A DNA stretch of 39,510 nucleotides from a virus (IMGVR_UViG_3300020200_001135:1-39510); one strand, 5' to 3'. Shown: positions 1-39,510, counted from the stretch's first letter. The notes: generated from the letters alone by a model not told the origin. Made by a program: numbers and translations.

Positions 1-632
1 CTATTGCGTTCTCTGGGCCTATTGCTGTTTTTGTCAGTGTGTTTCTCATGTACCCACTTGGACAATCGAGTTGGTTCTTTGCGCCGAGTTTTGGTGTTGC
101 AGCGATTTTTAGGTTCCTCTTATTCCTCCAGGGATTTCACAACTGGACTCTCAACCCCTTCCATATGATGGGAGTTGCTGGTATCCTAGGTGGAGCACTA
201 CTCTGTGCGATTCACGGCGCAACAGTAGAAAATACTCTGTATGAAGATGGTGATGCATCAAATACATTCAAAGGTTTTGAACCGACTCAAGAGGAAGAGA
301 CATACTCTATGGTTACGGCTAACCGATTCTGGTCTCAGATTTTTGGTATTGCTTTTAGTAACAAGCGTTGGCTTCATTTCTTTATGCTCTTTGTTCCTGT
401 TATGGGCCTCTGGACTAGTTCCATTGGAATTATTGGTCTTGCTCTTAACCTTCGTGCTTATGATTTCGTAAGTCAGGAAGTGAGAGCAGCAGAAGATCCT
501 GAGTTTGAAACTTTCTACACGAAGAACATTCTTCTCAACGAAGGACTACGTGCTTGGATGGCACCTGTTGATCAACCACACGAAAACTTTGTATTCCCAG
601 AAGAGGTTTTGCCTCGTGGCAACGCACTCTAA
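1..632 (+). CDS. psbD: Photosystem II D2 protein, 3' part (5' end outside window)
   Basis: This is the C-terminal part (about 210 residues) of D2, a core subunit of the photosystem II reaction centre in the thylakoid membrane. The reading frame is open from base 3 and ends at TAA 630-632. Visible hallmarks are [13 protein letters not shown], which carries the chlorophyll-ligand His, and [17 protein letters not shown] and [12 protein letters not shown], whose histidines are the non-haem iron ligands, followed by the usual C-terminus ending in PRGNAL. Nothing suggests decay. Phage psbD is a known auxiliary gene that keeps photosynthesis running during infection by replacing turned-over D2. Its last codons overlap a tiny Cys-rich ORF and a terminator follows. 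The identification is essentially certain; the missing N-terminus lies before base 1. Confidence 0.98.
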
Positions 633-687
633 GGGATGCTGTGGGGCAGGATGTCCTGACTGCCCCTTCCGACCTAAAACTAAATAA
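616..687 (+). CDS. Tiny Cys-rich protein (23 aa) overlapping psbD
   Basis: A GTG at 616 opens a 23-residue frame, out of phase with psbD, that overlaps the last 17 bases of psbD and ends at TAA 685-687. It contains [16 protein letters not shown], with four cysteines in a CCGxGCxxCP pattern. As far as I recall, this resembles small cyanobacterial and bacterial proteins (DUF5522-like) of unknown function with a CCGxGCxxCPY motif. A GAGG at 604-607 lies 8 bases before the GTG, inside psbD, so translation could be coupled to psbD. The compact Cys motif suggests metal binding or a redox role, which is inference. A chance out-of-frame peptide is possible, but the motif and its position just before the terminator argue for a real gene. 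Confidence 0.55.
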
Positions 688-712
688 GGGAGTTCTCTGA
701 ACTCCTTTTTTT
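686..712 (+). terminator. Rho-independent terminator after psbD
   Basis: A 7-bp perfect stem (GGAGTTC 689-695 with GAACTCC 699-705) with a three-base loop is followed by seven T (706-712). AA before the stem can pair with the T run. It closes the psbD unit. Confidence 0.9.
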
Positions 713-815
713 ATGTTCTTTATGCTCTTTGCATTTATATCGTTTGGGTTTTTTATGTTTATATTGTCTATACTTTAAGATCTATAAACTAAATACCTAT
801 AAGTCGCAGATACTT

Positions 816-1187
816 ATGGGTCCTCTCCAGTCGCCTCAAGAATACTTGTTTGATCTACAAGCAACAAGTCAGTCAGAAGCAAGACGATTATGGAGAAAAC
901 AAATAAAAGAAAGTTGGAATCATAAATGTGCTTATTGTGATTCCGAAGAAGATTTAACTTTAGACCATGTAGTTCCACAATCAAAGGGTGGTTTGGATAC
1001 TACAAGAAATGTGGTATGCTGTTGCAAATCTTGTAATCAATCTAAGGGTCATGAATATTGGAAGTTATGGTATGTTCAGCAGGACTTTTACTGTGAAGAA
1101 AAATTCAACACAATAGAAGAGTGGATGAAACCACCAAAACCAACCAATCTTTATGCATATCGTCCAAGAAAAAATATTGTATATTAA
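816..1187 (+). CDS. HNH endonuclease next to psbD
   Basis: This 123-residue protein carries a classic HNH nuclease core. It has a zinc-type pair C38/C41 (CAYC), then LDHVVPQSKGG with D50-H51, N65 (TTRNVVCCC), and the second pair C70/C73 (CKSC) followed by NQSKGH. The family cuts DNA with a beta-beta-alpha-metal site. The start is taken at ATG 816; the frame is open further upstream, but that part reads as Leu/Tyr-rich non-coding sequence. No strong ribosome site is visible, and a CTAAATA sequence at 789-795 is a weak late-promoter variant. Freestanding HNH enzymes near photosystem genes are known in cyanophages (F-CphI beside psbA in S-PM2), so a homing role aimed at the psb region is plausible. 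A packaging role (gp74-like) is less likely for this size and context. Confidence 0.88.
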   Translation: MGPLQSPQEYLFDLQATSQSEARRLWRKQIKESWNHKCAYCDSEEDLTLDHVVPQSKGGLDTTRNVVCCCKSCNQSKGHEYWKLWYVQQDFYCEEKFNTIEEWMKPPKPTNLYAYRPRKNIVY

Positions 1188-1298
1188 ATGATTAGTTCAG
1201 AAACACCCCACAAACTTGCAGAAATTATTAGGGATACTTGGCCTCAACTTTATAGATTACCTAATAAATTGCCCAAGAAACAACCTAAGAATAATTGA
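1188..1298 (+). CDS. Small hypothetical protein (36 aa)
   Basis: An ATG directly abuts the stop of the HNH gene and opens a 36-codon frame ending at TGA 1296-1298. The product (starting MISSETPHKLAEIIRDTWPQ, then a basic tail KLPKKQPKNN) looks like a compact amphipathic helix with a Lys-rich end. I do not recognise a family. The immediate TAA-ATG junction suggests translational coupling to the HNH gene. Its last 14 bases overlap the 3' end of the convergent sulfotransferase gene. It may be a real small phage protein or a chance frame; only conservation can decide. Confidence 0.45.
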   Translation: MISSETPHKLAEIIRDTWPQLYRLPNKLPKKQPKNN

Positions 1299-1905
1299 AT
1301 ACTTCAAAATCTTTTGCATAATATTCTTCTACATTTTGAATAATACTTTTTGGCAATTTAAGTTCTTTTCTTTTGGGGTTTAGTTCTGTTTCTTCATCTC
1401 CCCAATAAGAATATTCTTTGTCTTCTAAAACTTCATTCGTTAATTCATAATACCATTCTCTAAATTTTTTTGTAAGACCACTTTCAAATTTCCAAATCTT
1501 TGTATTTGGTCCTATAAATTCATGTTGTGGTCTAAACCAATTTTTAGCATAATGGTTAGTCATCCTTTCAAAATTTAAAAAATAAGAAAAATTTTCATAA
1601 TCAATTAAGTAGTTTATATCACTTTCTTTGTAATTTCTTTTAATAGAAATATTGGAAATTTCGGAATAAAATCTATCTATTGGATTTCTTACTATTGCAA
1701 ATTGAAAAGATGTGTCAACTCCTTCTAGATATTCATATAATGGATAATGTAAATGGTAGCACTCTATTCCATATAAATGTAAATCATCATTACTATGCAC
1801 AACTTCATAACCGTTATTCACAAATGTTTGTGTTATAAATCTTCCACCAGTTCTTGGAATATGTACATGATATGTTGACGAATTATCTTTACAAAATAAT
1901 GTCAT
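1285..1905 (-). CDS. Sulfotransferase-family protein
   Basis: This 206-residue protein has the two nucleotide-binding signatures of PAPS-dependent sulfotransferases. The first is a 5'-phosphosulfate loop near the N-terminus (HIPRTGGRFI, residues 15-24); the second is a 3'-phosphate loop (FAIVRNPIDRFYSE, residues 69-82). Enzymes of this group move sulfate from PAPS to a sugar or other hydroxyl group. The phage form is short compared with typical 250-300 residue members, and I cannot see a clear acceptor domain. It is one of only three reverse-strand genes in the window and is very AT-rich, which suggests it was inserted as a separate unit. It converges on the small ORF at 1188. The acceptor is unknown; a surface glycan is the simplest guess. 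A second family member lies at 36930-37643. Confidence 0.8.
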   Translation of the reverse strand: MTLFCKDNSSTYHVHIPRTGGRFITQTFVNNGYEVVHSNDDLHLYGIECYHLHYPLYEYLEGVDTSFQFAIVRNPIDRFYSEISNISIKRNYKESDINYLIDYENFSYFLNFERMTNHYAKNWFRPQHEFIGPNTKIWKFESGLTKKFREWYYELTNEVLEDKEYSYWGDEETELNPKRKELKLPKSIIQNVEEYYAKDFEVFNYS

Positions 1906-1947
1906 TTAATGTAAAATAATAGATAAATTAATTATACAACAAATAAT

Positions 1948-2532
1948 ATGATTGGGGAAGTTGTTGGGTTATTTCCGACGCCAGTGGGAATATATGAATT
2001 AGACGTTGATGTTGATAAAATATATCAAAAAATATTGACCTTTGCCTCACGCCCTCACGGGTTATTGGATGATTCAAAATCTAGTTTTGAAGAAGATGGT
2101 AGTATATTATATGATCCTGAATTATTATTCTTGAGAGAAAAAATTGATATATGTATTCAAGATTACACGGATCAAGTTTGTCTTCAACCAATAGTGATTA
2201 CTGGTAGTTGGTATAATCAAATGGAAAAGGGATGTAGAGTAAATCTTCATAGGCACGAAGGAAGTGTTGTTAGTGGTGCATTTTACGTTAATGTTGATGA
2301 AGACACTGTTCCGTTGAGATTTAAAAGTCCACTTTTACCATATAAAATGAATGATCTTTACGAAAGATTTGATTCTCAATTTGCTAGTGTTGGTGTAATG
2401 TTGCCCCCTAAAAAAGGAACATTGTTATTATTTCCAAGTTGGTTGGAACATGAAACAGATCCAGAAGAAGGTAGTCGTTGTGTTATAAGTTTTAATACAC
2501 TGTACAAAAGATTATTTTTTAATGATAATTAA
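1948..2532 (+). CDS. 2OG-Fe(II) oxygenase-like protein
   Basis: This 194-residue protein resembles the TIGR02466-type putative 2OG-Fe(II) oxygenases, which begin with a short FPTPVG segment (residues 9-14 here). The double-stranded beta-helix signature is visible: SWYNQMEKGCRVNLHRHEGS (H101, H103), then SGAFYVN, then LFPSWLEHETDP (H168) and RCVISFN (R177, likely 2-oxoglutarate contact). Such enzymes use iron and 2-oxoglutarate to hydroxylate proteins, nucleic acids or small molecules. The substrate is not known. Many cyanophages carry several members. It is divergent from the sulfotransferase gene across a 42-base AT-rich gap. The start ATG 1948 lacks a strong ribosome site but fits the family N-terminus. 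Confidence 0.8.
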   Translation: MIGEVVGLFPTPVGIYELDVDVDKIYQKILTFASRPHGLLDDSKSSFEEDGSILYDPELLFLREKIDICIQDYTDQVCLQPIVITGSWYNQMEKGCRVNLHRHEGSVVSGAFYVNVDEDTVPLRFKSPLLPYKMNDLYERFDSQFASVGVMLPPKKGTLLLFPSWLEHETDPEEGSRCVISFNTLYKRLFFNDN

Positions 2533-2607
2533 TTTTGAAATCAAAACACAAATCATGACTTAATTTATCTTAATGTATAAAATAGAAGGCAGCAATGAAC
2601 TGCTACT

Positions 2608-2838
2608 ATGAGTATCTATGATTGGCGTCAGAACAAAGGTGATGAATTGTGGCAAAAAAGATATTTTCTTTTGTCTTCGATTGTGAGAATTGGTAGACCA
2701 ATTACTTCAATCATTTATGAATTTATTGATTATCTAATCAGTCAAGGATATAAGGCACCACTTGGAAGTTTAGTTGATGTTGATATAGAAATAACTAAAC
2801 TTCTTAAGGAATATGAAAACCATCGTGGAGGATTATAA
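2608..2838 (+). CDS. Conserved-type small phage protein (76 aa)
   Basis: A 76-residue soluble protein with mixed charge: an N-terminal YDWRQNKGDELWQKRY segment, a hydrophobic middle (SSIVRIGRPITSIIYEFIDY) that may form amphipathic helices, and a charged end (KLLKEYENHRGG). I do not recognise a characterised family. It stands first in a run of three small genes just upstream of the structural block and is separated by one base from the next small gene, so they are likely co-transcribed. A TATAAA sequence at 2576-2581 could be a -10 box, without a good -35 partner. Function unknown. Confidence 0.65.
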   Translation: MSIYDWRQNKGDELWQKRYFLLSSIVRIGRPITSIIYEFIDYLISQGYKAPLGSLVDVDIEITKLLKEYENHRGGL

Positions 2839-2839
2839 T

Positions 2840-2932
2840 ATGCCAAGTATATTTACGTTCATTTGGTTTATTATAATATTTGGATCAATTGCTTGTCTTT
2901 CTTATTGGGGGTTAAATTACGGTTATGCCTAG
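2840..2932 (+). CDS. Very small membrane protein (30 aa)
   Basis: An ATG at 2840 gives a 30-residue product (MPSIFTFIWFIIIFGSIACL, then SYWGLNYGYA) that is almost entirely one hydrophobic helix with a short polar tail. A single-span membrane peptide is the clear reading. It starts just after the previous stop and ends by overlapping the start of the next gene (ATG 2925), an arrangement typical of coupled phage genes. The role is unknown; tiny membrane proteins are common in T4-like phages. Its small size leaves some doubt. Confidence 0.5.
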   Translation: MPSIFTFIWFIIIFGSIACLSYWGLNYGYA

Positions 2933-3089
2933 AGGAATTTTGACTAAAGATATTATAAAGTGTGAGATTTTGAAGATTAAAGCAGACCTGGATAAAGAGT
3001 GGATGGATAAATCTGGGCATGATCCAAAATGGTTGGCGCATCAATATCTTAATAAAGTACTTGATAAGATTGAAGAATATTATCAATAA
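2925..3089 (+). CDS. Small charged phage protein (54 aa)
   Basis: A 54-residue protein starting MPRGILTKDIIKCEILKIKA, with a later WLAHQYLNKVLDKIEEYY segment. It is highly helical and charged, with a heptad-like pattern that may support coiled-coil pairing. From memory, similar small proteins with the MPRGIL start and WLAHxYL motif occur in several cyanomyoviruses at a comparable place, so I treat it as real although it is below usual ORF cut-offs. It overlaps the end of the preceding membrane peptide by 8 bases. Its stop codon overlaps a late-promoter-like AATAAATA for the structural genes downstream. Function unknown. Confidence 0.65.
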   Translation: MPRGILTKDIIKCEILKIKADLDKEWMDKSGHDPKWLAHQYLNKVLDKIEEYYQ

Positions 3090-3092
3090 ATA
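3085..3092 (+). promoter_or_regulatory. T4-type late promoter (AATAAATA)
   Basis: AATAAATA matches the NATAAATA form of the T4 late promoter and lies 24 bases before the structural gene at 3117, overlapping the stop of the previous gene. Confidence 0.55.
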
Positions 3093-3116
3093 CATAAAGA
3101 CCCTAAGGCAATATAA

Positions 3117-3452
3117 ATGGCAGCAGTACCTTTAAATCTTGCTCTTGAACAGGGAGCAGATTTTAATGTAAACTTTACTGTTAGGAATAAGGATTTGACC
3201 CCGCTAAATCTGCTGGGTTATACTGCCTTCAGCGAGATGAGAAAGCATTATACTGCAACTAAAAAATATACCTTTAACATTACTTTTGTTGATAGAGCAA
3301 GGGGTAAAATATCAATCAGCATGTCTGATTCGATAACAGGAACTATTCCAGAGGGTAGATATGTTTATGATGTTTTTATTGAGTCTGCTAATGGAACAAA
3401 AACTAAGGTAGTTGCTGGGATGGTAATCGTTCATCCAGGAGTTAGCTTCTAA
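3117..3452 (+). CDS. Virion structural protein, BppU-N-like
   Basis: A 111-residue protein with short beta-strands: LALEQGADFNVNFTVRNKD, LGYTAFSEMRKHY, KISISMSD, GRYVYDVFIE and a closing VVAGMVIVHPGVS. This layout resembles the N-terminal domain of baseplate/receptor-binding proteins (BppU-N type) and cyanophage virion proteins at the head of fibre operons. It likely forms a small beta-sandwich that docks a fibre to the baseplate; this is inference. It follows a late promoter and its stop overlaps the start of the next gene (TAATG), so the two are coupled. Confidence 0.65.
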   Translation: MAAVPLNLALEQGADFNVNFTVRNKDLTPLNLLGYTAFSEMRKHYTATKKYTFNITFVDRARGKISISMSDSITGTIPEGRYVYDVFIESANGTKTKVVAGMVIVHPGVSF

Positions 3453-4171
3453 TGTCAGATTACATAATCACGTTAGATAATGATGAAGATATTAGTATTG
3501 GTAGTCCAGACTATAATATTGGTGTAAACTTTGAGATTCCTTCTAAGAGTGTTCAATATACCAATCTTATACTTGATGACATCTCCTCACAGTTTGATGG
3601 GGCAAGAAAAGTATTTAATTTAACTGTTGATGGTGAACCATATACACCTATCAATGCTCAGCAATTAATCATATCTTTAAATGATGTAATCTTGAGTCCT
3701 GGAATTGATTATGATGTTTCTGGAAGCACAATTATTTTCACAAATGCTCCAGATGCAAACGTTGGAACTCCTGGATCAAATGAGTTTTGGGGAGTTGCTC
3801 TTAGAACAGTTGCTGACCTTACACGCACTATAAACTTTGTAATTGATAATGGGTCGTTTGACATTACACCAGGAACAAAAGGTTCTCTTGGACTAGAAGT
3901 TTCTGGAAGAATAGAATCATGGACTTTAGTATCAAAAGACACAGGTACAATTGTCATAGATATAAAGAAGGGTACGTATAGTACTTATCCAGACACATTA
4001 ACTTCTATTGTTGGGAGTGAATATCCCAGACTAATTAACCAATCTAAAAATAGAGACGAATCACTTTCAACCTGGACAACCGATGTGGTTGCAGGAGACA
4101 TACTTGATTTTGATGTTGTTTCTTGTTCAGGCATTACAAAATGCTCCTTATTTTTAAGATTGAATGTGTGA
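3452..4171 (+). CDS. Virion structural protein with fibre-type beta domains
   Basis: A 239-residue protein with two recognisable parts. Residues about 45-115 (SQFDGARKVFNLTVDGEPY, SLNDVILSPGIDYDVSG, IIFTNAPDA) form a repeat type common in phage fibres and appendages. Residues about 130-239 (GRIESWTLVSKDTGTIVIDI, then SLSTWTTDVVAGDILDFDVV) match a C-terminal beta domain often seen in phage tail proteins. It is likely a baseplate or fibre component. It starts within the stop of the preceding gene, and a late promoter lies just downstream for the next gene. The exact position in the virion is not visible. Confidence 0.7.
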   Translation: MSDYIITLDNDEDISIGSPDYNIGVNFEIPSKSVQYTNLILDDISSQFDGARKVFNLTVDGEPYTPINAQQLIISLNDVILSPGIDYDVSGSTIIFTNAPDANVGTPGSNEFWGVALRTVADLTRTINFVIDNGSFDITPGTKGSLGLEVSGRIESWTLVSKDTGTIVIDIKKGTYSTYPDTLTSIVGSEYPRLINQSKNRDESLSTWTTDVVAGDILDFDVVSCSGITKCSLFLRLNV

Positions 4172-4190
4172 TATAGAAATTATTCTTTTT

Positions 4191-4198
4191 TATAAATA
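4191..4198 (+). promoter_or_regulatory. T4-type late promoter (TATAAATA)
   Basis: Exact TATAAATA, the T4 late consensus, preceded by a T run and 38 bases before the structural gene start at 4237. One of two exact matches noted in the intergenic gaps. Confidence 0.75.
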
Positions 4199-4236
4199 AA
4201 TCATAGGAAACAAATGTACATTAGGAGTCCGCTCAG

Positions 4237-5622
4237 ATGGCTTTATTAGTATCCGACAGTGGTGAACTTCAGTCGCTAAGATACCTTGTCAATTCAAATC
4301 GCAATATCCCTAGGAACCTTATTCTCAAACTGTATACCTCAAATACAGTTCCAGTTGAGACTGATGTTCCCTCACAAACCAAGTATTTTGAACCATATGA
4401 TTCTACTGGATTAGTAGGATATGGTACAGAACCTTCCACAGGTTATCCTTCTGTTATTAATGTCAGACACGATGAAGACTATATTAGACAGTATGGAATT
4501 CTTCTTAACGGAAGTCAGTGGAATGTAAGAACAATTACATCAGCAATCGCCACAACAAACGGAAGTGGCAACGTTAACGAATATACAATTACCGTATCAT
4601 CTGTTTCCAATATTGCGGTTGGTCATTATGTAACTGGTGGTAACGTCGGATCTAACGCTGTTGTTGCCGCAATTGATGGCAACACTCTTGTATTAACAGT
4701 TAAGAATGCTGCTACATTCTCTAACCAAGCATTAACATTTGGTGTTGGAACTACTACAGCATCTTATCCAGAGCAGACTTTTACATTTACATCTGCAGCA
4801 AACAATATCTACGGTTATTATCTGGTAAGAGCAAATAATCTTCCAATCTCTTTGAATGGTGTTCTTCATGCAGTAAACGTAGGAACAGCAACTACGATTT
4901 CTAAGTCACAAACCAGTGGAACCATTGGTCAGACTTTTGTAACTTTGTTCCCATTCAGCTACACCCCAACAGTATCTGGTGTAAGTTCTGAATTTACTCT
5001 GACAGTATCCAGCAATGTTGGTATTAATACCAGACAGAGAGTAATCGGCACAAACATTGCCTCTGGTGCAAGAGTTGTTGGTATTATGAATACCACTACA
5101 ATTGTTCTTGATAGAAAGAATACTGGAACAGTAACAGGTGTTGCTACCTTCTATCAGGAAATCACTGAAGATCTCTGCATTGGAATGGGTGTTACTCATG
5201 GTAACCTTGCTGGAGAAACCGCTGCTGTTCCTTCAGGAACAGTTGTTACTGGTATTGACGAGAAGACTGGAATCGTTTATCTGAGCAATGCACTCTTAAA
5301 CAACATTCAGTCTGCAACTGGTAACGTTGTATACTTCAACTATGCAGAAGTCAGCACTGGTGCTACCACTCACGGTCTAACAGTTGGCGATGTTCTTTAT
5401 ATCGCTGCTGGTGCTGCTAACACCACCACCACTTCTGGAACCTACACTATTCACCAAACACCAAGCACAAGCAGATTCAGCACAGTTCCTGCTCTGACTG
5501 GTATTGGAAGTGCAACTCTCTACAGCAGCATCTTCTTTGCTGAGAGATTCACAAATGGTCCTTACAACATTCAGAACAACGGTGACCAAATCAAAGTTAC
5601 TCTGAACGTCAGCCTCGACTGA
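4237..5622 (+). CDS. Virion structural protein (461 aa) with Ig-like repeats
   Basis: The first 90 residues (starting MALLVSDSGELQSLRYLVN, later NLILKLYTSNTVP) form an attachment domain of a type seen in cyanophage structural proteins. The rest is Thr/Ser/Val-rich beta sequence with repeated units of the form TVSSxSNIxxGxxVxGxxI followed by a short strand (near residues 112-165 and 250-305). A third, looser unit lies near 370-430. Such repeats suggest a chain of small beta-sandwich domains in a fibre or whisker. The gene has its own late promoter, a GGAG ribosome site at 4223-4226 and a downstream terminator, so it may be a single-gene transcript made in large amounts. Codon use is less AT-rich than in the auxiliary genes, as expected for an abundant virion protein. 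Exact role unknown. Confidence 0.75.
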   Translation: MALLVSDSGELQSLRYLVNSNRNIPRNLILKLYTSNTVPVETDVPSQTKYFEPYDSTGLVGYGTEPSTGYPSVINVRHDEDYIRQYGILLNGSQWNVRTITSAIATTNGSGNVNEYTITVSSVSNIAVGHYVTGGNVGSNAVVAAIDGNTLVLTVKNAATFSNQALTFGVGTTTASYPEQTFTFTSAANNIYGYYLVRANNLPISLNGVLHAVNVGTATTISKSQTSGTIGQTFVTLFPFSYTPTVSGVSSEFTLTVSSNVGINTRQRVIGTNIASGARVVGIMNTTTIVLDRKNTGTVTGVATFYQEITEDLCIGMGVTHGNLAGETAAVPSGTVVTGIDEKTGIVYLSNALLNNIQSATGNVVYFNYAEVSTGATTHGLTVGDVLYIAAGAANTTTTSGTYTIHQTPSTSRFSTVPALTGIGSATLYSSIFFAERFTNGPYNIQNNGDQIKVTLNVSLD

Positions 5623-5648
5623 TTACTTCAAGTTCTATACTTTGTTAT

Positions 5649-5684
5649 GGAGGGGTTGCTTATGGCGATCCCTCCTATTTTTTT
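5649..5684 (+). terminator. Rho-independent terminator
   Basis: An 11-bp stem (GGAGGG plus GTTGC, pairing with GGCGAT and CCCTCC through two G-T pairs) with a five-base loop is followed by TATTTTTTT. No late promoter is visible between it and the fibre gene at 5702, so read-through or processing is needed for that gene. Confidence 0.85.
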
Positions 5685-5701
5685 AGGAGATATGTATTGC
5701 C

Positions 5702-8590
5702 ATGCCCGCATTAAACGTAGGAGTAAATTCAACATTTGAACAGCAACGGCAAATTGTTAATTCTATTGCCGTAGATCTCTTTACATTATCCACAACATTG
5801 TCTGGGTTAACCACAGATGGACTTGTAGTAACCTATGCTAGCAGCTCTGGTATTGCTACTGTTGCAAACTATGCAGTAGTAGCGGGAATTGCTACTTATG
5901 CAACTAGAACTGGTATAGCAACTTATGCCACTGTTGCAGGAATAGCAACCTATGCTTCAATCGCAGGTGTAGCATCTGCACTAAACTTTGTTCCAAATTA
6001 TTCTCATAATTCTGGAGTTGCATCGTATGCTCCTGTTGCAGGATACTCAACAGTATCTAATTTTGCAAACTCTGCTTCGTCCTCAACGTTTGCATTTTAT
6101 GCTGGAATATCAACATATTCTGGAACGGCAGGCATATCAACAGTTGCACAGGGATTAACAGGAACTCCTAATGTTCAAGTGGGAGTAATCACAGCAACAC
6201 TTTTTGTTGGAGATGGATCTGAATTATCAAACATTACTGTAGGTATATCTTCATATTCTAGTCTTTCTGGATTTGCAACTGTTGCTGGAATATCTTCATA
6301 TTCTAGTCTTTCTGGATTTGCAACTGTTGCTGGAATATCTTCTTATTCTACTCTTGCAGGAGTTGCTACATATGCAAGTAGTGCAGGTGTCTCTACATTT
6401 GCAACATCATCTGGATCTGCTTCAGTTGCAAACTATGCTGCTGTTGCTGGATTTGCAACCGTTGCTGGTAATCTAACTGGAACACCAAATATTATTGTAG
6501 GTGTTCTTACAGCAACAAAGTTTGCTGCGAGTGATGCTGAGTTTGTAGGAATAGTAACTGCCCAAAGTTTAAAATCAATATCTGGATTTTTATTATCTCC
6601 AGATAATCAACAATCAATTAGAATTTTTAGTGGTAGTGGATCTGTATCATTCCCATTGGGTATTGGGTCTGATATTAATGTTGCGGGAATCATAACGGGT
6701 ACAAAGTTATATGGAGATGCATCTAATGTAACTGGTATTGTTACCGCTGGTATCTCATCTATTGTTGCTGGTGGTAATATAATTGTTCAACAAACAGGTA
6801 ATGTTGCGATTGTAACTGCAGTATTGGCAGGTGGTGGAGGAGGATTTTTTGAAGGTGGCACTGCTGGAATAGGGACGACATCTGCTGTTGGAATTGGAAC
6901 CACTATACCATCAGAAAAATTAACAGTCAAAGGTAATGTTTCTGTCACTGGTAACATAATTCTTACAGGGGAATTGAGTTCACCAACTAGAATTAAATTT
7001 GGATCTGGTGGTGAGAATATAAAAATTGGATCTTTGAGTGGTGGACATGGGGCAGCAAATATTGCAATCGGAGATCAAGCATTAGTTACTAACAATGGTG
7101 GAACTGGACATAATATTGGCATTGGGCAGTTATCTTTATTTGCAGTAACATCTGGTCAATACAATATTGCTGTTGGTGATCGAGCAGGTCAAAATCTTAC
7201 CACTGGATCTAATAATGTTATCATTGGTGGATACAATGGGCAAAATGATTTAGACCTTAGAACATCATCAAACAATGTCGTTCTATCAGATGGTGTTGGT
7301 AACATCAGACAATATATTAACTCAAGTGGTGATGTTGGTATTAAGACCACAATAGTTACAGAAGCACTCACAGTTGCTGGTGTTGTATCTGCTACAAGTT
7401 TTTACGGAACACTCAATGCATCACAATTAACTGGATCACTTCCTGCAATTGATGGATCTGCATTAACAGGAGTTACCGCCGTTGGATCTGGTGTAGAGAT
7501 TAGGAACAACAATACTCCATTGGGAGTTGCAGCAACAATTAATTTTGGAAGTAATATTAATATCACACTATCCTCGGGTATTGCTACAGTTACTGGAGTA
7601 ACATCGGTAACTAATGCAACAACTGCTTATGCACTTGCAGGAACTCCAAATCTTAATGTTGGTATTGTAACAGCAGCAAGATTGGTATCATCTGGAGCAT
7701 CACTTACAAGTCCTCTTATAGTTGGAATTACTACAGCAACTTATGGAATTCGATTTGCTTCCGATCCTGGTGCATCACAATATGTGCATAATATTGGACC
7801 ATGGTATATTATTGGATATGATACGGCTGCTGGATATCAAAATGATGCTTACTTACAATTCTCCCCAATAAATTCAAATTATATTATAAGAAATGTTGGC
7901 ATCGGAACCACAAATCCAACATCAAAACTTACAGTTTCTGGTGATGGTAAATTTACAGGTGTAGTTACTGCAACTTCATTCTTTGGATCTGGAGCAAACC
8001 TTGTTGACATTGATGCAACACAATTAACTGGATCACTTCCTGCTATTGATGGTTCTCAACTGTTAAATGTTACTGCAGCAGGAACTGGTATTGCTATCAG
8101 AAGTAATGATACTCTAGTTGGATCCGCAGTAACAGTTAATTTTGGAACTGGTCTTGGAGTTACTTTTAGTTCTGGTATTGCAACAATTACTTCAACTGGT
8201 GGTTCTTTACAATCAAGAACTACTGTAAGTGGTGTTACAACTTCAATTCCAAACCTTGGAATTGGTAATACTGATATTACTGGATTTAAAGCATACTCAT
8301 TAATGAGAGTTGGATTATCTACAGCAGGATGGATAAGACTATATACTGATAGCACATCTAGAGCAAATGATGTAACCAGAAGTGTTGGAGAAGATCCAGC
8401 ACCTGGAAGTGGTGTGATTGCTGAGATTGTAACTACTGGAATCTCAACTCAACAAATGATTACTCCTTTTGCTATGGGTGGCAATATGGATAATCCAGTC
8501 ACCAATAAAATTTATGTCGCTATAACCAATCTATCTGGAACGACACAAACGATTACCGCAAACCTCACCATTCTTCAACTGGAGGCATAA
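5702..8590 (+). CDS. Large tail fibre protein with short repeats (962 aa)
   Basis: Residues about 40-260 are a run of roughly 15-residue repeats of the type GIATYATVA / GISSYSSLSGFATVA, suggesting a fibrous trimer shaft. They are interrupted by longer units built on GTPNVQVGVITATLFVGDGS. Residues about 440-525 (NIAIGDQALVTNNGGTGHNI and GSNNVIIGGYNG) resemble the left-handed head repeats of trimeric adhesins. Two copies of a module with QLTGSLPAIDGS followed by NFG...SSGIAT lie near residues 575-640 and 775-830, showing an internal duplication. The C-terminus is a compact beta domain. It is likely a long or side tail fibre. The start ATG 5702 has AGGAG at 5685-5689, 12 bases upstream. A 45-base unit is perfectly duplicated inside (6245-6334). 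Confidence 0.85.
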   Translation: MPALNVGVNSTFEQQRQIVNSIAVDLFTLSTTLSGLTTDGLVVTYASSSGIATVANYAVVAGIATYATRTGIATYATVAGIATYASIAGVASALNFVPNYSHNSGVASYAPVAGYSTVSNFANSASSSTFAFYAGISTYSGTAGISTVAQGLTGTPNVQVGVITATLFVGDGSELSNITVGISSYSSLSGFATVAGISSYSSLSGFATVAGISSYSTLAGVATYASSAGVSTFATSSGSASVANYAAVAGFATVAGNLTGTPNIIVGVLTATKFAASDAEFVGIVTAQSLKSISGFLLSPDNQQSIRIFSGSGSVSFPLGIGSDINVAGIITGTKLYGDASNVTGIVTAGISSIVAGGNIIVQQTGNVAIVTAVLAGGGGGFFEGGTAGIGTTSAVGIGTTIPSEKLTVKGNVSVTGNIILTGELSSPTRIKFGSGGENIKIGSLSGGHGAANIAIGDQALVTNNGGTGHNIGIGQLSLFAVTSGQYNIAVGDRAGQNLTTGSNNVIIGGYNGQNDLDLRTSSNNVVLSDGVGNIRQYINSSGDVGIKTTIVTEALTVAGVVSATSFYGTLNASQLTGSLPAIDGSALTGVTAVGSGVEIRNNNTPLGVAATINFGSNINITLSSGIATVTGVTSVTNATTAYALAGTPNLNVGIVTAARLVSSGASLTSPLIVGITTATYGIRFASDPGASQYVHNIGPWYIIGYDTAAGYQNDAYLQFSPINSNYIIRNVGIGTTNPTSKLTVSGDGKFTGVVTATSFFGSGANLVDIDATQLTGSLPAIDGSQLLNVTAAGTGIAIRSNDTLVGSAVTVNFGTGLGVTFSSGIATITSTGGSLQSRTTVSGVTTSIPNLGIGNTDITGFKAYSLMRVGLSTAGWIRLYTDSTSRANDVTRSVGEDPAPGSGVIAEIVTTGISTQQMITPFAMGGNMDNPVTNKIYVAITNLSGTTQTITANLTILQLEA
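6245..6334 (+). repeat. Perfect 45-base tandem duplication in fibre gene
   Basis: Two identical 45-base units, 6245-6289 and 6290-6334, each encode the 15-residue repeat ISSYSSLSGFATVAG in frame. A third, diverged copy begins at 6335. Perfect identity at synonymous sites points to recent slippage or unequal recombination. Confidence 0.95.
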
Positions 8591-8596
8591 AGATAA

Positions 8597-10525
8597 ATGG
8601 CAATCACTACAAGCACTTTTAAAGTAAATGCTGGATGGGGTAGATCTGATATCATCACCCAGATGGAATCTGCTATGGTATCTTTGGGTTGGATGCAAGG
8701 TCAAATTACTGGATATGTTGTTGGTATTAGTAGTATTTGGGGTGGAGGAACTCCCAATGTAACTGCTACATACCAAGATGTACGCCAAAAGTCTACCAGT
8801 GGAATTGGGACGGGTGCTAGTTTTCTTGTGTATAGAAATACTGCTGGTGTTAGATATGTTCTTGTAAATCGTCCTGGTGTTGGATATACCAGTGGCGAAT
8901 TAATTACATTAGATGCAGATGATATTGGTGGATTATCGAATGGTGCTACTGATTTAAGTTTTAAAGTTTGTGTTGATGAAGTTGTAACAAATGGAACAAC
9001 AGTTTCCATAGCAATTACTAATATTACGTATAATGGTTCTGGTATTAATTATAGATGGAATTTTAGTGGTACTGATAGAAATGGAAATGTTGGTGGAGGA
9101 GTATCTATTATTACAATAAATGAAGGAGATACACTTTCAATTGCTAACAGTTATAGTTCAACTTATGATCCTATAATTGTCTTATCGAATGTATACGAGG
9201 ATGGTGTTGCAAATACTCCTTCCACTGGAGTGCTTGCTGGATTGGATTTGGATCTTAACCCTGGGGAAGGGTATTCTTCTTATCAATTTAAAATAGGACA
9301 AGCTGGAACATATTTTTGGAAAACTAGTCAAAATAATTTAGGTCCAGAAATGGGTAGATTGATTGTACAACCTTGGAGTGGAAATCCTGGAGATAGAACA
9401 ATTGTTGGGTGGGGAACTACCAGTTCTTTTTGGGATAAGAATCTAGGTACAACTTATCCTTGGGGTGTTCAAAAACATCGAATAAGTGCAAATAAGAGAT
9501 ATGGAAACACATATAGAGGATTTGTAGAATATAGTGCAGGATATTTAGATGTTGTTACCTTTAGTGATTATATGCATTATCCTGCAACTGAATATATCCC
9601 AAATGTAAATAACGGTTCTAGTGATACTAGAGGGTATCATGGAGCAACTGGGCGAAGAGCTAGAATGTGTGGAGCAGTAAATCTTGACTATCCAGGAAGA
9701 GATGGTCAAGATATTGCAAATTCACTTGTAAGTTTTGAAAATCAACAGATAACACAAGCATATGCAAGATTGGCACAACTTTTTCACGGGACTAACTATG
9801 GATTTGATCTGGATCTTAATTTATTTAAATCTGGGATTGATCCAAGATTTGTAGTATTTTCCTGGAAGTATCCAACATTATCATCAACACACCTCACTTC
9901 TAACACTGGATCAACATTTTTCTTCCACAACTTTGAAACTTCTGTTTGGGATTTGAATTACGTATTTCTTGGTGGGATGACTGAAATAAGTCCAACATTT
10001 GGAAATACAGGATCTCCAGGATTAACATTTAGAACATATCTTTCTACTCAAGATCCAGATGTGGGGGGGACTAAAAGATCTGCAGAATTTCCATATCAAG
10101 AATATAGAGGATATAATACTGGTGTTGAAAATTATGTTGATTACTATGTTCGATCTCAAAGTTATGAGCATGACAAACCACCATATACTACAAGAATTTA
10201 CTATAGGTCTAATGATAATCCACTTACTTATAAGGGGGGATCTCCTTTCTCGGATGAAGTGAATGGTAATTCCCGTGTTGATTCTGAAGCAAACTTCAAT
10301 GCAGTTATAAAGGGTCTTCCATTAAATGTTAATATTTTACCTTGTCCATACTTCTTACCAGATGATTTTGGATTGATTGAATTTTATTATAATGCTGCGA
10401 ATGCAAATATTCAACAGGGTGATACAATTACAATTAGTCCAAGTGAAGTTTGGAAAGTTATTACCGCATCATACAATCAGACTACGGTAACTCGTGGAAT
10501 TGCATTCTGTGCAAGGAGTGTTTAA
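8597..10525 (+). CDS. Virion structural protein (642 aa)
   Basis: The N-terminus (MAITTSTFKVNAGWGRSDII, TQMESAMVSLGWM) is a domain I associate with cyanophage virion proteins. Residues about 150-260 have a strand order like a cupredoxin fold: INEGDTLSIAN near the middle, a later GTYFWKTSQNN and a closing MGRLIVQ. The usual copper Cys and His are absent, so a structural rather than redox role is likely. The second half is rich in Tyr, Phe, Gly and Asn with no repeat that I recognise. It follows the fibre gene by 6 bases and overlaps the next start (TAATG), so it is part of the same unit. I infer a tail or fibre component; the exact role is unknown. Confidence 0.72.
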   Translation: MAITTSTFKVNAGWGRSDIITQMESAMVSLGWMQGQITGYVVGISSIWGGGTPNVTATYQDVRQKSTSGIGTGASFLVYRNTAGVRYVLVNRPGVGYTSGELITLDADDIGGLSNGATDLSFKVCVDEVVTNGTTVSIAITNITYNGSGINYRWNFSGTDRNGNVGGGVSIITINEGDTLSIANSYSSTYDPIIVLSNVYEDGVANTPSTGVLAGLDLDLNPGEGYSSYQFKIGQAGTYFWKTSQNNLGPEMGRLIVQPWSGNPGDRTIVGWGTTSSFWDKNLGTTYPWGVQKHRISANKRYGNTYRGFVEYSAGYLDVVTFSDYMHYPATEYIPNVNNGSSDTRGYHGATGRRARMCGAVNLDYPGRDGQDIANSLVSFENQQITQAYARLAQLFHGTNYGFDLDLNLFKSGIDPRFVVFSWKYPTLSSTHLTSNTGSTFFFHNFETSVWDLNYVFLGGMTEISPTFGNTGSPGLTFRTYLSTQDPDVGGTKRSAEFPYQEYRGYNTGVENYVDYYVRSQSYEHDKPPYTTRIYYRSNDNPLTYKGGSPFSDEVNGNSRVDSEANFNAVIKGLPLNVNILPCPYFLPDDFGLIEFYYNAANANIQQGDTITISPSEVWKVITASYNQTTVTRGIAFCARSV

Positions 10526-11415
10526 TGGCAAATTATACTTTTGCAGCATTAACTTCTGCAGTTGTTGGTGTTGCTTCAACCTTTCAGAATTTTAATACCC
10601 AGATAAGATATTCAAGAGCAGTTGATAGTCTTGGTATAACTAGTGAAAAAGTTTTAGAATTGGATTCTTTAAATCCTCTTTCGTATACAGTTGGTATTGG
10701 TACTACTTCTTTTTGGTATGATACAACTAAACCACAAAATAATGCATCTTTTTTTGGGGCATATTCTTTTGATGGTAGAAATATAGTATTTGCTGATGGT
10801 GGATATGCAAGTTTATCTGATAGTGATGACTTTACGTTTGCTGGAGATTTTGCTATTGAGATATCATTTAATATAACAGGTACTCCAAATGCAACATATC
10901 CATCGGCACTAGTTGCGAGTTGGGAACAAACTGGTAGTGTTAACAATAAGTTTATCATATTTGTTAATAGTACACTTCAAATTGCTATGCAAATAAATGG
11001 AATAGCAAATACATATGTTTACCCATCACCAATATCTCTTAATACAAATTATCATATGATTGTTACTAGAAGAAGTGGTGTAATTAAGTGGTGGTTGAAT
11101 GGTCAACTTGGATCTCAGTTTACTTATGCTGCGGCAATTGAACCTACTATAGATTATAGGATTGGATCTTACGCTGCAAGTGGTGGTGAATCCTTTGAAG
11201 GAAAAATAGATTTGGTTAGATTTTATCGTGATCGATCACTTGGAGATAAAGAAGTAAAGAGTTTATATGATAATAGTATAAACAGAAGCATAATTAGTTT
11301 AACAAATGGAACTAGGGCAGTTGGTAATTTAACTTTAAGTAATACTTCTGCAATTCCATCTATAGAACCAAATAGACCAGTTGTGGGTCAATTATATCCC
11401 CGCTTTAATAAATAA
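10525..11415 (+). CDS. Structural protein with LamG/concanavalin-like domain (296 aa)
   Basis: The start at ATG 10525 overlaps the previous stop. Residues about 75-270 show a LamG-like jelly-roll pattern: YSFDGRNIVFADGGYASLSD, DFAIEISFNI, then YHMIVTRRSGVIKWWLNGQL, and the closing FEGKIDLVRFYRDRSLGDKE. These domains bind carbohydrates or proteins and often occur at the tips of phage fibres and in secreted adhesins. The first 70 residues probably attach it to the virion, and the last 40 are a loose Asn/Pro-rich tail. I infer an adhesin or decoration subunit that may touch host surface glycans. The domain reading is firm; ligand and position are not. Confidence 0.8.
   Translation: MANYTFAALTSAVVGVASTFQNFNTQIRYSRAVDSLGITSEKVLELDSLNPLSYTVGIGTTSFWYDTTKPQNNASFFGAYSFDGRNIVFADGGYASLSDSDDFTFAGDFAIEISFNITGTPNATYPSALVASWEQTGSVNNKFIIFVNSTLQIAMQINGIANTYVYPSPISLNTNYHMIVTRRSGVIKWWLNGQLGSQFTYAAAIEPTIDYRIGSYAASGGESFEGKIDLVRFYRDRSLGDKEVKSLYDNSINRSIISLTNGTRAVGNLTLSNTSAIPSIEPNRPVVGQLYPRFNK
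11407..11414 (+). promoter_or_regulatory. Late promoter-like AATAAATA
   Basis: AATAAATA overlaps the stop region of the preceding gene, 17 bases before the ATG at 11431. The spacing leaves a very short leader, so this is a weaker candidate. Confidence 0.4.
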
Positions 11416-11430
11416 AATAAAAGTAAGAGT

Positions 11431-14400
11431 ATGGCATTATTCCAATACAATGGAATAGGAAGCCTGCGTTCTCTGGGAAATAAAGAAAGCACCCAAAGAG
11501 CGATATATTCTTATACCCAATTTTCTATCGTTAATTATGAAGAACTTAGTTATGGTAGTATTGTTGATGCGGTAGTAGAAGCAGAAGATTACGGAGAGAT
11601 CACTGCAACTATTGAACAATACTATCAGATTCAAGACTTTGGAACTATTACTCTAGATACTGCTAGAGTTCCAATGGGCAAGATGGGCATTCATCTTGCG
11701 GCAAATGATTCCACCATGAGGGTTAGTGTTGGTGGAGTTGAGTTTGCTTTATATGGTAGAGCAATAACAACCGTCTTCTTCAATCCAGTTGATAGGGTAT
11801 TTGACTTCCAAGGTGAAGCAGTTAATAAGATTTCTTCTTCCTGGTTGGGAAGAGGAAATCTTTCTACAGTGGAGTCGGAGGGACTGGATGCTGTTGGAGC
11901 TTCTCCAGCAACATCTACCCTCCGTTTAAAAATATCTGGAGAAGGTATAGAGCAAGTTATATTCAATCAACAAGATAGGATATTTAATCTTATTGGTGAG
12001 GCGGAAGAGAGCAGAACTTACCAATACGATCAAGATGATGATATTGATTTTGGTTCTGATGACTGGGGATTCCTCACAGAACCTGTACTTAGAAGCGAGA
12101 ACTATGGTCTGATTACAGACCTGCAGGATATTCCTGTTTGGGATTATTCCAATATTGAAGATTGGGGTCTCATTACAGAGAATATTACAAATAAAGTTTA
12201 TGGTAGATCTAGATTCTCTAGTGGAATCGAAGAGAGATTTATATACGCAAATTACGAAGGATCTGTTGGCGATAAACAACCAAGACTCCTTGGCACGGCT
12301 AAAGATTATGCAACACCAAAAATTAGTGGTGTTGGTAAGATTAGTCTCGATGGCACTCCTCGCGTCCAGATTCGGATGCACTATAAAGCGGATGGTGGAT
12401 GGGACTTCTATCCACAAAGATTCCGTGGTGGATCACTATTTGGATTTAGCAGCACTACAGAAACTTCTGTATTCTCAGAAGTCGCCACTGCAAAACTCTT
12501 TACCATTAAGAGTGCGACTACATTCAGTGCAACTCGTGATGAAGTTGGAGTTAGTGAAGAAGATATTCTGGTTAGGGGTGGTGCGGATTACATTGTTATC
12601 TTCAATCCAATTGATAGAGTATTCACCTTCCGTAACGTTGAAATTAATAGTAGAGCATATGCTTATAATGAATCTTCAATTGTTAATGTTGAAGGAATTG
12701 ACTATGGATACATTACAGATACTGTAACTCTATCTGAAGATTATGGATTTATTGGTAATGAAGATCTAGAATTCCCATGGGAAGTTGAAGACTTTGGTGT
12801 TCTTGATCCTAGAGAGACTAGAACTCCATTTGGTCTTGCTAGATTCCATAGCTTTACTGGAACTTCAAGATCAAGAACCTTCATTGGTAATCTTGAAGAA
12901 ACTCATCTTCTGGTTCGTGGTAGTGCCAAGATTTATGTTCTGCCTAAGTTCACCTCTAAGGGTGATCTTATCAACATCACATCTTCTACCACTGAGTCTA
13001 GAACAAACGATGAGGTTGCAACTGGATCACTGTTTGGATTTTCTAGCACAACTGATTCTACTCTTGTCCAACCACCAATTGATGAGACTCAACAACGTAT
13101 CTTCTCCTTTAGTGGTAATGGAATTGAGAAGTTTGGTAAGGGTAATTATGATGCATCTGGAACCCTCTTTGGATTTAATTCCGCAACAATATCGATTATT
13201 ATTGGTGTTAAAGTTGGTGGATTGTTCAATATTGGGGGTGAACTCATTGAAAGATCAACCTTCAGTGAAGTTGGAACAGGATCTCTGTTTGGATTTGATT
13301 CTGCTTCCGAAACAAGAACATTTGCTTATAATTATTCCTCTGGATTTGGTGCTTGTGAAGGAGATGACTATGGATTCATTAATGAATCTGTTTATAATGT
13401 TGAGGAATCTCCAAGTCTTTCTGGTTATGCAAGCACTCCAATCAGCACACTTGCAAGTGAAATTGTCTCCGAGTTTGGAAGACAGTTAAATGCAATTGAT
13501 TTTGGCGTAATTGGTGAGTTTGAACAATATAACCATGAAGATTATGGTAGTCTTCATCCAGATGATTGTCTTGAACCTCTTGGTTCAATTACATTCCGTG
13601 ATGGTGTTGATGAATCTCGCACCAAGGTGTTCATTGGTTCTGGTAAGATTGGATCTGTATCTGGTGCTGCAGAAGCAATCGGAGTTAGACCACCATCAAT
13701 CTCCCTGTTTGCATTCCGTGGTGGTGGTACAGAGTCTACAACTCCTGCAACTGAGATTGGTTCTGGTTCACTCTTCAGTTATGTTTCCTTCACTGAGACT
13801 GCTGCATTCTCCGAAAATACACCACAACCTCTATTCGCAATTAGTGGCGGTCTTGTTCTTAGTTCTGTTAACGAACAGGTATCTGACCTTAAGTTTACTG
13901 CTTCCTGGTTGGCAGAGGGCAGACTCTTTGGATTTGACGGATCTGGAGAGGCAACTGGTCAAGAGGAGACTGGAAGCGGAAGCATCTTTATCCGTGATTC
14001 TGGACTTAGAATTGAACCAGAATCCTTTACTCCATGGATTCCACCTGGAACTGGTTCTATCTTTAGCTTTGTATCATTCACTGAGACTGCTGCATTCTCT
14101 GAGAATACACCACAACCCCTATTTAAATTCTCTGGTGCTGCCACGAATGTTAAGTTTAGATACTCTTGGTTTACAACTAATGAGACTCAACTCAAGATTC
14201 GTAGTAATGCTTCGGTTTATGTTCTACCAAAACACCTTGGATCTGGATCATTCTTTATCAGATCTTCTGGCGTCAGAATTGCACCAGAATCCTTTACGCC
14301 ATGGATTCCACCTGGTAAAGGTAGACTTTATGGATTTAGTGGTGCAGCAGAAGCAACTGGTTCTAACCCACCAGACATTACTACTCTCTTCAATATCTCT

Positions 14401-15495
14401 GGTACTGTTTCCAATCTCAAGAGCACCTTCTCTGAGAAGAAGTTTGTACTGGCAAGATTCTCTGGTGACAATGGCAATCTTATTAGATTCAGCCTCAGTG
14501 GTGATCCTGTTGGAAGATTTGCAATTGATATTGAAGGACGCGCTACAGAATCTAGAACCCCCGCACCACATGTTGGATCTGGTTCACTGTTTGGATTTTC
14601 TAGCACAACTGAATCTAGAGTTATTAATCCACCCGATAAAACAACTCTCTTTACCTTCGTTGGTAATGCGAAGGAAAGTGATGTTAATGTTGAGATTGGA
14701 AGAGGATCTCTATTCAGTTATGTATCCTTTACAGAAACAAGCGTTGTATCTGAAGTCTTTACAACGCTCTTTAGATTCTCTGGACAACTTGATGAGTCAG
14801 TATCACCAGCTCCACATGTTGGATCTGGTTCTCTCTTCGGATTCTCTAGTGCAACTGAATCTAGAGTTGTCAATCCACCAGACAAGACTCTTCTCTTTAG
14901 ATTTGCTGGCAAAGCACAAGAAAGAGAAACCAACGCTGAAACTGGAAGAGGAATTCTTGATATTAATGGTAACCGCATTGAGAGAAGAACAAATGCATAT
15001 CGTGGATCTGGTTCACTCTTTGGATTCTCCAGCACCACTGAAGCAAGAGTTATTGTTCCACCAAATCTTCAGAACCTGTTCACTGTTCGTGGATCAGCAA
15101 AAGATTCTATCACTGTTCCAAGAACTGGATCTGGAAGTATCTTTGGATTTGTTGGTGCATCCGAGAGCAAATCAAATACAGAAGTCAAAACCACACTCTT
15201 CACAGTTACTGGCACACCAATTGTCAAGGTTACTCTGGCGAATGTTGCCGTTGGACAAATCAGAGTTGGTCTCAGCAACCCAGGAATTCCAGGAGACGGT
15301 TCAAGAGGTATCACCGTCTTCAAACTCAGAACCTTCCCACAAGGTCCTGTCATTAAATTCTCTGGAACTAAGGCAGAATCCTTTACTCCTGCACCTCACA
15401 TTGCTAAGGGTCTCATCGATATTGAGTCCGCAAATACCAAGTCCAGATACGTTAAATTTGAGAGACCACAACCTACTAGAATTGTAGTTATCTAA
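11431..15495 (+). CDS. Giant modular repeat structural protein (1354 aa)
   Basis: This long protein alternates two kinds of module. One is acidic and aromatic, built on EDYGxI / EDFGxL / DYGFI units (for example EDYGEITATIEQYYQIQDFG near residue 50, with copies near 200-245, 410-450, 640-655 and 690-715). The other is a 40-60 residue beta unit built on GSGSLFGFSSTTESRV, PPDKTxLF and F-x-G, present more than ten times, mostly in the second half. Some copies are close at the DNA level (around 14570-14650 and 14815-14900; 13755-13835 and 14050-14125), indicating expansion by duplication. It is likely a very long fibre or tail sheath decoration. No enzyme motif is seen. The repeats create long open frames in a second phase, which I regard as shadows. 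Confidence 0.8.
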   Translation: MALFQYNGIGSLRSLGNKESTQRAIYSYTQFSIVNYEELSYGSIVDAVVEAEDYGEITATIEQYYQIQDFGTITLDTARVPMGKMGIHLAANDSTMRVSVGGVEFALYGRAITTVFFNPVDRVFDFQGEAVNKISSSWLGRGNLSTVESEGLDAVGASPATSTLRLKISGEGIEQVIFNQQDRIFNLIGEAEESRTYQYDQDDDIDFGSDDWGFLTEPVLRSENYGLITDLQDIPVWDYSNIEDWGLITENITNKVYGRSRFSSGIEERFIYANYEGSVGDKQPRLLGTAKDYATPKISGVGKISLDGTPRVQIRMHYKADGGWDFYPQRFRGGSLFGFSSTTETSVFSEVATAKLFTIKSATTFSATRDEVGVSEEDILVRGGADYIVIFNPIDRVFTFRNVEINSRAYAYNESSIVNVEGIDYGYITDTVTLSEDYGFIGNEDLEFPWEVEDFGVLDPRETRTPFGLARFHSFTGTSRSRTFIGNLEETHLLVRGSAKIYVLPKFTSKGDLINITSSTTESRTNDEVATGSLFGFSSTTDSTLVQPPIDETQQRIFSFSGNGIEKFGKGNYDASGTLFGFNSATISIIIGVKVGGLFNIGGELIERSTFSEVGTGSLFGFDSASETRTFAYNYSSGFGACEGDDYGFINESVYNVEESPSLSGYASTPISTLASEIVSEFGRQLNAIDFGVIGEFEQYNHEDYGSLHPDDCLEPLGSITFRDGVDESRTKVFIGSGKIGSVSGAAEAIGVRPPSISLFAFRGGGTESTTPATEIGSGSLFSYVSFTETAAFSENTPQPLFAISGGLVLSSVNEQVSDLKFTASWLAEGRLFGFDGSGEATGQEETGSGSIFIRDSGLRIEPESFTPWIPPGTGSIFSFVSFTETAAFSENTPQPLFKFSGAATNVKFRYSWFTTNETQLKIRSNASVYVLPKHLGSGSFFIRSSGVRIAPESFTPWIPPGKGRLYGFSGAAEATGSNPPDITTLFNISGTVSNLKSTFSEKKFVLARFSGDNGNLIRFSLSGDPVGRFAIDIEGRATESRTPAPHVGSGSLFGFSSTTESRVINPPDKTTLFTFVGNAKESDVNVEIGRGSLFSYVSFTETSVVSEVFTTLFRFSGQLDESVSPAPHVGSGSLFGFSSATESRVVNPPDKTLLFRFAGKAQERETNAETGRGILDINGNRIERRTNAYRGSGSLFGFSSTTEARVIVPPNLQNLFTVRGSAKDSITVPRTGSGSIFGFVGASESKSNTEVKTTLFTVTGTPIVKVTLANVAVGQIRVGLSNPGIPGDGSRGITVFKLRTFPQGPVIKFSGTKAESFTPAPHIAKGLIDIESANTKSRYVKFERPQPTRIVVI

Positions 15496-15498
15496 ACT

Positions 15499-15506
15499 GA
15501 TAAATA
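15499..15506 (+). promoter_or_regulatory. Late promoter-like GATAAATA
   Basis: GATAAATA fits the NATAAATA late-promoter form and sits 24 bases before the ATG at 15531, in the gap after the giant repeat gene. Confidence 0.55.
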
Positions 15507-15530
15507 AGAATAAGTGCAAATATCTCTTTA

Positions 15531-15989
15531 ATGGCTAATACCAAACGGGTACAACTGCGTAAAGGGACAGAGCTTGAACACTCCACATTCACTGGTGCGT
15601 TAGCTGAAGTTACTTTTGACACAGATAAAGGGACAATTAGAGTTCATGATGGACTCACTTTGTCTGGTGTTGAGGTCCAAAAGTCTAGATTAACTAATAT
15701 TACCGTTGCTAATGATGGAGATACATTGAGAACAAATATTAAATATTTTTCTGATACATCAAGCGGTCCTTTTACAGTAAATCTACCCTCTCTCCGATTT
15801 GTTGGGGATACCATTCACATAGCAGACTCCAAATACACTTGGAATATAAATAATCTTACAGTAAATGCTCAAAGTGGGGATTTAATTAAAGATGGCACTG
15901 GGTTCATTGATACATTTTTAAACTGTGATTTGGCTGGTGCATATGTTGAGTTAATTTGGGAAGGAACTTACTGGAGACTGTTCACATGA
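15531..15989 (+). CDS. Structural protein with Mtd-N-like domain and fibre cap (152 aa)
   Basis: The first 45 residues (RVQLRKGTELEHSTFTGALA, EVTFDTDKGTIRVHDG) match the small beta domain found at the N-terminus of the phage major tropism determinant and many fibre proteins. The remainder resembles the C-terminal cap shared by two larger fibres in this window: a strand with GPFTVNLPS, then a DTIHIAD turn, LTVNAQSGDLI, and a final VELIWEGTYWRLF. It thus looks like a fibre reduced to attachment domain and cap. It sits after a late promoter and overlaps the next gene at ATGA. Probably a short fibre or baseplate spike component. Confidence 0.75.
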   Translation: MANTKRVQLRKGTELEHSTFTGALAEVTFDTDKGTIRVHDGLTLSGVEVQKSRLTNITVANDGDTLRTNIKYFSDTSSGPFTVNLPSLRFVGDTIHIADSKYTWNINNLTVNAQSGDLIKDGTGFIDTFLNCDLAGAYVELIWEGTYWRLFT

Positions 15990-16342
15990 ATCTAAGCAGA
16001 ATGGATAATTCCACCAAATCGGTGGCAGAATCAAATGATTTTATTGTCCATGCTCTTCGTAGAGATGAGGACGGTATGTTACGTTATACAAAGGTTGGTG
16101 CAGGAAGCACCGAGATTGGGGATTTTCATAGAACAGATGGAACCCAATATCCAGGGTTTCTAGATGGTGTTGATTATGTGGAAGAAACAACGGAGGAGAA
16201 ATCCTACAGGAATCATCCACATGATAAATACCAACAGTATAGATTTGATTTTAGAAATTTAAACTATTTTATTGATGATGATGGATATTTAGTTGCCAGA
16301 ATTAATGGCACTTATGATCATGTAACTCAAGGACCTAAGTAA
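15986..16342 (+). CDS. Small virion-associated protein (118 aa)
   Basis: The start ATG 15986 overlaps the previous stop (ATGA), which favours it over the upstream in-frame ATG. The protein is acidic and aromatic, with DFIVHALRRDEDGMLRYTKV, GDFHRTDGTQYPGFLDGVDY and a late DFRNLNYFIDDDGYLVARIN. I recall such proteins with the TQYPGFxDGVDY segment in cyanophage structural operons, but no function has been assigned to my knowledge. Its place between two fibre-type genes suggests a virion connector or assembly factor. Confidence 0.65.
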   Translation: MNLSRMDNSTKSVAESNDFIVHALRRDEDGMLRYTKVGAGSTEIGDFHRTDGTQYPGFLDGVDYVEETTEEKSYRNHPHDKYQQYRFDFRNLNYFIDDDGYLVARINGTYDHVTQGPK

Positions 16343-16360
16343 AAAAGGAATTTAAAAACG

Positions 16361-19300
16361 ATGGCTGATTTTAGATTAGGAAGACTAAAATTCAATTGGA
16401 GAGGCAATTGGGCTCCTAGCACCGCTTATGTCATTGATGACATCGTAAAATTCGGTGCTAATACCTACGTCTGTACTACCAATCACACTTCAGTAGCAAA
16501 TGAAGTTAATTGGTATGCTACAGATGAAGCATACTGGTCCTTACATGTTGAAGGAATCAGAAACGTAGGACTATATAGCGGCGGAACATTCTATAAAAAG
16601 AATGATATTCTCCTTTATGGTAACACACAATACCGTGTAACTGCTGGTATTGGAACTACGGCAGGACTAGTATTTGCTGGAGTTGGAACTTCTGGATATG
16701 GAACAACTGCCTCAGGAAATTCAAATGTTGTTGCTTATGTATCTGGATTCCAGGGAGAAGGTTCTTGGGATGCTGGAACTTCTTACCAAACTGGTGATGT
16801 AGTTCTATATTCTGGAACTTCATATGTTGCTATAACAACAACAACTGCTGGTTATATTCCCCCACAATACCTTGCCAGTGAGTGGAATGTACTTGCTGAA
16901 GGTATTGATGCTGTTGGTTTAACTACTTATGAATCTGGAAGAACATATTATAGAGGGGAACTAGCAACAGTTGGTGGTGATACCTATGAATTAATTGCTA
17001 CTTCTGCACAAAATGTGCATCCAACAAAAGGATTAACCGTTGGTATTGGCACAACAACTGTTGGTATCGCACAAACTGCGTGGGTAATATTTAATCAAGG
17101 ATTAAGATTTGCTGGAACATATTCTACACTCACTGAATATTTTAAAAATGATGTTGTTGAATATTCATCATCTTCTTATGTTGGTCTTGGTTCAACTTCA
17201 TTTAAGAATGTTACACCAGGAACTGATGCTACAATTTGGGGAGCATTAGCACTTGGAGATTCTAATGCTCTTCTGACAACCAAGGGTGATATTCTAATTA
17301 GAAATGCTTCATCACCTGCAAGACTTGGTATTGGATTTACTTATCAAGCTCTTGGTGTTGGCACAGATAGAGTTCCAGCCTGGATGACTCTTGGTGATTC
17401 AACCAGAATCTATTATGTTGACCCAGAACTTGGATCTGATACCTTTAATGGTAGCACTCCAGACATGGCATTCAGAACTCTGAAGTATGCCTGTGATAGT
17501 GCAAGTGCTATTACTCCAATTACAAACTTTGTGTATGATCCTCTGACTGGTATTTCTACAGTCACTGCTCCTGCTCACGGTATTCTTTATCCTAATATTA
17601 CTATTAGATTAGAAGATATTACCTTTGAGTGCTTGAGTGGTGGTAGAACATACAACGTCACTGGATTCCAATATGATAAGACATCTGGTATTGGTACAGT
17701 AACCGTTGGTACTGCTGCAACTGGAATTACTGCTGGACAAATTGTAAGACTCCGTAACCTTGAATTTACTTGCCCTGGTGGTTCTGGTATTACTACAACT
17801 ATCTTCCCAGATGGTACGAGACCGAGCAACTATAATTTTACAGTTACAACTGTTAATAGTACAACTTCTTTTGCATTAAACGTTGGTGTATCAACAATTA
17901 ACCACATTTATGTATCTGGTGGTACAGCATTCGTTGGTTTTGATACTACGGTCTTCCCAGAAAGTGTAAAGGCTTCCTACTTTACAGTCTCTGAGATTGT
18001 AGATAACAATACCCTTAACGTAAATGTTGGTGTATCAACGATTTATCACGATTATGTAAGTGGTGGTAGACTTTATAATCTCTCACCTGCTGTAGTTAAA
18101 CTGTCAGCATCTGAGTTTGCTGAGCAACTTCCAATTACAATTCCTGCATTCACCAGTGTTGTAGGTTCAACACTGAGAGCATCTAAAATTCGTCCTGCTG
18201 CTGGACTATCAACTGATGGTTTAACTCCAAACAATCGTCAGACAATGTTTAGACTGTCTGATGCTACTACAGTTCAGGGTCTGAATGTCTCTGGTCTTGT
18301 TGGATTTGATTATGATTCAAATGATCCATACAATCTTGATGCAACAACTGTAAGAACTGGTGTTGGTACAACCGCTTGTGGTATATTCTTCGCATTCAAC
18401 CACAATTCACCAATTCTGAATAAGTCACCTTATGTTAAGGATTGTACCGCATTCTCCGATCCAGATCCTAATGGATATGGCGGCGGTGGTGTAGCTGTTC
18501 TGATTGACGGTAATATTCATAGTACCGTTGGAGTTGGAACATCCGCACAAGGATTTAAGACTATGGTGTTTGATGCATTCACTGTAGTTAACTCTGATGG
18601 TGCTGGATTCATTCTTGATAAAGACTCTGGTGCTGAGATTGTATCCTGCTTCACATACTATTGCAGATGGGGTTACTTTGCTGGTGGTGGTTCTAGAATC
18701 CGTTCAGTTGGTGGTAACAACTCTTACGGTGATTATGGTGTTATTGCTGCTGGATTCTCTACCGCTGAATCACCAAGAACAGTAAGACTGTTTGGTGATA
18801 GAATGAACACTGTTGTTGGTACTAAGAGTGGCACTGTTGCTGTTGGTAATACCATGGTTGGTGAAACCTCAGGAGCAAGAGCAACCTTCATCAACGACCA
18901 AACCAGTGCAGATAGAATTTACTTTAAGTATTGGCCTGGTTATGGTGCTGCAGGTATTGGAACAACTTCATTTGTTAGTGGTGAACAAATCACATTTATT
19001 GGTGCTGGTACAACTGGTGCAATTACAGTCTCTGCTGTTGCTGGATCTGTAAGTGGTCAGAAGGGTATTATCTTTGAGGTTGATGAGTGCGATTCTCTAA
19101 ACTTGCCTAAGGTTGGTGACGCTATTGGATTTACAACCGTTGGGGTTGGTAGTGATAGAGTTGATGGTTTAGTAAGATTCTACATTATTAATAATGTAAC
19201 TGGATTTACTTCCTCATGGACTCAGTATAGAGGTTATGGTAATACTGGACTGTCTTCAGTAACTTATAACAACAGAGTTACCCTAACACTGTCTCCTGAG

Positions 19301-20215
19301 AAGACTGTAGCATCTCCTGATACTAGATCAACTGATAATTCTGGTGTCGGTACTGCTTCTGGTGGTTCATTTGCTGAGATTAGAACTAAGTTCTCTAACG
19401 CACGTCTGACTGGTCACGACTTCTTGAGCGTTGGTGTTGGTAACAAGTCTGAAACCAACTATCCAAACGTTAACGAAGCAAACGTTCAGCAAGGTAATGA
19501 AACTAGCACATCTGGTCCTGGTAAGGTATTCTTCGTATCTACCGACCAAGGTGGTAACTTCAGAGTTGGTGAATACTTCTCTGTTGACCAGTTAACTGGT
19601 AGAGCAACTTTGGACGCTTCTGCGTTCAACCTGTCAGGTCTGACAGAACTGAGACTGGGTTCTCTGGGTGGTCAAATCGGTGAAGCAATTAACGAATTCT
19701 CCTCCGATGAAACCATGTCTGGTAACTCTAACCAGGCTTGCCCAACTGAGTATGCGGTTGTTGGTTATCTCACCAGAGATAAGATGGGTACGGGTGCAAT
19801 GTCTCCACCTAAGGGAACTACAGCACAAAGACCTGCAACGCCAATTACTGGTCAGTTTAGATACAACACCACAATCGGTGCATTTGAAGGTTATAACGGA
19901 TCTGCATGGGTTCCTGTTGGTGGTCTGCAACAAGTTGAAGTAACTACAACTTATACTGCATCTGCCTTCCAACTCCTATGGTGCAATACAAGTGCTGGTG
20001 GATTCACTGTTACTCTTCCCGCATCTCCTAATAAGGGCGATATTATTAGATTCTTTGATGTTGCAAACACTTTTGATACTAATACATTGACAATTGCTAG
20101 AAATGGTAAACTAATTGGTGGAGTTGCAGAAAATATGACAGTTACCACTGAAGGTGCTGCATTTGATCTCGTCTTCTATGATAATACACAAGGTTGGAGA
20201 CTCTTTAGCGTCTAA
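16361..20215 (+). CDS. Very large tail fibre/spike with carbohydrate-binding-like modules and beta-helix (1284 aa)
   Basis: Five short modules near residues 15-55, 70-95, 135-165, 190-220 and 250-280 have the pattern W/Y-x-AYxxxDxVxxxxxxY (for example AYVIDDIVKFGANTYVC and SYQTGDVVLYSGTSYVA). This resembles chitin/cellulose-binding CBM5/12 folds. From about residue 349 a segment starting YYVDPELGSDTFNGSTPDMA and FRTLKYAC is the usual entry to a right-handed parallel beta-helix, and the next 500 residues are Gly/Thr/Val-rich strands fitting a spike or depolymerase-like stalk. The last 90 residues are a cap shared with the fibre at 30980. Catalytic residues cannot be read by eye. It is likely a main receptor-binding or side fibre. 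A strong terminator follows, and AAGGAA lies upstream of the ATG. Confidence 0.82.
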   Translation: MADFRLGRLKFNWRGNWAPSTAYVIDDIVKFGANTYVCTTNHTSVANEVNWYATDEAYWSLHVEGIRNVGLYSGGTFYKKNDILLYGNTQYRVTAGIGTTAGLVFAGVGTSGYGTTASGNSNVVAYVSGFQGEGSWDAGTSYQTGDVVLYSGTSYVAITTTTAGYIPPQYLASEWNVLAEGIDAVGLTTYESGRTYYRGELATVGGDTYELIATSAQNVHPTKGLTVGIGTTTVGIAQTAWVIFNQGLRFAGTYSTLTEYFKNDVVEYSSSSYVGLGSTSFKNVTPGTDATIWGALALGDSNALLTTKGDILIRNASSPARLGIGFTYQALGVGTDRVPAWMTLGDSTRIYYVDPELGSDTFNGSTPDMAFRTLKYACDSASAITPITNFVYDPLTGISTVTAPAHGILYPNITIRLEDITFECLSGGRTYNVTGFQYDKTSGIGTVTVGTAATGITAGQIVRLRNLEFTCPGGSGITTTIFPDGTRPSNYNFTVTTVNSTTSFALNVGVSTINHIYVSGGTAFVGFDTTVFPESVKASYFTVSEIVDNNTLNVNVGVSTIYHDYVSGGRLYNLSPAVVKLSASEFAEQLPITIPAFTSVVGSTLRASKIRPAAGLSTDGLTPNNRQTMFRLSDATTVQGLNVSGLVGFDYDSNDPYNLDATTVRTGVGTTACGIFFAFNHNSPILNKSPYVKDCTAFSDPDPNGYGGGGVAVLIDGNIHSTVGVGTSAQGFKTMVFDAFTVVNSDGAGFILDKDSGAEIVSCFTYYCRWGYFAGGGSRIRSVGGNNSYGDYGVIAAGFSTAESPRTVRLFGDRMNTVVGTKSGTVAVGNTMVGETSGARATFINDQTSADRIYFKYWPGYGAAGIGTTSFVSGEQITFIGAGTTGAITVSAVAGSVSGQKGIIFEVDECDSLNLPKVGDAIGFTTVGVGSDRVDGLVRFYIINNVTGFTSSWTQYRGYGNTGLSSVTYNNRVTLTLSPEKTVASPDTRSTDNSGVGTASGGSFAEIRTKFSNARLTGHDFLSVGVGNKSETNYPNVNEANVQQGNETSTSGPGKVFFVSTDQGGNFRVGEYFSVDQLTGRATLDASAFNLSGLTELRLGSLGGQIGEAINEFSSDETMSGNSNQACPTEYAVVGYLTRDKMGTGAMSPPKGTTAQRPATPITGQFRYNTTIGAFEGYNGSAWVPVGGLQQVEVTTTYTASAFQLLWCNTSAGGFTVTLPASPNKGDIIRFFDVANTFDTNTLTIARNGKLIGGVAENMTVTTEGAAFDLVFYDNTQGWRLFSV

Positions 20216-20234
20216 TCTCTAAAGAACTTAGTTG

Positions 20235-20256
20235 GGGGAACAAGAGTTCCCCTTTT
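20235..20256 (+). terminator. Rho-independent terminator after fibre block
   Basis: GGGGAAC (20235-20241) pairs with GTTCCCC (20246-20252) around an AAGA loop and is followed by TTTT. It ends the structural unit before the Cys-rich genes. Confidence 0.88.
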
Positions 20257-20272
20257 GGTTTAAACCTATATT

Positions 20273-20280
20273 AATAAATA
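20273..20280 (+). promoter_or_regulatory. T4-type late promoter (AATAAATA)
   Basis: AATAAATA sits between the terminator and the ATG at 20309, 28 bases upstream, and probably drives the three Cys-rich genes. Confidence 0.65.
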
Positions 20281-20308
20281 AATATTAGAACGAGGATTGG
20301 ATTAACAA

Positions 20309-21094
20309 ATGGCATCCTACGGAAGTTACAAAAAAATTATCAGTGGGCAGATACTTGATGGAACAGTACCAAATAATGCATTAGCTAGTGGTACTGGATA
20401 TGCTTATAATGTGCAGCATATCTTTGGTCCACCAAACGTATGTTCTCAAGGTTGTTGCTGCCTCTGGACAGTTCCTTCTGGTGTAAAAAGAGTTACCTTT
20501 GAATTATGGGGAGCAGGTGGTAACGGAAATGGCGTATGTTCATGTAACCGTTGTCATCACTATCAGGGAGCTGGCGGTGGATTTTACAATACAAAAACTA
20601 TCAGCGTAACACCTGGTTGGACTTATACCATTTGTGCTGCTGGAGTATATCCCTGCTGTTCTTTTGAATGTGAAGGGTGCCAAGGATGTTCTTCATATGT
20701 TAATGGATGTAATTTAAGTAACTTCTGTGCTGTTGGTGGTGGACAAGGTAGAGCAAATACCTCTTGGGATACTGCATGTAATTCATACTGGGATTGTTGT
20801 GTAGCACCAGTATCAAATGGTGGTGATTTTGCTCTAGGAAATCACGTTGGCGCATGGGGTGGATCTACATTCTGTCACTGTAATTACCATTGGACTTGTA
20901 CAACTAATGCACCATTCCTTGCTGGTGGATCAGGATCTGGTCAGTTCTTGGTTAACTGTTGGATTCGTTGTGGATGCTGGCACGTTCCTTACGGGACTGG
21001 TGGACAAGGCGGTCAAACCACATATTGCGGATCTGGACACTGTGGACAAGGTGGAACTGGTGGCGGTGGAATGGTCAAAATTACATTCACTTAA
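20309..21094 (+). CDS. Gly- and Cys-rich virion-type protein, copy 1 (261 aa)
   Basis: This protein has 26 cysteines in 261 residues. It begins MASYGSYKKI, which probably attaches it to the virion, then has a segment CCCLWTVPSGVKRVTFELWG followed by AGG. This is the signature of a phage glycine-rich fibre domain (WTVPxGVxxVxxELWGAGG). Further on are CSCNRCHH (near 77-84), YPCC, CxGCQGC, VNGCNLSNFC, WIRCGCWHVPYG and YCGSGHCGQ, and a glycine-rich end closing with VKITFT. Cys and His groupings suggest a disulphide network or bound metal. By analogy with glycine-rich phage adhesins it is likely a receptor-contacting tip or decoration protein. It is the first of three tandem paralogues; a GAGG ribosome site lies upstream. 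The adhesin role is inference. Confidence 0.8.
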   Translation: MASYGSYKKIISGQILDGTVPNNALASGTGYAYNVQHIFGPPNVCSQGCCCLWTVPSGVKRVTFELWGAGGNGNGVCSCNRCHHYQGAGGGFYNTKTISVTPGWTYTICAAGVYPCCSFECEGCQGCSSYVNGCNLSNFCAVGGGQGRANTSWDTACNSYWDCCVAPVSNGGDFALGNHVGAWGGSTFCHCNYHWTCTTNAPFLAGGSGSGQFLVNCWIRCGCWHVPYGTGGQGGQTTYCGSGHCGQGGTGGGGMVKITFT

Positions 21095-21110
21095 TAGAGA
21101 GGAATAAAAA

Positions 21111-21908
21111 ATGGCATCTTATGCAAGCTATAAAAAAATACTAAGTGAATCAATTGGTCAAGGTGTTGTTACTGCTAGTAGCATTACATCTCCATTAAAC
21201 ACTACTTATGGTGTTCAATGGTTTTTTGGAACTCCAGGTGTATGTTCTTCAGGTTGTTGCTGCCTCTGGACAGTTCCTTCTGGAGTAAAAAAACTCCAAA
21301 TTCAATTATGGGGTGCTGGTGGAAGCGGTAGTGGTGCATGTTCATGTAACCGTTGTCATCACTATAGAGGATCTGGTGGAGGAACATATAATGTTAAAAC
21401 GATTAATGTAACTCCTGGTTGGACATACACTGTTTGTGCTGCTGGTGTATATCCCTGCTGTAACTTTGAATGTGTTGGGTGCGAAGGATGTTCTTCATAT
21501 GTTAATGGATGTAATTTAAGTAACTTCTGTGCTGTTGGTGGTGGGCAAGGATACGCTAACACTGATTGGACAGAAACTTGCAACTCAGTAATGCATTGTT
21601 GCGTTGCACCTACTAGTAATGGTGGAGATTGGTATCAAATTACTCATACTGGAACTTGGTCTGCTGCAGAATTTGTTTATGATAGAGGATTCTGCCATTG
21701 TTATAGTCAGGCTATGTACAATAGCGGAGCTGCACTAATTGGTACAGTATCTACACAATCAATTAGAGAGTGTTGGATTCGTTGTGGATGCTGGCACGTT
21801 CCTTATGGTAATGGTGGACAGAGTGCAATGACCACCTATTGTGGAAATGGTCATTGTGGTCAGTCTGGAATGGGTGGTGGTGGACTTGTAAAGATCACAT
21901 TCTTCTAA
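21111..21908 (+). CDS. Gly- and Cys-rich virion-type protein, copy 2 (265 aa)
   Basis: A paralogue of the gene before it, 16 bases downstream with a GAGG ribosome site, carrying 25 cysteines. The conserved blocks are the same: CCCLWTVPSGV, LWGAGGSGSG, CSCNRCHH, VNGCNLSNFCAVGGGQG, ECWIRCGCWHVPYG and YCGNGHCGQ. The variable part lies between the conserved CCVAP and CWIRC blocks (about residues 165-225). There copy 2 has its own sequence (WYQITHTGTWSAAEFVYDRG) with several extra residues. This pattern, a constant frame with one variable window, suggests the window faces a binding partner. Long identical DNA tracts shared with copies 1 and 3 suggest recent duplication or gene conversion. Confidence 0.8.
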   Translation: MASYASYKKILSESIGQGVVTASSITSPLNTTYGVQWFFGTPGVCSSGCCCLWTVPSGVKKLQIQLWGAGGSGSGACSCNRCHHYRGSGGGTYNVKTINVTPGWTYTVCAAGVYPCCNFECVGCEGCSSYVNGCNLSNFCAVGGGQGYANTDWTETCNSVMHCCVAPTSNGGDWYQITHTGTWSAAEFVYDRGFCHCYSQAMYNSGAALIGTVSTQSIRECWIRCGCWHVPYGNGGQSAMTTYCGNGHCGQSGMGGGGLVKITFF

Positions 21909-21938
21909 TTCTAAATATAACTATAAGGATCATCAAAA

Positions 21939-22724
21939 ATGGCACAGTATTCAAATTATAAAAAAGTTAGCGGTGCAACTTTACCTAACGGATCCATTTC
22001 GGCGTCCCAACTAAATGCAACTGGATTAGATACTTGGTGTGTTAAGTGGATTTATGGAGACCCAAACGCATGTACATCTGGTTGTTGCTGCCTCTGGACA
22101 ATCCCTTCTAACGTAAGAAGAGTAACATTTGAACTGTGGGGTGCTGGTGGAAGCGGTTCTGGATCTTGTTCTTGTAACCGTTGTATGATTTTTGGTGGTG
22201 CTCAAGGTGGGTATTACAATACAAAAACTATCGACGTAACACCTGGTTGGACATACACTGTTTGTGCTGGTGGAGTATATCCCTGCTGTAACTTTGAACA
22301 GTGCGGTTGTCAAGGATGTACTACATATGTTAATGGATGTAATTTAAGTAACTTCTGTGCGATTGGTGGACATGGTGGATTCTCGGAAAATAGTTGGGCA
22401 CTTGCTTGCTATTCTGAGTGGTCCTGTTGTTTAGGTCCTGGCAGCAATGGAGGAGACTTTGGAATGGGACCTCATAGAGGTCATTATTGGAGACCAAGAG
22501 GAATATTCTGTCATTGCCATGGCACATATACAATTCCAACTTCGGCACCATTCATTGGAACAAATGTTATGACCTCAATGAATTTCTGTTGGATTCGTTG
22601 TGGTTGTTGGACAGTTCCTTATGGGCACGGAGGAATGAGTGCTACAACTACATATTGCGGATCTGGACACTGTGGACAAGGCGGAATGGGTGGTCCTGGA
22701 CTAGTAAAAATTACTTTTGTATGA
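21939..22724 (+). CDS. Gly- and Cys-rich virion-type protein, copy 3 (261 aa)
   Basis: The third tandem paralogue, with 26 cysteines. It keeps the MAQYSNYKK start, CCCLWTIPSNV, LWGAGGSGSG, CSCNRC, VNGCNLSNFC, CWIRCGCW and YCGSGHCGQ blocks. However, the two His after CSCNRC are replaced by MI, and HV after CGCW is replaced by TV. It also has an additional Cys near residue 34 (DTWC). The loss of several His but not Cys argues more for disulphides, or for metal bound by Cys alone, than for a strict Cys/His site. It is followed by a strong terminator. Likely a fibre-tip or decoration protein like its neighbours; function inferred only. Confidence 0.8.
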   Translation: MAQYSNYKKVSGATLPNGSISASQLNATGLDTWCVKWIYGDPNACTSGCCCLWTIPSNVRRVTFELWGAGGSGSGSCSCNRCMIFGGAQGGYYNTKTIDVTPGWTYTVCAGGVYPCCNFEQCGCQGCTTYVNGCNLSNFCAIGGHGGFSENSWALACYSEWSCCLGPGSNGGDFGMGPHRGHYWRPRGIFCHCHGTYTIPTSAPFIGTNVMTSMNFCWIRCGCWTVPYGHGGMSATTTYCGSGHCGQGGMGGPGLVKITFV

Positions 22725-22753
22725 TATAATATAATTTCGTGTGAAGGAAGTGT

Positions 22754-22783
22754 ATGGGGTGCAAACCGCGCCCCATTTTTTTT
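22754..22783 (+). terminator. Rho-independent terminator after Cys-rich genes
   Basis: ATGGGGTGC (22754-22762) pairs with GCGCCCCAT (22768-22776), nine pairs with one G-T, around loop AAACC, followed by eight T. The end of the T run overlaps the next late promoter. Confidence 0.9.
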
Positions 22784-22790
22784 ATAAATA
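22783..22790 (+). promoter_or_regulatory. T4-type late promoter (TATAAATA)
   Basis: Exact T4 late consensus, beginning at the last T of the terminator run and 38 bases before the ATG at 22829, with an AAGGAG sequence in the leader (22797-22802). Confidence 0.8.
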
Positions 22791-22828
22791 TATGTGAAGG
22801 AGTCAACCTGAACAAAGAGACAAAAACT

Positions 22829-23539
22829 ATGGCAACAACACAAATTAGTGTAGAATATGATCTTCTACTACCAAACGATTATTTGATCGACCATTCTACC
22901 AGCGAAGGAAAAACCCGCAAAACAACATATCATGGACCTGATAAACTATATCTTCAAATCGGAGAAGATGGTTCTGAGATTCATGGTCCTTTAACCGAAG
23001 ATAACATCCTGGACGGTCGTCCTGTACCTGCAGATGTTGTTGAATGGGTTGAAGTTGATTGCACAAAAAATCCTTTACTATGTCAATTGAGAGGTCCTAT
23101 TGATAATAGTAAGCAAGAGGAATATACTGGCACAGTTTTAGTATCTTCAAAGACACCAAAAATTGAAGGATATCCACAATTTTCTTATAATACACCATTA
23201 ATGCCTTCTGACATTTATGATAAGTATAATATTAAAGTTGTAGACGGTGAGGTTCAAATTCCAAGATTTACTGATACTCAAAAATTACTTGATAGAAATT
23301 CAGATCTTACTTGGGATGATATCAGAGGTAAAAGAGATGATGTTTTATCAGCAACTGATGGTAAAGTAACTGAAGATATGCCAGAAGCAATGAAAGAAGA
23401 TTGGAAAAATTACCGTCAATTACTAAGAGATCTTCCAGCAACATTGCAGGCCGCTGGTGTAACACCAAATTGGGCGTTTTACATGTTCCCTGATTCTCCA
23501 GATGCTCGAAAGGCACCTAAAAATTCTTCATCCCTTTGA
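22829..23539 (+). CDS. Tail assembly chaperone-like protein (236 aa)
   Basis: ATG 22829 is chosen because the upstream frame runs through the terminator and promoter. The last 75 residues carry a form of the phage tail assembly chaperone signature: GKRDDVLSATDGKVTEDMPE, then WKNYRQLLRDLPA. The family pattern is R-LL-x-TD-W-x-PD-P followed by W-x-YR-x-LRDLP. Here the W and one Pro of the first block are changed, but the second block is intact. The N-terminal 150 residues (beta-rich, with VEWVEVDCTKNPLLCQLRGP) form a separate domain. Such proteins help fibre or adhesin folding, and the position right behind three adhesin-like genes supports that. Whether it serves those genes or the giant fibres is not decided by sequence. 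Confidence 0.75.
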   Translation: MATTQISVEYDLLLPNDYLIDHSTSEGKTRKTTYHGPDKLYLQIGEDGSEIHGPLTEDNILDGRPVPADVVEWVEVDCTKNPLLCQLRGPIDNSKQEEYTGTVLVSSKTPKIEGYPQFSYNTPLMPSDIYDKYNIKVVDGEVQIPRFTDTQKLLDRNSDLTWDDIRGKRDDVLSATDGKVTEDMPEAMKEDWKNYRQLLRDLPATLQAAGVTPNWAFYMFPDSPDARKAPKNSSSL

Positions 23540-23551
23540 TACTATGATTGT

Positions 23552-24088
23552 ATGAATGACGATTATAACATTTATAAATTTGATTATATTAAAGAGAATC
23601 AATCAGAGATCATCCATACTGCAGTTCAATGCTACGACGCATTAATATCTGATGGATTTGGAGACACTACATGGAGTTATTATTTGTATAATATCTTCAG
23701 TGTCTCCTCTCCATCTTTTTGCTATTGGAATATTTTTAAAAGATTGCGAGATATAATTCGTGAAAATGTAAAGGAAGAAAAAATTTGGATGCAAGCGTGG
23801 TTAAATTATCACGATCATGATCAAGTTTTAGATTGGCATAATCATTCAGCACCTTATCATGGATATATTTCCATAGAACCACAAGACACAACTACAGAAT
23901 TTGAGGATTGGCAAATAAAGAACGAAGTGGGGAATATCTATTTTGGTAAAGGTAATGTGCGGCACAGAGTTGTAAATAATTCATATTATACTGGGAAGAG
24001 AATTACAATTGGATATGATGTCATTCCAGAAAGTGCTTTTGAACATGCTCGACCAACAAAACAATATGGAGCTATGCCTTTGTTATAA
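23552..24088 (+). CDS. 2OG-Fe(II) oxygenase-like protein (178 aa)
   Basis: Residues 79-158 show a double-stranded beta-helix layout: MQAWLNYHDHDQVLDWHNHS (H96, H98), HGYISIEP, NEVGNIYFGKGNVRHRVVN (H138) and KRITIGYDV (R150). These fit iron and 2-oxoglutarate ligands of the dioxygenase superfamily, although the HxH rather than HxD first motif makes the metal site atypical. The first 75 residues are a helical domain. It starts 12 bases after the chaperone-like gene and overlaps the next oxygenase-like gene (TAATG), so the two are surely co-translated. Substrate unknown; virion proteins or glycans are possible. Confidence 0.68.
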   Translation: MNDDYNIYKFDYIKENQSEIIHTAVQCYDALISDGFGDTTWSYYLYNIFSVSSPSFCYWNIFKRLRDIIRENVKEEKIWMQAWLNYHDHDQVLDWHNHSAPYHGYISIEPQDTTTEFEDWQIKNEVGNIYFGKGNVRHRVVNNSYYTGKRITIGYDVIPESAFEHARPTKQYGAMPLL

Positions 24089-24687
24089 TGTTTGAAATTA
24101 ATCCTAATTTAATAGTTAAAGTAAAAAAAAAATTAAATAACCAGATATTTGAAATAGAAAACTTTTATTTAAATCCAGATACTGTCAGACAATTTGCAAT
24201 AACTTCAAAAAAATATACAAAAAATGATAATGAAGATCTTCTTGCTTACGCTATAGGACGTAGAGTATGTGAAGATACTCTTGAACTTGGTTATCAATTA
24301 AAGGATGTATTTGGCAGTTTATGCAACCATCCAGATTGGAATATTGAGTTTGATAAAACTCATCATGATTATTGTTGGTCTGGTATGAGATTCATGGTAA
24401 ATGTTACAAATAACCAAGAAATATTAGATGATGGGCGAGATAATATCGTACACGTTGATGGACCAGAACGTAAGTGGGCATGTGTTGTTTATTTGAATAT
24501 TGATTCTGAATGTGAAGGTGGAACAGGATTTTATTCTTACAACCTTAATAGAACTAAACTTGAATATCTTTCTAATATGAAGTATAATAAAGCAGTATTG
24601 TATGATGCTAATATGGCTCATGGTGCTATTATGGAAAGAGATATGTTCAAAAATTGTGACCGTTTAGTTCAGGTCATGTTCATGTAA
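24088..24687 (+). CDS. DUF6445-like putative 2OG-Fe(II) oxygenase (199 aa)
   Basis: The protein has HVDGPERKWACVVYLN (H122, D124), ECEGGTGFYSY, then KAVLYDANMAHGAI (H178) and DRLVQVMFM (R192). This HxD...H...R order, with the GGTGF turn, matches DUF6445-type putative dioxygenases as I know them. Metal and 2-oxoglutarate ligands all look present, so it is probably active. Its start is fused to the stop of the previous oxygenase-like gene, suggesting the two act on related targets. A late promoter overlaps its stop. No substrate can be named from the sequence. Confidence 0.72.
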   Translation: MFEINPNLIVKVKKKLNNQIFEIENFYLNPDTVRQFAITSKKYTKNDNEDLLAYAIGRRVCEDTLELGYQLKDVFGSLCNHPDWNIEFDKTHHDYCWSGMRFMVNVTNNQEILDDGRDNIVHVDGPERKWACVVYLNIDSECEGGTGFYSYNLNRTKLEYLSNMKYNKAVLYDANMAHGAIMERDMFKNCDRLVQVMFM

Positions 24688-24693
24688 TAAATA
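24686..24693 (+). promoter_or_regulatory. T4-type late promoter (AATAAATA)
   Basis: AATAAATA directly after the stop of the oxygenase gene and 40 bases before the ATG of the glycosyltransferase gene at 24734. It would place the sugar cassette under late control. Confidence 0.62.
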
Positions 24694-24733
24694 AACAAGA
24701 TTAATCATTCATTATCCATTCGGAGTTGATTTC

Positions 24734-25909
24734 ATGAGATCAAAAGCATTTTTTGTTAATGGTGGAGCTGGAAGAGTTATTTGCTCCATCCCTGCATTTG
24801 AAAAGTATGCAGAAACTCACAACGATTTTGTAATCGTTTGTGAAGGAGGGACTGATTTTTTCAAAGGTCATCCAACGTTAGATGGTAAAGTCTTTGATAA
24901 TTGGCATAAAGGATTATTTGAACAAGAACTTAAGCATAGAGATATTGTAACAACAGAACCTTATCGTATTTGGGAATATTATAATCAAAAATGTAGTTTA
25001 TCCCAAGCATTTGATATACAAATCAATCAATTAGATTCTTCCAGAGAACTGCCGATACCGACAATTAATCTATCTAAGATGGAAGTAATTGCTGGGTTTA
25101 ATGCTGTAGAGGAAGTTAAGCAAGGAACTGGTAAAGATAAAGTTCTTGTTGTGCAACCTTTTGGTAGATCTGTAGAAACTGTTGGTGAAGATTTTATTGC
25201 AGATCCTAGTTCTCGTAGTTTTTCTTTGAACAATATTGTAGAAATTATTAATGAATTGAAGAAAGATTATGCAGTAATCGTTATGAGTGAACTTCAATTC
25301 CCTCTTGAAAACAATGAAGATAAGTCCAAGTATAGGGTTGCTAGACCACAAATCCAAGATATGAGATTGTGGGCAGCAATTATTAATGCCTCAGATCACT
25401 TTTTAGGTTGTGATAGTATGGGTCAACACCTTGCTAGAGCATTTGGTAAGACTGCTACTGTAGTTACTGGATCAACATTCCCAATCAATATTTCTTATCC
25501 AGATTGTAAAGATTTTGATGTTATTGATGTTGGAGAAGGAAGAAGAAAATATGATCCAATTAGACTTACAATGTCTGATTGCACGACTCGTTATAATGAT
25601 CAAGCGATGGAGTTGAGTAAAGATCAAATTAAACAAGTTGTAGATTCTGTCCGTAAACGACTTGGTAAATCTGTTGCATACACAAACTATAAAAATCCAG
25701 CTTCAAAACAATCGTCTGGGTCTGGAGTAAATCCACAAAATTCTTCTCAAAATGCACTTCCACCTGCACCAACTTATGGCGTTCCGATTGGAACTGCAAA
25801 ACCACAGATTAAAAAACCAACAAAAGGATTTTTAGAAGAACTTAATAAATCATCAATACAAAAAACTGTAGATGCCCAAGTAAGTGATATTTTAAAAAAT
25901 ATTAAGTGA
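24734..25909 (+). CDS. GT9-like glycosyltransferase (391 aa)
   Basis: The N-terminus has a nucleotide-sugar enzyme-like start (FFVNGGAGRVICSIPAFEKY). The central LVVQPFGRS (around 138-146), AVIVMSELQF and especially FLGCDSMGQHLARAFGKTAT, followed by VVTGST (around 223-248), match the C-terminal fold of GT9 enzymes (DTGPMHLAAA-type motif). GT9 is the family of ADP-heptose:LPS heptosyltransferases. The last 70 residues are Gln/Ser/Pro-rich and probably disordered, ending in a short Lys-rich helix that may hold partners. GGAG sits 9 bases before the ATG. It heads the cassette with carbamoyltransferase and ADP-heptose genes, which fits a heptose donor. Donor and acceptor are inferred, and some GT9 relatives transfer other sugars. 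Confidence 0.75.
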   Translation: MRSKAFFVNGGAGRVICSIPAFEKYAETHNDFVIVCEGGTDFFKGHPTLDGKVFDNWHKGLFEQELKHRDIVTTEPYRIWEYYNQKCSLSQAFDIQINQLDSSRELPIPTINLSKMEVIAGFNAVEEVKQGTGKDKVLVVQPFGRSVETVGEDFIADPSSRSFSLNNIVEIINELKKDYAVIVMSELQFPLENNEDKSKYRVARPQIQDMRLWAAIINASDHFLGCDSMGQHLARAFGKTATVVTGSTFPINISYPDCKDFDVIDVGEGRRKYDPIRLTMSDCTTRYNDQAMELSKDQIKQVVDSVRKRLGKSVAYTNYKNPASKQSSGSGVNPQNSSQNALPPAPTYGVPIGTAKPQIKKPTKGFLEELNKSSIQKTVDAQVSDILKNIK

Positions 25910-25918
25910 GGTAGTTAA

Positions 25919-27727
25919 ATGACTCAATGGATTGCTGCGATTGCTAGAGGACATAACTCTGGAGTATGTTTATTAAAGGACGGTGAAATGGTATTTGCCA
26001 TTGAAGAAGAGAGGTTGTCTAGACACAAATACGACGGAGGTCCTCTTGCATCAATGGTTAAAATCCTTGATTATACTGATAAATTAGATTATTTGGTAGT
26101 TGCTCATACTCAACCATTAGATGATTCTTCTAGGATTGATTTTACTGGGGACAATATGTATGTGGGTCTTGCTAGAAAGTTAGGACTAATTGATCGTAAT
26201 CAAGATTTATATAATCATCCACAAGTAATAGATCTTAGTAGAACTCACCATAAACTCCATGCTGCTTGTGCTTTTTATAGATCTGGATTTGATTCTGCGG
26301 TTTCTCTTGTAGTTGATGGTGCAGGAACATTCATTCCTGTTAATATGGGAAGAAGCACGGAGATGACTTGGGAGTTGGAATCTATATTCACTTGCGAATA
26401 TCCAGCAAATATTAAAACAATTTATAAGCATCAGGCTGGTAGAGGTCCGTGGGGGTCTGCTAAAATTGCAGAATTTTCTAGTGAAGGTGAAGGTGAGGAA
26501 GGAACTCATGAGTTTGTTTTGGATGAAAGTGCGGGAATTACTAAGGCATATGAAGCAGTAACTCAATACTGTGGTTGGGCACCAATTGAAGCAGGTAAAA
26601 CTATGGGGTTATTCCCATACGGAAAACCAAACGATTTGGTCCCACAAATCTATACTGATGGTGGTGGGGGTTCTTGGAAAACTTCTGATCGAAATGTTAT
26701 AGTTCCTACATATCCCAATGGTGCTGTAGTAAATGAAGGTCGATATGAATACTTAAAGACTCCGCAAGATGTTGAAGATTTGACCAAACTGCAAAACCGT
26801 AGAGATATGGCATATGCTATTCAGGTAGAGTCTCAAGCAATGGTTTTAGATTTAATTCGTAAAGCTGTTGAGATGAGTGGCAGTAAAAATGTAGTTCTTT
26901 CTGGTGGGTATGGATTAAATTGTGTTGCTAATTATTGGTATCTTGAACAACTTAAAGATGAAGGTATTAATCTTTATGTTGAACCTGTAAGTAATGATGC
27001 AGGGACCGCCATTGGTGCTGCTTATTTGGCACATCATCAATTTACTCAAGATTCAAATGTTAGATCTAAGATTAAGGATTTATATTATGGTCCAAAATAT
27101 GACTATAGTATGAGTGAAATTCAAGAAGTATGCTCAAAGTATAATGCAACGTCTCTTCTTACAGAAGTAGAGTATGGACATATCATTGATCTTATTTGTC
27201 AAAAAAATATAGTATCAATGTATCAAGGAAGGTCTGAATCTGGTCCTCGTGCTCTTGGTAATCGCTCTATTCTTTATGATCCTAGAGATCCTCAAGGAAA
27301 AGACCATGTTAATAGAATTAAACGTCGTGAATACTTTAGACCTTTTGCTGGATCTATCCTTAAAGAACATGTTCATGAATGGTTTGATCTCCGTGGTATG
27401 GAAGACACTCCATTTATGATGTATGCTGTCAAGTGTCAGGAAGGAATAGAAGAAAAAATTCCAGCAATTATTCATGTTGATGGCACATGTAGAATTCAAA
27501 CAGTATCTGAGGATGTTAATCCTCATTACTATGGATTAATTCAAGAGTTTTATAATCAAACAGGATGTCCAATTATTTTTAATACATCATTTAATCTTGG
27601 TGGGGAACCTCTTGTTGAAACTTTAGATGATGCTGTAAGGACGCTTGCGAATTCATTAATTGAATATCTGTATTTACCAGAATATAAGTGTCTGATTGTA
27701 GTAGAAAATAGTTCGGGAGAAGAATGA
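25919..27727 (+). CDS. NodU/CmcH-family carbamoyltransferase, copy 1 (602 aa)
   Basis: A full-length member of the O-carbamoyltransferase family, which makes carbamoyl-adenylate from carbamoyl phosphate and ATP and passes the carbamoyl group to a sugar or antibiotic hydroxyl. Visible motifs are RGHNSGVCLLKDGEMVFAIE with EERLSRHK (residues 10-37), THHKLHAACAFYRSGF with the metal-binding His, VDGAG, SGGYGLNCVAN, ESGPRALGNRSIL, and in the C-terminal domain HVDGTCRIQTV and FNTSFNLGGEPLVET. All key regions appear intact. It overlaps the adenylyltransferase gene by ATGA, so carbamoylation and heptose activation are co-expressed. A carbamoyl group on heptose is known from bacterial LPS cores (Pseudomonas). 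The acceptor here is inference. Confidence 0.92.
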   Translation: MTQWIAAIARGHNSGVCLLKDGEMVFAIEEERLSRHKYDGGPLASMVKILDYTDKLDYLVVAHTQPLDDSSRIDFTGDNMYVGLARKLGLIDRNQDLYNHPQVIDLSRTHHKLHAACAFYRSGFDSAVSLVVDGAGTFIPVNMGRSTEMTWELESIFTCEYPANIKTIYKHQAGRGPWGSAKIAEFSSEGEGEEGTHEFVLDESAGITKAYEAVTQYCGWAPIEAGKTMGLFPYGKPNDLVPQIYTDGGGGSWKTSDRNVIVPTYPNGAVVNEGRYEYLKTPQDVEDLTKLQNRRDMAYAIQVESQAMVLDLIRKAVEMSGSKNVVLSGGYGLNCVANYWYLEQLKDEGINLYVEPVSNDAGTAIGAAYLAHHQFTQDSNVRSKIKDLYYGPKYDYSMSEIQEVCSKYNATSLLTEVEYGHIIDLICQKNIVSMYQGRSESGPRALGNRSILYDPRDPQGKDHVNRIKRREYFRPFAGSILKEHVHEWFDLRGMEDTPFMMYAVKCQEGIEEKIPAIIHVDGTCRIQTVSEDVNPHYYGLIQEFYNQTGCPIIFNTSFNLGGEPLVETLDDAVRTLANSLIEYLYLPEYKCLIVVENSSGEE

Positions 27728-28125
27728 TGAAAAAAGTATTTGTTAATGGTAGTTTCGATGTGTTACATACGGCACATATTTTACTCTTAAATTATGCTAG
27801 ATCTCTTGGTGATTCTTTAATTGTTGCTATCGATTCTGACGAAAGAATTAAAGAGAAGAAAGGTGAATCTAGACCAATTCATACTATTCATGAACGAACA
27901 TTTATGCTAGCAAATTTAAAAGCAGTAGATCAGGTTTGTTGGTTTGATAGTGATGAGGAATTGGATGGACTTGTCAAACATTTTAGTCCTGATATAATGG
28001 TAGTTGGATCTGACTGGGAAGATAAAAAAGTAATCGGATCAGAACATGCAAAAGAATTAAAATTTTTTGAACGCATAAATGGATACTCAACAACAGAAAC
28101 AATTGAACGTATTACTAATCGGTGA
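27724..28125 (+). CDS. rfaE2: Heptose-1-phosphate adenylyltransferase-type domain protein (HldE C-terminal half)
   Basis: A 133-residue cytidylyltransferase-fold protein that matches the C-terminal domain of HldE. It has VFVNGSFDVLHTAHILLLNY (GxFDxxHxxH, with Ala in place of the usual Gly in HxGH), DSDERIKEKKGESRPIH, ERTFMLANLKAVDQV, VGSDWEDK and the C-terminal GYSTTETIERI, which is the ISTE-type nucleotide motif. The reaction is D-glycero-beta-D-manno-heptose 1-phosphate plus ATP to ADP-heptose. It is translationally linked to the carbamoyltransferase gene (ATGA) and its last 47 bases overlap the kinase gene. A relative acting on glycerol-3-phosphate (TagD) is the main alternative, but the adjacent HldE kinase half and HldD argue for heptose. 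Confidence 0.85.
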   Translation: MMKKVFVNGSFDVLHTAHILLLNYARSLGDSLIVAIDSDERIKEKKGESRPIHTIHERTFMLANLKAVDQVCWFDSDEELDGLVKHFSPDIMVVGSDWEDKKVIGSEHAKELKFFERINGYSTTETIERITNR

Positions 28126-28855
28126 AACTTGTGAAGACGGATATATCTATGGAAGCGTAGATAGAATTAGTCCTGAGGCACCAATACCTGTTTTAAAATA
28201 TGAAGGATTAGAGACTTCTCTTGGCATGTCTGCTAATGTCAAGAGAAATCTTGAGTCTCTGGGTATATTCGTTAATCATATTACAAATAAATCTTTAATT
28301 AAAAAAACAAGGATTATTCATAGTGGATCTAATCAACAAATGTTGAGGATTGATGAAAATGATTTGGTGGATTCGATTAAACCTTCAGAAGTTAGAAGTG
28401 CATTTTTGCATTTATCCTATGATGCAATAGTTATATCTGACTATGATAAGGGGTTTTTAACTACAGAAGATCTTAAAATTATCTGCAAAAATTTTAATGG
28501 TCCAGTCTTTATTGATACTAAAAAAAAGGATTTATTTACAGAACCAAATGTAATATTTAAAATTAATCAAAAAGAATATAATAATTTAATTACAAAACCA
28601 GATCCAAAACATTTAATTGTTACTAAAGGATCTTTAGGTGTTGAATATTGTGGTTCGATTTATCCAACAAATCAGGTAACTGTTTTTGATGTGGTTGGTG
28701 CTGGTGATACATTCCTTGCAGCATTTGCATATTCATTTTTAACTCATAATAACAACATAGAATATGCAATTAATTTTGCTAATAGAGCAGCAGCAATATC
28801 CGTTCAGCACTATGGATGTTATACTTTAACCCAAGAAGATATTAGGAGTATCTAA
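28079..28855 (+). CDS. rfaE1: Heptose-7-phosphate kinase-type protein (HldE N-terminal half, PfkB family)
   Basis: This 258-residue PfkB-family kinase opens with LLIGETCEDGYIYGSVDRIS and PEAPIPVLKY, the specific start of HldE/RfaE1 kinases, then SLGMSANVKRNLESLG. The C-terminal VFDVVGAGDTFLAAFAYSF is the PfkB catalytic motif with the GAGD base. It phosphorylates heptose 7-phosphate at C1. It is shorter than the usual 310-residue domain; the stretch between about residues 60 and 110 looks trimmed. In most bacteria this kinase and the adenylyltransferase are one protein in the opposite order. Here they are two genes, kinase second, overlapping by 47 bases in different frames. ATG 28079 gives the family-like start; a TTG at 28103 is the alternative. 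Confidence 0.87.
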   Translation: MDTQQQKQLNVLLIGETCEDGYIYGSVDRISPEAPIPVLKYEGLETSLGMSANVKRNLESLGIFVNHITNKSLIKKTRIIHSGSNQQMLRIDENDLVDSIKPSEVRSAFLHLSYDAIVISDYDKGFLTTEDLKIICKNFNGPVFIDTKKKDLFTEPNVIFKINQKEYNNLITKPDPKHLIVTKGSLGVEYCGSIYPTNQVTVFDVVGAGDTFLAAFAYSFLTHNNNIEYAINFANRAAAISVQHYGCYTLTQEDIRSI

Positions 28856-29187
28856 TGAAAACATATTGTATCGATATTGATGGTGTTATTGCCCAACACA
28901 ATGGTATTTGTAATACTTGTAAATATGAATCATCAACTGCTATAACAGAAAATATTGAAAAAATAAACAAGTTATATGATGAAGGAAATATTATTAAGTA
29001 TTTTACTGCAAGAGGTATGGTTACTTATAGTGATGATTCTAAGATGGCATCTGCTAGGTGGAAGGAACTTACAGAGTTACAACTTAGAATTTGGGGATGC
29101 AAATATCATTATTTAATTATGGGTAAACCCTCTGCAGACTACTACATAGATGATAAGGCTATAAATTCTGATGACTTCTTCAAGTAA
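28855..29187 (+). CDS. Small HAD-family phosphatase (110 aa), possible heptose phosphatase
   Basis: A minimal HAD hydrolase: CIDIDGVI with D7 and D9 (nucleophile and acid/base), T51 in FTARG (motif II), K91 in MGKPSADYYIDD (motif III) and D99/D100 (motif IV). It has no large cap domain. Members of similar size remove phosphate from sugars in capsule and nucleotide-sugar clusters. In the ADP-heptose pathway a 7-phosphatase (GmhB) is required between kinase and adenylyltransferase, and this gene is the only candidate here. It is smaller than GmhB (about 190 residues) and lacks its zinc loop, so the role is inferred from context. It starts in the stop of the kinase gene (TAATG) behind an AGGAG site. 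Confidence 0.8.
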   Translation: MKTYCIDIDGVIAQHNGICNTCKYESSTAITENIEKINKLYDEGNIIKYFTARGMVTYSDDSKMASARWKELTELQLRIWGCKYHYLIMGKPSADYYIDDKAINSDDFFK

Positions 29188-29524
29188 AATAGTACCTAAA
29201 GGTTGGGGTTATGAGAAGTGGATAGTTAATAATGAAAAATATTGTGGTAAACTTTTATTCTTTGAACGTAATAAAAGATGCTCATGGCATTATCATAAAG
29301 TAAAAGATGAAACTTTTTACTTACAAAGTGGAAAAATTTATTTGTGGTTTGGTTGGGATGAAGATCTTGCAAAAGCAAAGATGAAGATTATGGAACCAGG
29401 AGATTCATTCCATGTTCCTGTGGGATTAAAACATCAAATGATTGCTCTAGAAGATTCTGAACTTTTTGAATTCTCGACAGAACATTTTGAAGAAGATAGT
29501 TATAGGGTTATAAAAGGTGATTGA
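29171..29524 (+). CDS. Single-domain cupin (117 aa)
   Basis: A one-domain cupin resembling the C-terminal part of phosphomannose isomerase/GDP-mannose pyrophosphorylase-type proteins: PKGWGYEKWIVNNEKYCGKL, then SWHYHKVKDETFYLQSGKIY with metal ligands H40, H42 and E47, and PVGLKHQM with H88. All four ligands of the cupin metal site are present. Such proteins act as sugar-phosphate isomerases, epimerases or binding proteins. Its place between the HAD phosphatase and HldD raises the possibility that it handles a heptose phosphate, but there is no direct evidence. It overlaps the previous gene by 17 bases. Confidence 0.8.
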   Translation: MTSSSKIVPKGWGYEKWIVNNEKYCGKLLFFERNKRCSWHYHKVKDETFYLQSGKIYLWFGWDEDLAKAKMKIMEPGDSFHVPVGLKHQMIALEDSELFEFSTEHFEEDSYRVIKGD

Positions 29525-30107
29525 AAGAATAGATGAATTAATTTTAGAATTTGACAATATCATTCCAGATCATTGGTGTGATTTGATGGTTGACTGGTTT
29601 CATGCAAATTCTGATCTACAAAAAGATGGTAGAGTTGTTAATAATACTGATGAAGATGCTGTTCTTTTAGACTTTAAACTTGCAACACAATCTATTGTTC
29701 CATTTCAAACACCAATGTTTGATTTAATGAGTAAAATATGTCATATATCATATGATGAATTTTTAAAAACAGTTACTAATGCTCCAGTAGATGGGATATA
29801 TTTTAGAGATTACACAATAAGAATTTATGAAAAAGGCAAAGGAATTTTTAAACCACATGTAGACCAACATGCTGGAGGAACAGTAACCAGATTGTTTACT
29901 ATAATTGTTTATTTAAACGATGTTTATGATGGTGGAGAAACTGAATTTCCAACTTATAATAAAAAAGTAAAACCAAAAAAGGGAAAGGTTTTAATGTTCC
30001 CTTGCAACTTTTTATATTTACATCAAGGAAATATTCCAATCTCTAATGACAAATATATTGCTACAGCATTTGTTAATTTTAGACCACCAAAAGACTGTCC
30101 ATGGTAA
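29517..30107 (+). CDS. Prolyl 4-hydroxylase-like 2OG-Fe(II) oxygenase (196 aa)
   Basis: A prolyl 4-hydroxylase-type dioxygenase: YTIRIYEKGKGIFKPHVDQH (H114, D116), TIIVYLNDVYDGGETEFPTY, KGKVLMFPCNFLYLHQG (H169) and K179 in SNDKYIATAF (2-oxoglutarate carboxylate contact). The full iron and cosubstrate set is present, so it is probably active. The start is taken at GTG 29517, overlapping the cupin stop by 8 bases; no in-frame ATG fits the family N-terminus. Phage members may hydroxylate proteins or small molecules; the target is not visible. It ends one base before the convergent epimerase gene. Confidence 0.86.
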   Translation: MIERIDELILEFDNIIPDHWCDLMVDWFHANSDLQKDGRVVNNTDEDAVLLDFKLATQSIVPFQTPMFDLMSKICHISYDEFLKTVTNAPVDGIYFRDYTIRIYEKGKGIFKPHVDQHAGGTVTRLFTIIVYLNDVYDGGETEFPTYNKKVKPKKGKVLMFPCNFLYLHQGNIPISNDKYIATAFVNFRPPKDCPW

Positions 30108-30108
30108 T

Positions 30109-30915
30109 TTAAATCTTCAAATAATCCTCAATAGATTTAAATTTATAATCACCAATCCATTTCATATCTGCACAAGTATATGATTGGTACTTACCTTTTA
30201 AATGATTTGGGAAGGGAATGTTCTTGATAGTTCCCTTTTCTTTTTTTGCAACTAATTCTGCTACATGTTGAAATGATACTGGAGACCCTGTTCCAAGGTC
30301 GTAGATGCCGCTCTCAGCGTTATTGTAGAGAACAATATTAACAACATCATCAACGCATACAAAGTCTCTGAGGAAGCGTTCAGAACCTTCAAAGAGATTT
30401 AATTCTCCCGTCTCTCTAATTTCTTTTGTAAATTTACTTACAGGACTTGCTTGATTACCTTTGTGCTCTTCACCATCACCATAAACATTAAAGTATCTAA
30501 AACCTTGAATGAAAGAAAACTTTTCTATGTTATCTAAAACAGTATAATCAACTTGTAGTTTTGAGATAGCATATTGATTCAATGGATTAATTGAACCCTT
30601 CGGTTGGTGAATTGTTTGATTCCCATAAACAGATGCTGATGACGCATACTTAACTGGGATTTCATATTCAATAGCTTTGTTTAAAAGAGCACACGAAAAT
30701 GCTACATTATAATGCCAAAGTTTTTGCAAATCTCTTTCTGTAGTTGAAGAGATTGCTCCTTGGTGAAGAATAAGACTGACGTTCTTCCAATCATCAAAAT
30801 CTTTAAACAATCTCCAGGAGTCTTCTTGATCAATTAAAAGTATATCTTCACCACTATTTAATTTATTTGCAAAGTGCCTCCCAATAAAACCTGATGAACC
30901 TGTTAATATAATCAT
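30109..30915 (-). CDS. hldD: ADP-glycero-manno-heptose 6-epimerase-like protein (268 aa)
   Basis: An extended short-chain dehydrogenase: the N-terminal LTGSSGFIG binds NAD(P), ASSASVYG and NQYAISK give the catalytic Ser and Tyr-x-x-x-Lys, and GFRYFNVYGDGEEHKGNQAS is a near-specific HldD signature (usual form RYFNVYGPxExHKGxMAS). The later FLRDFVCVDDVV and GIYDLGTGSPVSFQHVAELV also match. HldD converts ADP-D-glycero- to ADP-L-glycero-manno-heptose, the last step before transfer. At 268 residues it is shorter than the bacterial enzyme (about 310). It lies on the opposite strand, directly convergent with the rest of the heptose genes, and 64 bases upstream of its ATG a fibre gene is read in the other direction. 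The separate orientation suggests a different acquisition or timing. Confidence 0.88.
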   Translation of the reverse strand: MIILTGSSGFIGRHFANKLNSGEDILLIDQEDSWRLFKDFDDWKNVSLILHQGAISSTTERDLQKLWHYNVAFSCALLNKAIEYEIPVKYASSASVYGNQTIHQPKGSINPLNQYAISKLQVDYTVLDNIEKFSFIQGFRYFNVYGDGEEHKGNQASPVSKFTKEIRETGELNLFEGSERFLRDFVCVDDVVNIVLYNNAESGIYDLGTGSPVSFQHVAELVAKKEKGTIKNIPFPNHLKGKYQSYTCADMKWIGDYKFKSIEDYLKI

Positions 30916-30939
30916 ATCTTTTTTTACAATATTATATCA

Positions 30940-30947
30940 AATAAATA
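30940..30947 (+). promoter_or_regulatory. T4-type late promoter (AATAAATA)
   Basis: AATAAATA in the divergent gap between the hldD-like gene and the fibre gene, 32 bases before the ATG at 30980. Confidence 0.6.
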
Positions 30948-30979
30948 ATATTACTGCAACAATTTTCAGGATATAACCA

Positions 30980-32548
30980 ATGGCGTCTGGATCCTTAGCA
31001 AGTAAAAGACCTACGGTTGCCTCAAAAAACGAAGTGCTATATACAGCACCAGGAGGCAAACTAGTAGAGGGTAAAGTATATATAACAAATTTAAACTCTT
31101 CTGATATTAAAGTTCGTATTGGACTGTCCACTAGTGGTCTGACAGGATTCAATGCTAATACTGGATATGTTGTTTTTGAAGAAACAATACCAGCAAATAA
31201 TTATTTTGAATCTGATGATTTATTTTTTGCAGATGGGCAAAGTATAATTATTCGTGCAGATCATACCAATTCAAAATTCACTCTTCTTGGTGTAGAGACT
31301 GAGAATAGAGAGGATGCTGGATTTTTAGCACAAGGATATTCTGCAAACAATAAAACAAGTACTTTATTGTTTACCGTTCCTACGGATTATAAACAACTTA
31401 AAGGTAATTTATTCATTTGTAATAGAGGTTCTTTTGATGCTAAGGTAAGAGTTGGTCTTGGATCGACACCAACAGATTACATCGAATATAATTATGTTGT
31501 AAAGAGAGGAACAACTCATTTTAGATCTGATCTTAGAGCTAGTGGTGGAGATGTTTTTTATATTAGATCCGATCAGGATCTTGCAAATTTTGTTCTCACT
31601 GGAACGTATGAGAACTTTGTTGCATTCCCTGGAGATGTTGGTATTGGATCAACATTGCAAGCACAAAATGCATATATTAAAGATACAGTAAGTATTGGTG
31701 TAACATCTTCCGCAGGAAATGCATTAAAAGTAGTTGGCGATTCCTCATTTTCAAAATTAACTACTACTGATGATATAGTTGTTGGGCAACATTTAAGAGT
31801 AACAGGAATATCTACATTCACAGGAACAGTTACATTCCTTGGTGGAACAGTTAACGTTGGTACTGGAACAGCAACTGCGATTGTTTTAAATGCAAACGTT
31901 AGTTCTAACGTAACTCCATCTGCAACAAATACCTATGATTTGGGGCAAGATTCTCAAAAGTGGAGATATGTTTACTGTTCTGATACTATTATTGGTAAAG
32001 ACTTTAGCGTTTCTGGAATCTCAACAATAGGAACTATTGGTGCTGGTGCAACTCAAACACAAATTGTTGTTGGTGGCGCTAATACTTCTATTGTTACATC
32101 AAATTCTGTTGCAATTAATGGTGACTTAATTCTTAAAGGTCAGGTTGGAGTTGGAACAACAACTCAAAAACAATTAAGATATAGTGAAGCATCTGATCAA
32201 CTTCAAATTTGGAATAAGTCCTTAAATAGATGGTTGCCTGTAATGGGTGTAGATGATCTTCACGCAACAGTAACAGCAAACTATACGGCAAAAGCATTTT
32301 CAACAATTTGGTTTGATACTCTAACTAGTGGTGCATTTACTATTACTTTACCATCTTCTCCAACACAAGGAGATAGAATTAGATTTATTGATGTAACTAG
32401 AAATGCAGCAGTTCAAAACCTAACAATTGCAAGAAATAGTCAACCTATCATGGGTGATGCTGAAGATCTTACTGTGACTACAGAAGGTGCATCATTTGAA
32501 TTAATGTATTATAATGGAACAAGAGGTTGGATTATGCTGCCTGTATAA
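30980..32548 (+). CDS. Tail fibre-type structural protein (522 aa)
   Basis: Residues about 10-210 contain two copies of a beta domain: one with VEGKVYITNLNSSDIKVRIG, IPANNYFESDDLFFADGQS and FTLLGVE; the other with LKGNLFICNRGSFDAKVRVG, GTTHFRSDLRASGGD and FVLTGTYE. Residues about 215-420 are fibre-type strands (ISTFTGTVTFLGGTVNVG, NTYDLGQDSQKWRYVYCSDT). The last 90 residues are a cap with FTITLPSSPTQGDRIRFIDV, LTIARNSQPI and a final TRGWIMLPV, clearly related to the end of the 1284-residue protein. It is probably a fibre with an anchoring head, shaft and trimeric cap. It is the only structural gene inside the sugar-enzyme region, so those enzymes may decorate it. Confidence 0.8.
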   Translation: MASGSLASKRPTVASKNEVLYTAPGGKLVEGKVYITNLNSSDIKVRIGLSTSGLTGFNANTGYVVFEETIPANNYFESDDLFFADGQSIIIRADHTNSKFTLLGVETENREDAGFLAQGYSANNKTSTLLFTVPTDYKQLKGNLFICNRGSFDAKVRVGLGSTPTDYIEYNYVVKRGTTHFRSDLRASGGDVFYIRSDQDLANFVLTGTYENFVAFPGDVGIGSTLQAQNAYIKDTVSIGVTSSAGNALKVVGDSSFSKLTTTDDIVVGQHLRVTGISTFTGTVTFLGGTVNVGTGTATAIVLNANVSSNVTPSATNTYDLGQDSQKWRYVYCSDTIIGKDFSVSGISTIGTIGAGATQTQIVVGGANTSIVTSNSVAINGDLILKGQVGVGTTTQKQLRYSEASDQLQIWNKSLNRWLPVMGVDDLHATVTANYTAKAFSTIWFDTLTSGAFTITLPSSPTQGDRIRFIDVTRNAAVQNLTIARNSQPIMGDAEDLTVTTEGASFELMYYNGTRGWIMLPV

Positions 32549-32555
32549 TTTGACT

Positions 32556-32567
32556 GATATATAATTT
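32556..32567 (+). promoter_or_regulatory. Possible promoter element GATATATAATTT
   Basis: A TATAAT-type -10 (32560-32565) lies 19-26 bases before glutaredoxin. No good -35 is seen. The same 12 bases occur at 35114-35125 before another gene. Confidence 0.35.
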
Positions 32568-32585
32568 GTAAAGTTAAGTAACAGT

Positions 32586-32825
32586 ATGAAATTTACAGTT
32601 TATTCTAAGGACGGTTGTCCATATTGCAGTAAGATTGAACAACTTCTTCAAGTAGCAGAACTTCAGCACGTTGTTTATAAATTGGGAAGAGATTTTAATC
32701 GTGAAGAATTCTACGCTGAGTTTGGACCAGGTTCAACCTTCCCTCAAGTGATTATGGATGATAAACATCTTGGTGGATGCACCGACACAGCAAGATATCT
32801 AAAAGAAAATAATATTATTAACTAA
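32586..32825 (+). CDS. Glutaredoxin
   Basis: A 79-residue glutaredoxin with the dithiol site C11-P-Y-C14 in YSKDGCPYCSKIEQLL, the TFPQVIMDD segment containing the cis-Pro, and GGCTD for glutathione binding. It reduces disulphides, classically ribonucleotide reductase in T4-like phages (NrdC role), using glutathione. The length is normal for a phage glutaredoxin. Its stop codon overlaps the stop of the convergent bilin reductase gene by four bases. Redox maintenance of the Cys-rich virion proteins is an open but unsupported idea. Confidence 0.95.
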   Translation: MKFTVYSKDGCPYCSKIEQLLQVAELQHVVYKLGRDFNREEFYAEFGPGSTFPQVIMDDKHLGGCTDTARYLKENNIIN

Positions 32826-33472
32826 GCAAGATCAAATAGGAACTCATTAATATATTTTCTTGCAAAAGTTTTATCATAATACGACTTTAAGATTCCATAA
32901 GCTGGATCTGTATATGACAAATGATAATCATAACCTTTTTGAAATGTGTGGGATGATTCCATCCCACATTTTTTTATGCAATGATTATATCGACTCAGAT
33001 ATAACTCTAGTTTGTCTAAGTATTCTTGGTAAAAGTTAAGGCCATCTGTTTTTAACCATAACTTTTTAGAGAAGTATGTGTTTAAATCGTATATTTTTGA
33101 ATCTTCTTTAACCCTATTTGGTTGATCTCCAAGGTATGGTTTAATATACTTATCCTCATAATCACTGTCCATTTTTAATGGATGAAAATCAATCGTTCCA
33201 AAGAACTTTTTATTGGCACATGAAACATATTCAGTTCCAAAAACTGGATTAATATATTGGAAGTCTGGATATATAACAAGGGACTCCGCAATGAACTTAT
33301 CCTTTATATTAAGTTCGCAAAGTCTAATTCTCCTTAACTCATCGGTTCTCCAAACGTAAGATTTTATACTTGAGTTATTATCTTTTACTTCTTTATCTAA
33401 CCATTTGGGAAGATCAACTTCAACTAGGTTGGGATAAACTTTAAATAATATATCTCTTACATTCATCAGCAC
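32822..33472 (-). CDS. Ferredoxin-dependent bilin reductase, PebA/PebS-like
   Basis: A 216-residue member of the family that reduces biliverdin with ferredoxin electrons. Compared from memory with PebA and phage PebS, the order is kept: SSIKSYVWRTDELRRIR, VIYPDFQYINPVFGTEYVSC, IDFHPLKMDSDYEDKYI, DLNTYFSKKLWLK, EYLDKLELYLSRYN, and the end YTDPAYGILKSYY with YINEFLFDL. The second catalytic Asp (D189, equal to PebS D206) is present. The first (PebS D105) is Glu here (E81), and the position of PcyA H88/PebS N88 appears to be S64. It may make 15,16-dihydrobiliverdin or phycoerythrobilin. The changed active site leaves product and activity open. It is on the reverse strand, like an independently gained unit; AATAAATA on that strand (33488-33495) may be its promoter. 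Confidence 0.82.
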   Translation of the reverse strand: MLMNVRDILFKVYPNLVEVDLPKWLDKEVKDNNSSIKSYVWRTDELRRIRLCELNIKDKFIAESLVIYPDFQYINPVFGTEYVSCANKKFFGTIDFHPLKMDSDYEDKYIKPYLGDQPNRVKEDSKIYDLNTYFSKKLWLKTDGLNFYQEYLDKLELYLSRYNHCIKKCGMESSHTFQKGYDYHLSYTDPAYGILKSYYDKTFARKYINEFLFDLA

Positions 33473-33495
33473 GTCACTAATATCTTATATTTATT

Positions 33496-35115
33496 ATGAA
33501 AATTCTAACCATTTTTTCTGGACACGATGCATCTGCGACTATCGTAAAAGATGGTGAGATTGAATATTACTTTAAGGAAGAACGTTATAATAAAAAAAAG
33601 CATTCTGGCGGTCATGCATGTATTTTTGATATTATATTAAATAACTTTTTAACTGATGTTGACTATGTAATATTTTCCTCTTCGGATAGACTAGAAGATA
33701 AGAATAAAAAAGATAGATTGTTATATTCAAAGAATAGTAACATTAAATTTTTAGATCCAAAATATCAACACCATTTATTCCACTCTGCTGGTGCTTTTTA
33801 TGCGAGTGGATTTGATAAGTCTTTAGTTCTTTGTATTGATTCCGCAGGTGGATATCCAATTGATCCTGAAGTCTTTGAATGCGATTCTGTGTATGTTGCT
33901 GAGTATCCATGCAAATTTACTTCTTTATATAAAAGATATTGGACTGCAAATTTAGAAAAAAGATTTGATAAAACTTTGAATGGATGTAGGCATGTCAGCA
34001 AACATGCGAGCGATGAAATAAATATTGGCAATCTTTATAACAGTGCTGCACTTGCAATAGGACAAACAATCGATGATTGTGGTAAGGCAATGGGGTTATC
34101 TTCATATGGATTACCCGCAACTCAATTAAAATTTTTTGGAGAAAGGATATCTGCAGTTAATGCAATTAAAAAATACTTTAAGAAGTATCCAAAACTATTG
34201 GATTACATGATAGATTTTAAAGATGATGTTAAGTATTCTATGGAGATAACTCAAGATAATTATCAATTTTTTGCAAACTATTGTTGTGAAGTTCAGAGGC
34301 AATGTCAAGAACAAGTTTGTAATTTGATTGAGAAGTATGTAAATGAAACTGGAATAAAAAAAGTTTGCATTACTGGTGGTTATGGTATGAATATAATCAC
34401 CAACTATGAGTTATTAAAAAGATTTGATGATGTTGAATTTTATTTTGATCCAATGTGCGATGATGGTGGATTGAGTATTGGTGCTTCTATGTATTCTTAT
34501 AGGAAGTTAACTGGAGATTCTAAAGTTATTCCAATTAAAGATACTTTTTTTCATGGTTTAAAGCATGATGTATCTCAATATCAGGGTGAGTTTGCTGATG
34601 AAAAATCGGTTGCAGAACTGCTTTATAATAATAAGTCTGTTGCAGTATACAATAACCTTGCAGAGGCGGGTCAGAGGGCACTAGGGAACCGTTCTATACT
34701 GTTTAACGCACTGAATCCCAATGCTAAGGATATTGTTAATAAAATTAAAAATCGAGAGTGGTATAGACCATTTGCTGCTATAGTTCTTGAAGAGGATGCC
34801 CATCTTTACTTTGATGGGGTGGTTCCAAATCCATTTATGACTGTCTGCTTCCCTGTTAAAACAGATTTGATTCCAGGGGTGACACATGTGGACAATACGT
34901 GTAGAATACAGACTGTCAATTCTGGGCACTTGTATACTATTTTAAAAGAGTTCAAGCACTTGACAGGGCATGGTATCCTATTAAATACCAGTTTTAATTT
35001 GGCAGGAGAACCTTTAGTCGAAACTCCACAAGATGCATTTAGGACTTTAAATTCTTCTGATCTTGATTATCTTTGGTTTTACGAAACAAAACAGTTGTTT
35101 AATTTCACTTTTTGA
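33496..35115 (+). CDS. NodU/CmcH-family carbamoyltransferase, copy 2 (539 aa)
   Basis: A second, more AT-rich and shorter O-carbamoyltransferase. It has the canonical GHDASATIVKDGEIEYYFKE (residues 9-28), then QHHLFHSAGAFYASGFD, SGGYGMN-type TGGYGMNIITN, EAGQRALGNRSIL, HVDNTCRIQTV and LNTSFNLAGEPLVETP. All motif regions are present, so it appears functional. It differs from copy 1 throughout, so it is not a recent duplicate; they may act on different acceptors. It is divergent from the bilin reductase (only 23 bases between the start codons) and ends just before a promoter-like sequence. A role in the same glycan system as copy 1 is inferred. Confidence 0.9.
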   Translation: MKILTIFSGHDASATIVKDGEIEYYFKEERYNKKKHSGGHACIFDIILNNFLTDVDYVIFSSSDRLEDKNKKDRLLYSKNSNIKFLDPKYQHHLFHSAGAFYASGFDKSLVLCIDSAGGYPIDPEVFECDSVYVAEYPCKFTSLYKRYWTANLEKRFDKTLNGCRHVSKHASDEINIGNLYNSAALAIGQTIDDCGKAMGLSSYGLPATQLKFFGERISAVNAIKKYFKKYPKLLDYMIDFKDDVKYSMEITQDNYQFFANYCCEVQRQCQEQVCNLIEKYVNETGIKKVCITGGYGMNIITNYELLKRFDDVEFYFDPMCDDGGLSIGASMYSYRKLTGDSKVIPIKDTFFHGLKHDVSQYQGEFADEKSVAELLYNNKSVAVYNNLAEAGQRALGNRSILFNALNPNAKDIVNKIKNREWYRPFAAIVLEEDAHLYFDGVVPNPFMTVCFPVKTDLIPGVTHVDNTCRIQTVNSGHLYTILKEFKHLTGHGILLNTSFNLAGEPLVETPQDAFRTLNSSDLDYLWFYETKQLFNFTF

Positions 35116-35123
35116 TATATAAT
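35095..35123 (+). promoter_or_regulatory. Candidate sigma-70 type promoter
   Basis: TTGTTT (35095-35100), 17-base spacer, TATAAT (35118-35123), overlapping the end of the carbamoyltransferase gene and 24 bases before the chosen ATG at 35148. Confidence 0.5.
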
Positions 35124-35147
35124 TTACAAATGGGAGCATTCGTTTTC

Positions 35148-35507
35148 ATGGAAGAAGAAGTTGTCACACTCCATTATGATGTGGAGAAGGCAATAGACTA
35201 TGCCTTTCAGGGCAAGTTTATACTAAATTTCTATCAATACCTCCAAACAAATAATGCAAAGCGTCGTCATGCTGAAGAGTTTATCGGCAGCAACACTGCG
35301 ACAAGTATTAATAGTATTGTCTTAGAACTAGATGAATATCTACATGGGGGTCAAGATTCCGAACATAAACTTCTTCGTGAAGCGTATGGCCATATACCAA
35401 AACCACAAGCAAGAAGAATAAAAGAATATCTTTATGGTATTCTTCAAGATGCCTGGAGATATAGTCATGACAAACGACCAGGAAGAAGGAAAAAGTCAAA
35501 TAAATAA
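35148..35507 (+). CDS. Conserved-type cyanophage protein (119 aa)
   Basis: A soluble, charged, helical protein: VTLHYDVEKAIDYAFQGKFI, RRHAEEFIGSNTATSINSIV, GGQDSEHKLLREAYGHIPKP and a Lys/Arg-rich end. I recall close relatives with AEEFIGSNTATSI in many cyanomyoviruses, without known function. The start is placed at ATG 35148 because GGGAG lies 12 bases upstream; an in-frame ATG at 35130 would add six residues but has no ribosome site. The basic tail could contact nucleic acid. It leads a chain of overlapping small genes. Structure or function cannot be said further. Confidence 0.75.
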   Translation: MEEEVVTLHYDVEKAIDYAFQGKFILNFYQYLQTNNAKRRHAEEFIGSNTATSINSIVLELDEYLHGGQDSEHKLLREAYGHIPKPQARRIKEYLYGILQDAWRYSHDKRPGRRKKSNK

Positions 35508-35685
35508 AATTGAATCCTCTGATATTAATCGTGGATTTGAATTAATGTTGCGGCACCGCAGCAGGAGGGAGAACAAACCAGAACCAAAAACATTTGGTAT
35601 AATGTTTGGGAAGGTCATCTCTCTTCTGAAGCGAGAGGTACACTTCCGATTTGAAATTTCTTTTGCTATTGTTAAAAAACTGTAA
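35467..35685 (+). CDS. Small conserved-type phage protein (72 aa)
   Basis: Starting at ATG 35467, 41 bases inside the end of the previous gene, the frame gives SQINKIESSDINRGFELMLR, then EPKTFGIMFGKVISLLKREV and HFRFEISFAIVKK. The second half looks like a two-strand beta unit after a helix. I recall similar sequences with FGxxFGKVxSxLKREVHF in T4-like cyanophages, so I take it as real despite the overlap. Function unknown; the overlap suggests coupled translation. Confidence 0.65.
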   Translation: MTNDQEEGKSQINKIESSDINRGFELMLRHRSRRENKPEPKTFGIMFGKVISLLKREVHFRFEISFAIVKKL

Positions 35686-35702
35686 CTCTCGGGAGAAGTC
35701 CA

Positions 35703-35933
35703 ATGTTAGCAATAACTCTCACATTCTCTGCCCTCTTCTCAATAATGTTTTTGATGCTTGGTGGAGTAATCGGATGGATCGCAAAACAACACTTTTACGA
35801 AGGCACTGCGATAGCATATACACATCCCGAAATGTTTGATGAAAATGGGAACGTTATTCCCGATGAAATAGTAGCTGTACGATTTGAAAACACAAATGAC
35901 TATTACGAAGAAGAAGAAGGAGACGAAGAGTGA
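35703..35933 (+). CDS. Small membrane-anchored acidic protein (76 aa)
   Basis: One N-terminal transmembrane helix (LFSIMFLMLGGVIGWIAKQH, about residues 11-30) is followed by a soluble tail with MFDENGNVIPDEIVAVRFE and a strongly acidic end (YYEEEEGDEE). GGGAG lies 6 bases before the ATG. The topology suggests an inner or thylakoid membrane protein with a cytoplasmic tail. The gene overlaps the next by 38 bases. Function unknown; the tail segment with the NGNVIPDEIVAVR motif is of a kind I associate with cyanophage genes near this position. Confidence 0.72.
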   Translation: MLAITLTFSALFSIMFLMLGGVIGWIAKQHFYEGTAIAYTHPEMFDENGNVIPDEIVAVRFENTNDYYEEEEGDEE

Positions 35934-36465
35934 TTCTCCTGTTGAATTACAACCAAATCCTTTTCAATTTGAAATTCTAGAATTAATTTCTAAACAAAGA
36001 TCAAGCGTAAAGAAAGTAGAAGTTCTCCAAAAATACAGGAATGAAGGACTCGTTGCGATTCTCATTTGGAATTTTGACGATACTGCAGTCTCTCTTCTAC
36101 CAGAAGGTGACGTTCCTTATTCACGAGTTGAAGAACAGTCCGCATTCAACGATACACTCTCAGCATCTGTAGAGAAGTTAAATAAGGTTGAAGGACTCTC
36201 TAATGCTGATGAGTATATCCGCAATAGGGCAACTTCCATTCGTAAAGAATGGGAGAATTTTTACAACTATCTACAAGGTGGCAATCCATCATTGACAAGT
36301 CTTCGTAGAGAGACTATGTTTATTCAAATGCTTGAGGGTCTTCATCCTAAAGAAGCTGAAATTATGGTTCTTGTGAAGGATAAAAGACTGCAAGACAAAT
36401 ATAAACTTACAAAAGATAATATTGCTGAAGCATACCCTGATATTCAATGGGGAGGTCGCTCTTGA
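35896..36465 (+). CDS. DUF6433-like phage protein (189 aa)
   Basis: A soluble protein of the DUF6433 type, as I recall from T4-like cyanophages: VELQPNPFQFEILELISKQR, SVKKVEVLQKY, AILIWNFDDTAVSLLPEGDV, LTSLRRETMFIQMLEGLHPK and KLTKDNIAEAYPDIQWGGRS at the end. The function is not established to my knowledge. ATG 35896 gives a Lys-rich start (MTITKKKKETKSDSP) and overlaps the previous gene by 38 bases; a TTG at 35884 is the alternative. Its last codons hold the ribosome site of the next gene. Confidence 0.8.
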   Translation: MTITKKKKETKSDSPVELQPNPFQFEILELISKQRSSVKKVEVLQKYRNEGLVAILIWNFDDTAVSLLPEGDVPYSRVEEQSAFNDTLSASVEKLNKVEGLSNADEYIRNRATSIRKEWENFYNYLQGGNPSLTSLRRETMFIQMLEGLHPKEAEIMVLVKDKRLQDKYKLTKDNIAEAYPDIQWGGRS

Positions 36466-36731
36466 ATATCAAAATTCTTCAACAGAATTGTGATCCTGAA
36501 TTGGCGAATGATAGGGGTCTACCTTACAATGCATATCTAGTTCATTATTGTATTGATGGATCTCTTTGTTATGACATTGTGATTGCAAATAAAAAGGTAG
36601 ACATCTTTGATTATTATTGGGATAGGTATAGGGAAGGTTTGAAGTGGTATAAGCAATCTGAAGGAAGAGTTAACCCTAAACTCTGGGGTGCAGAATCAAA
36701 GGAAAAAAAAAGTAAAAAAAGAGGCGACTAA
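36462..36731 (+). CDS. Conserved-type small phage protein (89 aa), TTG start
   Basis: Begins at TTG 36462, overlapping the previous stop (TTGA), with a very strong ribosome site GGGGAGG at 36450-36456. This is preferred over an in-frame ATG at 36447 that would sit upstream of the ribosome site. The product has NIKILQQNCDPELANDRGLP, YNAYLVHYCIDGSLCYDIVI, ANKKVDIFDYYWDRYRE and a Lys-rich tail (KEKKSKKRGD). It looks like a small alpha/beta protein. I recall relatives in cyanophages, function unknown. Confidence 0.78.
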   Translation: MNIKILQQNCDPELANDRGLPYNAYLVHYCIDGSLCYDIVIANKKVDIFDYYWDRYREGLKWYKQSEGRVNPKLWGAESKEKKSKKRGD

Positions 36732-36943
36732 TGTCTAGTGGATTTGGTGCTGATAAAAATAAAAATGGTAAGGCAGTTGTTGTAATTAATGATGATGAAG
36801 TAAATAAAATTCTAAAAGAATATAAGAAAATTAAAAAATATATGAGGTCTTCCTTATATAAAGTTAAAACTCTTGATGGGACAGAAGATGTAGTTAAGAA
36901 TCTTCTGGATGAATATGGTGACACTACAGATGAACTCGTCTGA
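36731..36943 (+). CDS. Small charged phage protein (70 aa)
   Basis: The start overlaps the previous stop (TAATG). The product has a VVVINDDEVNKILKEYKKIK core, then KTLDGTEDVVKNLLDEYGDT. It is highly charged and helical, with a coiled-coil-like stretch around residues 18-40. No family with known function is recognised. It probably belongs to the same transcript as its overlapping neighbours. Confidence 0.65.
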   Translation: MSSGFGADKNKNGKAVVVINDDEVNKILKEYKKIKKYMRSSLYKVKTLDGTEDVVKNLLDEYGDTTDELV

Positions 36944-37643
36944 CTTTTGCAGTTTTGATTGGGATGAATATAGAAAACAAGTAGGTGAATGTGTATCTAA
37001 AAAATACTTTCTAGATTACAACCCAATTAATATTGAGTTAGAAAAATTTGATGCGTTTTATGTATCAGAGAAATATAAAATTGTTTATATTCCAATATCA
37101 AAAAACGCATCAACATCACTAAAAAATTTAATTGACTTTGAACCTGTGTATCAAATACCAAAGGTTCAAAGTCAATTTGATTTGGAGATACCAGAGAAAT
37201 ATAAAAAAGATTATAGAGTCCTGATTGTAACGAGACACCCGAAAGACCGTTGGGTATCTGGGTTTAATCAGTTCCTTAGTGATGTGGGTATCTATTTGGC
37301 ATCAAAAGAATCAAAAGATATTTTATTGGAGTTAAAGAGTAATAAATTTATATTTGATGGACATACGTTGCCTCAGTTTAGTTTTATTGATTATTGTTTC
37401 CAACCTTCTAAAATTAATTTTGATATTCATTTGATTAAAATGGATGAATATTTTAATAAAAAACTATCAGATTTCATTGGTTGTGATATATCTTTAAGTA
37501 AGAAAAATTTAATGGAAAGAGAATACTTAAAGATTAAAAATCATGAGATATGTTATAAAATTTTTAATGATTATTGTTTAAGACAAAAAAAATTCGTAGG
37601 GGTATACAATCAAGATTATGTCCTTTATAATAGTTCTAAATAA
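36930..37643 (+). CDS. Sulfotransferase-family protein, copy 2 (237 aa)
   Basis: It shows both PAPS-binding signatures: VYIPISKNASTSLKNLI (residues 52-68, 5'-phosphosulfate loop) and LIVTRHPKDRWVSGFNQF (residues 98-115, 3'-phosphate loop). The middle part DGHTLPQFSFIDY and the C-terminal YCLRQKKFVGVYNQDY also fit short sulfotransferase-2 type enzymes acting on carbohydrates. The start is uncertain: ATG 36930 overlaps the preceding gene by 14 bases, and ATGs at 36909 and 36915 are possible. It is not close in sequence to the reverse-strand member at 1285-1905 outside the motifs. The acceptor is unknown; a surface glycan or virion sugar is a reasonable guess. Confidence 0.8.
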   Translation: MNSSDFCSFDWDEYRKQVGECVSKKYFLDYNPINIELEKFDAFYVSEKYKIVYIPISKNASTSLKNLIDFEPVYQIPKVQSQFDLEIPEKYKKDYRVLIVTRHPKDRWVSGFNQFLSDVGIYLASKESKDILLELKSNKFIFDGHTLPQFSFIDYCFQPSKINFDIHLIKMDEYFNKKLSDFIGCDISLSKKNLMEREYLKIKNHEICYKIFNDYCLRQKKFVGVYNQDYVLYNSSK

Positions 37644-37654
37644 AAAAATGTCAA

Positions 37655-37996
37655 ATGTTTAATGTAGCGATGGGGAAGCATTATCTATTGAATTTGTATG
37701 GGTGTTCTTTTGTCTTATTAGATGACCAAGAATACCTTATAGGTTTGTTAGAGGCAGCAGCTAGTAGTAGTGGTGCCACGGTAGTCAATACAATTTTTAA
37801 AAAGTTTGACCCTCAAGGGGTAACTGTATTAACTTTACTCTCTGAAAGTCATATTAGTATTCATACTTGGCCTGAGAAGGGAGAGGCAGCAGTAGATTTA
37901 TTCACTTGTGGTAATTGCAATCCAAAAATTGGATGTGATATGATTATAGAACAGTTATATGCAACAAATCACACTTTAAGTTATATAGAAAGATGA
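37655..37996 (+). CDS. speD: S-adenosylmethionine decarboxylase
   Basis: The bacterial-type (class 1B) SAM decarboxylase, a pyruvoyl enzyme that supplies aminopropyl groups for spermidine. It has GKHYLLNLYGCSF, DPQGVTVLTLLSESHISIHT and WPEKGEAAVDLFTCGNC. Self-cleavage is expected between E64 and S65 (the ESH motif), with H70 and C85 as further catalytic residues; all are present. The length (113) is near the family norm of 120-130. speD is a frequent cyanophage auxiliary gene, probably tied to polyamines for DNA compaction or host metabolism. ATG 37655 is used; ATG 37670 would also keep the core. It overlaps the next small gene at ATGA. Confidence 0.96.
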   Translation: MFNVAMGKHYLLNLYGCSFVLLDDQEYLIGLLEAAASSSGATVVNTIFKKFDPQGVTVLTLLSESHISIHTWPEKGEAAVDLFTCGNCNPKIGCDMIIEQLYATNHTLSYIER

Positions 37997-38124
37997 TAGG
38001 TAAAATTGTTGATATATTTGATCCATCCTTAGTTGGAATTATATTGGGATTGATGTTACTATTTCCTTTCTCGTTTTTTATTTACGACTCAAGGAAGAAT
38101 CCTGATAAGTATAGGCATAAATGA
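37993..38124 (+). CDS. Small single-span membrane protein (43 aa)
   Basis: Translation from ATG 37993 gives MIGKIVDIFDPSLVGIILG, then LMLLFPFSFFIYDSRKNPDK and a basic end. It has one clear transmembrane helix (about residues 13-31) and a positively charged C-terminus that would stay in the cytoplasm. Both ends overlap neighbours by ATGA (speD before, oxygenase-like gene after), a strong sign of a real coupled gene. Function unknown. Confidence 0.65.
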   Translation: MIGKIVDIFDPSLVGIILGLMLLFPFSFFIYDSRKNPDKYRHK

Positions 38125-38600
38125 ATATTAATACTATTATTATTGACAATTTTTTAGATAAACCTGATTTAGTCAGGTCTTCTGTGCTTGAGTTGCCATT
38201 CAAAAATACTGGAACATATCCTGGTAGTAGAACCGACGCCGCCGACTATGATTATCAAGACATGATACGTTCAAAAATTGAACCAGTGATTGGAAGTAAA
38301 ATTGAGTTTAGAAGAGATAAAGATTGTTTTAGATTCCAACTTTGTTTGAAGGGTGATTCTACTTGGATTCACAAAGATGGTGTAGAGTGGGCTGGAGTAT
38401 TATTTTTGACACCAAATGCACCAATAAATTCTGGAACTGGAATTTATAATGAAGATAAAAAATTAGTCACCATGATTGGTAATGTTTATAATAGATTGGT
38501 ATTATACAGGGGAACTTTATATCATAGAAGTATGATTCCTGGGTTTGGTGATTCTGTTAATACTGGTAGATTAACTCAGGTATTCTTCTTTGATACTTGA
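38121..38600 (+). CDS. DUF6445-like putative 2OG-Fe(II) oxygenase (159 aa)
   Basis: The pattern TWIHKDGVEWAGVLFLTPNA (H84, D86), NSGTGIYNED, RLVLYRGTLYHRSM (H135) and TGRLTQVFFFD (R150) gives the full HxD...H...R set of an Fe(II)/2-oxoglutarate enzyme. It shares the overall plan of the gene at 24088-24687, with a similar cosubstrate Arg near the C-terminus. Residues 1-65 form a helix-strand lead domain (IIIDNFLDKPDLVRSSVLEL). It follows speD and a membrane peptide in an overlapping chain. Substrate unknown. Confidence 0.78.
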   Translation: MNINTIIIDNFLDKPDLVRSSVLELPFKNTGTYPGSRTDAADYDYQDMIRSKIEPVIGSKIEFRRDKDCFRFQLCLKGDSTWIHKDGVEWAGVLFLTPNAPINSGTGIYNEDKKLVTMIGNVYNRLVLYRGTLYHRSMIPGFGDSVNTGRLTQVFFFDT

Positions 38601-38625
38601 CAAAATAATTTTTGTCTATTATAAT
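38597..38625 (+). promoter_or_regulatory. Consensus sigma-70 promoter (early type)
   Basis: TTGACA at 38597-38602, exactly 17 bases, then TATAAT at 38620-38625: both boxes and the spacer are perfect. It lies at the end of the oxygenase-like gene and 22 bases before the ATG at 38648. It marks a host-RNA-polymerase start, as expected for an early gene block. Confidence 0.9.
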
Positions 38626-38647
38626 TTTAGAATATATCTATTTCATT

Positions 38648-38851
38648 ATGGAATACAAACCTTATAGTATGGAGTGGAGTCGGCGTAGATATCTTGCCGA
38701 GGCAATTCAACAGTATTTTGATACTGATGCCTCTTTAGATACTATTTTAGATGACATTGTGGATGTTCTAGAGCAGAATGTTGAACATCACAAAACTCGT
38801 GCAGAAAAATTTCAGGAAGTTTTGGATGGATTAAAATCTCTTCCATATTGA
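38648..38851 (+). CDS. Small early-type phage protein (67 aa)
   Basis: ATG 38648 gives MEYKPYSMEWSRRRYLAEAI, then QQYFDTDASLDTILDDIVDV and a helical end with EQNVEHHKTRAEKFQEVLDG. It is an all-helical acidic protein with a possible coiled coil. The upstream in-frame codons overlap the promoter and are not used. It is the first gene behind a perfect sigma-70 promoter. I recall cyanophage proteins with a similar MEYKPYSxEW start; function unknown. A small regulator or adaptor is conceivable. Confidence 0.75.
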   Translation: MEYKPYSMEWSRRRYLAEAIQQYFDTDASLDTILDDIVDVLEQNVEHHKTRAEKFQEVLDGLKSLPY

Positions 38852-38858
38852 TTTGAAT

Positions 38859-38866
38859 GCTAAATA
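38859..38866 (+). promoter_or_regulatory. Weak late-promoter variant (GCTAAATA)
   Basis: GCTAAATA, one mismatch class from NATAAATA, 20 bases before the ATG at 38887. It could add late expression to the next gene. Confidence 0.3.
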
Positions 38867-38886
38867 ACCATATATGGAGACTACAT

Positions 38887-39213
38887 ATGCTCTCTACACA
38901 ATACAGACTTAGGTTAGAAGCAATCTGTGATAAAATTGCAAAACACCAAGAAGTCAGTTTGGATGATATGATTTGGGCAGAAAAACTTGCGAAGTCAAAT
39001 CGTTCTGCCGCAACAATTCTTCGTCGGGCAAGAAGAACTGCAGAAAATCCAGACATGCGGGAGGGAGATATGGATGATTTTTTAAATCAACTTGACATTG
39101 GTGGAATTGGTCATGAACGTTTTGGAAAGCGTGGATTTGATAGTGTTGATGACATGGTTGACTGGTGGACTGAAGGAAGAGACAAACCAGAAGACTGGAG
39201 GCAAAGAGACTGA
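38887..39213 (+). CDS. Conserved-type cyanophage protein (108 aa)
   Basis: ATG 38887 is chosen since GGAG lies 7 bases upstream (38876-38879). The product starts MLSTQYRLRLEAICDKIAKH, has LDDMIWAEKLAKSNRSAATI, a basic helix LRRARRTAEN, and an acidic end with DDFLNQLDIGGIG and DDMVDWWTEGRD. The Arg-rich helix followed by acidic tails could bind nucleic acid or a host protein, but no family with known function is recognised. I recall close matches in cyanomyoviruses. The stop overlaps the next start (TGATG). Confidence 0.78.
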   Translation: MLSTQYRLRLEAICDKIAKHQEVSLDDMIWAEKLAKSNRSAATILRRARRTAENPDMREGDMDDFLNQLDIGGIGHERFGKRGFDSVDDMVDWWTEGRDKPEDWRQRD

Positions 39214-39510
39214 TGAGCGAAGTTCAATTCAAAAAACATAGAGTATTCCGTGAAACTGAAGCAGTTGTATTCTATGATATTTCTGTAGATGGATCTAACG
39301 CACAAGATCTCGTATGTCATACTGGTGCTGCTATCTCTCCACCTGATGATATTGTGGGTGCAAAGCAGTTTTATATTCACTATCACCAGATAGACCACAA
39401 TCGTGTTCTGTCTGGTCTTCGCACATTTGAGTTAGTGAATCCTGAATGGCGTTATCCTTATCATATTGTGCATCTTAATCGTTCTTCTGGTGCTCTGATG
39501 ATTCCTAAAA
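39213..39510 (+). CDS. Conserved phage protein, possible cupin-like, 5' part (3' end outside window)
   Basis: An open frame runs from ATG 39213 to the window end (99 codons). It contains KHRVFRETEAVVFYDISVDG, AQDLVCHTGAAISPPDDIVG, KQFYIHYHQIDHNRVLSGLR and EWRYPYHIVHLNRSSGALMI. The His-rich middle followed by a strand ending in a Pro resembles a cupin-type barrel with H-x-H ligands, and I recall cyanophage proteins of this layout. GGAGG lies 10-11 bases upstream. The gene is cut by the window edge, so length and C-terminus are unknown. Confidence 0.72.
   Translation, partial: MSEVQFKKHRVFRETEAVVFYDISVDGSNAQDLVCHTGAAISPPDDIVGAKQFYIHYHQIDHNRVLSGLRTFELVNPEWRYPYHIVHLNRSSGALMIPK

Follow-up and report, generated by a model that had tools for sequence, protein, structure and literature searches.

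A predicted ADP-heptose pathway in a cyanomyovirus gene cluster, with a cupin and a small HAD protein as proposed stand-ins for GmhA and GmhB

The stretch of DNA analysed here, called the window below, is a whole virus record of IMG/VR (IMGVR_UViG_3300020200_001135:1-39510; 39,510 nucleotides) with the gene content of a cyanomyovirus. It carries a compact run of genes flanked by a long fibre gene and four ORFs of 261-265 aa on one side and by another fibre gene on the other. The run begins on the plus strand with a GT9-fold protein (P0001, T4-GC302, phrog_8954; 24734..25909) and continues on this strand with a NodU/TobZ-type O-carbamoyltransferase (P0002, T4-GC303; 25919..27727), an HldE-C-like putative heptose-1-phosphate adenylyltransferase (P0003, T4-GC304; 27724..28125), a compact HldE-N-like putative heptose-7-phosphate kinase (P0004, T4-GC305; 28079..28855), a small putative HAD phosphatase (P0005, T4-GC306; 28855..29187), a cupin (P0006, T4-GC307; 29171..29524) and a 2OG-Fe(II) oxygenase (P0007; 29517..30107), which is an optional member of lower conservation. 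The gene of an HldD-like putative ADP-heptose 6-epimerase (P0008, T4-GC308; 30109..30915) follows on the minus strand. Downstream lie a plus-strand tail-fibre gene (30980..32548, phrog_11338), a glutaredoxin gene, a minus-strand bilin reductase gene and a second O-carbamoyltransferase gene (P0012; 33496..35115, plus strand), which is found with glutaredoxin and bilin reductase in the closest relatives as well. All nine genes named in the first-pass annotation were found where it had placed them. The overlap of starts and stops that it described holds from the first carbamoyltransferase through the oxygenase (25919-30107) and does not extend to the HldD-like gene on the opposite strand; likewise, the second carbamoyltransferase is present and lies outside the overlapping run, starting 2.6 kb past the heptose module (24734-30915), with the fibre, glutaredoxin and bilin reductase genes in between.

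The heptose families were the top NCBIfam matches of the kinase, the adenylyltransferase and the epimerase, as the first-pass annotation had anticipated, and all three scores were below the equivalog level: 153 bits against a cut-off of 345 for P0004 (TIGR02198), 116.8 against 181.5 for P0003 (TIGR02199) and 223 against 274.6 for P0008 (TIGR02197). The three proteins are homologues of heptose-7-phosphate kinase, heptose-1-phosphate adenylyltransferase and ADP-heptose epimerase at this sub-equivalog level. Compared with HldA, the kinase lacks some 50 residues owing to two internal deletions, and its GAGD motif is present. The Ser, Tyr, Lys and second Lys of E. coli HldD are all present in P0008. 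The bacterial route to ADP-L-glycero-beta-D-manno-heptose (GmhA, HldE, GmhB, HldD) is thus matched in the window by homologues of these three enzymes, but the phage enzymes are compact, HldE is split with its halves in reverse order, and the window encodes a cupin and a small HAD protein instead of GmhA and GmhB. The ADP-heptose pathway needs both the isomerase GmhA and the phosphatase GmhB.

The small HAD protein matched TIGR01689 (EcbF/BcbF) alone, with 28.5 bits against a cut-off of 162, and gave no match to the GmhB profiles TIGR00213 and NF050049. The earlier call of an HAD phosphatase stands as regards the HAD family, by a sub-threshold match. The motif residues D7, D9, T51, K91 and D100 were invariant in nine relatives, and we regard this protein as the best candidate for the predicted GmhB step. 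T4-GC306 carries the label 'phosphoheptose isomerase' in RefSeq and PHROGs; that it is GmhA was rejected because the protein is an HAD of roughly 110 aa.

D-lyxose ketol-isomerases came first when the PDB was searched with the cupin sequence alone, and a profile search of the PDB returned them among several cupins. The structure model of the cupin (pLDDT 94.7) was closest in fold to D-lyxose isomerase with D-fructose or D-mannose bound, which took the first two places, and an archaeal phosphomannose isomerase was also high; oxalate decarboxylase, CapF and KdgF scored nearly level with the lyxose isomerases, and the fold is a generic one. In the alignment with 2y0o, H40, H42, E47, H88 and K45 of the cupin were paired with H69, H71, E82, H137 and K80, of which we take the first four to be metal ligands and K80 to be a neighbouring Lys. 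All five cupin residues were invariant in 171 of 171 relatives. Against Pfam Lyx_isomer (PF07385), P0006 itself reached 14.9 bits, under the gathering cut-off of 20.8, and 25 of 46 relatives matched this family at E<=0.01. The fold and the His/His/Glu/His ligands are common to the cupin, the D-lyxose/D-mannose isomerases (2y0o, 7nzo-7nzq) and the type II phosphomannose isomerases (7zvy; the MPI of S-SCSM1), and the reaction type of these enzymes, from a ketose to a manno/lyxo aldose, is the one predicted for the cupin. As compared to the lyxose isomerases, however, the phage protein is short, has a single cupin and is only about 22% identical, and the substrate predicted for it, unlike those of the lyxose and phosphomannose isomerases, is a seven-carbon phosphate. 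The same C1-C2 chemistry yields lyxose, mannose-6-phosphate and D-glycero-D-manno-heptose-7-phosphate, each from its corresponding ketose, so the assignment as an isomerase is chemically natural. We predict that the cupin acts as a sedoheptulose-7-phosphate isomerase at the GmhA step. The first-pass annotation had listed the cupin and the HAD protein but had given neither a pathway role of its own. P0006 is a cupin and not a member of the SIS-domain family of GmhA, and the proposed equivalence would be an analogy of function and not one of family. An ordinary type II phosphomannose isomerase was rejected, since the S-SCSM1 MPI is 25% identical and has another ligand spacing. T4-GC307 is labelled 'cysteine dioxygenase' in RefSeq and PHROG, an identity that was also rejected because there was no dioxygenase-specific family among the Pfam and NCBIfam matches. 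The specificity of the cupin may vary: two CPR genomes that gave no HldE-C match encode cupins with 60-61% identity to P0006, and in two viral loci the partner of the cupin is an SDR instead; a role beyond heptose is therefore possible for the family.

TIGR00441 (GmhA) and SIS_2 had no match in 26 cupin-bearing records of phages or viruses, six of them complete isolate genomes; nor was GmhA found among 24 records of this kind that carry the cupin of the module and are 70 kb or longer, and PF13580 (SIS_2) had no match in the window. The search for gmhA elsewhere in the phage, suggested in the first-pass annotation, thus came back empty for the window and its complete relatives. Host GmhA used as a tblastn query had no cyanophage match; it does match Caulobacter phage Cr30, where a SIS-type GmhA lies beside an HddA-type kinase. 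The two profiles had no match in six cupin-bearing cellular genomes either, which is weak evidence because the assemblies are incomplete, and SIS_2 matches in 4 metagenome bins holding such contigs are uninformative because the contigs have the appearance of phage DNA that was binned together with hosts.

The cupin is closely linked to the heptose kinases. It was present in 31 of 31 cyanophage and marine phage records with the kinase, and among 43 loci selected by the kinase and flanked by 3.5 kb or more on either side, the cupin occurred in 42, the HAD protein in 39 and HldD in 36. Conversely, 101 cupin loci with enough flank comprised 93 with HldK, 4 with HddA, 3 with neither, and S-SM2, in which HldK lies just outside the limit. 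The GmhA and GmhB steps are the only ones common to the ADP-heptose route and the GDP-D-glycero-alpha-D-manno-heptose route (GmhA, HddA, GmhB, HddC). The window belongs to the ADP branch, but sister phage loci join HddA and HddC with the HAD protein and the cupin: in Bellamy and SynMITS9220M01 the cupin has HddA (279-287 bits) on one side and an HddC-like gene on the other, and three loci of the GDP route (L052, L061 and L073) have the order HddA-HAD-cupin-HddC, in which exactly the HAD-cupin pair is retained. The report on SynMITS9220M01 lists a phosphoheptose isomerase among its heptose genes (PMC7378029). A third context comes from a bacterium, the Parcubacterium L178, with the gene order heptosyltransferase II, cupin, HldE kinase, HldE-C/GmhB fusion and HldD. 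Its kinase, GmhB and HldD are above the NCBIfam cut-offs, and GmhA was not found in its assembly. In the same class, four further genomes with a strong HldD were compared, and GmhA was strong in two, weak in one and essentially missing in one; one Parcubacteria-class genome besides L178 that has HldD (G476) carries neither a strong cupin nor a convincing GmhA. Since L178 itself was the only one of 196 genomes of its order in which the cupin was found, the bacterial case is that of one genome. The phage ADP-heptose linkage, the HddA/HddC loci and the Parcubacterium locus all point to the GmhA step for the cupin.

For both the cupin and the kinase, IMG/VR scans confirmed over 500 relatives each. 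From each scan 80 relatives were kept, and among the loci kept the complete five-gene core (HldN, HldK, HAD, CUP and HldD) was found in 107 viral loci, 70 of which also carry the GT9 and carbamoyltransferase genes. The module occurs in the isolates P-SSM2, S-SSM7, S-CAM1, S-CAM3 and Sf-FS3, and in rearranged form in S-SM2, S-T4 and Sf-CH8. The pN/pS of the core genes between the window and seven relatives was 0.10-0.48, so these genes are maintained and are not debris. The family assignments, the conserved order and this purifying selection can be read directly from the sequences. The hosts mostly lack the pathway, as the first-pass annotation had expected when it proposed phage-encoded ADP-heptose synthesis with carbamoyltransferases. 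Of 300 genomes from the host family, about 35 encode a genuine HldE kinase, and 33 of these 35 gave a GmhA match. The statement of the first-pass annotation that the LPS of marine Synechococcus lacks heptose agrees with the published LPS of strains WH8102 and CC9311 (PMC4515613). In Prochlorococcus AG-409-P03, phage-type HldN, HAD, cupin and HldK genes are spread across 28 kb of a glycan island, and neither GmhA nor HldD was detected. The kinase and HldN of this genome fall inside viral clades, which makes gene exchange between phage and host probable; two host rows of the kinase tree (L186 and L191) were ignored, as their branches of length 10 are evidently due to reading in a wrong frame.

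P0001 itself had no GT9 match in Pfam or NCBIfam, yet PF01075 (GT9) was matched by 17 of 30 relatives (best 3e-5), and Foldseek with its AlphaFold model, in which residues 321-376 form a low-confidence linker, gave the GT9 proteins 3tov, 4rap, 2gt1 and 1psw as top matches, the best matches including WaaC, WaaF and the protein heptosyltransferase TibC. The GT9-like transferase of the first-pass annotation is thus retained as regards fold, but the direct profile match and the catalytic Asp are missing. We take this Asp to lie in the N-terminal G-D-V motif of GT9 enzymes (Asp13 of WaaC). Arg14 occupies its position in 90 of 90 P0001 relatives, and the WaaF-like protein of the Parcubacterium has Asp there. 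The protein heptosyltransferases BAHT and TibC have a four-cysteine iron finger. No conserved group of this kind was found in the P0001 family, whose near-invariant cysteines are C87 and C226 alone. The candidate heptosyltransferase P0001 therefore shares with TibC/BAHT and WaaC/WaaF the fold and a D-S-x-G-Q-H motif at the position of the nucleotide site, but differs in the invariant Arg and in lacking a conserved iron finger. P0002 and P0012 both have Carbam_trans_N and Carbam_trans_C above the cut-offs and belong to the NodU/TobZ family; the PDB relatives of P0002 are 7xb6, GdmN and TobZ. By gene neighbourhood, heptose would be the acceptor of the carbamoyl group.

Taken together, it is rather probable that the cluster encodes a functional phage ADP-heptose pathway in which the cupin serves for GmhA and the small HAD protein for GmhB, followed by GT9-fold transfer and O-carbamoylation. 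Sedoheptulose-7-phosphate would be drawn from the Calvin/pentose-phosphate cycle of the host and converted by the cupin to D-glycero-D-manno-heptose-7-phosphate, which the HldE-N-like kinase would then phosphorylate. The small HAD protein would remove the C7 phosphate, the HldE-C-like enzyme would activate the sugar to ADP-heptose, and the HldD-like enzyme would epimerise it. The GT9-fold enzyme would then transfer the heptose, with O-carbamoylation in the version of the window. We infer these activities, above all those of the cupin and the HAD protein, from the sequences. A more far-reaching reading is possible and distinctly tentative: a hitherto unrecognised cupin isomerase and a mini-HAD phosphatase would replace GmhA and GmhB in both the ADP and the GDP routes, the cupin also in a bacterium, and the fibre-linked version would place carbamoylated heptose on the phage's own virion fibres, in hosts mostly without heptose.

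The acceptor is the least certain part; of the fibres, cell surface and DNA named as possible targets in the first-pass annotation, the virion fibre and the host envelope are the leading candidates. A relative of the tail-fibre protein at 30980..32548 lies near the module in 56 of the 107 complete loci, which makes this protein a possible acceptor, and in the isolates S-CAM1, S-CAM3, S-SSM7 and Sf-FS3 the module has neck genes on one side and fibre or structural genes on the other, a position that favours a virion target. On the other hand, a target on host LPS or capsule, serving superinfection exclusion or receptor change, is compatible with the proposed pathway and has a chance only somewhat short of even. 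In 23 of 107 loci both GT9 and carbamoyltransferase are absent near the core, and such cores in glycosyltransferase-rich islands, as in S-SM2, S-T4 and Sf-CH8, favour an envelope glycan in other phages; the glycan island of Prochlorococcus AG-409-P03 with its phage-type copies fits this too. Against it stand the four isolates with the module beside structural genes and the presence of GT9 and carbamoyltransferase in most complete loci, the window included. Virion and envelope uses may both occur across phages.

It is unlikely, though not negligibly so, that the pathway is real with the GmhA step falling to an enzyme of the host or to some other protein, while the cupin would modify the final sugar in an accessory role, as an epimerase, a 3,4-ketoisomerase or a WbuC-like protein. 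In favour of this are the similar folds of functionally diverse cupins, a sub-threshold match of P0006 to WbuC, and a GmhA-like match in 65 of the 300 host-family genomes; most of these genomes, however, have none, the cupin is kept with the shared early steps in loci of both the ADP and the GDP route, which lead to different products, and it stands at the place of GmhA in the canonical locus of the Parcubacterium. That the enzymes make another NDP-sugar, such as an ADP-hexose or a CDP-glycerol-type compound, is quite improbable. The sub-equivalog scores of the three Hld-like enzymes and the similarity of P0003 to cytidylyltransferases in the PDB would allow it, but the heptose families are best by a wide margin for all three (the next unrelated family for P0003, G3P cytidylyltransferase, reached 63.6 bits), the epimerase has all catalytic residues, and HddA and HddC are swapped in at sister loci. 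A decayed or passenger LPS island without a role in infection, entertained as a remnant in the first-pass annotation, is hardly credible: Sullivan et al. asked in 2010 whether such genes of large cyanophage genomes are functional or 'stuffer DNA' (PMC3037559), and kinase and epimerase are shorter than their bacterial counterparts, but the core shows purifying selection, invariant catalytic residues and a conserved order, and its five genes are found together in over 100 loci.

The cluster itself is already known. Sullivan et al. reported the co-occurrence of T4-GC 304, 305, 307 and 308 as cyanophage LPS genes, and the 'LPS gene clusters' of P-SSM2, S-SSM7 and S-SM2 (T4-GC 302-308) contain the same genes as the window and adjoin fibres, the gene order of P-SSM2 being that of the window and that of S-SSM7 nearly so; no pathway was assigned there (PMC3037559). 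What is new is the stepwise pathway assignment, the linkage to the GDP route, the bacterial parallel, the predicted cupin-type isomerase and the corrected labels of T4-GC306 and T4-GC307, whose RefSeq names are contradicted by their HAD and cupin domain matches; these two labels spread via annotation transfer. No report of a cupin-type sedoheptulose-7-phosphate isomerase was found in the open-access literature, to which the search was confined. To our knowledge, SIS-fold enzymes are the sole kind known for this isomerisation, and the cupin would represent a new enzyme family for it. The long-unexplained 'LPS genes' of abundant marine phages thus become a defined and testable pathway. The question also arises why viruses of marine cyanobacteria would make an activated heptose, given that the LPS reported for Synechococcus is free of it.

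The small HAD protein (window 28855..29187), predicted to act at the GmhB step, is named phosphoheptose isomerase in RefSeq and PHROGs, and the cupin (29171..29524), the predicted sedoheptulose-7-phosphate isomerase, is called cysteine dioxygenase (or nucleotidyltransferase) there, as seen for the related loci L002-L006, L248, L249 and L260. The two families are T4-GC306 and T4-GC307 (phrog_1238, phrog_7851), and both labels look like misannotation by propagation. Close relatives of the cupin in loci L062 and L071 are adjoined by an SDR oxidoreductase and have no heptose kinase nearby, which hints at another substrate for them.

The window also encodes four consecutive ORFs of 261-265 aa each (20309-23539), which are flanked by the long fibre gene and the heptose module; two of the four, those that were scanned, matched phrog_4205 of unknown function. 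The isolate phage Sf-FS3 has a four-ORF run of similar sizes at the corresponding place. Carbamoyltransferase relatives of 369-385 aa in two related loci (L003:5469-6578 and L001:10294-11451) aligned solely with the N-terminal portion of the complete enzyme and are adjoined by 2OG oxygenases; they are possibly half enzymes. A ferredoxin-dependent bilin reductase (32822-33472, minus strand, PF05996) had the dihydrobiliverdin-type PRK13247 as its top NCBIfam match (98 of 263 bits), and in the closest relatives it still adjoins the glutaredoxin and second carbamoyltransferase genes. Further along, a sulfotransferase-like gene (36909-37643; PF03567, 25.6 bits) is followed by a short stretch (about 37800-37950) that shares 79% identity with the S-adenosylmethionine decarboxylase gene from cyanophage S-RIM32.

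A glycan island of Prochlorococcus AG-409-P03 (contig 3; L210, L211, L250) contains HldN+HAD, cupin and HldK of the phage type. HldD was not detected in this island, suggesting that ADP-D,D-heptose is used there or that the gene was lost. In phage S-SCSM1, a carbamoyltransferase, a cupin phosphomannose isomerase, a 2OG oxygenase and GDP-mannose/GDP-fucose genes are grouped (L257:20323-24308), a design parallel to the window module that follows the same logic, but with hexose.
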